DNA from: Planctomycetaceae bacterium
Lineage (GTDB): Bacteria; Planctomycetota; Planctomycetia; Pirellulales; PALSA-1355
NCBI GenBank assembly: GCA_003153375.1
Contig: PLYM01000213.1
Span: 190 to 64,189 of the forward strand
Direction: 5' to 3'
Length of the DNA: 64,000 bases
Shown here: in pieces, positions 1-64,000 of the stretch
Layout: the number at the start of each line of letters is the position of its first letter
Numbering within the stretch: the stretch's first letter is position 1
Notes under the pieces: generated by a model
Databases searched by the model: none
Seen by the model: the letters and a program-made list of their open reading frames with translations, nothing else
Told to the model about the DNA's origin: nothing
Translations under genes and position numbers: made by a program

Positions 1-334
1 GAGCGGGAGGTGGAAACGGAGCATGGTGCAGCTAGTGAGGCACCGGCAGACGAAAGGGCCGGCAACCGATAGGCCAAACCTAAACCACCGCGCCACTTCT
101 CGACTCTACTCGACTCGATGACCGCTGCGATTGCGGGACGCCGGTCAAGAATCTTGACAGAGCAGTGTTATCCAAACGGTCTGCATCGACGGCGATCAAC
201 GCGCGTATGGCCCGGCGAATGGGCTCAGGCAGCGAGAACCAAGCGGCGACGATTTTGGCCACTCCGGAGTCTCCTGCAATACTTTCTACAACACAGTTCG
301 GGCCTTCGCCTTCCTTTCTTCGCGTTTCTTGACT

Positions 335-363
335 ATGTTCGAATCTTCGCGCGATTCGAACAT
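335..363. repeat. Perfect 11-bp inverted repeat ATGTTCGAATC-N7-GATTCGAACAT in non-coding DNA
   Basis: Read directly: arms 335-345 and 353-363, loop ttcgcgc. Confidence 0.7.
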
Positions 364-568
364 GTATCCCTCGAGCTGTTGTTCTTCACGTAGCCTGCGC
401 TAGGTTCGGCCGGCACCTTGTGCCGCTGAGTCCCTCGGCAGCGATCAGCATTGGCTAGCGCCGGCGACTCTGGGTAGTGACCCGTTTTGAAAAACGGCGT
501 GAAGTGCAAAAAGACTTTCAATCTTGCAGTCGGCGTCGTGACACGACCAGCGGCTTTTAGGTGTTGCC

Positions 569-793
569 ATGTTAGGGTCGCACGAACATGCGGCGCTTGA
601 GAAACGATCGCACGAGCTGGTGCGTCAACTCGACGCGGTGGCCGCCTGTCGGATCGAACCCGCGTTCAGCATTTCGCTGCAGGTTCGACTGTGCAAGGAG
701 CTCGCCAAGATCCGCATGATCCTGCGAGGAGCGCCGATGCACTTCACGCCACAAGCCTTGGGAAGCGAGCATCCTTCGCTGCCGGTCGCCTAG
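569..793 (+). CDS. Hypothetical small protein (74 aa)
   Basis: ORF only; ATG start, no recognisable family. Confidence 0.3.
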   Translation: MLGSHEHAALEKRSHELVRQLDAVAACRIEPAFSISLQVRLCKELAKIRMILRGAPMHFTPQALGSEHPSLPVA

Positions 794-824
794 CTGGGAC
801 CGGGCAACGGCCGCAACACCGGCA

Positions 825-1094
825 TCAACGACGCAACGCGAGTTGCACGCGCGTCGATAGGCGTGCGAGTCGGACCGCGCGGCGCAATTGGTTGGCGAGC
901 CAGCGCGGCGACTCGGCCGCGCGGGCGGCCTCTGCCCGCGACGCGGCATCCTTTCCGCCCAACAAGCGGTCGGCGAAGACCAGCGCTTCGTTGACGGCTA
1001 GCGCCACCATCACCGCCCACGGCAAGCCGGTTTCGAGGCTGCCGAACAGGAGCAGGAACACTAGTGTGCAGCAAACAAGGCGGAGGGCGTTCAT
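825..1094 (-). CDS. Small membrane protein, hypothetical (89 aa)
   Basis: ORF with hydrophobic N-terminus MNALRLVCCTLVFLLLFGSL and a second hydrophobic stretch. Confidence 0.4.
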   Translation of the reverse strand: MNALRLVCCTLVFLLLFGSLETGLPWAVMVALAVNEALVFADRLLGGKDAASRAEAARAAESPRWLANQLRRAVRLARLSTRVQLALRR

Positions 1095-1360
1095 GGCGGT
1101 GCTTCTCGTGGAACGTAAAGGTGACTCATCAGAGTCTACGCGGCGGGATGTAAAGCGGGCGTTAAAAGCGCGGCCGGGGGCATTAAGAACAGATCAAAAT
1201 CTGTTGTTGCGGCCGCTAGCAGCCGACATCAGGTGGAGTGGGCGGACCGTTGTGGACGTGCGTGGTACGCGATATTTACGCCCTTTTTATGAGCGGGGTG
1301 ATAGGGTTAGGGGAGTGCCGCCGCGTGGCGGCGATTCATGGAATTCGAGGCGAGAAGGAA

Positions 1361-1717
1361 ATGACTCCGATCAAGGTCTACGACGAACTGCCGGCGTTCG
1401 AGCGACGCACGCCGCCGGTCACACGCGAGCGTGCCGCGCTGACGGGAATTGTGTGTACGAAGCGGATTGGCAGCGACGCGATCGAAGTGTCGCTGGCGTT
1501 TGGCGACGCCCGCATCGCGACGCTGCGCGTTGGGCTGCGCGACTTCTTGCACTTCGGTTATTTTCTGTTGGCGATTCGCACGGCGATGGAAGCCGGCACG
1601 ATGGTTGACGCCACGATCGATCGAGGCCGGCTGCGAGAGAGTTGGGAGCCGCGGTGTGCGGTTCTGGAATCGAGTCTTTGCCAGGCGACGTGCCGCGATG
1701 AACACTCCGAACTATAA
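1361..1717 (+). CDS. Hypothetical protein
   Basis: ATG at 1361 preceded by gagaaggaa (SD-like); overlaps the next ORF by 20 bp, operon-like. Confidence 0.5.
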   Translation: MTPIKVYDELPAFERRTPPVTRERAALTGIVCTKRIGSDAIEVSLAFGDARIATLRVGLRDFLHFGYFLLAIRTAMEAGTMVDATIDRGRLRESWEPRCAVLESSLCQATCRDEHSEL

Positions 1718-2090
1718 AGTACACTTCCGTGGCGGGCCGTCGGACGGCGTGGTGGTCGCCGCGACGGCCTTTCCGTTCGGCAGCACGCTGTGGATGCCGG
1801 CCAGCGCCGCCGCTTTGCGGCCGACGACCGATGCAGGCCCGCTGCCCCCAGGCCAGTACCGCTCGGTCTACCGTTTGCACGCCACTCATCACCTGGTGGA
1901 ATCTCACCAGCCCACGATCGTACACGAGTTTCATTTCGCCGGATTCGAAATGCTGCGGCGCTCGCCGTGGGAGACGTCGTCGGCCGGCCTGGGCAGCCAT
2001 TGGCTGAACCGGGCGGTGAATCGGCTCTGGCATCGCAGGTCGCGGAATCTCTGGATTCCGCTGGGCATGGGCCCCGCCGAATCGGCGTGA
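1698..2090 (+). CDS. Hypothetical protein (MNTPNYKVHFRGGPSDGVVV...)
   Basis: ORF in frame with 1449..2090; overlapping start after the upstream gene. Confidence 0.5.
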   Translation: MNTPNYKVHFRGGPSDGVVVAATAFPFGSTLWMPASAAALRPTTDAGPLPPGQYRSVYRLHATHHLVESHQPTIVHEFHFAGFEMLRRSPWETSSAGLGSHWLNRAVNRLWHRRSRNLWIPLGMGPAESA

Positions 2091-2255
2091 ACGGCTCGAC
2101 CGCTACCGAGCGCAATGGCCGCTCGAAATGCTTACGAAAAGGTAACCGTGTCGGGCGGCGCTGCCGCTGCGCGGGTGCCGGTTCTGAAGTAGCGTTTGCT
2201 AGGCGGCAAGGGCGATCAGCACCGGAGACGCATCACAGCAACGGGAGAGAGCACC

Positions 2256-2882
2256 ATGACGAGCCAGATGAATCATTTGTTGGCGGTTGGGGCGATGTTG
2301 GGCGTGTTGATGGTTGGCACGCATTCGCACGCGGCGGGAGGCGGGCACGGCGGAGCGGGACACAGCGGCGGAAGTAGTGCCGGGGGTCAGGGTGGTCACG
2401 CGCATCACGGAAATTACGATGCCCATCACGTACACCATGATCGGCACAACGTGCAGCACGATCGGGCCAACGTGGCCAAGGATCGGCAGCAAATTCAGAG
2501 CCAGGCCAACAAGCTGCAGGGTGACGGCAAGAAGCTGGGCAGCGATTGGCAGCAATTGCAGACCGATCGAGCCAACGGCAACACGGCGGCCGTGGCGGCC
2601 GACCAGGCGAAGCTGCGCGGCGACATGCAGACGTACCGCAGCGACCGTAACGCGCTGCACCAGGACGAACGAAACCTGGGCCGCGACGAACACAACCTGC
2701 GCCACGATGAACACAGGCTGCACCACGACGAGCGCAATTTAGCGCGCGATCGTCGCGAAACCGAGCTCGGCCAGGGCCATGTGGTCTCCGGGCCCGTGCA
2801 GGCATCGACACCCGTGACGACGACCACCACGCACCCCATCACGACGACGGTGCCGACGACGCTAACGGGGGCGGGGAATTAG
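2256..2882 (+). CDS. Secreted His/Asp/Arg-rich heptad-repeat protein
   Basis: Signal-like N-terminus MTSQMNHLLAVGAMLGVLMVGTHSHAA, then 7-residue repeats such as HQDERNL GRDEHNL RHDEHRL HHDERNL. Confidence 0.7.
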   Translation: MTSQMNHLLAVGAMLGVLMVGTHSHAAGGGHGGAGHSGGSSAGGQGGHAHHGNYDAHHVHHDRHNVQHDRANVAKDRQQIQSQANKLQGDGKKLGSDWQQLQTDRANGNTAAVAADQAKLRGDMQTYRSDRNALHQDERNLGRDEHNLRHDEHRLHHDERNLARDRRETELGQGHVVSGPVQASTPVTTTTTHPITTTVPTTLTGAGN

Positions 2883-3040
2883 TAGTGGTTGGTGATTAGT
2901 GGATAGTGAGGGCAGGGATTGGGGATTAGGGGCTAGCGGTAAGGAAGACGCTCACTGCAGCCCGTTATCTTTGCTGCCTCCGGTCTCCAGTCTCCCGCCT
3001 CCTCTTCGGTACCTTCGGCCTACAGCCTACAGTCTTCAGC

Positions 3041-4195
3041 CTATTTGCTCTCGTCTTCGGTGGGCGGGCTTTCGGTCTTGGCGCGGAGGCGCTGGCCGAA
3101 GCGGGGATCGAAGGCGTCGTCGATGTTGCGGACGAATTCGAAATCGCGCTTGTAGTCGATGGGCAGGAAGCGAAGCGGCTTGCCCGAGATTTCGTCGGGG
3201 GCGCCCTTCTGGTTCTCGAAGTCGGTGATGGCGAGGGTGATCTTGCCGGCCAGTGCCGGTTGCAGCTGGTGAACGGTGCCGATCGTGAGGTGGGGAATCA
3301 CTTTCGACTGATAGATCGTGTGAAAGTCGGACTCGGCGACGCGGCCGCGCTTGATTTGGCTTTGCACCTTGTCGTCGGAGAGCGCCGCCACTTCGATCTC
3401 GCCGGCGGCCAGCCGATGAATCGACTCGGACTGGCCGAACGACCAGCTCACCGAATAATCGCTCGCCGGTCGCAGGCCGGCCTCGCGCATCAGCACGGCG
3501 ACGGCGGCCCGATACCCCGTGATTGAGTCGGGGCGGGTGCAGGTCAGCACGTGCCCGCGCAATTCGGCCAGGCTCTTGATCTTGCTCTTGGTCGAGACCG
3601 CGATGTCGAGCCGATTGCCCTGGGCTCCGGCCTCGGTGCCGAGCACGGTGCAGGGAATGAAGCCGGCATTGTTGACCAGGTTGGGCGTGTCGGCCGAGTG
3701 CAAGGCCACGATGTGAATCTTGCCCGCCTTGACGGCCGAGACGTCGTGGACGCTGCCTTCATATTCCTGGAGCACGACCTCGCGATCGGTGGCCTGGGCC
3801 AGAATGGCGCGGAGCCCGTCCCAATCGACCGGCGGCGCGTCGGCCTCGAGGTCGACATTGTGGGCCAGCACCAGCGTCTGAGGGTCGAGCAGATCGGCGG
3901 CGCTCGTGGGCGCGTCGGCCAGCAGCCGGCCCTGCTTGTCCGTATACTCGGGCGACAGCCGCTTGCGCATCGGCGCGATCACGCCCTGCGACGCCACCAG
4001 CCGGTTCTCACTCGCCGTCGCCACGGCCCGATCCTGCTGCAACTTGAACATCCCCAGCAGCGCCACGATCACCACCGCCGCCAAACCCAAATAGAGCGAA
4101 GATCGCACCGCCCACCGCAACTGGCCCGAAGAGGCGGAAGTGTTTTGCGAACCACGAAAACCCGGTCCGACCGGCGAGGAAGAGTCGCTGTGCAT
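3041..4195 (-). CDS. PhnD-like phosphate/phosphonate ABC-transporter substrate-binding protein
   Basis: N-terminal TM anchor; periplasmic-binding motifs such as DSITGYRAAVAVLMREAGLRPASDYSVSWSFGQSESIHRLAAGEIEVAALSDD. Confidence 0.75.
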   Translation of the reverse strand: MHSDSSSPVGPGFRGSQNTSASSGQLRWAVRSSLYLGLAAVVIVALLGMFKLQQDRAVATASENRLVASQGVIAPMRKRLSPEYTDKQGRLLADAPTSAADLLDPQTLVLAHNVDLEADAPPVDWDGLRAILAQATDREVVLQEYEGSVHDVSAVKAGKIHIVALHSADTPNLVNNAGFIPCTVLGTEAGAQGNRLDIAVSTKSKIKSLAELRGHVLTCTRPDSITGYRAAVAVLMREAGLRPASDYSVSWSFGQSESIHRLAAGEIEVAALSDDKVQSQIKRGRVAESDFHTIYQSKVIPHLTIGTVHQLQPALAGKITLAITDFENQKGAPDEISGKPLRFLPIDYKRDFEFVRNIDDAFDPRFGQRLRAKTESPPTEDESK

Positions 4196-4398
4196 GTTTT
4201 TTGATATTGGAGTTGGACGGATTGAATCAACGCGCCGCCGGCGGCCGTCGCTTCAATCGGAAACGCCCCCAGCCGCCACGAACCCCCGAATGTAGCAAGG
4301 GATTGTTGGGATTTGATGAGAATTTTGTGAGGGGTGGTGGGCACTTAGTGTGTTGATGAATTTTGGCCAGGATTGAGGCACAGATAAATTGCGTTTGC

Positions 4399-4635
4399 TC
4401 ATAGGCTGACCACATAGGGAACCAAAATCAACGAGCTGATGAATCCAGAATGAAACGCCAGATTCAGTACCGCATTCCCCACCATCGCCGTCACAGCTAA
4501 TCCTTGGAGGATTTTTAAGCTTAGGGGGGCTGGCGAAAAGACTCGCTCCCATGAAATGCCCCTCCACCATAGCAGCAACGGGATCAAGAGCATGGTCAGT
4601 GAGAAGTTCAGGGAAACGTTGTCGAGTGTTTCCAT
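4399..4635 (-). CDS. Small hydrophobic membrane protein, hypothetical
   Basis: Hydrophobic ORF METLDNVSLNFSLTMLLIPLLLWWRG... Confidence 0.35.
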   Translation of the reverse strand: METLDNVSLNFSLTMLLIPLLLWWRGISWERVFSPAPLSLKILQGLAVTAMVGNAVLNLAFHSGFISSLILVPYVVSL

Positions 4636-4649
4636 TGGGCGACTCCTCA

Positions 4650-4775
4650 TTAACTCGTTGCGGTTTTCTCTAGCATCTGCCGAACCGTCCAGCGGTGGTT
4701 GGCCACGCCGCTCGCAACGGCCGGGGTCGTCTTGAGGGTTCCATGCACCCGCACGAAATCATAGTGGCAAATATA
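4650..4775 (-). pseudogene. Transposase C-terminal remnant (IS1-like)
   Basis: Tail YICHYDFVRVHGTLKTTPAVASGVANHRWTVRQMLEK resembles the 'YNF.RvH.tLr.TPAm.aGia...W' transposase C-terminus; no intact gene. Confidence 0.55.
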
Positions 4776-4795
4776 TAGAGGGCCAGCATAGCCAA

Positions 4796-4880
4796 GTAGG
4801 TCAGGCCACTGGCCTGACAATTCCTCTGGCCTTGCGCGGTACGTCGTCCACGAGGATGTCAGGCCAGTGGCCTGACCTAC
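4796..4880. repeat. Pair of inverted 24-bp copies of GTAGGTCAGGCCACTGGCCTGACA, each near-palindromic
   Basis: Read directly: 4796-4819 and its exact reverse complement at 4857-4880. Confidence 0.85.
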
Positions 4881-4909
4881 GGTCTGACCTTCAATCTTCT
4901 GCCTCCACC

Positions 4910-6217
4910 TCACACGCTCGCTCGTCCAATCGAGTGGTACGTGAAGCCGGCGGCTTGCATGTGGGCGGGGTTGTAGAGGTTGCGGCCGTCGAAGATGACG
5001 GGGGTCTTCATCAGCTTGCGCATCCGGGCGAAGTCGGGCTGCAGGAATTCTTTCCACTCGGTCATGATGGCCAGCAGATCGGCCCCTTCGAGCGCGGCGT
5101 AGGGATGGTCGCAATAGACGAGCTTGTCGCCATACTGCTTGCGGACGTTTTCCATGGCTTCGGGGTCGTGAACTTGCAGCCGGGCGCCGCCGGCCAGCAG
5201 GCGATCGACCAGCACCAGGGCCGGGGCCTCGCGAATGTCGTCGGTGCGCGGCTTGAACGACAGGCCCCAGATGGCCACGGTGCGGCCGGCCAGGCGACCC
5301 GCGAAGTGCTTTTCGATTTTCTCGGGCAGGATGCTCTTCTGGCGCGTGTTCACGCTGTCGACCGCTTCGAGAATGCGCGGATCGACGCCGGCCGAGCGGG
5401 CCATCGAGCTCAGCGCGCGGACATCCTTGGGAAAGCAACTGCCGCCATAGCCCACGCCAGGGAACAGGAAGGCGAAGCCGATGCGGCTGTCGTGGCCGAT
5501 GCCGCGGCGGACGTCGTTGATGTCGGCCCGCATGCACTCGCAGAGATTGGCCACCTCGTTGATGAAGCTGATCTTGGTCGAGAGCAGGGCGTTGGCCACG
5601 TACTTGGTCATTTCGGCGCTCTCGGGCGACATGACCAGAAACGGTTTTTCGGTGCGCAGGAAGGGGGCATAGAGAGCTCGCAGCACTTCGCCCACCTCGG
5701 GCCGGCGGACGCCGACCACGACGCGATCGGGCTTCATGAAGTCCTCGATCGCCGCGCCTTCCTTGAGAAACTCGGGGTTGCTGGCCACGTCGCAGGTGCG
5801 GCCGGTGCGCTTGGCGAGCCGCTGGCCGATCTCCCAGTTGGTGCCCACCGGCACCGTGCTCTTGGTGACCACGATGGCCGTGAGCGGCAGGTGCGGCGCC
5901 ATGTCTTCGACCACGGCGAACAAGCTCGACAGATCGGCCGAGCCGTCGTGCGAGCTGGGCGTGCCCACGGCCAGAAAGACCAGCTCCGCGGAACCGACGG
6001 CGGCGGCCAGGTCGGTGGTGAAGTGCAGCCGGCCGGCCTCGGCGTTGTGCTCGACCATCTCGGCCAGGCCCGGCTCATAGATCGGAATGCCGCCGGCGTT
6101 AAGCTGGTCAATCTTCTGCTGGTTGATATCGACGCAGGTGACGTCGTTGCCGCTGTCGGCAAAGCAGGTGCCCGTCACGAGTCCGACATAACCGGTTCCC
6201 ACGACCGCTATTTTCAT
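4910..6217 (-). CDS. ugd: UDP-glucose 6-dehydrogenase
   Basis: [64 protein letters not shown]. Confidence 0.95.
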
Positions 6218-6360
6218 CGCCTGCTGGCTCTCTGGAAGAAGGGTTGCCGCGAGGGCCGAAAGGCCCGAATTGGATATTTTTCAAGCCTAGCATAGCAACG
6301 GGCCGGATGCGACCGGGGGGAAAAGATGACGGCCGCTTGGGTCCGTTTCGCACGCGTTTT

Positions 6361-7371
6361 TCAGGCGTCGTCGCGGTGCCAGCCTTCCTCGGACTTTTCG
6401 CGACGGAGGTCGCGGGCGATGCGCTCGAGATCGGCGTCGACCATCATGGCGACCAGGCCGGCGAAGCTGACTTTGGGGGCCCAGCCGAGTTGGGCGCGGG
6501 CCTTGCTGGCGTCGCCGCAGAGGGTGTTGACGTCGGCGGGACGCAACAGGGTCGGGTCGGTTTCGACATACTGCTGCCAGTCGAGGCCGACGTGGCGGAA
6601 GGCCAACTCGACCAGGTCGCGCACCGAATGCTTGATGCCCGTGGCGATCACGAAATCGCCGGGCGTGTCTTGTTGCAGCATCATCCACATGGCTTCGACA
6701 TAGTCGCCGGCAAAGCCCCAATCGCGCTGGGCGTCGACGTTGCCGAGCTTGAGCTTGTCGAGCAGGCCGAGCTTGATGCGGGCGACGGCGTCGCTGACCT
6801 TGCGGGTGACGAACTCCTTGCCGCGCAACGGCGACTCGTGATTAAACAGAATGCCCGAGCAGGCGAAGATGTTGTAGCTCTCGCGATAGTTGACCGTGAT
6901 CCAATGGCCATAGGCCTTGGCCACTCCGTAGGGGCTGCGGGGCCAGAAGCCGGTTTCCTCGTTCTGCGGCTCCTCCTTCACGCGGCCAAACATTTCGCTG
7001 CTGCTGGCCTGATAGAAGCGGATGGTGGGATCGATCAGGCGGATGGCTTCGAGCACGCGGGTGACGCCCAGGGCCGTACACTCGGCCGTCTGCAGCGGCA
7101 GCATGAAGCTGGTGGGCACGAACGACTGAGCCGCGAGGTTGTAGACTTCGTGCGGCCGAATTTCGGTGAGCAGCGTGACGATCGAAAGTTGATCGAGCAG
7201 GTCGGCCTGGTGCAACTGGGCCCGGCCGCGCAAACGGTCGGTGCGCTCGAAGCCGGCGGTGGTCGTGGGGCGCACCATGCCGTGTACTTCATAGCCCTTG
7301 CCGAGCAGGAACTCGGCCAGGTAGGCGCCGTCTTGGCCCGTGATGCCGGTGATCAGTGCGCGACGCGCCAT
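6361..7371 (-). CDS. gmd: GDP-mannose 4,6-dehydratase
   Basis: [52 protein letters not shown]. Confidence 0.93.
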
Positions 7372-7422
7372 ATTCGCAGGCTTTGGAATTGCGGCTGGAG
7401 GATTTGGCAGCGAGGTCGTCGC

Positions 7423-10248
7423 CTATTCGTCGGATGCTTCGTCGTTGGTTGCGTCGTCGTCCGCGGCTGCTGGTTTGGCGGCTGGCGGCGTGGGGCCCTT
7501 GGGCGCGGCGGCGTCGTTGGCGCCGGCGTTTTCTTCGCGCGGCACGCGGACGATGGCGGCCAGGGTGTCGCCTTCGTCGAGGCTCATGATCCGCACGCCT
7601 TGGGTGTTGCGGCCGATGACGCTGATTTCGCCGGCCACGATGCGCTGCAGCTTGCCGCGGGCGGTCATCATCAACAGCTCGTCGTCGTCGCGCACGCCGG
7701 CCACGCCGATCACCGGTCCGTTGCGATCCGTGGTCTTGATGTCGCGCAGGCCCTTGCCGCCGCGGCGCTGGGTGCGATAGCGATTCGAGGACGAGACTTC
7801 ACCCTCCTCTCCGCCGGCCTCGGTTGTTTCGGGCTCGGCCGCTTCGACTTCGTCCTCGGAAACGATTTCGCTGTCGCCCTCAGCGCCGGTGCTGGCCAAC
7901 GGGCTGTTGGGCCCGAAGGGGGTGCGCTTGCCGTAGCCGTTCTGGCAGGCGGTCAGCATCGTGGCCTCGGGCTCGGCCACGACCATGCCGACCAGGTGGT
8001 CGTCCTTGCCCAGGTTGATGCCTTTGACGCCGCTGGTGTTGCGGCCCATGGGGCGGGCGTCGGCTTCGCTAAAGCGAATGGCCATGCCGCGGGCGGTGGT
8101 CAGCACGACTTCGTCGCCCAGTTTGGTGATCGCCACGTCGACCAGTTCGTCGTCTTCGCGCAGCTTGATGGCGATGATGCCGCCGCGCATGGGACGACTG
8201 AACTTGTCGAGCGCGGTTTTCTTCACCAGGCCGCCGCTGGTGGCCATCATCAGATAATGGTCGGGCAGGCTGAAATCGCGCACAGCGCGGCAGTCGGCCA
8301 CTTTCTCGCCTTCGACGAAGTTGAGCAGATTGACCACGGCCCGGCCGCGGCTCTCGCGGCTGAGTTGCGGCAGGTCATAGACCTTCTGCCAATAGACCTT
8401 GCCACGGTTGGTGAAGAACAGCAGGTAGTCGTGGGTGCTGGCCACGAACAGGTGCTCGATCGGATCTTCCTCTTCGGTCTTGGCTCCCTTCATGCCCTTG
8501 CCGCCGCGATGCTGGGCGCGGTAGGTGCTGGCGGGGGTGCGCTTGATGTAGCCGTTGTGGCTGATCGTGACCACCATGTCTTCTTCGGTGATCAGGTCCT
8601 CCAGATCGATCGAGCCGATCTCCTCGCCGCTGATCTCAGTGCGGCGCTCCTCGCCGTGCTTGCGCTTCAGCTCCAGGCAATCGTCGCGGATCATGCCCAG
8701 GATGATCTTGTCGTCCGACAAAATGCGCAGGTACTCGATGATTTCCTCGAGCAGCTTCTTGTACTCGCCGCCGAGCTTTTCCTGTTCCAGATTGACCAAC
8801 TGGCCGAGGGTCATGCGCAGGATGGCTTCGGCCTGCACGGGGGTCAGCGTGTAGGTGTCGCTGACGCCGCGTTCCGACTGGAACACGGCAAAGCCGGCGT
8901 CGCCCAAGGCGCGCTGCATCATCGAGGCCGGGGCTTCGACCCCCAGCAGCCGGGCCTTGGCCTCGGCCTGGTTGGCCGACGAGCGGATGACGCGAATGAT
9001 CTCGTCGATGTTGGCGTGGGCCAGCAGCAGGCCTTCGACCGTGTGCTTGCGCGCCCGCGCGCGGGCCAGCAGGAACTGGGTGCGGCGGCGAATGACGTTC
9101 AGCCGGTGGCGAATGAACTCTTCGAGCAGCCCCTTGTAGCTCAGGGTGCGCGGCTTGCCGTCGACCAGCGCCAAAAAGATCAGCGAGAACGAATCTTGCA
9201 GCGGCGAGAATTGATAGAGCTGGTTAAGGACGATCTCGGGATCGGCGTCGCGCTTCAGCTCCAGGATCAACCGCACCGGCTCTTTCAGGTCGCTTTCGTT
9301 GCGGATGGCCGAGATGCCCTTGATGCGGTCCTCGTTCACCAGGGCCGCGATGCGCTCTTCGACCCGGTCGCGGGCTTGCTGGAAGGGAATTTCGGTGACG
9401 ACGATGCGAAAGCGGTTCTTGCCGAACTCCTCGATGCGGGCCCGCGCGCGGACGGTGATCGTGCTGCGGCCGGTGTGATAGCCGCGGCGGATGCCGCTGC
9501 GCCCGCAGACGATGCCGCCGGTGGGGAAGTCGGGGCCGGGGCAAATCTCGAGCAGTTCGTCGATCGAAACGTCGGGGTTGTCGATCACGCGGACCAGCGA
9601 TTCGCAGACTTCGCCCAGGTTGTGGGGCGGAATCGAGGTGGCCATGCCGACCGCGATGCCGTTGGCCCCATTGACCAGCAGGTTGGGGAACCGCGAGGGG
9701 AGCACCGTGGGCTCGGTGTGCCGCTCGTCGTAGGTAGGTATATAGTCGACCGTGTCCAGCTTCAGATCGTCGAGCATCAGGGCCGCGATGGCCGACATGC
9801 GTGCTTCGGTATACCGCATGGCGGCGGCGGGCAGCCCGGCGATCGAGCCAAAATTGCCCTGCTTGTCGATCAGCGTGTGCCGCATGTTCCAGTCTTGGGC
9901 CATGCGGACCAGGGTCGGATAGATGATCGCTTCGCCGTGCGGGTGGTAGTTACCGCTGGTGTCGCCGCAGATCTTGGCGCATTTGACCCGGCTGGCGCCT
10001 GGGGTCAGGTTCAGGTCGTTCATGGCGACCAGGATGCGCCGCTGCGAGGGCTTGAGGCCGTCGCGCACGTCGGGCAGCGCGCGGCTGACGATCACGCTCA
10101 TCGAGTAGGTGAGGTAGCTGTCTTTCAGCTCCTCTTCGATGGGCAGATCGATCATTTTGCCTTGATGGTAGTCGGGCCCGGCATGAGAGAAGGCGTCGCC
10201 CTGCGGTTCGATGTCGTCCGCTTCGTTGTCGTTATCGTCGTTGGCCAA
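7423..10248 (-). CDS. gyrA: DNA gyrase subunit A
   Basis: [38 protein letters not shown] (catalytic Tyr), NGYIKRTP-type C-terminal repeats. Confidence 0.97.
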
Positions 10249-10303
10249 AACCGGTCCTTTCAGGCAACTTCCGTCAGGCGACCACGACCCTGTGGCCCCC
10301 CAG

Positions 10304-10325
10304 AAAAACCCCGCCCAGAGGCGGG
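10304..10325 (-). terminator. Terminator-like hairpin upstream of gyrA (minus strand CCCGCC-TCTG-GGCGGG-G-TTTTT)
   Basis: 6-bp GC stem followed by a T5 tract on the minus strand. Confidence 0.5.
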
Positions 10326-10530
10326 TCCCAGCAGAGAGAGAATTCTATCGGTTTGCCCCCCCGCCGACAACGCGTGATGGGCGGCGGGGGCTGTTTGTAA
10401 GTGCCCATGCCAGAGCGGTTTGCGAAGGGGGCCGCGGAGGTTGGATCAGCCACAGAGCAGCGGATCGTCGAGCCCCGCAAATTTCGCCCAGTTTGCCGCA
10501 GTTCCTAGTCGACGTTGGACGGTTGGGTGC

Positions 10531-10554
10531 CATGCCCACGCTCGCGTGGGCATG
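10531..10554. repeat. 10-bp perfect inverted repeat CATGCCCACG-CTCG-CGTGGGCATG
   Basis: Read directly. Confidence 0.75.
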
Positions 10555-10748
10555 CTTGTGAAGGGGGTGAGCAAGGTCGAGCCGGTACTGGAATTTCACC
10601 GGGCGGTAGAACGCACTTGGGTTTGTCGCGGGACGGCGACAGGTCGCTTGGGCACGGGCGATTCAGTCCTGTGCGGCAAGGTTTCGGTACAATAGTCGGT
10701 CCTGCGACGACGCAAACGTTCTCAATCGCACGAAGAAATGGATGCATC

Positions 10749-12515
10749 ATGTCAATGAGCTGGCGCGTAACACTTGAGACATTGCTCGCGCAATTCCAAA
10801 CTGCCGCTTCACGGTCTCAATGTCTGCACCACATGCTCGTGGAAGTTGCAGACGACGAACGTGACAAATTGACTGGTCCGGAATGGTTCAATCCGTACGA
10901 GAGTAAGATTCGCTTCGTGGATGGCCAGCCGCAGTATGGAAAATGGGACTTGTCCAAATCTACTTTTCTGCCCGGAATCAGTCCGGGCTTTCGAGAACCA
11001 AATCCGGACGAAAAGTTCGATGAAAAAGATTCCGGCAGGGTAGTGAAAGATCTGTCGGGCGTAGTTCGCGCAGTTAAAGTTCCGATGACGCTTCGCCAAG
11101 GATTCTATTGTGGCGTGGCGTCCGACATCGTTTCGTCCTTTGAGTCGTTGGCCGATGCGGCTGCGAGCGCGATCGCGGGATCGAGCAATCTTGATGAGCA
11201 CGTATTCGGCTCGGATCTAAGCGACATTTTTCGACATCCGCGAGGCGGTGTGCGTTACCTATTCGGTGACGTGCCAGTTGCTCCCGAACACTTTATCGCA
11301 CAGGGATGGCAAGCTGGAGTTCTGGCATTTCCGGCTGGTGTGCTGATTGACGTTCCGATATCTGAAAGTATGCCCAACGCAAGCAATTGGGTGCTCATGC
11401 TCCACCGACTGGGCTGGCGTCATGTGGATGGCAGCGCGCTAAGAGCACGACGGTTCGCTTGGGAGGGGACAACTGAAGTCGCGTTAGAGTTGCTCACTCA
11501 CGGCGAAGCGGGAAGTCTCGCTGGCGCGTCTGAGCGTTTCGCCAAAATCTCGCGATATTCCTTCTATTCTATTTTAGGCACAAAGGATGCGCCTCTAGAC
11601 GTAAATCTGGCGTCGGTATTCGCGATTCAGATGCTTTTGAGCGACCTATCGACAAAAGAGCCGCAGAAGGAGCAGGCGCGTGATGCCGCAGTCGATTACA
11701 CCAAAGAGAAGTGGAAGCACCTTGTATTGCCCGCGTTGCGCGTCGTCAATGAGGACGAGGCGCTCGAAGCATGCACGCCAAGAGTTGGGATTCTTGTCGC
11801 CACCGACGTGGAGAAGGACGCCGTCCTGAAGAAAATGCGGCCTCCGGCTAACAAGCGCGGAGTGTTGCAAGTTTATTCGGGACGCAACACCTACTATCTG
11901 GGGCGACTGGGCGTGACGAATGTGGTTCTCTGCATGACTGCCATGGGATCATCTGGAAGAGATGCATCAACTATCGTTACCGTTGAACTGATACAAGCGT
12001 GGAAACCGGCCGCAGTGATTATGGTGGGAATCGCATTTGGCAAAGACGCCACCAAACAGCGGATCGGAACGGTGCTTGTGTCGGACAAGGTTCTCTCCTA
12101 CGAGCAGCAACGCATTGGCAAAGACTCAAGCGAAGACCGTGGTAACGAACCATTAGCCGGAACGGTATTACTGAACCGATTTCGAAACGTCGTTGGATGG
12201 GATTTCAAATCACCGGACGGGCAGAAGTGTAGCTTCCAGGTGGGGCCGGTACTCTCGGGGGAAAAGCTTGTCGACAACGTCGAGTTCAAGAATAGCCTAT
12301 TCGATCGGTTCCCGACGGCAATCGGCGGTGAGATGGAGGGTGCAGGCGTGGCTGCGTCGGCTGCCCGGAATGGCTGCGAGTGGATTGTCGTAAAGGGAAT
12401 CTGTGATTGGGGAGATGGATCAAAAACGAAAGTGCACCAGGAGTTCGCAGCGGCGGCCTCTATCGACCTCGTTGAGCATGTTCTGAACCAATTGGGGGCT
12501 CTTGATTCACTGTAG
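10749..12515 (+). CDS. Protein with C-terminal PNP/MTAN-like nucleoside phosphorylase domain and an unassigned ~400-aa N-terminus
   Basis: C-terminal GILVATDVEKDAVLKKM, MTAMGSSGRDAS, GGEMEGAGVAASAARNGCEWIVVKGICDWGDGSK (MTAN-type EMEGA and catalytic-Asp region). N-terminus not recognised. Confidence 0.8.
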   Translation: MSMSWRVTLETLLAQFQTAASRSQCLHHMLVEVADDERDKLTGPEWFNPYESKIRFVDGQPQYGKWDLSKSTFLPGISPGFREPNPDEKFDEKDSGRVVKDLSGVVRAVKVPMTLRQGFYCGVASDIVSSFESLADAAASAIAGSSNLDEHVFGSDLSDIFRHPRGGVRYLFGDVPVAPEHFIAQGWQAGVLAFPAGVLIDVPISESMPNASNWVLMLHRLGWRHVDGSALRARRFAWEGTTEVALELLTHGEAGSLAGASERFAKISRYSFYSILGTKDAPLDVNLASVFAIQMLLSDLSTKEPQKEQARDAAVDYTKEKWKHLVLPALRVVNEDEALEACTPRVGILVATDVEKDAVLKKMRPPANKRGVLQVYSGRNTYYLGRLGVTNVVLCMTAMGSSGRDASTIVTVELIQAWKPAAVIMVGIAFGKDATKQRIGTVLVSDKVLSYEQQRIGKDSSEDRGNEPLAGTVLLNRFRNVVGWDFKSPDGQKCSFQVGPVLSGEKLVDNVEFKNSLFDRFPTAIGGEMEGAGVAASAARNGCEWIVVKGICDWGDGSKTKVHQEFAAAASIDLVEHVLNQLGALDSL

Positions 12516-12656
12516 ATCGTTTTTTGGACCGACTCGCATTTGTGGGCATTGCACTGACATGGTCGAGTGACGTGGCGCTTTTCGGGATGTTGCACGGGCG
12601 CGCGACTACGATGAAAGAAACGTGTTTGTGGCGAAACGGACTTAGGAGAGTTGACA

Positions 12657-13523
12657 ATGTTGGTGCAACGGGTGAAAACGACCGGCAGATTCTGGCTCGC
12701 AGGACTTGCAGTTGCCTGCGCGGGCCTGGCCCGGGCGGACGATGCCGAGTGGGCCATCTACGTGATGAAGGCGGATGGCAGTGCGGCGCGGCGGGTGTGT
12801 CGGGTGGAGGGGTTTTTGGCGCATGGTTCGGCCCGATGGTCTCATGATGGCAAGCGGCTGGCGTTTGATGTCAGTGGCGGGCCGAACGGGGCGCGGAAGA
12901 TTTTTGTGGTCGACGTGACGGGGGAGAGCTTGCGCGAGATCGGCGAGAACGCGGCCACGCCGGATTGGGCGCCGGACGACAAGCAGTTGATCTTCATGCG
13001 GTTCGGCGGCGAGCCGAGCACCTGGGTGCAGAATCTCGACGGCCAGGGACTGACGCGGCTGGCGGCGGCGACGTGCGCCCATTGGTCGGCTGACGGAAAC
13101 CAGATTCTGTTCATGGACGCGGCCGAGCGCAGCCTGTTGTCGCTCGACCTGGCCAGCGAAGATCAACGCGTGCTGCTGGAGGGGAAATATGCACGGATCG
13201 AGCCGGGCTTCGATTGGTCGCCCGACGCGAAGCGGGTGGCGATGATCGGCGTCTATCCGAACGACAGCCGCGAGCTGTTGATTCTCGAAGCCGACGGCAG
13301 CCAACGCGTCCGGCTCGACAAGGGTCGGCTCGAGGGGGCGGTCAGTTGGTCGCCGGACGGCAAGCGGCTGGCCATGTCGGTCGACTTCAAGGTTGTGATT
13401 CTCGACGCCGACGGCAACGCGCCGGCTGGCATCGTGCCGGGGCAGACCGGCCGCAGCACCGACCCGGCCTGGTCGCCGGATGGCAAGTGGCTGGTGTTCG
13501 GCAGCGATCGGGCGGCGGAGTAG
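12657..13523 (+). CDS. Secreted TolB/PD40-type beta-propeller protein
   Basis: Signal-like N-terminus; repeated WSxDGKRLAF / DWAPDDKQLIF / WSPDGKRLAM / WSPDGKWLVF blades. Confidence 0.8.
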   Translation: MLVQRVKTTGRFWLAGLAVACAGLARADDAEWAIYVMKADGSAARRVCRVEGFLAHGSARWSHDGKRLAFDVSGGPNGARKIFVVDVTGESLREIGENAATPDWAPDDKQLIFMRFGGEPSTWVQNLDGQGLTRLAAATCAHWSADGNQILFMDAAERSLLSLDLASEDQRVLLEGKYARIEPGFDWSPDAKRVAMIGVYPNDSRELLILEADGSQRVRLDKGRLEGAVSWSPDGKRLAMSVDFKVVILDADGNAPAGIVPGQTGRSTDPAWSPDGKWLVFGSDRAAE

Positions 13524-13658
13524 TTCGGCGCACGGCGCTCAAGGCGCCTTGGTCCGCGGCTAATTTGCTGCCGGCAGGGCTCTCGATTCATCCGGTGGGT
13601 TGGCGGGCAATTTCCCTGCAATTTCCCGGGTTTCCTCCGCTGTTGGGGGGCGAGGGAT

Positions 13659-13724
13659 GCCGAAACAATCGGCAGAACCGCACGAATAAAAGCTACCGAT
13701 CCGGTGGCTTACGCCTTTTGGTGT
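13659..13724 (+). other. Candidate structured 5' leader (three consecutive hairpins)
   Basis: GCCGA-AACAA-UCGGC; AAGCUACCG-AUC-CGGUGGCUU; ACGCC-UUUU-GGUGU. Confidence 0.4.
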
Positions 13725-13918
13725 GCTATTCGGCGCGCCCTGGCGGTCAGGTGACCTAGGTTTGGTCAAATCCCGCGTCCTACCGCTATTTTCCGCGCGC
13801 TATCCCACCAGCGAGTTGGCCCCCACGGGCGGCTTGCCGAACGAACCCCACGAATTCACGTTGCCCGGCCGCTGACGGTCACGGGCGATGTCACACCCCA
13901 GGGCAGAGATACCAAACC

Positions 13919-16900
13919 ATGTTTTCGAAATTCCGCTCAGGTCCAAAAAAGTCGAAGCCGTCGAAGAAGCCCGCCAAGCGTGCGCTGAATTTGGAACATT
14001 TGGAACGGCGGTTGGCCCTGACCTCGTTCGCGGTATTGAATCTCGACGACAGTGGCGCGGGCTCGTTGCGACAAGCGATGTTGGACGCCAATGCCAACGT
14101 GGGCGCCGACGTCATCGACTTCAACATCTCCGGCACGATTCTTTTGACCAGCGGCGCTCTGCCCACGTTGACCGACCAGGTGTCGATCGAAGGCAACACG
14201 GCGACCAGCTTCACGTCGTCGCCAGTGGTCGAAATCGATTGCAACGGCTTGGGCGGCCTGACGTTTGATTCCGGAGCGGCCGACTCGGCGCTCGTCTCGC
14301 TGGCCGTCGTCAACGCCAGCGGCAACGGCGTGACGCTCAACGGCGCGGGCGGCATGACGATCAGCGGCAATTACATCGGCATGGACCTCAACGGCTCGAC
14401 GATTGAAGCCAACGCGGGCAATGGCTTGGAGCTCGACGCTTCGAGCGGCAACACGATCGTCGGCAACCTGATCAGCGGCAACCAGGGCAGCGGCTTGCTG
14501 CTCGATGCGGCCAACAACAACATCATTACGACGAACCAGATCGGCACCAACTCGATCGGAATCTCGAAGCGCGGCAACCTGCAGAACGGCCTGTATCTCA
14601 CCGACGGTTCGCAGGGCAACACGATCGGCGAGGTGGGCGCGGGCAACACGATCTCGGGCAACGCCGGCCACGGCGTGCTGATCGCCGGCCTGGCCACCGC
14701 CAATACGCTGGGCGGCAACTTCATCGGCACCGATGTGACCGGCACATTGGCCCTGGGCAACAGCCTGGACGGCGTGGCCATCGTGAGCGCCAATGGGAAC
14801 GTGGTCGGACAGACCGATCCCACCTCAGGCGTGACCTATTACAACGCCAGCCTGGCCTCGCTCCAGCAGCCCGTCGCGACCTGGCAGGGCATTCGGGCAG
14901 CCGATTCGCCGGGCCAGTACCTGATCACCGGCACGACGGAGTCCCAGCAGGGGTTGTTGTTCGAAGGGACGATCGCGGGCGTGGGCACCTCGTACCTGGT
15001 CAATTTCCCGGACGCCGCCACCACGAGCGTCTACGGCCCCGACAACCTGGGCAACGGCAATCTGAACCTGGTCGGCAGCTACAAGAACTCCGACGCCAGC
15101 ACGGCGGATGTGAAGGTCAACGGCTTCTTGTTCTCGGGCACGACCGCCGACCTGTCGAACAGCGCCAACTATCAGACGATCGACCATCCGGGCGCCGAGT
15201 TCAACTATGTTCACAGCACGATGGGTGGACTGGTCGTCGGGAACTACGACAGCCAACCCGATCACGGCTTGGGCGGTCTGCCGCTGGGTCCGGGTCATGC
15301 TTACATTTACGACGCCAATACCCAGTCGTTCCTCACCGACGTCGTCTATCCGGGATCGGTGAGCAACACGGCCTATGGCATTTGGTACAACGGCGGCACC
15401 AGCTATACGATCGTCGGTAGCTATAGCGACGGCTTCGTCAACAACTTCGACGATCAAGGCTTGCCGATCGGCACGGCCTACATGGTCGACTACGACTCGG
15501 CCACCGGCGACTTCACGAACTGGGCTTCGTTCACCTATCCCGGCGGCTTGAATTTCGTGAGCCACTTCGACGGCATCAGCAGCGTGCAGCCGGGCGTCTA
15601 CACGCTGAGCGCCGACTCGGTGCAGATCGGCGGCGGCAGCAACCTGCTGCAGGGTTCGTTCGTGACCGTCACGCGGAATCAAGACGGCACGTTCGGTCCG
15701 GCCACGTGGGTGAATCTGAACTATCCGGGCATCGACCCCAGCACGACCATCGCCAGCTCGAACTCGGTGTACGGCAACCAGGCGGTCGGCGTGGTGTTTG
15801 GCGCCGGATCGCCCTTCTCGTTCCAGGCCACGGTGAACACCGGACCGCAATTGTCGAACGTGATCAGCGGCAACGGACTGAACGGCGTCGAGATCTATGG
15901 CGCCAACAACAACACGGTCGGCCTGAACTATATCGGCACCGACGTGACGGGTGCTGCCGACCTGGGCAACCTGGGCAACGGCATTCTGATGATGTATGCC
16001 GCCCAAGGAAACACCATCGGCGGCAGCGGTCTGAGCAACACGATCTCGGGCAACGATTGCCACGGCATCCTGGTGACCAACGGCGCCACGGCCAACACCG
16101 TCGCCAGCAACTTCATTGGCACCGATGCGACGGGCACGGCCACGATTGGCAACGGCATCGACGGCGTGGCGATCGTCAGCGCCAGCGGCAATACGATCGG
16201 CAACATCAACCCGGTCACGAGCGTCGTCTACAACACGGCCGCCGAGGCCAGCCAGGTGAACCCCGTCAGTGGCTGGCAAGGCATTCGCGAATCGGACACG
16301 GCCGGTCAGTACCTGATGACGGGCACCTCGGGTTTGAACGGCTTGTTGTTCGACGGCACGATGGCCGGCGATGGCACGTCCTACCTGGTCAACTACCCGA
16401 ACGCGTACAGCACGAGCGTTTATGGCCCCGACAACCTGGGCAGTGGCAACCTTCGCCTGGTTGGCAGTTACCGCAACTCGGACTACACCACGGCGTCGGT
16501 AGCCGTCAACGGCTTTGTGTTCGAGGGCACGACCGCCAATCTGGGCGATCCCGACTACTATCGCACGATCGACTATCCGGGTGCCAAGTACAACTTCATC
16601 CACAGCACCGCGGGCGGGCTGGTGGTGGGCAACTACGACAGCTCGGCCAACGTGGACGGCACCGACGTGCCGCTGGGCGCCGGCCATGCGTTCCTTTATG
16701 ACCTGGCCACCGCCACGTTCCTGCCCGACGTGGTCTATCCGGGCTCGATCAACGATACGGCCTATGGCATCTGGTACAACGGCGGCACCAGCTATACGAT
16801 CGCCGGCAGCTATACCATTCCGAGCGGCCAACAGACGCTGGCCAGCGCGTACCTGGTCGACTACGACTCGGCCACCGGCACCTACTCGAACTGGACCTCG

Positions 16901-19075
16901 TTCACCGATCCCAGCGGCAGCAACCTGCTGACGCACTTCCAAGGCATCAGCAGCACGGAGAAGGGCGTCTACACGATGGCGGCCGACTCGGTGCAGGCCG
17001 GCACGGGGATTCCGACGCAAGGCTCGATCGTCACCGTAGTGCGAAATGCCGACGGCTCGTTCGGCCCGGCTTCGTGGGCCAAGCTCAACTATCCGGGGCT
17101 CGATCCGAGCACCTATCTGACCAGCAATGACTCAGTGTATGGCAACCAGGTGGTGGGCATCGTGATCGGCGGAGGCACGACCTTCAGCTATCAGGCCACG
17201 GTCAACACCGGCTTCCAGTTGTCGAACGTGATCAGCGGCAACGTCGGCAACGGCATCGGGCTGTATGCGGCCAACGACAACCAGATCGCGATGAACTATA
17301 TCGGCACCAACATCACCGGCACCGTCGATTTGGGCAATGGCGGCAACGGCATGTTGCTGATGTACGGCTCGGCCAACAACACGATCGGCGGCGAGGCCAC
17401 GGGCGGCAACAACCCGACCGGCGGCGACGATACGGCCGACATCGTGATCGCGCGGCCGCCGATGGGCAACCTGATCTCGGGCAATGCCGTCGACGGCATC
17501 TACATGACCGGCCAGGCGACCGGCAACCTGCTGGTCGGCAACTTCATCGGCACCGACGCCTCGGGCAATGTGGCCCTGGGCAACAGCGGCGACGGCGTGG
17601 CGCTGTTCGAGGCCGATGGCAACACGCTCTTGGGCTGCAACTTCGAGCAGGATCCGTTCGTGTTCTACAACGTGATCAGCGGCAACGGCGGCAACGGTCT
17701 GACCGTGAACAATTCGGACGACACGACGATTCAGGGCAACTTTTTCGGCATGGGCGCCAACAATGCGACCCGGGTAGGCAATGCCGGCGACGGCGTGTTG
17801 GTCGAGGGCGACTCGGCCCACACGGTGATGGGCGGACCGATTCCGCTGGGCAACGTTTCGGCCGCCAACGGCGAGAACGGCGTCGAGGTGCGCGACACGG
17901 CCAGCGACTTCACGACGTACAACACCTTCACCGGATTGGCCGCGTTCTCCGACGTGACGACTTACGGCAACGACGGCGACGGCATGCTGATCACCACGAG
18001 CGGCGCCGGAATCCTGATTCGCACTTGCATCGTCACGTCAAACGGTGGAAACGGTATCGAACTTGGCGGCGAGGCCAACGGCGTGCGCGTGGCCGGCAAC
18101 CTGATCGGTGTGTATGCCGACGGCACGACCGGGATGGGCAACCAGGGTAATGGTGTGGCGATTACCGGGGACGCTCACGACAACATCATCGGCGGACCGC
18201 AGCCGACGTTCAACGTGGTTCCGCACAACGTCATCTCGGACAACACCCTGAACGGCGTGGCGATTCTGGACACCGCGCACGACAACACGGTGAATTTCGG
18301 CTTCATCGGCACCGTGTTGAATGGCACGCAGGCTCTCGCCAACGGCGGCGACGGCGTGCTGGTCGACGGCGGCACTTCCAACGCGATCGGCTCGACCGAT
18401 TCGACGCTGCCCACGGTGATCAGCGGTAACAGCGGCGACGGTGTCGAGTTGATGAACACCAGCGGCAACACGGTGCAGGGCACGATGATCGGCACCGACT
18501 CGCTGGGCGTCACGAACGTCGGCAACGGTGGCAGCGGCATCCATATCCTCAACGGTTCGAACAACACGATCGGGCAGGCGCTCAGCGTGCCGCCGAACTC
18601 GCAATCGGTGTCGACGCCTCCGAGCGACACGCCGGCGGTTCCGGGCAATACGATTGCCTTCAACGGCGCCGCGGGAGTGGCCATCGACTCGGGTCTCGAT
18701 AATGGCATCCATCAGAACTCGATCTTCAACGTCAATACGCTGGGGATTCTGCTGGGACAGGGGGCCAATCACAATCAAAATACCCCCAATCTGCTGTCGG
18801 CTCACCAACTGTCGAACAGCGTCCAGGTGTCGGGCACGTTGAATTCCGCGCCCAATAGCGTCTACACGCTCGAGTTCTATGCCAGTCAGGGTAGCGGTAC
18901 GATTGGCAGGACCCCGATCGGCTACCAGGCGGTGCGCACTAACGCGGCTGGCTTCGCCGCGTTCTCGTTCTATGGATCGAAGCCGGGGCCCAGCGAGACC
19001 TTCATCACCGCCACGGCGACCGACGTGGACCAGAACACCTCGGAGTTTTCGAACTACGTCTCGTCAGTAATCTAA
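13919..19075 (+). CDS. Giant extracellular parallel beta-helix repeat protein with planctomycete LEPR-like N-terminal motif
   Basis: LEHLERRLALT at N-terminus; DDSGAGSLRQAMLDAN; many NTIGG...ISGN...IGTD repeats. Confidence 0.9.
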   Translation: MFSKFRSGPKKSKPSKKPAKRALNLEHLERRLALTSFAVLNLDDSGAGSLRQAMLDANANVGADVIDFNISGTILLTSGALPTLTDQVSIEGNTATSFTSSPVVEIDCNGLGGLTFDSGAADSALVSLAVVNASGNGVTLNGAGGMTISGNYIGMDLNGSTIEANAGNGLELDASSGNTIVGNLISGNQGSGLLLDAANNNIITTNQIGTNSIGISKRGNLQNGLYLTDGSQGNTIGEVGAGNTISGNAGHGVLIAGLATANTLGGNFIGTDVTGTLALGNSLDGVAIVSANGNVVGQTDPTSGVTYYNASLASLQQPVATWQGIRAADSPGQYLITGTTESQQGLLFEGTIAGVGTSYLVNFPDAATTSVYGPDNLGNGNLNLVGSYKNSDASTADVKVNGFLFSGTTADLSNSANYQTIDHPGAEFNYVHSTMGGLVVGNYDSQPDHGLGGLPLGPGHAYIYDANTQSFLTDVVYPGSVSNTAYGIWYNGGTSYTIVGSYSDGFVNNFDDQGLPIGTAYMVDYDSATGDFTNWASFTYPGGLNFVSHFDGISSVQPGVYTLSADSVQIGGGSNLLQGSFVTVTRNQDGTFGPATWVNLNYPGIDPSTTIASSNSVYGNQAVGVVFGAGSPFSFQATVNTGPQLSNVISGNGLNGVEIYGANNNTVGLNYIGTDVTGAADLGNLGNGILMMYAAQGNTIGGSGLSNTISGNDCHGILVTNGATANTVASNFIGTDATGTATIGNGIDGVAIVSASGNTIGNINPVTSVVYNTAAEASQVNPVSGWQGIRESDTAGQYLMTGTSGLNGLLFDGTMAGDGTSYLVNYPNAYSTSVYGPDNLGSGNLRLVGSYRNSDYTTASVAVNGFVFEGTTANLGDPDYYRTIDYPGAKYNFIHSTAGGLVVGNYDSSANVDGTDVPLGAGHAFLYDLATATFLPDVVYPGSINDTAYGIWYNGGTSYTIAGSYTIPSGQQTLASAYLVDYDSATGTYSNWTSFTDPSGSNLLTHFQGISSTEKGVYTMAADSVQAGTGIPTQGSIVTVVRNADGSFGPASWAKLNYPGLDPSTYLTSNDSVYGNQVVGIVIGGGTTFSYQATVNTGFQLSNVISGNVGNGIGLYAANDNQIAMNYIGTNITGTVDLGNGGNGMLLMYGSANNTIGGEATGGNNPTGGDDTADIVIARPPMGNLISGNAVDGIYMTGQATGNLLVGNFIGTDASGNVALGNSGDGVALFEADGNTLLGCNFEQDPFVFYNVISGNGGNGLTVNNSDDTTIQGNFFGMGANNATRVGNAGDGVLVEGDSAHTVMGGPIPLGNVSAANGENGVEVRDTASDFTTYNTFTGLAAFSDVTTYGNDGDGMLITTSGAGILIRTCIVTSNGGNGIELGGEANGVRVAGNLIGVYADGTTGMGNQGNGVAITGDAHDNIIGGPQPTFNVVPHNVISDNTLNGVAILDTAHDNTVNFGFIGTVLNGTQALANGGDGVLVDGGTSNAIGSTDSTLPTVISGNSGDGVELMNTSGNTVQGTMIGTDSLGVTNVGNGGSGIHILNGSNNTIGQALSVPPNSQSVSTPPSDTPAVPGNTIAFNGAAGVAIDSGLDNGIHQNSIFNVNTLGILLGQGANHNQNTPNLLSAHQLSNSVQVSGTLNSAPNSVYTLEFYASQGSGTIGRTPIGYQAVRTNAAGFAAFSFYGSKPGPSETFITATATDVDQNTSEFSNYVSSVI

Positions 19076-19141
19076 CGGTAAGCGGCGCGATCGGCACTCA
19101 AACGCCGATCGCGCCCATCCGTTCGGCAAACGGCGATCCCG

Positions 19142-19585
19142 TTACGACCGCGACTTGTCGCGGGTCTGGCGTTCGATGGTGGCGCGGAGTTGTTCTTCGT
19201 GCTCGCGCAGCTCGGGCGTGGCCGCGTCGCCGAAGTCCTCGATGCCAAAGACAGGGCGAATCTCGATTTCGCCGTCGGTGAGCATGGGGTTGGGACAGCG
19301 CTTGACCCACTCGATGGCCTCGGCCAGTGACTTCACATCCCACATCCAGAAGCCGGCGACCAGTTCCTTGGTTTCGGCAAAGGGGCCGTCGATGACGGTG
19401 CGACTCTTGCCGGAGAAGCGGACGCGTGCGCCCTGGGAGCTGGGCTTCAGCCCGTCGCCCGAGAGCATGATGCCGGCTTTGACCAGCTCTTCATTGAACT
19501 TGCCCATGGCTTCGAGCAATTCCTGGGTTGGCAGTACGCCGGCTTCCGAATCCTTGGTGGCTTTGACCATGACCATGACTTTCAT
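19142..19585 (-). CDS. YCII/DGPF-domain protein
   Basis: MKVMVMVKATKDSEAG...VIDGPFAETKELVAGFWMWDVKS. Confidence 0.88.
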   Translation of the reverse strand: MKVMVMVKATKDSEAGVLPTQELLEAMGKFNEELVKAGIMLSGDGLKPSSQGARVRFSGKSRTVIDGPFAETKELVAGFWMWDVKSLAEAIEWVKRCPNPMLTDGEIEIRPVFGIEDFGDAATPELREHEEQLRATIERQTRDKSRS

Positions 19586-19741
19586 TGTCGTATCTCCCGT
19601 GGTTGAAGGTGTGGTGGCGCTGGCCTGATAAGCGGCTGGAGCGCGAGTTTGTCGAAATCACGATCGGGGTCGAACGCGGACGTGCGCGATCGACAGCTTG
19701 GGTCTTGTGCTAATGCTTCTTCGAATGGCGCTGGCGCCGGG

Positions 19742-20146
19742 TTAGGTGCGCCAGGGGACCAGGGCCCGCAGCCGCGGGTCGCGGAGGTAGAGTCCGCCCC
19801 ACAGCAGCGCGCCGAACACGACGGGGAAGAGGATGGCGAACCATCCCTCGCTGAGGCGCACGTGGCTGGCCACGGCCCCGCCCAGATAGCCGGTGAGCAG
19901 AATCGCTCCGAGCACCGCCGTTTGAGGAATCAGGTAGAGAATGGTAATCACGGTGACGACGATGCCCAGGGGGACGATGCAGCTTTCGGGATAGCCGATC
20001 TGGACGGTGCCGTCGATCACGAACTGCGGCTTGACGACTTTCATCACGCCGTCGAGCAGCATGAACGCCGCCGGCAGCAGGCTCATCACCCATCCGCCCC
20101 AGAACATCGCTTTGGAGTTGCCGGCCGTTTCGGGATTCGCGTGCAT
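19742..20146 (-). CDS. DoxX-like membrane protein
   Basis: Four hydrophobic helices; YLIPQTAVLGAILLTGYLGGAVASHVR. Confidence 0.7.
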   Translation of the reverse strand: MHANPETAGNSKAMFWGGWVMSLLPAAFMLLDGVMKVVKPQFVIDGTVQIGYPESCIVPLGIVVTVITILYLIPQTAVLGAILLTGYLGGAVASHVRLSEGWFAILFPVVFGALLWGGLYLRDPRLRALVPWRT

Positions 20147-20225
20147 GGTTCGTTCTCCAAAAATGCAGGGGCCAAAATGCGGGGGACAGGATGCCTTAGT
20201 TTAACGCGGCGCCAGGATGTGGCTA

Positions 20226-20582
20226 TCAGGCCTCGGCCAGGCCGGGCAGCTCCATGACGGGGCGCACTTCGACCGTGCCCTTGCGTGCGCCGGGGATGCG
20301 GGCGGCGATGCCGATGGCCTCATCGAGATCGCGGGCTTCGACCAGAAAGTATCCGCCCAGTTGCTCGCGGGTTTCGGCAAACGGACCGTCGGTCACTTGT
20401 CGCTTGCCGCCGCGAATTCGCACGCTGGTGGCCGAGGCCACGGGGTGCAAGGGAGCGGCCCCCAGGTAGTGGCCGCCAGCGTGCAGGTCGTGCGTCAACT
20501 GCGTCGACTCGAGATAGCAGTGCTCGCGTTCGTCGTCGGTCCAGGCGTTTTCGTCGCTGTAGATCAGCAGCATGTATTTCAT
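20226..20582 (-). CDS. YCII/DGPF-domain protein
   Basis: MKYMLLIYSDENAW...VTDGPFAETREQLGGYFLVEARDLDEAI. Confidence 0.9.
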   Translation of the reverse strand: MKYMLLIYSDENAWTDDEREHCYLESTQLTHDLHAGGHYLGAAPLHPVASATSVRIRGGKRQVTDGPFAETREQLGGYFLVEARDLDEAIGIAARIPGARKGTVEVRPVMELPGLAEA

Positions 20583-20692
20583 GGCTTCTCTCCCCAGATT
20601 ATTCAGATGGTTGGTCCTGCGGATGTCCTCTGCAACGTAGTCGATTGGCGGCGGCGGGAATCGACAGCGTAGCCGATATCGTGACGATTTTT

Positions 20693-21934
20693 TTAACCCA
20701 GCTCCTGCAAACGCCTTGCCAGAAACCGTCGCTCAGGCTCCTGACGGGCCAGGTCCAGGGCACGCTGATAGGAAGCTTGGGCCTCGCGGCTATTGCCCTG
20801 CCGCCGGCACAGATCGGCCCGGGCGGCGTGGGCCAGATGATAGTCGGCCAGGTCGCCGCTGGCCAGGATGGCGTCGATGAGGGCGACGCCGGCCGCGGGG
20901 CCATCGCGCATCGCCACGGCCACCGCGCGATTCAGCTCGACGATCGGCGAGGGTTCGGCCCGGGCGAGTAGCTCGTAGAGCGCGGCGATTCGCGACCAAT
21001 CGGTCGCGGCGGCGCTGGGCGCGGCGGCGTGGACGGCTGCGATGGCGGCTTGGATCGTATAGACGCCCACGTTGCGCGACGCCAGGGCTTGCTCCACGAG
21101 CGCTCGGCCCTCGGCGATTTGTTCGCGATTCCACAGTGCGCGGTCCTGGTCCTCGAGCAGCACGATGTCGCCCTCGGCGGTCGATCGCGCGGCACGCCGC
21201 GACTCTTGCAAGAGCATCAGCGCCAGCAGGCCAACCGCTTCGGGGTCAGGTAGCAATTCACAGAGCAGGCGTCCGAGTCGGATCGCTTCCAGCGACAGCT
21301 CGCTGCGGGTCACGCTCTCGCCGGATGATGCCGAGTAGCCCTCGTTGAACACCAGGTAGATCACCGACAACACCGAATCGATTCGATCGGGCAGGTCGGC
21401 GATTGACGGCACCTGGTAGGGGATCTTGGTGTCGCGAATCTTGGCCTTGCCGCGCACGATGCGCTGGGCGATCGTCGAGGGAGTGGTCAGGAAGGCGGCC
21501 GCAATCTCCTCGGTCTTCAGCCCGCACACTTCGCGCAGCGTGAGCGCGACCTGCGCTTCGGGAGCTAGCGCCGGGTGGCAGCAGGTGAAGATCAAGCGCA
21601 GCCGGTCGTCTTCGATATCCTCGGCTTCGTCAGGCGGCGAGGATTGGTCGATTTCGCGAGCGATGCTCTCGAGCGAGGCGTCGAACCGCGCGCGGCGGCG
21701 CACGGTGTCGATGGCCTTGAAGCGCCCGGCCGAAACCAGCCAGGCACGCGGGTTCGCGGGCACGCCCTCGCGCGGCCACTGTTCGATGGCGACCACGAAC
21801 GCTTCGTGCAACGCTTCTTCCGCCAGATCGAAATCGCCCAGCAGGCGGATCAGCGTGGCGAGCACGCGCCGCGACTCCGAGCGATAAATGTCGGCCAGCG
21901 CTTGGCGCGTTTGCTCGGCGTTGGGTTCGCTCAT
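20693..21934 (-). CDS. ECF42-like RNA polymerase sigma factor with long C-terminal extension
   Basis: Sigma2/sigma4 regions (LIRLLGDFDLAEEALHEAFVVAIEQWP, LREVCGLKTEEIAAAFLTTPSTIAQRIVRGKAKIR) plus a ~200-aa C-terminal extension. Confidence 0.9.
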   Translation of the reverse strand: MSEPNAEQTRQALADIYRSESRRVLATLIRLLGDFDLAEEALHEAFVVAIEQWPREGVPANPRAWLVSAGRFKAIDTVRRRARFDASLESIAREIDQSSPPDEAEDIEDDRLRLIFTCCHPALAPEAQVALTLREVCGLKTEEIAAAFLTTPSTIAQRIVRGKAKIRDTKIPYQVPSIADLPDRIDSVLSVIYLVFNEGYSASSGESVTRSELSLEAIRLGRLLCELLPDPEAVGLLALMLLQESRRAARSTAEGDIVLLEDQDRALWNREQIAEGRALVEQALASRNVGVYTIQAAIAAVHAAAPSAAATDWSRIAALYELLARAEPSPIVELNRAVAVAMRDGPAAGVALIDAILASGDLADYHLAHAARADLCRRQGNSREAQASYQRALDLARQEPERRFLARRLQELG

Positions 21935-22081
21935 GGGGGAAATCCTGCATGCTCCGCGTGATGTTTGACCCTCAAACTAGCCCGAAGCGCCAGCGAGGGA
22001 AAGTGCCGCGTGCCGTTGGAGGCGTTACGCGCCCTTGCTTGCGCTGCGGGTTAGTGGGAAGGAGGTTGGTGGGAAGGGGGC

Positions 22082-23728
22082 TTAGCGGAAGAACCAACAC
22101 ATCCCAAGCGTGCAGGCGATGAGGGTGGCGGCCCACAGGCGGTCGTTTTGCCACCATTGGCGGGGAGTGATGGCGTCGACGCGCGGCTCTTGTTGGTAGC
22201 GCGACCAGGTGAAGTGCTCGCGGTCGGGGTCGCGCTCGCTCTGGGTGGCCAGACTGACGACGATCAGCACGACGTAGCAACCGACCGTGGCCAGGCCGGC
22301 GCGGTGAAAGGCTTGCAGCGTGTGCTCGAAGCCGTAGGAGGCGCCCTGGTCGAAGAGGATCGACAGGATCGGTCCGGCGAGGATGCAGACGAACGACGCG
22401 GTGCGCGTGATCAGCGGTTGCAGGATGCCGGCGACGTAGGCCACGATAACGCCCGGCACCAGGTAGGCGTTGAAGTCGGCCATGCGGTTGAAGATGCCGC
22501 CCTTGGTTTGACCGAAGTACAACGACAGCGCGATGGCCGTGCCCACCATGACCATCATCGCCGCCCGGCCCGTCCAGATGAGCCGCATTTCCGAGGCTTC
22601 GGGGCGGATGTATTTCTTATAGATGTCGAACGTGAACAGCGTGGCGGTGGAGTTCATCATCGAGTCGATCGTCGAGAGAATTCCCGCGGCCAGCCCGGCC
22701 ATCACGATGCCCACCAGGCCATAGCCCGCGGGCAGCAGGGTGCGCGTCAGCCCGGCGAAGGCCGTGTCGCTTTCGGTGGCTGGATCGATGGCCAGGATGT
22801 AGCCGGCGGCCATGCCGGGCACGATGCAGAGGAAGGGGATCAGCAGCTTGAGGAAGCCGGCGGCGATCGTGCCCATGCGGGCGTCCCAGTCGCTGCGGGC
22901 GCCGAGCGTGCGCTGCACGATGAACTGATTAGTGCCCCAATAATAGAGGTGCAGCACCATCAGGCCGCTGAGCACGCCGCTCCAGGGAAGCTCGGGATGG
23001 CTGGCTTCGAAAAAGACGTGGAACTTTTCGGGCTGCTTTTCCAGCAAGCCCGAGAGTCCGCCGACGTCGGGATGCCAAATGGCCAGCACGGCCAACAATC
23101 CGCTGCTGACCAGCAGCAGCACGCTTTGCACGACGTCGTTGAAGATGTCGGCCTTCAACCCGCCGTACATCGTGTAGGCGGCGGCCACGACGGCCATCAG
23201 CACGACGGCCATCTCATAGCTGATCGCGTAGGGCGAGTCGGCCGTGAGCGTGGCCATGGTCAGCGCGCCCAGGATCATCGTGCCCACCATCTGAATTAGC
23301 AGGAAGGCCATGTTGGTGATCGAATACACCAGCCGGCTGCGATCGTCGAACCGCCGGCCCAGATACTCCGACAGCGTATAGAGCCCCATGCGGCGATAGA
23401 GGGGCAGAAAAAAGTAGCACAGCGTCAACAAGCCGAAGATGGCGCCGAACTCGAAATTCGCCTGGGCGAAGCCTTCCTTCAGCCCCGCGCCCATCATGCC
23501 CACCATGTGGTGCGAGCTGATGTTGGTGCCAAAGATCGAACCCGCCACGGCCCACCAGGCCACGGTCTTGCCCGCCAGATAATAGTCGCTGGTGCTCTCC
23601 TCCTTGCGACCGATCCACATGCCAAACAGCGTCACCCCAATGATGCTGCCCGCCAGAATCGCCACATCCAGCCCCTGCATGGGCACGCTGGCCGATTGAG
23701 CCAAGAGATTCAGAGTCGACGCGGGCAT
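22082..23728 (-). CDS. Sodium:solute symporter (SSS family)
   Basis: DYYLAGKTVAWWAVAGSIFGTNISSHHMVGMMGAG; multiple TM helices. Confidence 0.9.
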   Translation of the reverse strand: MPASTLNLLAQSASVPMQGLDVAILAGSIIGVTLFGMWIGRKEESTSDYYLAGKTVAWWAVAGSIFGTNISSHHMVGMMGAGLKEGFAQANFEFGAIFGLLTLCYFFLPLYRRMGLYTLSEYLGRRFDDRSRLVYSITNMAFLLIQMVGTMILGALTMATLTADSPYAISYEMAVVLMAVVAAAYTMYGGLKADIFNDVVQSVLLLVSSGLLAVLAIWHPDVGGLSGLLEKQPEKFHVFFEASHPELPWSGVLSGLMVLHLYYWGTNQFIVQRTLGARSDWDARMGTIAAGFLKLLIPFLCIVPGMAAGYILAIDPATESDTAFAGLTRTLLPAGYGLVGIVMAGLAAGILSTIDSMMNSTATLFTFDIYKKYIRPEASEMRLIWTGRAAMMVMVGTAIALSLYFGQTKGGIFNRMADFNAYLVPGVIVAYVAGILQPLITRTASFVCILAGPILSILFDQGASYGFEHTLQAFHRAGLATVGCYVVLIVVSLATQSERDPDREHFTWSRYQQEPRVDAITPRQWWQNDRLWAATLIACTLGMCWFFR

Positions 23729-23900
23729 GGAAGGGTTCTCCGCCTGGGGGAAAGCAGCGTGTTAAATCTAGCGAGCGCGGCGGCCCAGCGGAATGGAGGA
23801 TCAGACCCGCGCGGCAATCACTTGCATCGGCCGATGCTGCGTGCGACCATGAAAACCGATGGTCATGGCCGTTTTCTTGCCCGAGCAGACCGGAGGCAGC

Positions 23901-24899
23901 ATGAAGCTTCAGCGCCGAGAGTTTACGCGGGCAGGTGCGTGTTGGTTGGCGTCGCTCGCGGCGCGGCCGCTCGTGGCGGGGGCCGATCCGCCGGCCGATG
24001 CTGCGCCGGCGCCGCGCGTGGTGCACAGCTGGGGCACCAACGGCAACGGCGACGGGCAGTTCGATATTCCGATCGCGATCGTGATCAATCCTCAGGACGA
24101 GCTGTTGATCACTGACTTTCGACAGAAGGACGCGGCGGCCAAGGCCCGATTGCAGCGTTTCGATCCCCAGGGTCGGTTTCTCGGAGCATTCGAAATGCAG
24201 CCGATGCCCGGCGGACTGGCGCTGGACAAGGAAGGGCTGCTGTATGCCACGCACATGATGCGGCACAAGGTGACCGTCTCCGACCAGCAGGGCAAGTTGA
24301 TTCGCGAATTTGGCAAGCAGGGAACGGCGCCCGGCGAATTCGAGCAGCCGGGCGGGATTGTGTTTGGTCCGGACGGATCGCTGTATGTGGCCGACCAGGT
24401 GAATCGGCGCGTGCAGCGACTGACGCCGCAAGGCGAGCCGATCAGCGCTTGGGGCCGCTATGGCGTGCAGCCGGGCGAGTTCGGTGGCAACACGTCGCCG
24501 AAGTCGCGCGTCGGCGGTCCGCACTTTCTGGCCTTCGACAGCCAAGGCCATCTCTATACGACCGAAGGCTCAGTCGGGCGCGTGCAAAAGTTCAAGGACG
24601 ACGGCAGCTTCGTGCTGGCCTGGGGCGACAACCAACAAGGCCCCGGCCATTTCGGCAGCCCCTCAGGTCTGCAAGGCCCGATCGGCATCGCCATCGACGC
24701 GCGGGACGAAGTTTGGGTCAGCGCCACCAACCACCTCGTGCAACAGTTCACCACCGACGGCCTCTACGTGCGCGGCCTGGGCGGCGAAGGCGCCGAACTT
24801 GGCCAGTTCAAAACCCCCCACGGCCTGGCCTTCGACAGCCAAGGTCATTTGTACGTGCTCGATTCGCGCAACTCGCGGGTGCAGAAGCTGGCGGTGTGA
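23901..24899 (+). CDS. Secreted NHL-repeat protein
   Basis: N-terminus MKLQRREFTRAG; repeats such as GQFDIPIAIVIN, GEFEQPGGIVFGPDGSLYVADQVNRRVQ, GQFKTPHGLAFDSQGHLYVLDSRNSRVQKL. Confidence 0.85.
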   Translation: MKLQRREFTRAGACWLASLAARPLVAGADPPADAAPAPRVVHSWGTNGNGDGQFDIPIAIVINPQDELLITDFRQKDAAAKARLQRFDPQGRFLGAFEMQPMPGGLALDKEGLLYATHMMRHKVTVSDQQGKLIREFGKQGTAPGEFEQPGGIVFGPDGSLYVADQVNRRVQRLTPQGEPISAWGRYGVQPGEFGGNTSPKSRVGGPHFLAFDSQGHLYTTEGSVGRVQKFKDDGSFVLAWGDNQQGPGHFGSPSGLQGPIGIAIDARDEVWVSATNHLVQQFTTDGLYVRGLGGEGAELGQFKTPHGLAFDSQGHLYVLDSRNSRVQKLAV

Positions 24900-25128
24900 G
24901 GGGGTGGCGAAAGTCCACGACTCAACTGGCAGCGCGGCGGCTCGCTACAACCGCTACGCGCGGAATCAGGAGACCGGTGACCAAGCGCGCCGAGGTTAGT
25001 GGTGGGGTTGTTTGCGGAGATTGCGTAAAAATTCCGGCTCCCGTTCGCCGATAGTTGATTGTGATAGCGCCGTGGGCTCAAGGAGGCTCGCGGATTTCAT
25101 CAACGGTTGCGGTGAGCTGAGCAATTCC

Positions 25129-27351
25129 ATGAAGCGAGAGCAGGACGCGATCAAAGTCGGGGTTGGTGGGGTGGGTGCAGGTGGGTTGGCGGGCGCGTTC
25201 CGCGGACCGTGGCTGTGGGCTGCGTTGTTGGTCTTGCTGACGACGATCGTCTATTGGCCAACGCTGGCAAACGGATTTGTTTCGGACGACAGGTATCACG
25301 TCGTCAATAACATCTCCCTGCGGTCGCTCGGGGGTCTATGGGATATTTGGTTCAAGCTGGGCACCATCCAGCAGTATTATCCGCTGACCCATAGCGCCTT
25401 CTGGGCGCAATTTCAACTTTGGGGGCTCGATCCGCGCGGCTATCACGTGGTGAATTGGCTGCTGCACGGCATCGGGGCCGTGTTGGTTTGGCGGTTGTTG
25501 TTGCGGCTGGAAGTGCGCGGGGCCTCGCTGGCCGCGGCGGTGTTTGCCGTCCACCCGGTACACGTCGAAAGCGTGGCCTGGGCCAGCGAATTGAAGAACA
25601 TCCTGTCGTTGGACCTGGCGCTGGTGTCGCTGCTGACCTATTTGCGGTTTTCGCCACCACTCAGGTCCGAACAGGCAGCCCACGAAGCGGCGTCGGGCCA
25701 AGCGCGGTGGTCCTGGTATGCGTTGGCGTTGGCTTGTTACGTGGCGGCGCTGCTCTGCAAGTCCGTCACGGTCAGCGTTCCGGCGGTGCTGCTGGTGATC
25801 GACTGGTGGAAGCGAGGGCGCATTGCGCGTCGCGACGTGGCGGCACTCGTTCCGTTCTTTGTCGCCGGGCTGTCGCTGGCCGTGCTGACGATTTGGATGG
25901 AAAAGACGTTTGTCGGCGCGAGCGGCCAGGAATTCGAGCTATCGCCGATCGAGCGCGTGCTGATCGCCGGACGGGCGTTATGGTTCTATGCCGGCAAGCT
26001 GATCTGGCCGGCGTCGCTCGTGTTCTACTATCCGCGTTGGACAATGGACGCCGGCGTGTGGTGGCAGTACCTGTTTCCCGCGGCGGCGCTGCTCGCCCTC
26101 GGCGTGTTGTGGATGGCTCGCTCGCGAATGGGTCGCGGGCCACTTGCCGCGGCGCTGATCTTCGCCGGAGTGCTCGTGCCGGCGCTGGGCTTCATCAACG
26201 TCTACCCGTTTCGCTTCTCGTTCGTGTCCGATCATTATCAATACCACGCCAGCATCGCGTTGATTGCCCTGGCGGCAGCGGGCGCGGCCTGGCTGGGAGA
26301 TCGACTTTCCCAAACTCGGCCTGTCTTGGTTCCCATGGCCGTTGCGGGATTGCTGCTTTCGCTGGTCGTGGTTTCGCTGGAACAGGTGCCCGTGTATCAC
26401 GATGCGGTCACGTTGAATGCCGACATTGTCGAGCACAACCCCGATTGCTGGGCGGCACACCATAACCTGGGGGTCGCCTTTCAATCGCTGGAACAATACG
26501 ACCTGGCTCTGACCTACTTCAATCGGGCGATCGAGGTTTTTGGCCGGCTGGCCACGGCGAGCCCGACGATTGGCAGCTATCGCAATGACCAGGCCGCGGA
26601 TCTGGTCAACGTCGGCTTCTTGCAGCGCAAATTGGGGCGAGTGGCGGAATCGGACAGCGCGTTTCGGCGAGCTATCGCGGTTCGCGAGACGCTGGTCCGC
26701 GACTTTCCTAGTGCGATCGAATATCAAGAAGGGCTTGCCCGCTGTTACGTTAATCTCGCGATCGCGCGACAGATGAGCGGTGATGCGGCGGATGCCGCCG
26801 TCTGGCACCGCCAGGCGATCGCGGCTCGCGAGCAATTGGTTCGCGAGTATCCCTCCGTCGCTCGCCACGCCGATGGCCTGGCCACGAGCTATGGCGATTT
26901 GGGTCAAGCGCTATGCGACGCGGGGCAATTCTCGGAGTCGGAGGCGACGCTTCGCCAGGCGATCGAATTACGCGAGCGGTTGGTGCGCGAGAATGCCGCC
27001 GAGAGCGATTTTCGCGAGCGTCTGGCTTGGAGTCACGGGCAACTGGCCCAGGAGCTGCTGCGGGACGGTCGCCCTACTGAGTCGGAAGCCTCGCATCGAC
27101 GAGCGCTCGCCATCCGCGAGCAACTCGTTCGCGATAATCCTGGAGTCAGCAAGTATCGGTACCAGGTAGCCCTCAGTTCGGTCGACGTCGGACTCGCGCA
27201 ACGCGAAACCGGGCGACAGGCCGCTGCCGCCGACTCGATCTCGCTGGCGCAGACGATTTGCGAACAGCTCGTGCGCGACTATCCCACCGTGAGCGAGTAC
27301 CGGGAAAGCCTGGCCTGGTGCCAATCTCATCGCGAGCCGCAAGGTCGTTAG
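25129..27351 (+). CDS. Multi-TM glycosyltransferase-like protein with C-terminal TPR repeats
   Basis: N-terminal membrane half (YWPTLANGFVSDDRYHVVNN, YHVVNWLLHGIGAVLVWRLL, VHPVHVESVAWASELKNILS) then TPR-like repeats. Confidence 0.8.
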   Translation: MKREQDAIKVGVGGVGAGGLAGAFRGPWLWAALLVLLTTIVYWPTLANGFVSDDRYHVVNNISLRSLGGLWDIWFKLGTIQQYYPLTHSAFWAQFQLWGLDPRGYHVVNWLLHGIGAVLVWRLLLRLEVRGASLAAAVFAVHPVHVESVAWASELKNILSLDLALVSLLTYLRFSPPLRSEQAAHEAASGQARWSWYALALACYVAALLCKSVTVSVPAVLLVIDWWKRGRIARRDVAALVPFFVAGLSLAVLTIWMEKTFVGASGQEFELSPIERVLIAGRALWFYAGKLIWPASLVFYYPRWTMDAGVWWQYLFPAAALLALGVLWMARSRMGRGPLAAALIFAGVLVPALGFINVYPFRFSFVSDHYQYHASIALIALAAAGAAWLGDRLSQTRPVLVPMAVAGLLLSLVVVSLEQVPVYHDAVTLNADIVEHNPDCWAAHHNLGVAFQSLEQYDLALTYFNRAIEVFGRLATASPTIGSYRNDQAADLVNVGFLQRKLGRVAESDSAFRRAIAVRETLVRDFPSAIEYQEGLARCYVNLAIARQMSGDAADAAVWHRQAIAAREQLVREYPSVARHADGLATSYGDLGQALCDAGQFSESEATLRQAIELRERLVRENAAESDFRERLAWSHGQLAQELLRDGRPTESEASHRRALAIREQLVRDNPGVSKYRYQVALSSVDVGLAQRETGRQAAAADSISLAQTICEQLVRDYPTVSEYRESLAWCQSHREPQGR

Positions 27352-27391
27352 AGACGGTCACGGTTGCGGGCTGGGCAACAGACGCGATGCA

Positions 27392-29560
27392 TCAGTTGGC
27401 GTCGTCCTTGAACAGCGCTTCGTTGGCGCCGGCCTTGCCTTCGAACAGGGTCTCGATGTTGATAATCTGGTTCTTTTCGACCGTGGCGTTGCTGATGTAG
27501 TCGGAAACGAACTGGTGGCGAGGGTCGCGGCGGAAAGCGATCAGTTCTCGCATCGCCTGCCGCGCCTGCGCGAGCTTCTTTGGGTCCTTGGGTGCCGAGC
27601 CGCGTTCGGCGCCGGGGCTCTCGAAGTCGAGGAACTCCTGGAGCCGAGTGGACAGGAGGGCGTGCCGCAGTCCGGCCTGCAGAAACTCGACGCGCTGGGC
27701 AAACTCAGGCGAGGGATCCTTTCTCGCGGTCTCGAGAGCTTTGGCCAGGATCGCCTCGGCGGGACGGTAGACCTCGGGCGGATAAGCCAGGTAATGCCCG
27801 CGAATCCGTTTCAGCCTTTCCAAGGCGCCCTTGGGATCGACGCTGATGTCTCGGACGGGCGGCCGCGTGGCGGCGTAGTTTTCCCAATAGTCGAAATATT
27901 GTTGGACGTCGGCGGCGGCAGGCCCGAACGCGGAAAAATACTCCTGCCGAATCGTTTCGATCTCCAGATCGGGGCTCCACAGCAGGCGATGGTGCATGTA
28001 GGCCATCGGTCCATGAGCGGCCCAACTGAAGGTGTAGGCACGAAGGCTGATGCCGGCCATGCCGTGTTGATAGGCGAAGCGGAAGAATTCTCCGCTCTGC
28101 CGGCTGGTGATGTTGGGCGTTACGTAGCTGTTCAATAAGTAGTTGGATCCGTTGACCAGCGACATGCCGGTCTGGCTCCAGGCCAGCCATTGGTCGCGAT
28201 ACCACTGGTCTTCCTCACGGCTCATCGGATACCAGCCATCGCGCGATCCGTAGATGACGAACTCTCCAAAAATGTTTTTGTCGAGCTTGATTCCGCTGAG
28301 CGGCCCCGGCAGGGTGTTGTGATAGAGATAGACGCCGATCTTTACCCGCGGGTTGCGCTCGACGGCCAGGTCATGCACCGCTTTCCAATAATGGGCATAG
28401 CGATCGCCCATGGCTCGCGGGGTGTATTTCAGGAGTCGAAAGTCCTCGGGGAAATCGGTGGGCTGCGGACCGTCCCAGGCCAGGCATTGCGGGCATTGGC
28501 ACATGCTCTCGCCCCCGGCGTCGGCTTCGCCGAGGGTCAACACATCGCCGCCGTCCCAGGCCTTGTTCACGATCGCGTGCTGCAACTCGACGTTGGAAAC
28601 GCAGAGCGGAGTCCAGGCGCCGGCGCGGGGCGTCTTGAGTCCGCGCTGGCCGTCGGCGCGCATGGCAAACCACTCAGGATGTTGCTGGCCATACTCGGCC
28701 CACCAATCAGTGATGCCGGCGATGACGTGCGAGCCCAGGATCACGCGCGGCTGCTCGATTTGCGTCACGCGGCGATGTCGGCGATGGAAGATCTCCACGG
28801 CCTTGCCATAGGTGTAGCCGGCCTGCTCGCTGGGAAACACGAGCTTGCTGACGACCTCTTCCGACAGCCCGCCGACCTTATAGTTGCGCGGCACTTTGCG
28901 GCCGAAGTAGGAGCCGGTCAGGAAAATTTGCCCCAGATCCCATCCGCCCAGATTGCGGTAGAGCAGCTTGGGTTTGACGGTCTTGTTGACCGCGGGAAAC
29001 ACGGCACTCGTTCGACGCGGCACATAGGTTCCCAGTTCGCCCGGCCAGAGCCAGCGCACGCCGAGATGATCTTCCAACAATTCGTACACGCCCAGCAACG
29101 TCCCGCTGTGTACGCACTCCATGGCCAGCGGATTCCACGGCTCCGAGTAGAGCGGTCGGGTGCCGTGATACTGATCGGGCAGCAGTTCTTTGCCGACGAT
29201 ATACAAGTCGTTGCCGACAGTGCGCAGCACGTACTCTTCGACCTCGAGCTGGTCGGCATCGATGCCTTGCTGGCGGGCGGCCTCGCTGACGCCGATGAAG
29301 ATTCGGCGGTCGTAGCCCGCGGGGATCTCCGTTTCCACGGCGACCGGCAATTGCTGGCCGGTGGCTTTCTTGACGTGGCTGATCAGTTCCTCGGCGGCAT
29401 AGGCGGCGACCGGCGACGGTTTGACCGCAGTGACTACCACGGCGCGGGCCTTGCCGTCGCGCACGAGGGTGACTTGCGAGAAGGCCGCGTCCTCACCGGT
29501 GCGGAGAGACAATGCAGCGAGCGCTATCAGGAAGATTGCGAGGCGGATCAGGCGGGTCAT
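27392..29560 (-). CDS. DUF4838-type secreted protein (glycoside-hydrolase-like)
   Basis: AAYAAEELISHVKKATGQQLPVAVE, HSGTLLGVYELLEDHLGVRWLWPGELGTYVP; start set at MTRLIRLAIFLIALAALSL. Confidence 0.8.
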   Translation of the reverse strand: MTRLIRLAIFLIALAALSLRTGEDAAFSQVTLVRDGKARAVVVTAVKPSPVAAYAAEELISHVKKATGQQLPVAVETEIPAGYDRRIFIGVSEAARQQGIDADQLEVEEYVLRTVGNDLYIVGKELLPDQYHGTRPLYSEPWNPLAMECVHSGTLLGVYELLEDHLGVRWLWPGELGTYVPRRTSAVFPAVNKTVKPKLLYRNLGGWDLGQIFLTGSYFGRKVPRNYKVGGLSEEVVSKLVFPSEQAGYTYGKAVEIFHRRHRRVTQIEQPRVILGSHVIAGITDWWAEYGQQHPEWFAMRADGQRGLKTPRAGAWTPLCVSNVELQHAIVNKAWDGGDVLTLGEADAGGESMCQCPQCLAWDGPQPTDFPEDFRLLKYTPRAMGDRYAHYWKAVHDLAVERNPRVKIGVYLYHNTLPGPLSGIKLDKNIFGEFVIYGSRDGWYPMSREEDQWYRDQWLAWSQTGMSLVNGSNYLLNSYVTPNITSRQSGEFFRFAYQHGMAGISLRAYTFSWAAHGPMAYMHHRLLWSPDLEIETIRQEYFSAFGPAAADVQQYFDYWENYAATRPPVRDISVDPKGALERLKRIRGHYLAYPPEVYRPAEAILAKALETARKDPSPEFAQRVEFLQAGLRHALLSTRLQEFLDFESPGAERGSAPKDPKKLAQARQAMRELIAFRRDPRHQFVSDYISNATVEKNQIINIETLFEGKAGANEALFKDDAN

Positions 29561-29786
29561 GGTGGATCTCGGTGAGGAGCAATGCAGGAGGAGCCCAGTC
29601 GGCAGCGAATCCTTGCGGCCCATTGTAAGTCCGGCGGTTGTCAAAGTCGAAGTGGCCAGAAGCGGCGTCTGGATTGCAATCTCGTAAGGTTGCTCGATTC
29701 GATCTTGGCGCATTCGCAACCGGCGGGATAGGATCGCGCGGCTGGCGTGTGTCGCGAATTATTTTGATTGGTAGCGGAGCTGCGTC

Positions 29787-30419
29787 ATGGAAACGGTCAG
29801 TCGTCGGAGCGTGATGGGGTTGGCGGCCAGTGTGATTGCGGGCGGGATGCTGGTGGGCGAAGTCGCGGCCTCCGAAGTCGCGAACGACTCGAAGGGGGAG
29901 CCGGGCGAGTCGGCGGGCGGCAAGTCGGAGTCGGTCTACAAATTTTGCATGGGAAAAGCGACGCCGCGCCATTTTGGCAACAGCTCGATTCGCGAACACA
30001 AGTTGCACGATTTTCCGATGTCGGCTTCGATGTCGGCCAGCTTGATCACGCTGGCCCCAGGCGACATGCGCGAGCCGCACTGGCATCCGAATTCGGACGA
30101 GTGGCTGTTCGTGATGGCCGGCACGATTCGCATGACGATCGTCGACGGCAAGGGCGAGTCCTCGCAGTTCGAGTGTGGGCTGGAGGACGTGGCCTTCACG
30201 CCGCAGGGGTTTGGCCACTATGTGGAGAACATCGGCGACGGCGAGGCCCGGCTGATGCTCATTCACAACCACGCCGAATTCACGACGGTGAACCTGAGCG
30301 AATGGGTGGCTGCGGGCTCGACTTCGGTGTTTGCCTCGACCCTGAAAATGCCGGTGCGGGCCTTTGACGATGTTCCGACGAAACGCGTTTTCATCGGGCC
30401 GAAAGTCGCCAAGGATTGA
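29787..30419 (+). CDS. Secreted cupin-domain protein (oxalate-decarboxylase-like)
   Basis: SRRSVMG Tat-like start; PHWHPNSDEWLFVMAGTIRMTI cupin motif. Confidence 0.85.
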   Translation: METVSRRSVMGLAASVIAGGMLVGEVAASEVANDSKGEPGESAGGKSESVYKFCMGKATPRHFGNSSIREHKLHDFPMSASMSASLITLAPGDMREPHWHPNSDEWLFVMAGTIRMTIVDGKGESSQFECGLEDVAFTPQGFGHYVENIGDGEARLMLIHNHAEFTTVNLSEWVAAGSTSVFASTLKMPVRAFDDVPTKRVFIGPKVAKD

Positions 30420-30567
30420 TAGCGGGCGGATCTCCGCACTCCAGGGGCCGTCATGGCTGCCACGAAAGGTTGGCATCCGGGGCGCCGGCATCGTAAACTA
30501 TCGTTCCGACGCGTAGGACGCAGGGCGGCGTTGACGATCGGGTTCGCTGGGGCGCGGAGAACTTACC

Positions 30568-31953
30568 ATGAGCAGCTTTTCGATGTCGCGACGGGAGCTG
30601 CTGCGGTTTGGCGCGCTGACCTTGGGTGGGTTGAATCTCGTCGATCCCTTGCGGTTGCGGGCGTTGGGCAAGACGGGCGGCACGGCCCGGCATTGCATCT
30701 TCGTGTTTCTCAACGGCGGGCCGGCGCATCTCGACACGTTCGATATGAAGCCCGACGCGCCGGTCGAAATTCGCGGGCTGTTCCGCCCCATCAGCACCTC
30801 GGTGCCGGGCATCGAGATCACGGAGAAGCTGCCCTCGCTGGCGCGGTTGGCGCATCATTTTGCCATCCTGCGTTCGGCCACGCATCCGCTGAGCGCTCAC
30901 AACAGCAGCGCGGCCTATGCCCTCAGCGGTCACTCGCCGGGCAGTGATGCCAATATCCGCCCGACGCCGAACGATCATCCGACCTATGGTTCGGTCGTCG
31001 CGAAAGTCTTGCCGAAGATTGGCGGCATGCCCCCCTTCGTGCTGACGCCGACCTTGCTGTTCGACATGGGTTTTCCTACTCCCAGTGCCGGCGGCGGGTG
31101 GATGGGCAATCGGTACGATCCTCTGCCGGCCGTGCGTAATCGCATGATGGCTCGCTCTCCAAGCTGGGAAGGCAAGCTGCCCGTGCCCACAGGGCTGGGG
31201 CTGCCGGATGAGTTGAGCGTGGAGCGCATGCAGCAGCGCGTGAAGTTGTTGGGGCAGGTGGACGAGGCCTTTGCGGCGGCCAAGTCGGCGGCCGAGCGGT
31301 CGAGCTGGGATGCGCACCAGGCCGAGGCGCTGGACGTGATTCTTTCGCCCACGACGCGCGCGGCCTTCGAGGTCAGTCGCGAGCCGGCCGCGATGCACGA
31401 TCGTTATGGCCGTTCGGAAATGGGACAGGTGCTGCTGCTCTCGCGGCGGTTGATCGAGGCGGGCGTGCGTTTCGTGACGGCCAACGCGGTTTCGAATCCG
31501 GCGAACACCACGTTGTCGGCTTTCCAGATTTGGGACACGCACCGCGATCATTTCCGGCTCTATGAACAGAACCTGCTGCCCGAGCTCGATCAGGGGCTGT
31601 CGGCATTGATCAGCGATTTGGACGAACGGGGGCTGCTCGACGAGACGCTTGTGATCGTGATGGGAGAGATGGGCCGCACTCCCAAGATCAATAGCAACCC
31701 GGACGGCGGCCGCGACCATTGGGGTCAGGCCTACTCGGTGCTGTGGGCCGGCGGCGGCATCCGCGGCGGCCAGGTCGTGGGCGCGACCGATCATCACGGG
31801 GCGTTCGTGAAGGACGCGCCCGCCCGGCCTGATGACATCGCCGCCACGCTCTACGAACTGCTGGGCATTCCCCACGATCTGGTGCTGCGCGACGCCACGG
31901 ACCGTCCGCACCGCATCACCGAAGGCACGCCGATTCGGCAGTTGATCGGCTGA
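30568..31953 (+). CDS. DUF1501-family protein
   Basis: SRRELLRFGALTLGGLNL Tat-like leader; CIFVFLNGGPAHLDTFDMKP; MGRTPKINSNPDGGRDHW. Confidence 0.92.
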   Translation: MSSFSMSRRELLRFGALTLGGLNLVDPLRLRALGKTGGTARHCIFVFLNGGPAHLDTFDMKPDAPVEIRGLFRPISTSVPGIEITEKLPSLARLAHHFAILRSATHPLSAHNSSAAYALSGHSPGSDANIRPTPNDHPTYGSVVAKVLPKIGGMPPFVLTPTLLFDMGFPTPSAGGGWMGNRYDPLPAVRNRMMARSPSWEGKLPVPTGLGLPDELSVERMQQRVKLLGQVDEAFAAAKSAAERSSWDAHQAEALDVILSPTTRAAFEVSREPAAMHDRYGRSEMGQVLLLSRRLIEAGVRFVTANAVSNPANTTLSAFQIWDTHRDHFRLYEQNLLPELDQGLSALISDLDERGLLDETLVIVMGEMGRTPKINSNPDGGRDHWGQAYSVLWAGGGIRGGQVVGATDHHGAFVKDAPARPDDIAATLYELLGIPHDLVLRDATDRPHRITEGTPIRQLIG

Positions 31954-31985
31954 GTGCCCGGGACAATCCTCTTTAAGGAGCCCTC

Positions 31986-32885
31986 GTGATACGCCATCGC
32001 TTCCTCGGCTTGATGTTGGTGGGCATCCTGTTATCGGCGGCAATTCCGGTTGCCGAAGCGCACGCGGACGATCCGTTGGATGCGTTTCCGACGGCGGAAA
32101 AGACGGCCGCGCAGCGGGTCAAGGGGCTCAGCGACGCACAGCGCGAAGCGATTCGCCTGCCCGAGAAGGGGACGGACGTCGTGTTCAGTATCGCCATGCT
32201 GCCGACCGCGAATGGTCCGGGCGATGCCGCGACGAAGGCCGAACCTTGGCTGCGGGTGTTTGCCGATGGGCGGATCAACTGTGGCAGCTCGATGCCTTTG
32301 TCGGTCGAGCGCCGCGACGACACGTTGACCAAGGCCGAACTGGCCTGGCTGTTGCACCTGGCGGTTGACGAATGCCAAATCCTCAGCCGGACCACGAAGG
32401 ACATCGAGGCGGAATTTCAACAGAGCCGTTCAGCGAAACCGGTGCCGGGTGAGCCGCAGCAATCCTTTCAGTATCGCGTCGAGCTGCCTTCGGGAAAAAA
32501 TGAGCTGTTGATTCCCGAGAAGGCGCTGATGTTGCGGCCTTTGCGCGCGAACCTGCAACTGGGTGCTTTTGCCAGCTTGAACAGATATGCCAACTTCCTG
32601 GCCGCGCGAGCGCACCTGGGCGATGCCAAGCAGCGCCAGTCGTTGCTCGACCAGTTGAACGACAAGCTGAAAACGGAACAGCCGACGGCTCCGGCGTTTC
32701 GCATGGAGCACCTGGGCGGAGCACTCAACACCCCAAGGGTTGATTTGACCGCGGCCTTCGAACAGGAAATCGAACTGGAGCCCGGCAAATTCAAACGCGT
32801 GACGGGGAGCATCCTGCGCAAGGAGAAGGGGGCTCCGCCCGCCTTTTCGATTAGCGCCATGGAATACATGAAGCTTCGGCCGTAG
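31986..32885 (+). CDS. Secreted hypothetical protein
   Basis: Signal peptide MIRHRFLGLMLVGILLSAAIPVAEAHA; downstream of the DUF1501 gene. Confidence 0.6.
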   Translation: MIRHRFLGLMLVGILLSAAIPVAEAHADDPLDAFPTAEKTAAQRVKGLSDAQREAIRLPEKGTDVVFSIAMLPTANGPGDAATKAEPWLRVFADGRINCGSSMPLSVERRDDTLTKAELAWLLHLAVDECQILSRTTKDIEAEFQQSRSAKPVPGEPQQSFQYRVELPSGKNELLIPEKALMLRPLRANLQLGAFASLNRYANFLAARAHLGDAKQRQSLLDQLNDKLKTEQPTAPAFRMEHLGGALNTPRVDLTAAFEQEIELEPGKFKRVTGSILRKEKGAPPAFSISAMEYMKLRP

Positions 32886-32962
32886 GCAGAGCCGGTCGCG
32901 TTGTTGCACTTCCTATGCTCAATGCTCGGAACCCATTTTCTAGTGATGTCCCGGCATCGCTC

Positions 32963-32990
32963 TTGACATGCAACCAAAAGGTTGCATAAT
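32963..32990 (+). promoter_or_regulatory. ArsR promoter/operator TTGACATGCAACCAAAAGGTTGCATAAT
   Basis: TTGACA - 16 bp - CATAAT overlapping palindrome ATGCAACC-AAAA-GGTTGCAT. Confidence 0.8.
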
Positions 32991-32996
32991 CAGCCC

Positions 32997-33326
32997 ATGA
33001 GTGAGGGCATGGACAAAGTGTTCAGGGCGCTAGCCGATCCGGGCCGGCGGCGGTTGCTCGATCGGCTGCATGCCGACAATGGGCAAACGCTGGGGGAGCT
33101 TTGCAGGCATTTGAAGATGTCGCGGCAGGCGGTGACCAAGCATCTGAAGTTGCTGGAAGCCGCGAACCTGGTGGCCGTGATCTGGCGAGGCCGCGAGAAG
33201 CTGCACTATCTGAATCCCGTGCCGATTGTGGAAATCGCGGATCGTTGGATCGGCAAGTACGAGCGCGGCCGGCTGCGTGCTCTGGCCGATCTCAAGAAAC
33301 AACTGGAAGGAGAAACCGATGGCTAA
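32997..33326 (+). CDS. ArsR-family transcriptional regulator
   Basis: FRALADPGRRRLLDRL, LGELCRHLKMSRQAVTKHLKLLEAANLV wHTH. Confidence 0.92.
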   Translation: MSEGMDKVFRALADPGRRRLLDRLHADNGQTLGELCRHLKMSRQAVTKHLKLLEAANLVAVIWRGREKLHYLNPVPIVEIADRWIGKYERGRLRALADLKKQLEGETDG

Positions 33327-33780
33327 TTCGCGCTTCGTGTACGTGACCTACATTCGCACCACGCCCGAAAAGCTGTGGCAGGCACTCATCGATCCGGAGT
33401 TCACCCAGCGCTACTGGTGTGAAACCCGGCACGAGGTCTCGTCGCACAAGGGTGGGGCTTGGCGAATCATGGCTCCCGATGGCCGCGTGGCCGACAGTGG
33501 CGAAGTGCTGGAGATCGAGCCGCACCGCCGGCTGGTGCTCTCGTGGCGCAACGAGTTTATGCCCGAGCTGCGTGAGGAGGGTTTTTCGCGGCTGACCTAC
33601 GAGTTGGAAACCGTCGGCGAATCGGTGAAGCTGACCGTGATTCACGAGATGGACAAGCCCAACTCGAAACTCATCGCCACCGTCTCGACCGGCTGGCCCC
33701 ACATCCTGGCCAGTTTGAAGAGCCTGCTGGAAACCGGGGAGCCGTTGGAAGAGACGACGCGATGGCCGAAGGGGTTTTGA
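33319..33780 (+). CDS. SRPBCC/AHSA1-family protein
   Basis: FVYVTYIRTTPEKLWQALIDPEFTQRYW; overlaps the ArsR gene by 8 bp. Confidence 0.92.
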   Translation: MANSRFVYVTYIRTTPEKLWQALIDPEFTQRYWCETRHEVSSHKGGAWRIMAPDGRVADSGEVLEIEPHRRLVLSWRNEFMPELREEGFSRLTYELETVGESVKLTVIHEMDKPNSKLIATVSTGWPHILASLKSLLETGEPLEETTRWPKGF

Positions 33781-33887
33781 GACGGCCTGAGTGGTTGGCT
33801 GGTGGCTGCTGTATACTCGGACCGTTGGATGTTGCCGGCAGAGGACGCCGGAAGTTCAGCAATCCACCGAAGGGCCACGAACACGCC

Positions 33888-34544
33888 ATGCACGATGACA
33901 GCTATCGGCAACTTCTACGACGCGCGGTGATCGCTTTGTCGATCTGCGCGGTGGCGGTGGTGGTTTGTTATTTTGGGGTCGATCGGCCGGTGGCGTTCTT
34001 CGTGCATCAGCAGGGGATCAACGAGATTCGGGTTTTCCGTTGGCTGACTTTGCCGCCGCCGCTGTTGCAGTCGTGGTCGCCATTGATTTTGGTGCTGCTG
34101 ATGGTCAGCCGGGCGTTTGCGCCGTGGGCTCGCTGGCAGAAGGTGCTGCTGGTGGCCTGCTTGAGCATGCTCATGGCCAACGAGTTTCGCGTGTCGCTGG
34201 GTGATCTGTTTGGCCGGTACTGGCCGGAGACGTGGTTCGACAATAACCCGTCGCTGATCGGCAACGGCACCTATGGGTTTCATCCGTTCGTGCATGGCGA
34301 CGACCTGGGCAGTTTTCCGTCGGGGCACGCAGCCCGGATTTTAGGCTTTGCCACGGTGTGGTGGCTGGCCATGCCCCGCAGCCGCGCGGTATGTGTCGTG
34401 GTCTGCCCGCCGATGCTCTTCAGCTTGGTGGCGATGAACTACCACTTCGTCGGCGACGTGGTTGCCGGCGGCACGTTGGGGGCCATTGTGGCGATGTACG
34501 CGGTGCGGCTGGCCGATCTGCGAAGGCGCGAAGACGTGGTCTGA
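33888..34544 (+). CDS. PAP2-superfamily phosphatase (membrane)
   Basis: GSFPSGHAARILGFATVWWLA...NYHFVGDVVAGGTLG. Confidence 0.9.
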   Translation: MHDDSYRQLLRRAVIALSICAVAVVVCYFGVDRPVAFFVHQQGINEIRVFRWLTLPPPLLQSWSPLILVLLMVSRAFAPWARWQKVLLVACLSMLMANEFRVSLGDLFGRYWPETWFDNNPSLIGNGTYGFHPFVHGDDLGSFPSGHAARILGFATVWWLAMPRSRAVCVVVCPPMLFSLVAMNYHFVGDVVAGGTLGAIVAMYAVRLADLRRREDVV

Positions 34545-34571
34545 CCGTTGGGCCCGCGGCGGGGCGATCGA

Positions 34572-34877
34572 CTAACCGGCAGCAGGTCCGGCCATCCAAC
34601 GCGCGTATCTGCGTTTTGCGACGAAAAGCAACAGCAAGCCGCTCAAGGCCAGCAGCGACCAGCGAAGGTACGTCGCTTCGCTGAACGAAAGCCCGAGCCC
34701 GGTCCAAAGTGCCATGTGCGCGGCCAGGCAGACCGGGCACTTGGGCATCAGCACCCAGACGGCGAGCGAGAACGTTCCGGCGGCGAACTCCCAACTGCGC
34801 CGCGGCTCAAGCGGCGCGGGTGGGCAATCACCGTGGCAGCATCCGCCGTTCAATGGCAATCCTTCTCGTGGCAGCAT
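34572..34877 (-). CDS. Small Cys-containing membrane protein
   Basis: VLMPKCPVCLAAHMALWTGLGLS plus a TM segment; overlaps the end of the DUF899 gene. Confidence 0.55.
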   Translation of the reverse strand: MLPREGLPLNGGCCHGDCPPAPLEPRRSWEFAAGTFSLAVWVLMPKCPVCLAAHMALWTGLGLSFSEATYLRWSLLALSGLLLLFVAKRRYARWMAGPAAG

Positions 34878-35620
34878 GATCCGGCGCCCTGCGATGTCGG
34901 TTCATATTTGTCGTGATGACGCACCCACGCCATGGGCGAAGGCAAGCCGCCTTCGTTGCGTCCCTTGGTTACGCGGTCGAGGATGGCGTAGGTTCCCAAC
35001 ATCGCCTCCAGGCCGCGGCCATAGGTGGAGTAGGTGTGAAATATCGTACCGCCGGGATCCTTGCAGAAACAACTCAGGCCGGGATTTTCCTCACCATGCG
35101 GAGCAGTGGTGGCGAAGTTGTAGGCCTTCGCGCCGCTGTCGACTTCTTGCTTGGTGAAGTACACGCCAAAGTCGCGGTTGAAGTCGTTGCCCCCGGACGA
35201 CACCCAGCGAAAGTGCCAGCCCATCCGCTTCGGGAACGCGGCCAGTTTCTCCACGGGCGCCCGCGAGATCAGCACCAACGAGACGTCGCGCGCCCCCAGA
35301 TGCTCGACCGCGCCCTGCATGTGATCCATCACATACGAGCAGCCCGGGCAACCCTCTTCCCAATCGGGACCAAACATGAAGTGATAGGTGGCCAGTTGGC
35401 TCCGTCCGTTGAACAGATCGGCCAGGCTAAGTTTGCCCTGGGGCCCGGTGAAGACGTATTCCTTCTCGACGCGGGTCCAGGGAAGTTCGCGCCGCAGGCC
35501 GGCGAGCTCATCGCTCAAGCGGGTCAGTTCCTTTTCTTTCGCCAGGAACTGCGTGTGGGCGGTCAACCATTCGCGACGTGAGACGACTTGCGGATCTCGG
35601 GTGGCCGTGGCGGTATTCAT
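34850..35620 (-). CDS. DUF899 thioredoxin-like family protein
   Basis: SRREWLTAHTQFLAKEKELTRLSDELAGLRRELPW...YHFMFGPDWEEGCPGCSYVMDHM. Confidence 0.9.
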   Translation of the reverse strand: MNTATATRDPQVVSRREWLTAHTQFLAKEKELTRLSDELAGLRRELPWTRVEKEYVFTGPQGKLSLADLFNGRSQLATYHFMFGPDWEEGCPGCSYVMDHMQGAVEHLGARDVSLVLISRAPVEKLAAFPKRMGWHFRWVSSGGNDFNRDFGVYFTKQEVDSGAKAYNFATTAPHGEENPGLSCFCKDPGGTIFHTYSTYGRGLEAMLGTYAILDRVTKGRNEGGLPSPMAWVRHHDKYEPTSQGAGSCCHEKDCH

Positions 35621-35663
35621 GACGGAGAAGTCCTGAAAGTTATGTTGATTGAGCTGTCGGTCG

Positions 35664-36149
35664 TTATTTCTTGCGCTGCGTTGAGGTGCTCTGCGTGGAG
35701 GTGCGCTCCGCGCGTGCGCCGATTTTCTCGATCCAATGGCTCCATCCCTTGGTCATGCCCTCGCGATGTTCGGGCGTGATCCATCCCATGCCGCGGTGTA
35801 CGAACGTCAAGCGGGTGCCGCTTCCCTGGGCGGTGAAACGATATTGGATATGATTGGCCGCGGGATAGGACATCATCAAAGGTCCGCAAATCTCGAGCAA
35901 CGTCGGGGGCTTGATCACCTGCACGTGTCCCCACAGGTGGCCCGCGTTGTTTCCCAAATCGCGAAACCATCGCCCGCCGGGCCAGGCTTCGAGCTTGAAC
36001 GGCATTGGCGTGCCATCCATCATTTGCGAGTCGGGACCAATTTCGTCGAGCATCGCCGCGAAGGCGACCTCGATCGGCGCGGCGATGTCGATCGACTTGT
36101 GAATCTCGACGGATTCGATTGAATGCTGGCGTTGCGTTTCGGTGGTCAT
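35664..36149 (-). CDS. SRPBCC/AHSA1-family protein
   Basis: EIHKSIDIAAPIEVAFAAMLDEIGPDSQ...MTKGWSHWIEKI; overlaps ArsR by 4 bp. Confidence 0.88.
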   Translation of the reverse strand: MTTETQRQHSIESVEIHKSIDIAAPIEVAFAAMLDEIGPDSQMMDGTPMPFKLEAWPGGRWFRDLGNNAGHLWGHVQVIKPPTLLEICGPLMMSYPAANHIQYRFTAQGSGTRLTFVHRGMGWITPEHREGMTKGWSHWIEKIGARAERTSTQSTSTQRKK

Positions 36150-36523
36150 GAGGTTCCTTTCTTGCGAGTTGATCGCTCGGCGGTGCTTGCCAGGTTCTGG
36201 GCACGGCGCTCGGCCCGCACTTTGATTCGGTCGAGCTGACGTTCCCAATGTTGTTCGAACGACTTCACCCAGTCGTAGACGGGCCGCAGCTGATCGACGT
36301 TGAGTTCGTAGACCCGGTGCTGACCCTGCTTGCTGACGGAAACGAGACCGACCTCGCGCAGCACGCCCAAGTGTTTCGAAACGGCCGGCTGCGGCAGTCC
36401 CAGCGTGACGACGATGGTGCCCACGGCCAGGCCGCGGCCTCGCGACAGCAGGTCGATGATCTGCCGTCGTCGCGGTTCGGCAATGGCGGTAAAGACGTTG
36501 GACGCTGAGGCGGTTCGTGACAT
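36146..36523 (-). CDS. ArsR-family transcriptional regulator
   Basis: FTAIAEPRRRQIIDLLSRG, LPQPAVSKHLGVLREVGLV. Confidence 0.92.
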   Translation of the reverse strand: MSRTASASNVFTAIAEPRRRQIIDLLSRGRGLAVGTIVVTLGLPQPAVSKHLGVLREVGLVSVSKQGQHRVYELNVDQLRPVYDWVKSFEQHWERQLDRIKVRAERRAQNLASTAERSTRKKGTS

Positions 36524-36529
36524 GCCGGG

Positions 36530-36557
36530 ATTATATTCCCAATACGGAATATGTCAA
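36530..36557 (-). promoter_or_regulatory. ArsR promoter/operator TTGACATATTCCGTATTGGGAATATAAT (minus strand)
   Basis: TTGACA - 16 bp - TATAAT overlapping palindrome ATATTCC-N6-GGAATAT. Confidence 0.82.
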
Positions 36558-36646
36558 GCGCGAGAAAAATAGCCGGCCACAAAACGGCCTGTTGAATGCA
36601 AAGAGGGGGCGGGTCGGACTGTTTGCTAGCCGGGCTGCTGGCAGCG

Positions 36647-37633
36647 TCACGTTTTTTGCTGGCGGCGCGATGCTTCGAATACGGCGGCAAAGGTGAACCC
36701 GCCTTGCAGCGTGCCCTGCGGGTCGATGTAGTACCAGTCGTTGAGGTTCGCAAGGCTGACGCTGGCTTTCGAGCCCAATTCCAGTGGGGCCAGGTTAGCG
36801 GGAGCGTTGGCCAGCGTGCCGTAGACCAGGTCCCCTTCCAGCGCGGTCACGGTGACTCAGATGTATTCGGTCACGTGCTCAGATCGGAACGGCGCCTTGA
36901 TGGAAAAGTCTTCGCCGGCGGTTGTTTCATACGCGGCCACGAATTGCGGTCAGTTCGCTCGCGCCTTGGCCACCGCCTCCACCATCAGGGGGGTCGTCGT
37001 CGGAAACGGAAATGACGGGCGCGGTCAGCGAATGCTGCAAAGCGGCCAGAGGGTCGTCGGATTGCAGGGCGCGCAGGGTCTCCTCGTGGATGGGATAGCC
37101 CCGCTCAGTATCGGGAACTTAAATCAGCAGGCAATTCTCGTCCAAAAACTCCGCCAGCAGCTTCGCCAGCCGTCGGTAGCACTCGGTAATTTCCGCGTCG
37201 GTCGCTGAGCTGTTGGTTGCCAGGTCATCGAAGGAAAACCAGGCCCGATGTTGGGCGAAGAGGCGTCGAGTGCGCAGATCGACTCCGCCGCCGTCTCGGG
37301 ATCGTTCACATAAGGGCAGGGCACTCAATTGACCAGGTAGGCCCGGTTGTGGTGCACGATCGTGTTGATGAAGCCCGCACAGACCGCGAACCCGTCGGGC
37401 CCCTCGGCGGTGCCATCGCCCAGGTCGGCATTCCACGCTCGGCTGGCCATTTTGGCGAGCACGACCTGGTCGAACGTCACGGGCTCGCGCAGCAGCGCGA
37501 CCAGCGAAATCATGCGCCCTGCGCGTCGCCTGCGTCGCCGCCAGTAGAGCCAAACCGCGACACCCGCCGCCGCGGCCGTGGCGACCAACGTGATCCAGAT
37601 GATGAGCTGCACGGTGTGTGGCATCGAAATCAC
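36647..37633 (-). pseudogene. DUF2314-like gene with several stops and frameshifts
   Basis: Homology-like segments in different frames: FAVCAGFINTIVHHNRAYLVN*VPCPYVND; AWFSFDDLATNSSATDAEITECYRRLAKLLAEFLDENCLLI*; PVISVSDDDP / MVEAVAKARAN*PQFVAAYETTAGEDFSIKAPFRSEHVTEYI*VTVTALEGDLVYG...LNDWYYIDPQGTLQGGFT. Confidence 0.75.
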
Positions 37634-37898
37634 TCGATGACCGCCGCCAGCCCAAGGGCGTGCCTCCCAGCGAGCAAACGCTTGTCAGGGAAGCAGCGCG
37701 CCGGCGTCGGTTGATTAGTATACATACGTACATTATCATAATAATGTCCGAAAGCAAGAGGTATACCAACCAATGAACCGGTGACGGTGAGGCGGGCATC
37801 CGTTAATTCCGAACGCCAGGGAGCGTGGAGCTTGCCCACGTGGGCCTTTGGCCCACAGGGATTTCGCCACGTCTACCATCCGCCAAGAGGGGCCCGCC

Positions 37899-40310
37899 TT
37901 ACTTCTTCGGCGTCACGTCGAAGGTGATCTTTTCGATCGATCCGGTGAAGGCGAACGGCATCTTGCTCATGTAGTCGGCGTCGACGGGCGAAATCGAGTC
38001 GCGGCCGACCTCGAAGGGTTCGACGCCGTGGCGAAACATGGCCTTCTTCGTTTCGCCTTCGGCGGCCAACTGGCCGTTGACGAACAGTTTTACGGTCGCT
38101 CCGTCGCTGATCGTGCTGCCCTTGGGGGTGCCCTTCGACACATAGTCCAGCTTCAACGTCACCTTGCCGGCCGGCAACTTGTCCTGGGCCTCGACGTCGT
38201 AGAACTCGAAGTCGGCCATGTTGTAATGGTAGGCCGGCTTGCCGTCCTTGACGCACAGAGTCCATCCGCCCGAGATGCCGCCGGCGCAGGCGATCACGCC
38301 TTCGCAGCCGGCCTCGGGCACGATCAGGTCGGCCGTGATCGTGTGCGAATTCGGATAGACCATGGGGCCGATGGGCTCCGGCAACCGGACGTTGTTTCCA
38401 AAGTAGGTCCAACTGGTGCGGGGCGCGCCGGCGATGCGATTTCGCGAGTCGAGTCGTTCGGCCAGCCGTGGATCGAGCGGAAGGACATCGTACTTCTTCG
38501 CCTCTTCGACGAACAGCGTCTGGAGCTCTTTCAACTTCTGCGGATTCTTGGCCGCCAGATCGTCGGCCTGGCTGAAGTCGGCATCGAGGTTGAATAGCTC
38601 CCAGGGAGCCTTGAGAAAGTCCCCCTCCTTGCCCGCCGTGGTCCACGGCACTCCAAAGCGACTGCTGGCCAGCCAGCCGTCGTGATAAATGGCCCGATTC
38701 ACGAACATCTCATAGTACTGCGTCGTGCGCTTGCTCGGCGCTTTGGGATCCTCGAAGGTCGAGACCATCGACACTCCCTCGATGGGCTTCTGCGCGATGC
38801 CGTTGACGGATTTGGGCGCGGCGATCTTGCAGGCCTCGAGAATGGTGGGCGCCACGTCGATAACGTGGTGATACTGCGTGCGGATCTCTCCCTTGGCCTT
38901 GATGCCCCGGGGCCAGTGTACGATCAGTGGGTTTCGCGTGCCGCCCAGGTGACTGGCGACCTGCTTGGTCCATTGAAACGGCGTGGCCATGGCCCAGGCC
39001 CAGCCAACCGGCACGTGGGGCTCCGACTCGGGGCCGCCGATCTGGTCGATGCGTTTGATGATGCTAGGCAGGCCGGGGTTGAACCCGACCAGGCTGGCCA
39101 CTTCGTTGAAGGTTCCTTCGAGTCCCCCCTCGGCGCTGGGGCCGTTGTCGCCCACGACGTAGAAGACCAATGTGTTGTCGAGCTCGCCGGACTTTTCCAG
39201 GCTGTCGATCAGCCGTCCGACGTGAAAATCGGTGTGGGCCATGAAGGCGGCGTAGTTTTCCATCAGCCGGCAATAGACCTGTTTGGCGTCCGCGGGTTGA
39301 TTGTCCCAGGCCGGAATCTCCTTGGGCCGCGGCGTGAGCTTCGCGCTGGCTGGAATGACTCCCACCTTCTTTTGCTGGTCAAAGGTGATCTCGCGCTGCC
39401 GGTCCCAGCCGTGGTCGAACTTGCCGACGAACCGGGCTCTCCAGTCGGGCGGAGCGTGGTGCGGGGCGTGCGCGGCACCGGTGCTGAAGAAACAGAACCA
39501 CGGTTTCTGCGGATTGGCCGCGCGGGTGTTGCTGGTCCAGGCGATGGCCTCGTCGGTGATGTCGGCGGTGAAGTGGTATCCCTGTTCCGGCGACTTGGGG
39601 GCGTTGACCGGCGTCGTGTTGCGATACAGCACGGGATAGTACTGACTCGTTTCGCCCTGATTGAAGCCGTAGAAATATTCGAAACCCTGGCCGGTGGGCC
39701 AGCGATCGAACGGACCGGCGGGGCTGATCTCGGGCTCAGGCGTGTTGTGGGCCTTGCCGAACATGGCCGTGGCATATCCATTGTCGCGCAGCGTCTCGCC
39801 CACCAGGGCGCAACTGCGGGGGATGATCCCGGTGTAGCCAGGATATCCGGTGCCGCATTCGATGATGACGCCGGTGCCAGCGCTGTGATGATTGCGGCCC
39901 GTCAACAAGGCCGCTCGCGTCGGCGAGCAGAGCGCCGTGGTGTGAAAGCGGGTGTACTTCAACCCGTTGTTGGCCAGCTTGTCCATGTTCGGCGTGGGCA
40001 CCGGCCCGCCAAAGGTTTGACACATGCCGAATCCGACGTCATCGAGCAAGATCAACAGCACGTTGGGGCTGCCGGCGGGCGCTTTGACGGGCTGCGGATA
40101 ACTGGGCGTCGAGTCCTTGTAGGTCTGGCCGATCTTGCCCTTGAACGCGGGGTCGGGCTGCGGAAGCTGCGCGCCGCTGGCGACGGTCTTGCCGGCACTC
40201 TTGTCTTGAGCATGCGCTAAGTTGGCGAGCCGGCCCGAGGCACACAGCCAGCCGATCAGAGCTCCGGCGAAAAGCATCGCCACCGCGGTGAAGCGCATGG
40301 AACGTGACAT
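37899..40310 (-). CDS. Arylsulfatase (type I sulfatase, CSPTR motif)
   Basis: NVLLILLDDVGFGMCQTFGGPVPTPNMDKLA; CSPTRAALLTGRNHH. Confidence 0.95.
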   Translation of the reverse strand: MSRSMRFTAVAMLFAGALIGWLCASGRLANLAHAQDKSAGKTVASGAQLPQPDPAFKGKIGQTYKDSTPSYPQPVKAPAGSPNVLLILLDDVGFGMCQTFGGPVPTPNMDKLANNGLKYTRFHTTALCSPTRAALLTGRNHHSAGTGVIIECGTGYPGYTGIIPRSCALVGETLRDNGYATAMFGKAHNTPEPEISPAGPFDRWPTGQGFEYFYGFNQGETSQYYPVLYRNTTPVNAPKSPEQGYHFTADITDEAIAWTSNTRAANPQKPWFCFFSTGAAHAPHHAPPDWRARFVGKFDHGWDRQREITFDQQKKVGVIPASAKLTPRPKEIPAWDNQPADAKQVYCRLMENYAAFMAHTDFHVGRLIDSLEKSGELDNTLVFYVVGDNGPSAEGGLEGTFNEVASLVGFNPGLPSIIKRIDQIGGPESEPHVPVGWAWAMATPFQWTKQVASHLGGTRNPLIVHWPRGIKAKGEIRTQYHHVIDVAPTILEACKIAAPKSVNGIAQKPIEGVSMVSTFEDPKAPSKRTTQYYEMFVNRAIYHDGWLASSRFGVPWTTAGKEGDFLKAPWELFNLDADFSQADDLAAKNPQKLKELQTLFVEEAKKYDVLPLDPRLAERLDSRNRIAGAPRTSWTYFGNNVRLPEPIGPMVYPNSHTITADLIVPEAGCEGVIACAGGISGGWTLCVKDGKPAYHYNMADFEFYDVEAQDKLPAGKVTLKLDYVSKGTPKGSTISDGATVKLFVNGQLAAEGETKKAMFRHGVEPFEVGRDSISPVDADYMSKMPFAFTGSIEKITFDVTPKK

Positions 40311-40432
40311 GATGTGAATCCTTGCCGTGGGAGTTGCCTTGGTCCGACCGTTCGCATATCGGTCTTGCCCAATGGATTAGAACGGAAAGAGGTGCGCGAA
40401 GTCCACCGCCGATCCCACGTTGGTGCGGCCCG

Positions 40433-41902
40433 CTACTGCGCCTTGCCGATTAGTTCCGGCTGCTTGAGGCGGAAGAAGCCGACGTTCGATTCGGAGTTGA
40501 AGGCGAGGTCGTCGCCGGTGAACTTCAGACGGAAGGTGACGATGAAGGGGGTTTCGTAAAAGCAGACCTTGGCCGTGAACTCGTCGTTCATCCAACCGCC
40601 GGCGACCGCCACGGGCTGTCGCGGCAGCAGGCCCCAAGCGGCTTGTCCGGACAGCCATTTGCCATGGCCGCAGTCGATGCATTGCTCAGTGCCGTCGGCC
40701 CGGATGACCAGCGCGTCGTGGCCGTCGGCCGGGTCGCGCGCCAGAATGATCGATTCGAGCTTTTGTTCGTTGGCCGGGAAGGTGTACGTCTTGCCGGCGA
40801 ACCGCGGGTTTTCTGAAGCGGCCGCGGGCAAGCGAACGGCGAGCCCGCTGAGCTTCTGACGAAGCTTGCTCGCGGCTTCGCCGTCGGGTGCCAGCGAGGC
40901 GGGCTTGAGCGCGGGCAGGAGCTTGTCCCAAATCAGATTCAGGATCTCCTGCATGTTCTTGACGCCGCTGGTGATCACGACCACGGCATCCTGCTCGGGC
41001 ATGACCACGCAGTATTGGCCGAACGCCCCGTCGCCACGATAGGCGCCGTGGCGGCAGCGCCAGAACTGATAGCCATAGCCCTGATCCCAATCGCTGAGCG
41101 GGCTGCTGCCGTTCGAGGTTTGTCGCGACGTGGCGGCTTCGATCCACTCGCCGGGCACGAGTTGTTTGTCGTGCCACATGCCTTTCTGTAAGTAGAGCTG
41201 GCCAAAGCGGGCGATGTCCTCGGTGCGAATGCTCAGCCCGTAACCGCCGGTGGAGATGCCTTCGGGGCTGGTTTCCCAGGTGGGGTGCTCGATGCCCAGT
41301 GGCTCGAAGAGCCGCGGCGCGAGGTAGTCGAGCAGAGTCTGGCCGGTCACTTTCTGTACGATCGCCGACTGCATGTAGGTGGCCGACGTGTTGTAAAGAA
41401 AATGCGTGCCGGGCTTGAACGCCACGCGATGGTCCAGGAAGGTTTTGGTCCAGGGCTCCTTGGTCGTGCGTAGCGGCTCGGACTCGTGGCCGGTCGCCAT
41501 GCGCAACAAATCGCTCACGCGCATCGCCTTCAAATAATCGCTCGGCTCGGCCGGTGCGGCGTCGGGAAAAAACTTCAGTACCGGGTCGTCGAGGCTCAGC
41601 TTGCCTTCGGCGATCGCCAGGCCCACGGCGGTGGAGGTAAAACTCTTGCTCAGCGAGTAGAGTGAGTGCCGTGCCTCGGCATGGTAGGGCGCCCACCAAC
41701 CTTCGGCCACAACCCGGCCATGTCGCAAGAGCATGAAGCTATTGAGCGAATCGATCTGGTCGATCGCCTCGACAAACGCCAACACCTCGGACGAGGAGAC
41801 GCCTTCACTCTCCGGCGCGCTGCGGGGCAGCGGAGCTGAGGACGCGCGGAGGGGAATGATCGAGATCAAGACAAGCAAGGCGGCGCGAAAGGCAGGCTTC
41901 AT
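40433..41902 (-). CDS. Serine hydrolase, class C beta-lactamase-like
   Basis: Signal peptide; SLYSLSKSFTSTAVGLAIAEGKLSLDDPV (SxxK); YNTSATYMQSAIVQKVTGQTLLDYL. Confidence 0.92.
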   Translation of the reverse strand: MKPAFRAALLVLISIIPLRASSAPLPRSAPESEGVSSSEVLAFVEAIDQIDSLNSFMLLRHGRVVAEGWWAPYHAEARHSLYSLSKSFTSTAVGLAIAEGKLSLDDPVLKFFPDAAPAEPSDYLKAMRVSDLLRMATGHESEPLRTTKEPWTKTFLDHRVAFKPGTHFLYNTSATYMQSAIVQKVTGQTLLDYLAPRLFEPLGIEHPTWETSPEGISTGGYGLSIRTEDIARFGQLYLQKGMWHDKQLVPGEWIEAATSRQTSNGSSPLSDWDQGYGYQFWRCRHGAYRGDGAFGQYCVVMPEQDAVVVITSGVKNMQEILNLIWDKLLPALKPASLAPDGEAASKLRQKLSGLAVRLPAAASENPRFAGKTYTFPANEQKLESIILARDPADGHDALVIRADGTEQCIDCGHGKWLSGQAAWGLLPRQPVAVAGGWMNDEFTAKVCFYETPFIVTFRLKFTGDDLAFNSESNVGFFRLKQPELIGKAQ

Positions 41903-42261
41903 GGAGTCGATGGTCCTGGCGGAAAGTTTTGAAGGGCCGGTACGGAGCCGTCGATTAGCCTACTCGCCGGGTGACGCCATGGCCAGAAGTTGGCCACGGT
42001 TCCTGGTCGCGCAAAAGGAATGTTGGCTCTGGGGATGCTGCGGAAAGCGGGATGCTGTCGTGGCGAATTCGCTGGAAATTAGGCCAGTCGTTTTGGTAGG
42101 TTGCCCGATCGTCGAGCGGGTTCGGCGGCGCCGGAAGAAGCGACAAACCGCTTCCTGCTCGAAGATCGTCAACGAGACTGAAGGGCGAGCCTCACGACGC
42201 ATCCTCAGCCCCATCTGGCCGTGGCCTATCACTTCGTTTCTTGCAGACACAAGGAGGTCTC

Positions 42262-43009
42262 ATGCGAGATGATTCTCTCAATCAAATCACTGAGCAAACT
42301 GACGGACCGCCCCCCAGTGAGGCCTGGCTATTCGCGCAAGCCATCATGGGAAATCCGATTCCCCGAATTGTCAGCCCGGAAGCGGCGGCTCGAGCGAAGC
42401 GCGACGAATTGCAGCGACTGGCCCAATTATCGGCGCCGCGACGTCGATTTGGCAGCCGTCGCATGTATTGCACGGATCGCGAGTTTGCGGAGATTGTCAT
42501 TGTGCGCTGGCAGATTCCGTGATGCGGATCTCGCGCCGCTGGCGGCACTCTTCGATCTCGAGAAATTGTCTCTATCCGAGAACGACAAGATCAATGGCAC
42601 GTTTTGCGTGCATCTGGCCGGGCTGCGGCGGCTGCGGGAGCTGTCGCCTGGAGAGCACATTAGCGACGATGGGCTCGCGTGCATTGCGAGGATTGCAAAC
42701 CTCGAAACTTTGTTTCTCAAGGGACCATTCTCTGACGCCGGCTTGGGACAAATCCGCTCTCTCAAACGCCTGCAGACGCTGTACGTCACCTCGGAGCGAG
42801 TCACACCTGAGGGTCTTGCCGTCGTGGCAGAGCTTCCGGAATTGACGGACCTTGGCCTGAGAGTCACGCCGGTTACCGACGCCAGCGTTCCGATACTCGC
42901 GCGTTGCAAGGCGCTCGCATCTCTTACGCTGTTCCACTCCGACTTGACGTACGAGGGCCGCAAGCTGCTGCGTGAGGCATTGCTCGATTGCGATCTCGAC
43001 GAGCACTGA
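42262..43009 (+). pseudogene. Leucine-rich-repeat protein gene split by one apparent frameshift near 42425-42450
   Basis: SD-like aaggagg before ATG 42262 (MRDDSLNQITEQ...ARAKRDELQRLAQL) in one frame; LRR body (DVDLAAVACIARIASLRRLSL...SDAGLGQIRSLKRLQTLYV) in the next frame. Confidence 0.65.
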
Positions 43010-43086
43010 GGAACAGGCTTCGAGTCAACCGTATTCGCGTCGTTGGTTCAATCGAACCAGGCGCACATGATTCAAAGGCCTACCGA

Positions 43087-45267
43087 CTACCCCTTCCCCG
43101 GCGGAATCTCCTTCTCGGCCATGTGGGGCAATCCAAAGTAGCCGAGTTGGTGCATGCGTTGGATGAGGCTTTTGGCGAGGGAGCCGGCGGCGGTGGCGCC
43201 GCTGCCGGAGTGCTCGAGGACGACGACGAAGGCGTAGCGGGGGGAGTCGGCGGGCGCGTAGCCGGCGAACCAGGCGTGGTCTTCGCTCTTGGGGCCGGTT
43301 TCGGCGGTGCCGGTCTTGCCGGCGATGGGCACCGACGCGAGCCGCACGGTGGCATAGGCCGTGCCGTTGGGATCGTCGACGGTGCGGCGCATGCCTTCGC
43401 GCACGGCGGCGAGAGACGACTCGCTGAGGCCGGCGATGCGAGTCGAATCGGACAGCTCGGTGTGCGGGGTGTCGTGCGTGTCGCCGTCGTCGATTTGGTC
43501 GCGCAGCAATTTGGGCGTGATCAGGTAGCCGCCGTTGGCGATCGCGGCGAACAGGCGGACGATTTGCAGCGGCGTGGCGGTGAGCGTGCCTTGGCCGATG
43601 GCCATGGCTTGGGTCTGAGCGGTCGGTCGCAGTTCGGCGGCGGAGGGCAAGTTGCCGGCGGCTTCGTCGGGAAGTTCCAGGCCCGAGCGGCGACCGAAGC
43701 CGCAGCGGGTGGCCCAATCCAACAGCGGCACGGCGCCGAGCTGGCGGACGTGATGAAAGAAATAGACGTTGCAGCTTTGGGCCAGGGCATCGGCCAACGT
43801 GACGTCGCCGTGGCCCACGCCTTGCTGGCGATAGATCTGGCACCGCAACCGATCGGGGTCTTCGAGATAACCCTGGCAGGTGAACGGCTGCTGGGGATCG
43901 ATGACCTTGCCTTCCAGCAGGGCCAACGCCGTGAGCGGTTTGAACACCGAGCCGGGAGGCAGGGCCATCTTGGTGGCGCGGTCGAACATCGGCTGGTGCG
44001 GATCGGCCAGCACGGCCTCGACGCGCCGCTCGCCGGCGGCAAACCAGTTGGGGTCGAAGCGCGGCGCGCTGGCGGCGACCAGCAGCTCGCCCGAGTGAAT
44101 TTCGAGCACGATGACGGCGCCGCCGTGGCTGTCGCCGGTGATGCGCTCGCGGCGCCGCAACGAGCGATCGAGCAACTGCTCGGCCGATTGTTGCAACTGA
44201 ACGTCGAGCGTGAGCACCACGTCGCCGCCCGGCAGGCTAGCGCGGTGTAGCGTCGTGTCGAGCAACCTGCCGCGATGATCGGTGAACTGGGTTTCGAGAC
44301 CCAGCCGGCAGCGCAGCGTTTCCTCGGCCAATCGCTCAACGCCCGTCATGCCGACGGGCAGCTCGCCGGTTTGCCAGGGCTCGAGCGGCATGGCCGTGGG
44401 GCTGTTGCCGTTGGGCTGGCCGACGTAGCCCAGCAGGTGCGCGGCCACAGTGGCCTGCGGATAATCGCGACGCGTGTACTCGATGATCTTTGCGCCGGCA
44501 TATTTCTTGGGGTCGCCCGTGATCTGGGCCACGACCTCGGGTGGCAGGTCATCGACAACCCGGTGATAGGCCACCTGCTCGGCGATGATCACGGCCGGCG
44601 GCGGCAGCCGCTCGGGCGGAGCAAACAACCCGGCCACGATCGAGCCGACCGAGAGTTCCGCATCGGGCGCTGCCGTGGCGCTCTGCTCGGCGTAGCGATC
44701 GAGCCGCCGCTCGTTGACGTGCTCGGCCAGTTGCGAGACGCGTCGCTGGATGCGCGCGGTGCGCGCTTGCCACTGCGCTGGCGGCAACTGGCAGAGCGCG
44801 GCCAATTGGCGATGCCACTCGGCCAGCTCCTCGCGAATCGTCGCCTCCATGGCCGCCACGCGCTCGGGTTGGCGGCGCTCGCCGCGCGACAGGCGCGCGC
44901 GGGCCTGACGCCGCAGCCAGGCCGGTTCCGGCGGATTGGCCAGGTGATGAAACTCGATGGCTAGCGCCTTGGCGCGGCGGTCAGTGGCCAAGGGCGTGCC
45001 GTCGCGGGCGCGAATCGTGCCGCGGCTGGCGGCTGGCTCGACCGTGCGCTCCAGCGGTCGTGCGGCCAACTGGCGAAAGTTCTCGCCATCGGAGATTTCC
45101 AATTGCACCGCGCGGCCGAAAATGAACAGCAGGGCCACGGCGAACAAGGCTAGTACGATCCACAGCCGGTCGCGGGTGCTGGCTGGCTGCTCATCGCGGC
45201 CGTCGTCGACGATCTGCTGCCAATCGAAGTCAGGCTGGAGAGGATGCATGGCGGCCCGTGGGGTCAA
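43087..45267 (-). CDS. mrdA: Penicillin-binding protein 2 (peptidoglycan transpeptidase)
   Basis: SVFK, SCN and KTG (AGKTGTAETGPKSEDHAWF) motifs. Confidence 0.93.
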   Translation of the reverse strand: MTPRAAMHPLQPDFDWQQIVDDGRDEQPASTRDRLWIVLALFAVALLFIFGRAVQLEISDGENFRQLAARPLERTVEPAASRGTIRARDGTPLATDRRAKALAIEFHHLANPPEPAWLRRQARARLSRGERRQPERVAAMEATIREELAEWHRQLAALCQLPPAQWQARTARIQRRVSQLAEHVNERRLDRYAEQSATAAPDAELSVGSIVAGLFAPPERLPPPAVIIAEQVAYHRVVDDLPPEVVAQITGDPKKYAGAKIIEYTRRDYPQATVAAHLLGYVGQPNGNSPTAMPLEPWQTGELPVGMTGVERLAEETLRCRLGLETQFTDHRGRLLDTTLHRASLPGGDVVLTLDVQLQQSAEQLLDRSLRRRERITGDSHGGAVIVLEIHSGELLVAASAPRFDPNWFAAGERRVEAVLADPHQPMFDRATKMALPPGSVFKPLTALALLEGKVIDPQQPFTCQGYLEDPDRLRCQIYRQQGVGHGDVTLADALAQSCNVYFFHHVRQLGAVPLLDWATRCGFGRRSGLELPDEAAGNLPSAAELRPTAQTQAMAIGQGTLTATPLQIVRLFAAIANGGYLITPKLLRDQIDDGDTHDTPHTELSDSTRIAGLSESSLAAVREGMRRTVDDPNGTAYATVRLASVPIAGKTGTAETGPKSEDHAWFAGYAPADSPRYAFVVVLEHSGSGATAAGSLAKSLIQRMHQLGYFGLPHMAEKEIPPGKG

Positions 45268-46313
45268 ACGTCCTCATCGCTCGATTGCATCGCGCCGCGC
45301 CAGCGGTCGAAATGCTCGAGGCAGATGTGGGTGCCGCGGGCGACGGCGGTCAGGGGATCGGCACAGACGCGCGTAGGCAGTCCGGTTTGTTCGGCCAGAA
45401 AACGATCGAGCGAACGCAGCAGCGAACCGCCGCCGGCCAATACCAGGCCGTTATCGACCAGGTCCGAGGCCAGGTCGGTGCCGCACTGGTCGAGCGTGGC
45501 TTTGACGGCTTCGACGATCTCCAAGAGCGGCGTGCCGAGCGCCTCGCGCACTTCTTCGCTGGTGATCGTGGCCTTGCGCGGCAGTCCGCTGATCATGTCG
45601 ACGCCGCGCACTTCGTCGGAAAGTTCATCCTCGAGCGGATAGGCGCTGCCGATTTCGATGCGCAAGCGTTCGGCGGCGCTCGAGCCGATGCGCAGGTTGT
45701 AGTGGCGGCGCAGATAGTCGACGATCGCCCGATCCATGGCGTCGCCGGCCACGCGCACCGATTGCTGGGCGACGATGTCGCCCAGGCTGAGCACGGCCAC
45801 TTCGGTGGTGCCGCCGCCGATGTCGCAGATCATACTGGCCACCGGCTCGGTCACGTTCAGGCCCGCTCCGATGGCGGCCGCCTTGGCTTCGCTCATCACG
45901 AGCACCTGCCGCGCGCCGGCGCGCTGGGTGCTGTTGTAGACGGCCCGCTTTTCGACCGGCGTGATGCAGCCGGGCACGGCCACCAGCACGCGCGGCTTGA
46001 CGCGAAAGCCCGCGGCGCCGGCCTTGCGAATGAAGTAGCGTAGCATGGCTTCGCACAGCTCGAAATCGGCGATCACGCCGCCGGTCATGGGTCGCACGAC
46101 CGAGATCGATTGCGGCGTGCGGCCTTGCATTTGCTTGGCCAGATGGCCGACGGCGCATCCGCCCGAGAGGACGCGATTGGTGCCCTCTTCGACGGCGACG
46201 ATCGAGGGTTCGTTGAGCACGAGTCCGGCGCCGACGACGCTGACGAGCGTGTTGGCAGTGCCCAGGTCGATGGCCAGGTCGGAACCCAGCACGGCGAGAA
46301 GTCGATGGAGCAT
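45264..46313 (-). CDS. mreB: Rod shape-determining protein MreB
   Basis: DLAIDLGTANTLV, VVRPMTGGVIADF, MICDIGGGTTEVAVLS, LAGGGSLL. Confidence 0.95.
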   Translation of the reverse strand: MLHRLLAVLGSDLAIDLGTANTLVSVVGAGLVLNEPSIVAVEEGTNRVLSGGCAVGHLAKQMQGRTPQSISVVRPMTGGVIADFELCEAMLRYFIRKAGAAGFRVKPRVLVAVPGCITPVEKRAVYNSTQRAGARQVLVMSEAKAAAIGAGLNVTEPVASMICDIGGGTTEVAVLSLGDIVAQQSVRVAGDAMDRAIVDYLRRHYNLRIGSSAAERLRIEIGSAYPLEDELSDEVRGVDMISGLPRKATITSEEVREALGTPLLEIVEAVKATLDQCGTDLASDLVDNGLVLAGGGSLLRSLDRFLAEQTGLPTRVCADPLTAVARGTHICLEHFDRWRGAMQSSDEDV

Positions 46314-46365
46314 CCTTGCCCAGTTCGTTCGAGTTGTTGGTGCGAAACCGTCGCGGTATCCGTTC

Positions 46366-46641
46366 CTAACGGGGAGGCTTCAAGATCAAGCCGTAGGCAT
46401 TCATCTCGGCATACAGACAGATGCAGGCGATGACGATGGCGACAAACGACAAGGCCAGCATCACAGTGTAGATGTCGGCCTTCGGTTTTTCGACCGCGAT
46501 GGCGCGCTGCTTGGGCGCGGCCGGCGTCTTGGCGGCCTTCGGAGCCTTGGGCGCCTTGGCGGGCTTGGCTGCTTTCGCGGGTTTCTCCGCGGCGGCGTCC
46601 TTGTCCTTCTTCTTAGCTGACCTTAAGCCGAGTGGCGACAT
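46366..46641 (-). CDS. Small Lys/Ala/Pro-rich single-TM protein
   Basis: KKKDKDAAAEKPAKAAKPAKAPKAPKAAKTPAAPK then TM helix VMLALSFVAIVIACICLYA; overlaps the upstream gene by 29 bp. Confidence 0.65.
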   Translation of the reverse strand: MSPLGLRSAKKKDKDAAAEKPAKAAKPAKAPKAPKAAKTPAAPKQRAIAVEKPKADIYTVMLALSFVAIVIACICLYAEMNAYGLILKPPR

Positions 46642-47443
46642 CGTCGTCTTTCTGAATAGCGCCCTTCTTGAAGCCCGGCAAAATCTTGCCGACGGCCCGA
46701 TCGGTCGAGGCGTGCAACACTTCGACCCGACCCAGATACTTGCTGCCGCGGAACACTTCGACCGTGTGACCCTGGCGCAGGCCGTCGTCGCTGCCGAGGG
46801 AGATTTCGACCATGTTGTCGCGGTTGACGGCCAGCACCTTGCCGCGCGCCAGCGGCGGCAGATGATCGACCGGCGTGTCCTTGGTCAGTCCATGAGCATC
46901 GAGCACGCGGCGCGAGGCGGCCACCTGGCCGGCCAGTTGCACGCTGCGCTCGTCGAGCCGTTTCAGTTCGCCTTGAGCCTGGTGGATGCGATCGGTCAAT
47001 TTGACCACCTTGTCGAAGTGCTGATCGCGATCGGTCTGGGCTGTACGTGTTTCGACTCGCAATTCGTCGACTTCCTTGGTCAGCTTCGCCAGGTTTTGCT
47101 GCGCCGTGTCGAGCGCGGCCACGGCCGCTTTGTCCTTGGTCATCAGCGAGTCGCGCTCTTTGACCAGCGTGTCGCGCTGCGTCTGCAGTTCGGTCTTTTC
47201 GGTTTCGAGCTTGGCCAGAGCCTGACGCTTGGCCAGGGTTTCATCTTCGATTTGCTTGACGAGCCGGGCTTGTTCGTCTTGCGCCTTTTGCAATTCGCCT
47301 CGGGCCGCGTCGACGCTGGTTTGCAGGCTGGCGGCCTTGGTCTTCCAGTTCTCGTGCGTGCCATAAACGGCAATCGCAAACGACGCAAAGACCAGGCTCA
47401 TCACGAAGATGAGGACGACGAAAATCTTGCCAATCAGGTTCAT
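46613..47443 (-). CDS. Membrane-anchored coiled-coil protein with C-terminal beta domain (MreC-like topology)
   Basis: TM IGKIFVVLIFVMSLVFASFAIAV, long coiled coil, then GKVLAVNRDNMVEISLGSDDGLRQGHTVEVFRGSKYLGRVEVLHA. Confidence 0.75.
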   Translation of the reverse strand: MNLIGKIFVVLIFVMSLVFASFAIAVYGTHENWKTKAASLQTSVDAARGELQKAQDEQARLVKQIEDETLAKRQALAKLETEKTELQTQRDTLVKERDSLMTKDKAAVAALDTAQQNLAKLTKEVDELRVETRTAQTDRDQHFDKVVKLTDRIHQAQGELKRLDERSVQLAGQVAASRRVLDAHGLTKDTPVDHLPPLARGKVLAVNRDNMVEISLGSDDGLRQGHTVEVFRGSKYLGRVEVLHASTDRAVGKILPGFKKGAIQKDDDVATRLKVS

Positions 47444-47739
47444 ACGATCATTCCTGGAAGCGCACCAGCCGAACCAGCTTGCCTCAGCCCTGTTGCCGGA
47501 GAGCTCGAACTAATGGTGGACCACTGGGGAACACGAAAAGGAGCACGTCGAGAGTTGCCAAGTTTTTATGCAGACAGGAGATAACTCAGCCAGAACTGCC
47601 AGTTTGCAGTATAATTAGGCCCGATTTGCCAAGTCAATCACGGAAGTTCAAATCTGACAAGATAGGGTAGCTGGGTGGTCCGTTTGGGCGGGCAGGGCAC
47701 GTCTCGCGCGGCCTCGGTCCAGCGGCCTGGAACCGCTAG

Positions 47740-49413
47740 CTAAGCGCTTGTCGCCGTGGGCTTTTGGCGGTCTTGGCGACGCTGCCGAAGCCCCGCCAGG
47801 GCCAGGGCCGCCACGGCCAGGAAGCACACGGCCGCGGGCTTATCGCCGTGGTCCAGATACCAACTGCCGCGCGAATCGATTGCCGGGGTGGCGACAATCA
47901 CGTCGGTCGCGCGGCGCGGACCCTGGGCCACGATCTGGCCATTGGAGTTGATCCAGGCCGAGAACCCCGTGTTGGCTGCGATCAGGAAGGGCTTGCGGCA
48001 CTCAACGGCCCGAAACACGGCGCAGGCCAGGTGCAGATCCAACTCGGCCGAGCCCCAGAACCAACCGTCGTTGGTCAGATTCACGAGCACGTCGGGCGGG
48101 CGACCCTCGGAACGCAACTGGTTGATCTGCCCCGCGATGAAATGGCCGAGCGTGTTTTCGTAACAGATGTTGATGGCAAACCGCGCGCCGCCGGCTTCGA
48201 TCGCCAACGGTTTGTCGCCGGCCAGCGAGCCGCCGGGCAGGGGCGTCAGTCGATAGAGCCAGGGGAAAGTGTCGGCAAAGGGCACGTACTCGCCAAAGGG
48301 AACCAGGTGGCACTTGTCGTAGCGGGCCACGATGTCGCCCTCGCGGTTGGCGAACAACGCCGAGTTGTAGTTCTCGATGCCGTGCGCGGTGTAGTTGATC
48401 GTGTCGACGCCGATCAGGCAGGGCACGTCGAGCCGCACGACCGTGCTTTCGATGGCCAGGCGGCTGCGGGCCTCGATCTGCTCGGGCGTCCAGCGCACCG
48501 TGGCCGGCGGTTGATAGTCCTTGTCGAAAGTGTACCACGGTTCGCGAAACATCGTCTCGGGCCAGACGATCAACTGCAAATTCGGATGCGCATTGACGGC
48601 TTTGCGCGACAGGCCGTAATATTGATCGAAGATTTCCTGCCCCTGGCGCGGGTCGTATTTCATATCGATGTCGATCGAGCCCTGCACCAGCGCCACCTCG
48701 GGCCCCGGATGCGTCGTCTCCTGGCCCATTCGCCAGACGCCATAACCCAGCACCGCCGCCAACACGCAGGCCGCCAGCAGCAAAGGCCACCAGGCGCGGC
48801 GCTGGCCGCCTGCGGGAATGAGATAGGCCAGGCAGGTGCCGGTCAGCACGATCACGAAGCTCAAGCCGAATTCGCCCAATACGTCGCAGATCTGCAACAG
48901 CAGGGGCCAGCGGTATTGGGTGTGCGAGACGCCGGCCATCGTAAAGCCGCCGAGAAAATGAGCGCGGGCCCATTCGAGCCCGGTCCACACCACGGGCACC
49001 GCGACGATCGGCGAAATGCGCCAGAGGTGAACCGCCACGCGGCTGAGGCCGATGAACATCGCGAAGTAAAACGCCAGATAGAACGACACGGCCAGCAGCC
49101 CAAAGCCGGTGGCCCAATGCGGCAGCGTGACCCAGTGCAACGCCGAGAGCCAGAAGATGAAGCTCGACAGCCACAGCATCGCATAAGGTCGCTTGCCGGC
49201 GAGCATGGGACGACGAATCAGGATCACCCAAGGAATGGCGGCCAGCCAGGCCAAGGGACTCAGAGCCCAAGGGGGCAGCGCGGCGCACAACAGCGCCTGC
49301 CCGGCCAGCGCGATGGCCAGTGTCGATTGCCACCAGGGAGCGCGCGGCGCGGGCACGACGGGCGACTGCGACGCGCGTTTCGCGTTTCGAGGTTTGGTTT
49401 GCTCCGTGGGCAT
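47740..49413 (-). CDS. lnt: Apolipoprotein N-acyltransferase
   Basis: Multi-TM N-terminus, CN-hydrolase-like LIVWPETMF, CYENTLGHFI; start set at MPTEQTKPRNAKRA. Confidence 0.9.
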   Translation of the reverse strand: MPTEQTKPRNAKRASQSPVVPAPRAPWWQSTLAIALAGQALLCAALPPWALSPLAWLAAIPWVILIRRPMLAGKRPYAMLWLSSFIFWLSALHWVTLPHWATGFGLLAVSFYLAFYFAMFIGLSRVAVHLWRISPIVAVPVVWTGLEWARAHFLGGFTMAGVSHTQYRWPLLLQICDVLGEFGLSFVIVLTGTCLAYLIPAGGQRRAWWPLLLAACVLAAVLGYGVWRMGQETTHPGPEVALVQGSIDIDMKYDPRQGQEIFDQYYGLSRKAVNAHPNLQLIVWPETMFREPWYTFDKDYQPPATVRWTPEQIEARSRLAIESTVVRLDVPCLIGVDTINYTAHGIENYNSALFANREGDIVARYDKCHLVPFGEYVPFADTFPWLYRLTPLPGGSLAGDKPLAIEAGGARFAINICYENTLGHFIAGQINQLRSEGRPPDVLVNLTNDGWFWGSAELDLHLACAVFRAVECRKPFLIAANTGFSAWINSNGQIVAQGPRRATDVIVATPAIDSRGSWYLDHGDKPAAVCFLAVAALALAGLRQRRQDRQKPTATSA

Positions 49414-49463
49414 GCGCTTTAGCCTATGTCGATCGGGCAGGTTTGCCCAGACCGGTTGCGGCT

Positions 49464-50684
49464 CTAGCGTGGCAAGCGCAACACGCGCACCATCTCGCCG
49501 CGCGCGATGGTGCGATCGCCGGCCGGAAAGCAGGCCAGCGAGTTGGCGGTCGTCAGCGTGCGCAAATCGCCCGAGCCTTGCCAGCGGAGCGGCTCGACCG
49601 AGGGAATGCCGGCCGACGGCGTGAGCCGCGCGGGATGGTAGGTGGGCCGATCGCCCCGATGCGTGTACTCGGCGCTCAATTCGGCCAGGACTTCCTCGAG
49701 CGCGAGGTCCTGGCGACCGCACAAGCGGCCGATCGCCGGACGGACGAACAACTCGAAGCAGACCAGACTGCTCACCGGATTGCCCGGCAGGCCGAAGACG
49801 AGCCGTGAGTTTTTCTCTTGCACGCCAAACCAGAGCGGCTTGCCGGGCTTGAGTCGGATTTTATGAAAGACTTGCGCGACGCCCAGTTCCTCGAGCACGC
49901 TGGGCACCAGGTCGAGCACGCCGGCCGAGACGCCGCCGGCAATCACGAGCACGTCGGATTCGAGTCCCCGAGCGATGCGATCGCGCAGCTCGCCACGCAC
50001 GTCGCGGGCGATGCCCAGATCGACCGGCGTGGCTCCGGTCTGCGCGGCGGCGGCCAGCAGCATCGATCCGTTGCTGTTGCGAATCTGTCCGGCAGCGGGC
50101 GTTTGCGACGGGGGGACCAGTTCGTTACCGGTCGCCAGCACAGCCGCCGTCGGACGTCCGATGGCGCTGACGTGGGTGCGACCGATTTCGGCGGCCAGGC
50201 CGAGTTCGATCGCCCGCAGGACACAGCCCTCGCTTAACACCAGATCCCCGCGGGCCATTGAAGACGCGCGGAGCATGATGTTCTGGCCACTGGCGGTCCG
50301 CAGCGGCGCCAGATGCACGCGGCCCAGGGGCTGATGCTCGTCGGCGAGTCGCGATTGCTCGATCATCACGATCGCGTCGGCGCCCGCGGGCACGGGCGCG
50401 CCGGTCATGATGCGGGTCGTCTTGCCGCGCACGACGGTGTGCGTGGGCAGGTTGCCGGCGGTGATTTCTTCCAGGATGTCGAACTCGGCCGGTCCGGCGA
50501 CCAGATCGGCAGCCACGACGGCATAGCCGTCGACCAGCGACTTGTCGTGCGGCGGCGAGTCGACGTCGCTGTGAATGGCTTCGGCCAGCACCAGTCCCAA
50601 GGCCTCGGCGAGGGGGAATTGCGCCGGCGCTCGCGGCGTCACCCGCAGGAGCACTTGCCGCAAGGCCTCGTCGACGCTCAACAT
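49464..50684 (-). CDS. moeA: Molybdopterin molybdenumtransferase MoeA
   Basis: MLSVDEALRQVL, PPHDKSLVDGYAV, RIMTGAPVPAGADAIVMIE, GLPGNPVSSLVCFELFVRP. Confidence 0.95.
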   Translation of the reverse strand: MLSVDEALRQVLLRVTPRAPAQFPLAEALGLVLAEAIHSDVDSPPHDKSLVDGYAVVAADLVAGPAEFDILEEITAGNLPTHTVVRGKTTRIMTGAPVPAGADAIVMIEQSRLADEHQPLGRVHLAPLRTASGQNIMLRASSMARGDLVLSEGCVLRAIELGLAAEIGRTHVSAIGRPTAAVLATGNELVPPSQTPAAGQIRNSNGSMLLAAAAQTGATPVDLGIARDVRGELRDRIARGLESDVLVIAGGVSAGVLDLVPSVLEELGVAQVFHKIRLKPGKPLWFGVQEKNSRLVFGLPGNPVSSLVCFELFVRPAIGRLCGRQDLALEEVLAELSAEYTHRGDRPTYHPARLTPSAGIPSVEPLRWQGSGDLRTLTTANSLACFPAGDRTIARGEMVRVLRLPR

Positions 50685-50740
50685 GGTGGTCGCGCTCGGG
50701 GGATGGATCGGTCGACGTTTGAGGCCGCTATCCGGCAACC

Positions 50741-51370
50741 CTACTTGGCGCGCGCGGCGCCGGCTGGCGCGGGCTGGTACTGGGCCGGTGGCACTTCCAG
50801 GAAATGTTCCAGCAGCTTGACGCCCGAATGGGTCAGAAAACTTTCGGGATGGAACTGCAGGCCGAACAGCGGGTAGTCGCGATGGCGAATACCCATGATC
50901 TCGCGCGAGCCTTCGGGCGCGTTGCTCCAGGCGCAAACGATCAGGTCGGGGTGCAGCGTGTCGGGCTGAATGACCAGGCTGTGATAGCGGGTGGCTTGCA
51001 GCGGGTTTTCGAGTCCGGCGAACAGTCCCTGATTGTCGTGATGGATCCAATCGGTCTTGCCGTGCATCAGTCGCTTGGCCCGCACGATCGTGCCGCCGGT
51101 GGCCTGCCCGATGGACTGGTGTCCGAGGCACACGCCCAGGATCGGAATCTGGCCGGCGAAGCGGGTGACCACGTCGCACGAGATGCCGGCCTCGCTGGGC
51201 GTGCAGGGACCCGGCGAAATGATCAGATGCGTGGGTCGCCGCTCAGCGATTTCGTCGAGCGTGATCTGGTTGTTGCGATGCACCTCGAGTTCCAACGACG
51301 GATCGATCTCGCCCAACCGTTGCACGAGGTTGTAGGTGAACGAGTCGTAATTATCGATTAGCAGAATCAT
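50741..51370 (-). CDS. pabA: Anthranilate/aminodeoxychorismate synthase glutamine amidotransferase component
   Basis: MILLIDNYDSFTYNLVQRLGE, ISPGPCTPSEAGIS, GVCLGHQSIGQ, GLQFHPES. Confidence 0.93.
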   Translation of the reverse strand: MILLIDNYDSFTYNLVQRLGEIDPSLELEVHRNNQITLDEIAERRPTHLIISPGPCTPSEAGISCDVVTRFAGQIPILGVCLGHQSIGQATGGTIVRAKRLMHGKTDWIHHDNQGLFAGLENPLQATRYHSLVIQPDTLHPDLIVCAWSNAPEGSREIMGIRHRDYPLFGLQFHPESFLTHSGVKLLEHFLEVPPAQYQPAPAGAARAK

Positions 51371-51461
51371 CGATCGTGCGAAGTCGGGAAGGGGAATCGA
51401 GCGGCCGGTGGGGGCAATCTAATGATACGCGACACGGGGCGGGGAAGCGAGGTTCGGGAGA

Positions 51462-51575
51462 TAGTGGTTGGTGGCTAGTGGTTAGAGAAGAAAACACGGA
51501 AGGGGCATGGACGAAGCTGGGGTTTGCCCGCGCTTTGTTCTTCGTCACTAACCACTAGCCACTAGCCACCAACCA
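51462..51575. repeat. Imperfect inverted repeat of low-complexity TAGTGGTTGGTGGCTAGTGGTTAG
   Basis: Right arm CTAACCACTAGCCACTAGCCACCAACCACT is the reverse complement of the left arm plus one extra CACTAGC unit. Confidence 0.75.
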
Positions 51576-51577
51576 CT

Positions 51578-52360
51578 TTACTCCGCATACGTCCCATCGT
51601 CGACCAGCACCATTTTATCGGGGTACATGTCCTCGATGGCGTCTTCCCAGCGCATCGTGTTGACGTGGCCGTCGAGGTAGAGGTAGTTGGCCAGTCCGGC
51701 GTGGCGCTGGCTGGCGATCCAGGGGCCGATGATGTTGGTGCCCAGCCAGATGTCATAGTCGTCCTGGCGGGGGTCGTTGCCCGTGGAGGCCGTGAAGGCG
51801 TCGGCATTGCGTTCCGAGAAGCAGAGGAATTGCGAGGTGCCGACGAGGGTCTGAAAACGCTGAAAGGTCCACAGGCCATAGCGGCGAGTCTTGTGACTCA
51901 ACAGCGAGTTCATTGTGTAGCTGGTGCGGTCCGACAGGCCGTCGGACTGACCGGTGTCGTCGAGAAAGACGGCGGGCGTCGACAGGTCGTCCGCGCAGCG
52001 GTAGATCTGATCGTCGACGATTCCCGCGCGGGCCAGTTGCTCGGCATCACCGATCTGGCCGCCGATGTAGGGCTGCAACTTGTCTTCCCAATAGATCTCG
52101 GCGAACGAATCGGCCGCGGCTACCTGGGCGTCGACTTCGGCCAGGAACGGATGGTGCAGGAAGAATCGCCCGTGGTGCGTGTCGTAGTATTGGTGAACGG
52201 CCAGGGCGATCTGCCGCAGATTCGAGGTGCAGGCGGTTTTGCGGGCGGCCTCGCGGGCTGCCTGAATCGCTGGCAGCGGCAGAGCCACCATCACGCCGAT
52301 GATCGCGATCACCACCAGCACTTCGACCAACGTGAAGCCGGTGCGGTTTCTAGTTGACAT
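51578..52360 (-). CDS. DUF1559-type prepilin-like protein
   Basis: [52 protein letters not shown]-terminal LYLDGHVN. Confidence 0.9.
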
Positions 52361-53249
52361 GTTGCGGACTCCTCGACTGGCGGATGCGAGGCGCGTCGAT
52401 CGATTGGCGCAGCCAGCCGATTTGCTCGTGCAATGCATGGATGTGTTGGGGGTCTTCAGCAGCGACCGCGTCGGCGGACAGGGCCGCTTCGGCGGTGTCG
52501 AGCGATGCACGGGCGCTGTCGAACAGCTTGAGCGCCTGTTGCGATTTGGCAATCTCGATCAGCAGACCGGCGCGCCGCGCCGGCTGCGCGTGGCCGTGGT
52601 AGGCCAGCAATTCGCGGCGCAGCACGATCGACTCGCGGTGCTGGCCGTCGCGCGCCAGCTCGAGTGCCACGCAGGCCGTGGCGGTCGCCCAGGCGGCGCT
52701 ACGCGGAGGCGCGGCTTGGCGGAAGTCGCGGCAGGCTTCGATGCCTTGCGCCGGCTCGACGTGATCGACCACGAGTAGGGCCTTGGCCCCGAGCAGTTGC
52801 AAACGTTGCGCGGGATCGTCGACGGCGTCGCGCAGTTGGCGATCGAAACAGGCGACCCCCTCGTCGACGCGGTCGAGATTGAACAGGTTGAACGCCACGC
52901 GACCCAGCAGCCACTCGGTCTCGGCCGACGTGGTGCGCAAATCGGCCAGCAGCCGGCGGGCGTTCTCGAGGGCCGCGAGATGCCGGTGACCGGCTTCGAG
53001 CCGCTGCTGGAAGGCGACTTGGCGGGGCCAGTTTCGCTCAGTCTGGGAGAGATCGGGGAGCAGAAGAGCAAACGCGGGAGGCGCTACGCGGGCTGACGAA
53101 TGGCCTGCCGGCTGCACCGAGACCACGGCGCCGTGCGGGCCAGCGTCGGTCGCCGGCGCGGAGATCAGCGTGGGAGTGATCGAACCGGCCAGACTGGCGG
53201 CGAGGATCACGCCCAGGAAGATTGCTGTCCGCTTTGTGCCGCGTGCCAT
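52350..53249 (-). CDS. Secreted TPR-like hypothetical protein
   Basis: Signal-anchor [18 protein letters not shown], helical-repeat-like body; overlaps the next gene by 11 bp. Confidence 0.6.
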
Positions 53250-53368
53250 CAGTTCCTTCGTTCGTCCGCGTTCACGGCCTAATTACTCGCTTGCCGAGCC
53301 GGCCTGCAATTTACCGCGTTCGGCGGATTTGGTCCAACAAGTGTGCCGGTTGATAGCCAGGTATTAGA

Positions 53369-53442
53369 TACACGCCCAGGATCGAATCTGGCTGGCGAAG
53401 CGGGTGACCACGTCGCATGAGATAGCGGCCTCGCTGGGCGTG
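53369..53442 (-). pseudogene. Decayed partial duplicate of a pabA internal segment
   Basis: Matches 51130-51204 with a few substitutions and one 1-bp deletion. Confidence 0.85.
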
Positions 53443-53446
53443 CGAT

Positions 53447-53857
53447 TCAGCGATTGTGGAGGCTGGTCTGTTTGGGTCTTCGCAGTTCGATCTCCTGGGC
53501 CGAGAGTTGTTGCGCTTTGGCCAGGCGAATGACCTCGTATTCCGCGTCGGCCCAGTTGCCAGCTCGCGCTAGGGCGATAATCGACTCGAAAGCCGCGAAT
53601 TGCTCGTCGTCCAACTGGCCCGCCTCTCGCCGCTTCGAAGCCAGCCTGGCGTTGTCTTCAAGCCAATCCGATCGTCGAGCCGAAATCGCGGTGCGCAACG
53701 ACTCGATCAGTCGATAGTTCTTGGCCCCCACCTGCGGAGGCCCGCCGCAGCCGGCGGATACGACCAGAATTGCGACCAGCCAGTTGGCCGACGGATGACG
53801 GCGAGTCGGTCGGTCGACGAGACAAACCGATCGGTGATTTCGGCGCGAGTTTATCAT
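53447..53857 (-). CDS. Putative lipoprotein
   Basis: Lipobox-like ILVVSAGCGG; ATGA overlap with the upstream DUF1559 gene. Confidence 0.6.
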   Translation of the reverse strand: MINSRRNHRSVCLVDRPTRRHPSANWLVAILVVSAGCGGPPQVGAKNYRLIESLRTAISARRSDWLEDNARLASKRREAGQLDDEQFAAFESIIALARAGNWADAEYEVIRLAKAQQLSAQEIELRRPKQTSLHNR

Positions 53858-54807
53858 GGTTCTTGAACGTCCACTTCGTTTCCAGCCCGGGTCGACATCG
53901 CCGACCAAACGAGTTGATTGATCGAGTCGAGAACGAATCGCACGCTACCGTCGCCGTACAACACGTTGCAGCCGTTGCCGTGCTCGGAGTACATCGCGTC
54001 CGGATCGCTGCTGGTATTGGGGGGCAGAATGAACGAGGGAATGTCGCCGCCGGGTCCGGCATGCACATTGATCTGTGGCGCGGCCAGGTCGCAGTCGCCG
54101 AATGGAAAAGTCGGGCCGGGACACGTTGCCGCGGTCGGCACGATGCCAACCCAGGTCGAGTCGTTGTGCACGGGCGTTTGCTCGCCGAAGAACGTCGTAT
54201 GGCTTGTGCCGTCGGTGATGTCCCTGAAGCGGATGCGGCTATTGCGGAAGAACACGCCGTCGGCGAAAGGCCTCAGGTCCGCTGCCGTGTTGTCCCACAC
54301 GTTCATGCGGCCGGCCGAGGCCACGTAGTGGGCTCGGGCGAATTCCGCCAACGTCTTTCCCGTGGCATCTTGCACCTGGTACGTGGTCGACAATTCACTC
54401 ACGCTGGGACAGAGAAAGTTGGGTATGACGCGCCGGGCCGCCGTGGCGTTGGCAGGCGACCAGCATGGCGATTTCAGATCCAACGAATCTCGAATGTTCG
54501 CAGCTTCCATGAAGGGCAGCAACTCCTCCAAACACGTCCAGCCCGGGCCGGCGTCGCCCGTATCGGGGTCCGCGGGCCCCATGACGCCGCCGGGTTGCGC
54601 CAGGTAGGCGCTCGGCAACTGAGTCTTCGCATCGTGAAATGCGCTGAGGGCAACGCCGAGTTGCTTCAGGTTGTTGACGCACTGGGTTCGCCGGGCCGAT
54701 TCACGTGCCGCTTGCACGGCCGGCAGCAGCATCGCCACGAGCACGCCGATGATCGCGATGACGACCAATAGCTCGACGAGCGTGAACGCTCGCTTTCTAG
54801 TTTGCAT
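53854..54807 (-). CDS. DUF1559-type prepilin-like protein
   Basis: [64 protein letters not shown]. Confidence 0.95.
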   Translation of the reverse strand: MQTRKRAFTLVELLVVIAIIGVLVAMLLPAVQAARESARRTQCVNNLKQLGVALSAFHDAKTQLPSAYLAQPGGVMGPADPDTGDAGPGWTCLEELLPFMEAANIRDSLDLKSPCWSPANATAARRVIPNFLCPSVSELSTTYQVQDATGKTLAEFARAHYVASAGRMNVWDNTAADLRPFADGVFFRNSRIRFRDITDGTSHTTFFGEQTPVHNDSTWVGIVPTAATCPGPTFPFGDCDLAAPQINVHAGPGGDIPSFILPPNTSSDPDAMYSEHGNGCNVLYGDGSVRFVLDSINQLVWSAMSTRAGNEVDVQEP

Positions 54808-54926
54808 GGCGGAATCCTTCTCTCAGGGCGGGACGCCGCATTCGTTGCGCGCAATCGCGCAGCGTATAATGGCGTCAGGATGGAGGAACGAGCGCAACGG
54901 CGGCGCAGCCGCGCCGCAAGAGGGCG

Positions 54927-55667
54927 CTACACCCTGGGAGGACGAATGGGCGGGGCCTGATCGGCCGCCGCGACGTGCGTGCCGTCGAGAGCGAGCCACG
55001 CGACGACGTTCCATTGGAACTGCCAGGTCACGCTGGGCGGTGCCGGCACGACGGCGCCGCTTTGGCACCAGCTGTCGGCCAGGCCGCGACACTGACGTGC
55101 TTTGACGCCGATCACCAACGTGATGCCGAGCGAATCGTCATCGCGATCTTCGCAGCAACCGCTGGTGTGGTCGTGATGTTGGTGGGTTGCTACGCGGGTG
55201 TCAGAGTGGACTCGCTGAGCGGTGGACGACTCGTGCGGCGGGCAGGCACTGCTGGGCAAGCCAGCAGTGGCACACGAATGCGAATCGGTTTCGCAGGCGG
55301 CGCGGTCATGATGCGCACAGCACGATTTGCGCGGGGCCGGATGTGCCGCTGACACCTCCGCGCTCGAGTGCGGCTCGGCCTCAAGCGCGGCGACTTCGGC
55401 GATCAGCTTGGCGGGGGGCTCGACGTGATGCTCGTGGGCCCAGGCCAGTTTTTCGCGCGGAGTAAAGCAGCAGCAATGGTCCCAGCACTGCGCGGCGGTC
55501 GCGCAACCGCAGGCATGATGCTGGCACGGGAAAGCGCCGCCTGGTTTGCTGACAGCGGCCGGCAGCGGAAAGCCAATCGTGGTCGCCAGGTAAGCCACGA
55601 TTGCCAGCGTCACCACCACGCGCCGCTCGGCGGTGCGGTATCGTCGGAATGGACGCAAGCAACGCAT
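54927..55667 (-). CDS. Cys/His-rich secreted protein, putative metal binding
   Basis: CQHHACGCATAAQCWDHCCCFTPREKLAWAHEHHVEPP and later CC/HH clusters. Confidence 0.6.
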   Translation of the reverse strand: MRCLRPFRRYRTAERRVVVTLAIVAYLATTIGFPLPAAVSKPGGAFPCQHHACGCATAAQCWDHCCCFTPREKLAWAHEHHVEPPAKLIAEVAALEAEPHSSAEVSAAHPAPRKSCCAHHDRAACETDSHSCATAGLPSSACPPHESSTAQRVHSDTRVATHQHHDHTSGCCEDRDDDSLGITLVIGVKARQCRGLADSWCQSGAVVPAPPSVTWQFQWNVVAWLALDGTHVAAADQAPPIRPPRV

Positions 55668-55928
55668 GTCGTGCAATCCACGGTCACTGGCAACACGGGG
55701 CAGGCGGCCCCCAAATGCAGGGGGCCCAACGCAGGGCATGGATCCTAGACCCGGCAAATAGCCCCTGTCAACTAAATGCCGGGGGCCGTGCAGGGAACGC
55801 CCGTCGAAACCACGGTGCGAACTGCTCTTTAAGGCTCGCGGCCGACACTGTACTATTCGCCCCGCGCCACGGGACACTCCCGCGCCGCCGCGAGCGAGGC
55901 TTTCAGTCCACAACCATCGGGTGACGCT

Positions 55929-56204
55929 ATGAGCAATATGGGTGTCTTTGGCTGGATTCGCGAAAGCGTCAGGCAGTCGGTGCTCTTGGGCTTTTCCGAC
56001 GCCGTCGAGCAGTTGGGCGCCTCGGCTGACGGCAGCGAACCGCTGCATCCCCAGTTGGCCGCCGTGCTGCGCGACCGAGCGCCGGCCGCCGTCACGCATC
56101 AGAGCGAGCGCGCGACTTCAAAACCCGATCGCAAGCGTCTCGGCCGCTCATTGGAACAACTGCGGCAAACGGGCGGTCCCAAGGCCGCCGAAGGCAACGC
56201 TTGA
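55929..56204 (+). CDS. Small hypothetical protein (MSNMGVFGWIRESVRQSVLLGFSDAVEQLG...)
   Basis: ORF only. Confidence 0.5.
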   Translation: MSNMGVFGWIRESVRQSVLLGFSDAVEQLGASADGSEPLHPQLAAVLRDRAPAAVTHQSERATSKPDRKRLGRSLEQLRQTGGPKAAEGNA

Positions 56205-56622
56205 GCCAATTCGGGCTTGGCCCGCCTTGTGGCCAGCTCGAGCCCCCGCGACAGGTTGTTGTCACAGCGATAACATCCCTGGGTCACTCACCTCGCCATT
56301 GCCCGGCCATCGGTCGGCTGGACTATTCTCTAAACTGAATCCAGACAGGTCGTTGCGCCCCAATCGCCACCTGCATCCGCCGCCAGGGCACGAACTTTGC
56401 GTTGGCTGGTAAGCGAGGCAAGAGTTCTCGGTCTTGCCGGTCGTTTGCCAGGAATCCCCCGTTTGAGCGGCAGCAGCACGCCGTAACAAATGCGCTCGCT
56501 GTGCGCCCTGGGGATCTTAGCGGCGAGCCTCCTCCCCAAATACGCTCGACCGTCAGCGGGCTCTAAGTTGTCGCCAGAGTCGTTCCCGCTGCGGTCGGGC
56601 GCTTTAAGAGAAGGATGAATCA

Positions 56623-56706
56623 GGAAGGATGAAGGATGAAAACGAGGAAAGCCAGGCAGGGTCGTCCTGGTTTTTTTATCCTTCCGCCTTCATCCTTCAT
56701 CCTTCC
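56623..56706. repeat. 18-bp perfect inverted repeat GGAAGGATGAAGGATGAA ... TTCATCCTTCATCCTTCC
   Basis: Arms 56623-56640 and 56689-56706. Confidence 0.85.
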
Positions 56707-56812
56707 ATTCTGCCCCTTGCTTTACTGACCGGATGGTCGGTAGAATTTTTGGAGGCCCGGTTTTTCCGGGGTTTTTCTGCCGCCGTGATGGCTCGTGGAT
56801 GTGAGCTGACGC

Positions 56813-57427
56813 TTGAAGACGCCCAAAAAGCCCGCCCTGGCCGCCGAGAGCGATCGCACGATTGACATCTACGTCAAGGCGGCCGAAATATTCCACGAGC
56901 AGGGCTTCGACGCCACCTCGATGAGCTCGATTGCCGCCGCGGTCGACCTGACCAAGGCCGGCCTCTACTACTACATCGAGAGCAAGGAAGATCTGCTGTT
57001 CGCGATCATGAACTATGCCATGGAGCGGCTCGAGACGATGGTCATCGAGCCCTCGCGGCAGATCGCCGATCCGCGCCAGCGGCTCGAGAGCATCATCACC
57101 CGGCATGGCCGGCTGCTGACCGAGGGGAACAAGGCGATCACGATCCTGACCGACGAGATCGAGGGCCTGAAGCCCAAGCATCGCAAGGAGATCCTCGACC
57201 GCAAACGCGTCTATTTTGATTTCGTCCGCGAGACGCTCGAGGCCCTGCGGGCAGACGGCCAATTGCGGCCGGTGAACACCACGGTGGCCACGTTCAGCCT
57301 GTTCGGCACGCTGTTGTGGCTGCCGCGCTGGTTTCGTCCCGACGGGCCGCTGTCGAGCGAACAGGTTATCGAAGAAATCACCCGCATCGCCTCTGGCGGT
57401 TTGCTGAACAACTGTGCGAAGAACTGA
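56813..57427 (+). CDS. TetR-family transcriptional regulator
   Basis: IYVKAAEIFHEQGFDATSMSSIAAAVDLTKAGLYYYIESKEDLLFAIM; TTG start proposed. Confidence 0.9.
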   Translation: MKTPKKPALAAESDRTIDIYVKAAEIFHEQGFDATSMSSIAAAVDLTKAGLYYYIESKEDLLFAIMNYAMERLETMVIEPSRQIADPRQRLESIITRHGRLLTEGNKAITILTDEIEGLKPKHRKEILDRKRVYFDFVRETLEALRADGQLRPVNTTVATFSLFGTLLWLPRWFRPDGPLSSEQVIEEITRIASGGLLNNCAKN

Positions 57428-57430
57428 TTC

Positions 57431-58228
57431 ATGAACATCATCGTTTGCATCAAGCAGATTCTCGATCCCGAAATTCCGGCTCGCGATTTTCGCGTCGACA
57501 GCGCCAAGCGCGAGGCCGAGCGCGGCAGCGCCAACCTGGTGACGAACATCTTTTGCGAGAACGCGCTGGAAACGGCGCTGCAATTTCGCGAAGCGCACGG
57601 CGGTAAGATCACGGTCGTCTCGGTCGGGCCCGAGGGAGCCGAAGACGTGCTGCGCAAGGCGCTGGCATTGACGGCCAACGAGGCCGTGCTGGTGATCAAC
57701 GACGCGCCGGGGTTGGCCGATCCGCTGTTCGTGGCCCGCACGCTGGCGGCGGCGATTCGCAAGATCGGCGCCTTCGACGCGGTGCTGCTGGGGCGCGAAG
57801 CTGGCGATTGGGGCGCGGGCCAGACCGGCGGACTGCTGGCCGAGGAACTGGGGCTGCCCTGCATTTCGTTTGCCGAATCACTCGCGCCCGCGGCGCCCGG
57901 TGCGGTGCAGGTGAAGCGGCAGACCGACAGCGGGTGGGAATTGCTCGAATCGACAATGCCGCTAGTGGTGACGATCACGAATCACGAGAAGAACGTGCCC
58001 CGCATTCCCAAGACGCGCGACGTGATGCAGTCCTATCGCAAGCCGCTGACGAAGTGGACGCTTGCGGACGTGGGCATCGATCCGGCTAGCACGGCGGCCT
58101 ACTACGAAGTGGCCGAGCTCTCCATTCCGCGCAAGGAAACGCAGTGCGAGTTCATCGCCGGCGACACGCTGGAAGCCAAGATCGACGCCTTTGCCAGCCG
58201 GCTGACCGAAGTGATGCGGGCACTCTAG
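57431..58228 (+). CDS. etfB: Electron transfer flavoprotein beta subunit
   Basis: MNIIVCIKQILDPEIPARDF; LLGREAGDWGAGQTGGLLAEELGLPCISF. Confidence 0.93.
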   Translation: MNIIVCIKQILDPEIPARDFRVDSAKREAERGSANLVTNIFCENALETALQFREAHGGKITVVSVGPEGAEDVLRKALALTANEAVLVINDAPGLADPLFVARTLAAAIRKIGAFDAVLLGREAGDWGAGQTGGLLAEELGLPCISFAESLAPAAPGAVQVKRQTDSGWELLESTMPLVVTITNHEKNVPRIPKTRDVMQSYRKPLTKWTLADVGIDPASTAAYYEVAELSIPRKETQCEFIAGDTLEAKIDAFASRLTEVMRAL

Positions 58229-58323
58229 CCGCCCGTGGTCTCGGGAAAGTGAACCCCGAAAAGAAATAAAGTCAACGCAACCCAGACCAGCAACTCAGCA
58301 ACAGCAACCGAGCGAGGATTATC

Positions 58324-59292
58324 GTGGGCGACGTCGTTTGTTATTTGCCGGCCAAGGCCGGGTGGGATCGCTCGGCGCAGGGCGTTTTGGGCGCCGGCCG
58401 GCGGTTGGCCGACAGCCTCGGCGCGAAGCTGCGTGCCGTGGTGCTGGGTCCGACCGATGAGGCGCTCGTGCAAGGCGCGGCCGCCGTGTCCGATTCGGTG
58501 GCCGTGGCCGATCATCCGCTGCTGGCCGAATATCATCCCGAAACTTTTCTTGCGGCACTGGTCGCGATCTGCAAGCCGCTCGCGCCGCGGGCCGTGCTGT
58601 TGGGCAACGATACCTATGGCCAGGAGCTCGCGGCTCGGCTGGCGCATCGTCTGGGTGGTAGTGCCGCGGGCGATGCCGTGGGCATTGCGGTCGCTGGCGA
58701 CAAGCTGCACGTGACGCGCGGCGTCTATGGCGGCAAGGCCACGGCCGTGATCGCGCTGGTGCGTTCGCCCGGCGTCGTTTGGCTGCGCGCCCGCGCGATG
58801 GATCCGGCGGACCCGGCCGGACGCGCCCCGGGCGAAGTGCAAAAGGTCACCGTCGACCTGGCGGCCGATCCGCGTGTGAAAGTGGTTTCGCGGCACGTCG
58901 AAGCGAAGGAAGGGGTCAAGCTGGAAGAAGCCCGCGTGATCGTTTCCGGCGGCCGCGGCCTGGGCGGGCCCGAGCCCTTCAAGCAACTGCAAGAACTGGC
59001 CACGACGATGGGCGCGCAGATGGCGGCTTCGCGGGCCGCGTGCGACGCCGGCTGGGTGCCCGCTTCGTGGCAGGTGGGACAGACCGGCAAGAAAGTCGCG
59101 CCCGAGTTGTATCTGGCGATCGCCATTTCGGGCGCCAGCCAGCACATCATGGGCATTGCCGACTCGAAGGTGATCACGGCCATCAATCGCGATCCCGACG
59201 CGCCGATCTTCAAGCATTGCAGCTTCGGCCTGGTCGAGGATTATCAGAAAGTGATCGGACCCTTGCGCGAGAAACTTGCAAAGAACGGCTAA
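58324..59292 (+). CDS. etfA: Electron transfer flavoprotein alpha subunit
   Basis: [72 protein letters not shown] start. Confidence 0.94.
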
Positions 59293-59318
59293 CGCGGGCC
59301 TTCGGCCAAATCTCCACC

Positions 59319-61319
59319 ATGAACGACCCGTTGCAGGCCACGCGCCAAGTCTTGTGGAACATCGACCACGTGTGGGTCATGTACGCGCTGCTGCTGCCGA
59401 CGATGGGCGTGGCCGGCTATGGCATCTATCGCCGCGTGCAGCGCTGGCGGCGCGGGCTGAGTGAGAATCGTTTCGATCGGCCGCTCGAGCGCGTGGCCCT
59501 GTTGATGCAAAACGGGCTGCTGCAATTGCGCACCTGGCGGAAGCTCTATCCCGGCACGCTGCACGCGATGATCTTCTGGGGCTTCATCGTGCTGACGATC
59601 GCCACGACGGTCGTGATGATCGACTACGATTTCGGCATCCCGATCATGCGGGGCAATTTTTATCTCTACTTCCAGTCGCTGACGGTCGACATTTTTGGCG
59701 CCTTGGCGATCGTGGGCATTGGCATGGCCGGCTATCGCCGCTGGATCGCGCGGCCCTCGCAACTGGTCTACACGCGCGAGGCCGACGGGCTGCTGGTGCT
59801 GATCCTGGTGATCCTGGTCTCGGGCTTTTTGATCGAAGGTTGGCGCATCGCGGCCACGGACGACCCGTGGGGTGCCTGGTCGCCGTTTGGCAAGCTGGTG
59901 GCCGACGTCTCGCGGCAGGTGATGTCGGTCGACGCGATGATCGTGGCGCATCGGCTGACCTGGTGGTCGCACCTGCTGCTGGTGTTCGGCCTGATCGCCT
60001 GGGCGCCGTATACCAAGTTGGTCCACGTGGTCACGTCGCCGTTGAATCTCTACACGGCACGGCTGGCGCCGATCGGGGCGACGCTGCGGAAGATCGATTT
60101 CGAGCATTCCGAAAAGCTGGGCATCAACTCGCTGGCCGGGTTCACCTGGAAGGACCGGCTCGATTTCGACGCCTGCACCGAGTGCGGGCGTTGCACGGCC
60201 GTGTGCCCGGCCAACCGGGTGGGCAAGCTGCTCTCGCCGCGCGACATTATTCTCGACCTGCGCAGCCTGGCCAACGATCCGCAGGCCGATCCGACGCAAT
60301 CGTACATTGGCGCGACGCCGGCCCTGTCGGTCGAGGCGCTGTGGCAGTGTACGACCTGCGGCGCGTGCGTCGAAGCCTGCCCGGTGTCGATCGAACAGAT
60401 GCCCAAGATCGTCGACACGCGGCGCTTCCTGGTGATGGAAGACGCCGAGTTTCCCGAGACGATGCAGCAGGCGCTCACTTCACTTGAGACGCGCGGCCAT
60501 CCGCTGCGGGGCACGGCGTTCTCGCGCGTCGATTGGACGCAGGGGCTCAACGTGACCACCATGGCCGAGGCCAAGGACGCCGACGTGCTGTTGTGGGTCG
60601 GCTGCGGCGGGGCGCTGGTCGAGCGCAATCAGAAAGTCGTGCGATCGCTGGCGCAGTTGTTGACCAAGGCGGGGGTGAAGTTCGCCATCCTGGGCCGCGA
60701 GGAGAAGTGCACCGGCGATCCCGCGCGTCGGATCGGCAACGAGTTCTTGTTTTCGATGCTGGCCGAGGAGAACATCGCCACGCTCGACCGCTATCAGGTC
60801 AAAACGATCGTCACGTCCTGCCCGCATTGTTTCAACACGTTCCAGAACGAGTATCCGCAGTTTGGCGGCCGGTATGAGGTGTTTCACCACAGCGAGTACC
60901 TGGCCAAACTGGTGAGCGAGGGCCGGCTGTCGGCCGATTTGCCCAGCGACAAGACGATCACGTTCCACGATCCCTGTTACCTGGGCCGGCACAACGGCGT
61001 TTACGACGCGCCGCGGCAGTTGGTGCAGATTTCGAGCAGTCTGGCGCCGGTCGAGATGCAGCAGAGCCGCGAGAACGGCTATTGCTGCGGTGGCGGCGGC
61101 GGCATGAGCTTCATCGACGAGCCGCCCAACCAGCGCGTGAACCAGGAGCGGGCGCGGCAAGTGCTCGAGACCAACGCCGACGTGGTGGCGGTCGGCTGCC
61201 CGTTTTGCATGACGATGCTCGAGGACGGCATCAACGCCCGCAAGGGCGACCGCGACGTCAAGGTGATGGACATCGCCGAACTGTTATGGCAAGCCGTGGA
61301 GCAGTCGCCGACTTCGTGA
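59319..61319 (+). CDS. Membrane-bound Fe-S oxidoreductase (EtfD/heterodisulfide-reductase-like)
   Basis: Several TM helices; CTECGRCTAVCPANRVGK and CTTCGACVEACP ferredoxin motifs; CCG-type CPHCFNTF and CCGGGGG domains. Confidence 0.9.
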   Translation: MNDPLQATRQVLWNIDHVWVMYALLLPTMGVAGYGIYRRVQRWRRGLSENRFDRPLERVALLMQNGLLQLRTWRKLYPGTLHAMIFWGFIVLTIATTVVMIDYDFGIPIMRGNFYLYFQSLTVDIFGALAIVGIGMAGYRRWIARPSQLVYTREADGLLVLILVILVSGFLIEGWRIAATDDPWGAWSPFGKLVADVSRQVMSVDAMIVAHRLTWWSHLLLVFGLIAWAPYTKLVHVVTSPLNLYTARLAPIGATLRKIDFEHSEKLGINSLAGFTWKDRLDFDACTECGRCTAVCPANRVGKLLSPRDIILDLRSLANDPQADPTQSYIGATPALSVEALWQCTTCGACVEACPVSIEQMPKIVDTRRFLVMEDAEFPETMQQALTSLETRGHPLRGTAFSRVDWTQGLNVTTMAEAKDADVLLWVGCGGALVERNQKVVRSLAQLLTKAGVKFAILGREEKCTGDPARRIGNEFLFSMLAEENIATLDRYQVKTIVTSCPHCFNTFQNEYPQFGGRYEVFHHSEYLAKLVSEGRLSADLPSDKTITFHDPCYLGRHNGVYDAPRQLVQISSSLAPVEMQQSRENGYCCGGGGGMSFIDEPPNQRVNQERARQVLETNADVVAVGCPFCMTMLEDGINARKGDRDVKVMDIAELLWQAVEQSPTS

Positions 61320-61425
61320 AGCGCCGCCGGCGATCACGCGGGTCGATTGCTCAACGACAAAAGTCGAAAAACATTCAGCACGTGAAATCAAGCGAAACCA
61401 GATCTTCCACGTAGAAAGGCACGTC

Positions 61426-62604
61426 ATGGATTTAGGTCTCACCCCCAGCGAACAGAAATTTCGCGATGAGTTGCGCACGTGGCTCAAGGCCAACTTGCCG
61501 CCCAAGACGAGCCACTCGGTCAAGAACGCCGCGTCGGCCGCCGCCTATCACGCGTATCTGAAGGATTGGCAGCGCAAGCTGTATGACGGCGGCTATGCCG
61601 GCATCAATTGGCCCAAGGAGTTTGGCGGCCGCGGAGCCACGTTCATCGAACAGGCCATCTTCCAGGAAGAGTTGGCGCTGGCCGATGCTCCGGAGCGGAT
61701 GGGCACGATTGGCCAGGGACTCGTCGGGCCGACGATCATCACCGTGGGCACCGAGGAGCAGAAGAAACGCTACTTGCCGGGCATTCTCTCGGGCGATGAA
61801 GTCTGGTGCCAGGGCTTTTCCGAGCCGAACGCCGGCAGCGACCTGGCTTCGCTCGAGACCAAAGCCGTGCTCGAGGGGGACGAGTTCATCGTCAACGGCC
61901 AGAAGATCTGGACCAGCTATGCCCACATCGCCGACTTGTGCATGCTGGTCGTGCGCACCGACACCAGCGCCGCGAAGCACAAGGGATTGACCTGCCTGTT
62001 GGTCGACATGAAGACGCCGGGCATCACGGTGCGGCCGCTGAAGATGATGTCGGGCGACGCGGGCTTCAACGAGATGTTCTTTTCCAACGTGCGCGTGCCC
62101 GCGAGTTGCGTGCTGGGCGCGGTGAACGAAGGCTGGCACGTGGCGATCACGGCCCTGAGCAACGAACGGGCCAACCTGGGCACGGGCCTTTACGTGATGT
62201 TCAAGCGCAACCTCGAGGCGGTGCTGGTGCAGGCCCGCGAGATGAAGCGGCACGGCAAGCCGGCGATCGAGGACCCGGTGCTGCGGCAGAAACTGGCGCA
62301 GGCCCACGTGGATCTCGAGGTGTTTCGACTCAACACGACCCGCGCCCTGAGCCAATTGAACAAGACCGGGATTCCGGGTCCGGAGGGATCGATTCAGAAA
62401 TTGTACTGGAGCGAATTGAATCAGCGCAACGCGCAGATCGCGATGGAAGTGCTCGGTCCTTACGCCCAGTTGACGGAGTTCGACAGCGGCCGTTGGATTT
62501 ACAACTATCTGCGCTGCCGCGGCAACACGATCGAAGCCGGCACCAGCGAGGTGCAGCGCAACATCATCGCCCAGCGCGTGCTGGGCTTGCCCCGCAGTTA
62601 CTAA
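61426..62604 (+). CDS. Acyl-CoA dehydrogenase
   Basis: GFSEPNAGSDLASLETKAVLEGDEFIVNGQKIWTSYAHIADLCMLVVRTD; RGNTIEAGTSEVQRNIIAQRVLGLPR. Confidence 0.95.
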   Translation: MDLGLTPSEQKFRDELRTWLKANLPPKTSHSVKNAASAAAYHAYLKDWQRKLYDGGYAGINWPKEFGGRGATFIEQAIFQEELALADAPERMGTIGQGLVGPTIITVGTEEQKKRYLPGILSGDEVWCQGFSEPNAGSDLASLETKAVLEGDEFIVNGQKIWTSYAHIADLCMLVVRTDTSAAKHKGLTCLLVDMKTPGITVRPLKMMSGDAGFNEMFFSNVRVPASCVLGAVNEGWHVAITALSNERANLGTGLYVMFKRNLEAVLVQAREMKRHGKPAIEDPVLRQKLAQAHVDLEVFRLNTTRALSQLNKTGIPGPEGSIQKLYWSELNQRNAQIAMEVLGPYAQLTEFDSGRWIYNYLRCRGNTIEAGTSEVQRNIIAQRVLGLPRSY

Positions 62605-62668
62605 TCGCCGCGCACTTGCGGTCCGGTCACTCAACCCCAATCAATCAACTGACACGAGGATATTCGCC

Positions 62669-63781
62669 ATGGAATTCGATCTCTCGAAACCGCAAAAACT
62701 GTTGCAGAAATCGGCGCGCGACGTGTTCGCGCGCGAGTGCCCGGCCAAACGCGTGCGCGAGCTGATGGCCACCGACACGGCGCTCGACGCCAAACTATGG
62801 TCCACCGTGGCCGATCAGGGTTGGCTGGGCATTCATCTGGACGAGTCCCACGGCGGCCTGGGCCTGGGCACGGTCGATCTGGCCGTGGTGGCCGAAGAGA
62901 TGGGACGCGCCTGCTTTCCCGGTCCCTTCCTGGGCACGGTGTGGGCCGCCACGCTGCTGTCGGCCGCCGGCGGCAAGTCGAAATTCCTGGAGCCGCTGAC
63001 GACGGGCGCGGCCAAGGGAGCGGTGGCGCTGCTCGAGGCCGATGGCTCGTGGAATCCGGACCACGTGCAGCTCAAGGCCACGGCAGCCGGCGGTGGATAC
63101 AAGCTGACCGGCCGCAAGGCGTTCGTCTCGGATGCCAACGTGGCCGATACGATCGTGTGCGTGGCCCGCGGCGCCGATGGCCTGGTGCTGTTGGCCGTGA
63201 GCGCCAAGGATCCGGGCGTCAAGATCACGCCGACTTCGGCGCTCGATCAGACGCGCAAGCTGGCCGACGTGACGTTCGAGGGCGTTTCGGTCGCCGCCGA
63301 CGGCGTGATTGCCACCGGCGAAGCGGCCCGCAAGGCGCTCGATCACTCGTTGCAAGTGGCCACGCTCGTTACCGCGGCCGACATGCTGGGCGGCATGCAA
63401 TGGATTCTGGCCGACTCGGTCGAGTATGCCAAAACGCGACAGCAATTCGGCAAGGTCATCGGTTCATTTCAGGCCGTGCAGCACATGTGCGCCGACATGC
63501 TGTTGTGGACCGAGAGCTCGCGCTCGGCGATCTATTACGCGGCTTGGGCCTTGGGCGCCGAGCCTGCCAGCGCGGCGTCGGCGATCGCCAATGCCAAGGT
63601 CTACGTCTCCGACGCTTCGCGCGAAGTGGCCAACCGAGGCGTGCAGGTCCACGGCGGCATCGGCTTCACCTGGGAGCACGATCTGCAACTGTACTACAAG
63701 CGATCGAAGGCTTCCGAGATCCTGTTCGGCGATGCGACCTATCACCGCGAACAGGTCGCGGCGCTCGCCTTCGATGCTTGA
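62669..63781 (+). CDS. Acyl-CoA dehydrogenase, divergent partner subunit
   Basis: SVEYAKTRQQFGKVIGSFQAVQHMCADM; ANRGVQVHGGIGFTWEHDLQLYYKRSKASEILFGD. Confidence 0.92.
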   Translation: MEFDLSKPQKLLQKSARDVFARECPAKRVRELMATDTALDAKLWSTVADQGWLGIHLDESHGGLGLGTVDLAVVAEEMGRACFPGPFLGTVWAATLLSAAGGKSKFLEPLTTGAAKGAVALLEADGSWNPDHVQLKATAAGGGYKLTGRKAFVSDANVADTIVCVARGADGLVLLAVSAKDPGVKITPTSALDQTRKLADVTFEGVSVAADGVIATGEAARKALDHSLQVATLVTAADMLGGMQWILADSVEYAKTRQQFGKVIGSFQAVQHMCADMLLWTESSRSAIYYAAWALGAEPASAASAIANAKVYVSDASREVANRGVQVHGGIGFTWEHDLQLYYKRSKASEILFGDATYHREQVAALAFDA

Positions 63782-63812
63782 GCACGTTTGACGCGTGAAC
63801 GAGCGACGGCAA

Positions 63813-64000
63813 TCAGGGATTGAAGTCGGTTTGATACGCGCCCGGCGGGTGGACGGTGGCCGGCTGCACTCCGCCTGACTGGCTATCGCGCGGGGCGAAC
63901 GGGCTTTGCGGCCCTTCGGTGAAAAAGCCCGTGGTGCGCGGGCCCGATTGCCGGAAGGGCGACTGCACCGGGCGCTGATAAGACGGCGGCAAGCTCGATT
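63813..64000 (-). CDS. C-terminal fragment of a Pro/Ser/Gln-rich protein, cut by the window end
   Basis: Minus-strand frame ...SLPPSYQRPVQSPFRQSGPRTTGFFTEGPQSPFAPRDSQSGGVQPATVHPPGAYQTDFNP*. Confidence 0.4.
   Translation of the reverse strand, partial: SSLPPSYQRPVQSPFRQSGPRTTGFFTEGPQSPFAPRDSQSGGVQPATVHPPGAYQTDFNP

Follow-up and report, generated by a model that had tools for sequence, protein, structure and literature searches.

A GC-poor planctomycete gene joining a nucleosidase domain to a module shared with a TIR protein: a candidate single-gene sensor-effector

A GC-poor gene in the window (the whole stretch of 64,000 nucleotides that was analysed) encodes a protein, P0001, in which a nucleosidase of the PNP/MTAN fold follows a long N-terminal part. 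It raises a key question: is P0001 a housekeeping nucleosidase with an odd extension, or an immune effector that carries its own control module? The latter was proposed in a preliminary description of the locus, made from the sequence alone. The features considered below are listed in Table 1.

Table 1 Positions of the P0001 gene, its parts and surrounding features in the window
Feature	Residues	Position	Strand	Remarks
Coding sequence of P0001 (N-module, linker and PNP/MTAN-fold nucleosidase)	588 aa	10749..12515	+	Open reading frame intact
N-module	5-297	10761..11639	+	Common to the TIR protein (L008) and the full-length PNP relative (L057); 47% identity with L057
Linker	298-342	11640..11774	+	Poorly conserved: 22% identity with L057 vs 47% and 55% on the flanking parts
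PNP/MTAN-fold nucleosidase domain	343-588	11775..12512	+	PF01048 match; GIAFG and GGEMEG clade; 55% identity with L057
E355	355	11811..11813	+	Aligned to E. coli MTAN E12
E530	530	12336..12338	+	Aligned to E. coli MTAN E174
D553	553	12405..12407	+	Aligned to E. coli MTAN D197
Inverted repeat, arms		10531..10541 and 10544..10554		CATGCCCACGC-NN-GCGTGGGCATG
Segment between gyrA and mrdA		10249..43090		32.8 kb
mrdA, mreB, mreC, lnt		43090..49756		Order and orientation as in relatives

The nucleosidase domain and its kinship

The C-terminal PNP/MTAN-like module recognised earlier is real: PNP_UDP_1 (PF01048) matches residues 345-572 (E 2.6e-16; 60.2 bits vs a cut-off of 25.1), and both EMEGAGVAA and VKGICDWGDGSK lie inside the domain. 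Alignment to E. coli MTAN revealed that P0001 possesses counterparts of all three residues that we take to be the catalytic acids of that enzyme, E12, E174 and D197. The catalytic Asp, whose loss would have counted against the idea of an immune effector, is therefore retained as D553, alongside E355 and E530. The best PDB sequence matches are MTANs. However, the score of P0001 against the NCBIfam MTAN equivalog (66.3 bits) is far below the cut-off of 169, indicating a member of the superfamily and not a standard MTAN. The PADLOC PNP effector model was also matched (63 bits), but the housekeeping E. coli MTAN, used as a control, reached 54.6 bits on the same model; the match was therefore rejected as evidence and given no weight.

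In the tree, the PNP domain of P0001 fell apart from E. coli MTAN, in a clade of seven with a support of 100/100 (100/99 when G311 was left out). The other members are PNP domains from Bacteroidota (L005, L006), the R. etli plasmid pA (L012), the genomes G311 and G031, and contig C263 of the same genome as P0001. The motifs G(I/V/M)AFG and GGEMEG are common to the members. Since the root was placed by midpoint only and the E. coli MTAN branch is long, the tree informs on how the clade members are related, but not on where the clade came from. The R. etli and Bacteroidota domains are 37-41% identical to that of P0001, but the extra regions of these proteins (N-terminal in R. etli, C-terminal in Bacteroidota) were unrelated to the N-terminal part of P0001 in BLAST and hhalign comparisons.

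An N-terminal module joined to PNP or TIR

What, then, precedes the nucleosidase? Residues 1-340 gave no match in Pfam, NCBIfam, PADLOC or PHROGs, and a profile of three sequences found none in PDB; in these searches, the N-terminus thus matched no metabolic family. The preliminary description had left some 400 aa unassigned; the absence of a family match stands, whereas the true size is about 300 aa, here called the N-module, plus a linker of 45 aa. Structure prediction with AlphaFold2 yielded pLDDT values of 33.8 for residues 1-341 alone and 35.6 for the whole protein with two relatives, too low for a usable model.

The N-module was found in three proteins only: P0001, L008 and L057. In L008, a protein of the planctomycete genome G203, the N-terminus matches the module with 26% identity (E 2e-15), and the Smith-Waterman score of 171 compares with 34 +/- 5 (maximum 64) for shuffled sequences. 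A TIR_2 domain (residues 289-412, E 2.9e-17) follows in place of PNP. L057, from the genome G1024, is a protein of 608 aa with the same two-domain architecture as P0001 and 48% identity end to end over 588 aa. The identity between the two is distributed as two conserved blocks around a free linker (Table 1), which marks out two domains, both under constraint. The N-termini of the relatives align from residue ~3-5 of P0001, backing the chosen start codon. Other, weak matches to the N-module were rejected: L009 and L010 sit within unrelated genes (cobalamin-type) or span them, L011 is close to a region of iron-sulphur type without a matching two-domain protein, and L015 and L047 overlap with genes that are read from the other strand.

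These fusions, with TIR in one genome and PNP in two others, lend strength to the earlier suggestion that the N-terminal part may be a new sensory or regulatory module. Destruction of NAD is a common and well-established activity of TIR effectors (PMC7159879). Because the same module is fused to such an NADase-type effector in another planctomycete, the N-module probably serves to control effectors that destroy nucleotides and can be exchanged for one another, PNP or TIR. One module joined to either enzyme suggests a switch whose output is the loss of an essential nucleotide.

Composition, distribution and surroundings of the gene

The P0001 gene has a GC content of 54.1% and a GC3 of 57.6%, compared with 64.8 and 87.2% for gyrA and 66.4 and 82.8% for the beta-propeller gene on its other side. 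It is the stretch of lowest GC among all stretches of 1767 nt in the window (mean 63.2%, sd 2.2), bearing out the foreign composition that had been suspected. The other N-module genes are likewise poorer in GC than their surroundings, with 58.2 vs 70.0% in G1024 and 60.2 vs 66.3% in G203.

The source assembly comprises 6.7 Mb in 291 contigs. At E 0.001, no relatives were detected in the one other genome of the genus or in the two family genomes. A scan of 248 genomes of the order revealed no second carrier of the N-module, the matches outside the own genome being confined to the PNP domain. One other genome with a convincing N-module (G203) was found among 395 sampled genomes of the phylum, and one more (G1024, from another family) among 189 of the class. 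In 299 sampled Bacteroidota genomes no match held up, and nothing convincing was found in plasmids, phages and viral contigs. As the scans covered samples and used a loose first filter, this rarity is approximate. The homologues are thus sporadic and not vertically conserved, being absent from the genus and family genomes examined and from the rest of the order sample. Completeness and contamination are 89% and 6% for G203 and 81% and 4% for G1024; the contigs of both could therefore be misassigned, although each protein is intact. The scarcity of the gene, together with its low GC in three unrelated genomes, suggests mobile defence of a kind that searches based on islands would overlook.

As originally described, the gene stands alone between gyrA (minus strand) and a PD40 beta-propeller gene (plus strand). 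Its counterparts adjoin oxidoreductase-like genes in G203 and lexA, a deacetylase and an accD-like gene in G1024 (names mostly assigned by eye from the sequence), and no obvious operon partner was seen in any of the three genomes. In G1024, an upstream frame ends just before the first possible start of the gene (7537/7538), so that co-transcription with that gene could occur. No defence-island setting, for which a check of the homologues had been proposed, was seen: at all three loci, the N-module gene is surrounded by housekeeping or ordinary genes.

In the three nearest relatives (G001, G002 and G003), gyrA is followed by mrdA within 0.2-0.45 kb, and then, in G002 and G003, by mreB, mreC and lnt; the G001 contig ends inside mrdA. 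The window has the same row of genes from mrdA to lnt, separated from gyrA by a segment that is absent at this site in those relatives and has the P0001 gene as its first gene. Either the segment was inserted in this genome or the relatives have lost it. The remaining genes in it are of ordinary kinds (sigma factor, symporter, sulfatase, beta-lactamase family, TPR) and their GC3 is mostly native, so that the segment is not a defence island. At 25012-27351, it also encodes a protein of 779 aa with C-terminal TPRs and an N-terminus of ~470 aa without assignment.

An inverted repeat of 10 bp had been noted ahead of the gene. The repeat exists and is perfect, with arms of 11 bp, but it is not specific to the gene: the genome contains 9 copies of the element and 0 of a reversed control pattern. 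We therefore regard it as a dispersed genomic element, irrelevant to the gene.

Proposed role and relation to known systems

We propose, with a probability of roughly 0.6, that P0001 is a horizontally mobile single-gene sensor-effector, in which the N-module controls swappable PNP or TIR effectors and the PNP domain destroys (d)ATP on invasion. The N-module would hold the enzyme off and would recognise a sign of invasion, possibly by phage, either directly or via a host factor. The signal would then pass across the short divergent linker to the nucleosidase, which, once active, would split off the base of a plentiful adenine nucleotide; this would most likely be (d)ATP, converted into adenine and a ribose-triphosphate. 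The loss of the nucleotide would halt the infected cell. That the N-module senses infection, and does so alone, we infer from the absence of a partner in the three genomes.

No described system was matched in the family libraries or in the available literature, which did not include the original Detocs paper. In Detocs, PNP effectors convert ATP into adenine and ribose-5'-triphosphate, and in CBASS and further systems such effectors break down (d)ATP (PMC11249213, PMC10952713). Detocs DtcC (PADLOC PDC-M60C; response regulator and PNP) has a PNP-fold effector with the same catalytic acids as P0001, but the two PNP domains are only ~25% identical. Moreover, Detocs is a three-gene two-component system with a receiver domain, whereas Pfam detected no receiver domain in P0001, and its neighbours, gyrA and the propeller gene, are not DtcA/DtcB-like. 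A control locus on an Agrobacterium plasmid (L026, 5506-12358) displayed all three Detocs-like parts, PDC-M60A/B/C; judging from the make-up of sensor, response regulator and receiver-PNP, PDC-M60 presumably represents Detocs. This locus is preceded by an HNH-PNP-EAD7 protein.

The PNP effectors of CBASS (Cap17, SLOG-PNP) resemble P0001 in that their PNP domain is C-terminal and preceded by an additional region, but this N-terminus is of SLOG type and an oligonucleotide cyclase is encoded next to them. No cyclase gene adjoins the P0001 gene, and Pfam found no SLOG domain in residues 1-340. The PNP domain of P0001 does match such effectors in CBASS operons of Klebsiella and Acinetobacter plasmids (SLOG assigned from PMC10952713 and our reading of the sequence), although the CBASS effector PNP is ~24% identical and falls outside the P0001 clade. 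Within the clade, at 40% identity, is the PNP domain of a PNP-NB-ARC-TPR protein of G311 (L048/L055; 926 aa in L055), where it is N-terminal and followed by STAND NTPase and TPR-like parts. With NB-ARC/NACHT recognised by domain match and the TPR-like C-terminus by eye, this architecture is that of an NLR-like immune receptor. In P0001, by contrast, Pfam detected no STAND/NB-ARC/NACHT NTPase domain.

Known PNP effectors are run by partner genes (a cyclase or a two-component sensor) or by large NTPase receptors. If the proposed role is true, a single polypeptide coupling the N-module to PNP or TIR would constitute a minimal immune switch with a new effector controller. More tentatively, and at somewhat less than even odds, the N-module may represent a class of invasion-sensing control modules not described before, providing one-gene immunity with PNP acting on ATP or TIR on NAD and dispensing with a STAND NTPase, a cyclase or a two-component partner.

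Other explanations have to be weighed against this one. The N-module might be an adaptor that brings its effector to a core component of immunity whose gene lies elsewhere in the genome, in the manner of effector-associated domains (EADs), which are defined by one module fused to several effector domains (PMC7159879), and the PNP-EAD7 protein of the Agrobacterium plasmid provides a precedent. We consider this unlikely: EADs are small and have a second copy on the core component, often in an adjacent gene (PMC7159879), whereas the N-module is much larger (~300 aa), was found with no homotypic partner and with no convincing further copy in its own genome, and lacks an obvious partner gene beside it in the three genomes. 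Less likely still is a PNP domain that, instead of depleting ATP, produces a second messenger from a nucleotide or regulates a nucleotide pool. Release of a base as the source of a signal has been proposed for PNP-superfamily domains in conflict systems (PMC7159879), but later work on Detocs and CBASS reported destruction of ATP (PMC11249213, PMC10952713), and no downstream responder gene adjoins any of the three N-module genes.

The position of the gene at the edge of a segment missing from the nearest relatives could also mean that it is not an anti-phage gene but was carried in by a mobile element as a single-gene toxin or addiction-like cargo. This is improbable, as no antitoxin-like partner, integrase or transposase was seen beside the gene and the rest of the segment consists of ordinary genes. 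The least probable explanation is a housekeeping nucleosidase that acts on MTA/SAH (or a related substrate) and has acquired an unusual regulatory extension. The conserved MTAN acids and the MTAN matches in PDB agree with it, but not the sporadic occurrence, foreign composition and absence from the nearest relatives, the position in the tree apart from E. coli MTAN, the presence of the N-module on a TIR protein, or the existence of other PNP-superfamily genes in the genome.

Several further PNP genes were encountered. In the own genome (L029:1925-3382, contig C263) and in G031 (L002:825-2409), a PNP gene of the P0001 clade is accompanied by a conserved adjacent gene; the partner proteins (214-215 aa) are 31% identical and without Pfam, PADLOC or plasmid matches, and the C263 partner is unrelated to the N-module. 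We regard this pair as a candidate two-gene PNP system. Contig C45 of the own genome (L040:9-1016) encodes a PNP protein of 335 aa with a short C-terminal extension, adjoining a HAD-like gene. Finally, G085 (L056, 4827-11617) contains a cluster that, by eye, encodes PNP, nucleotidyltransferase-like and radical-SAM-like proteins and one of 1002 aa, the last seemingly combining glycosyltransferase, trypsin-like protease and PNP domains.
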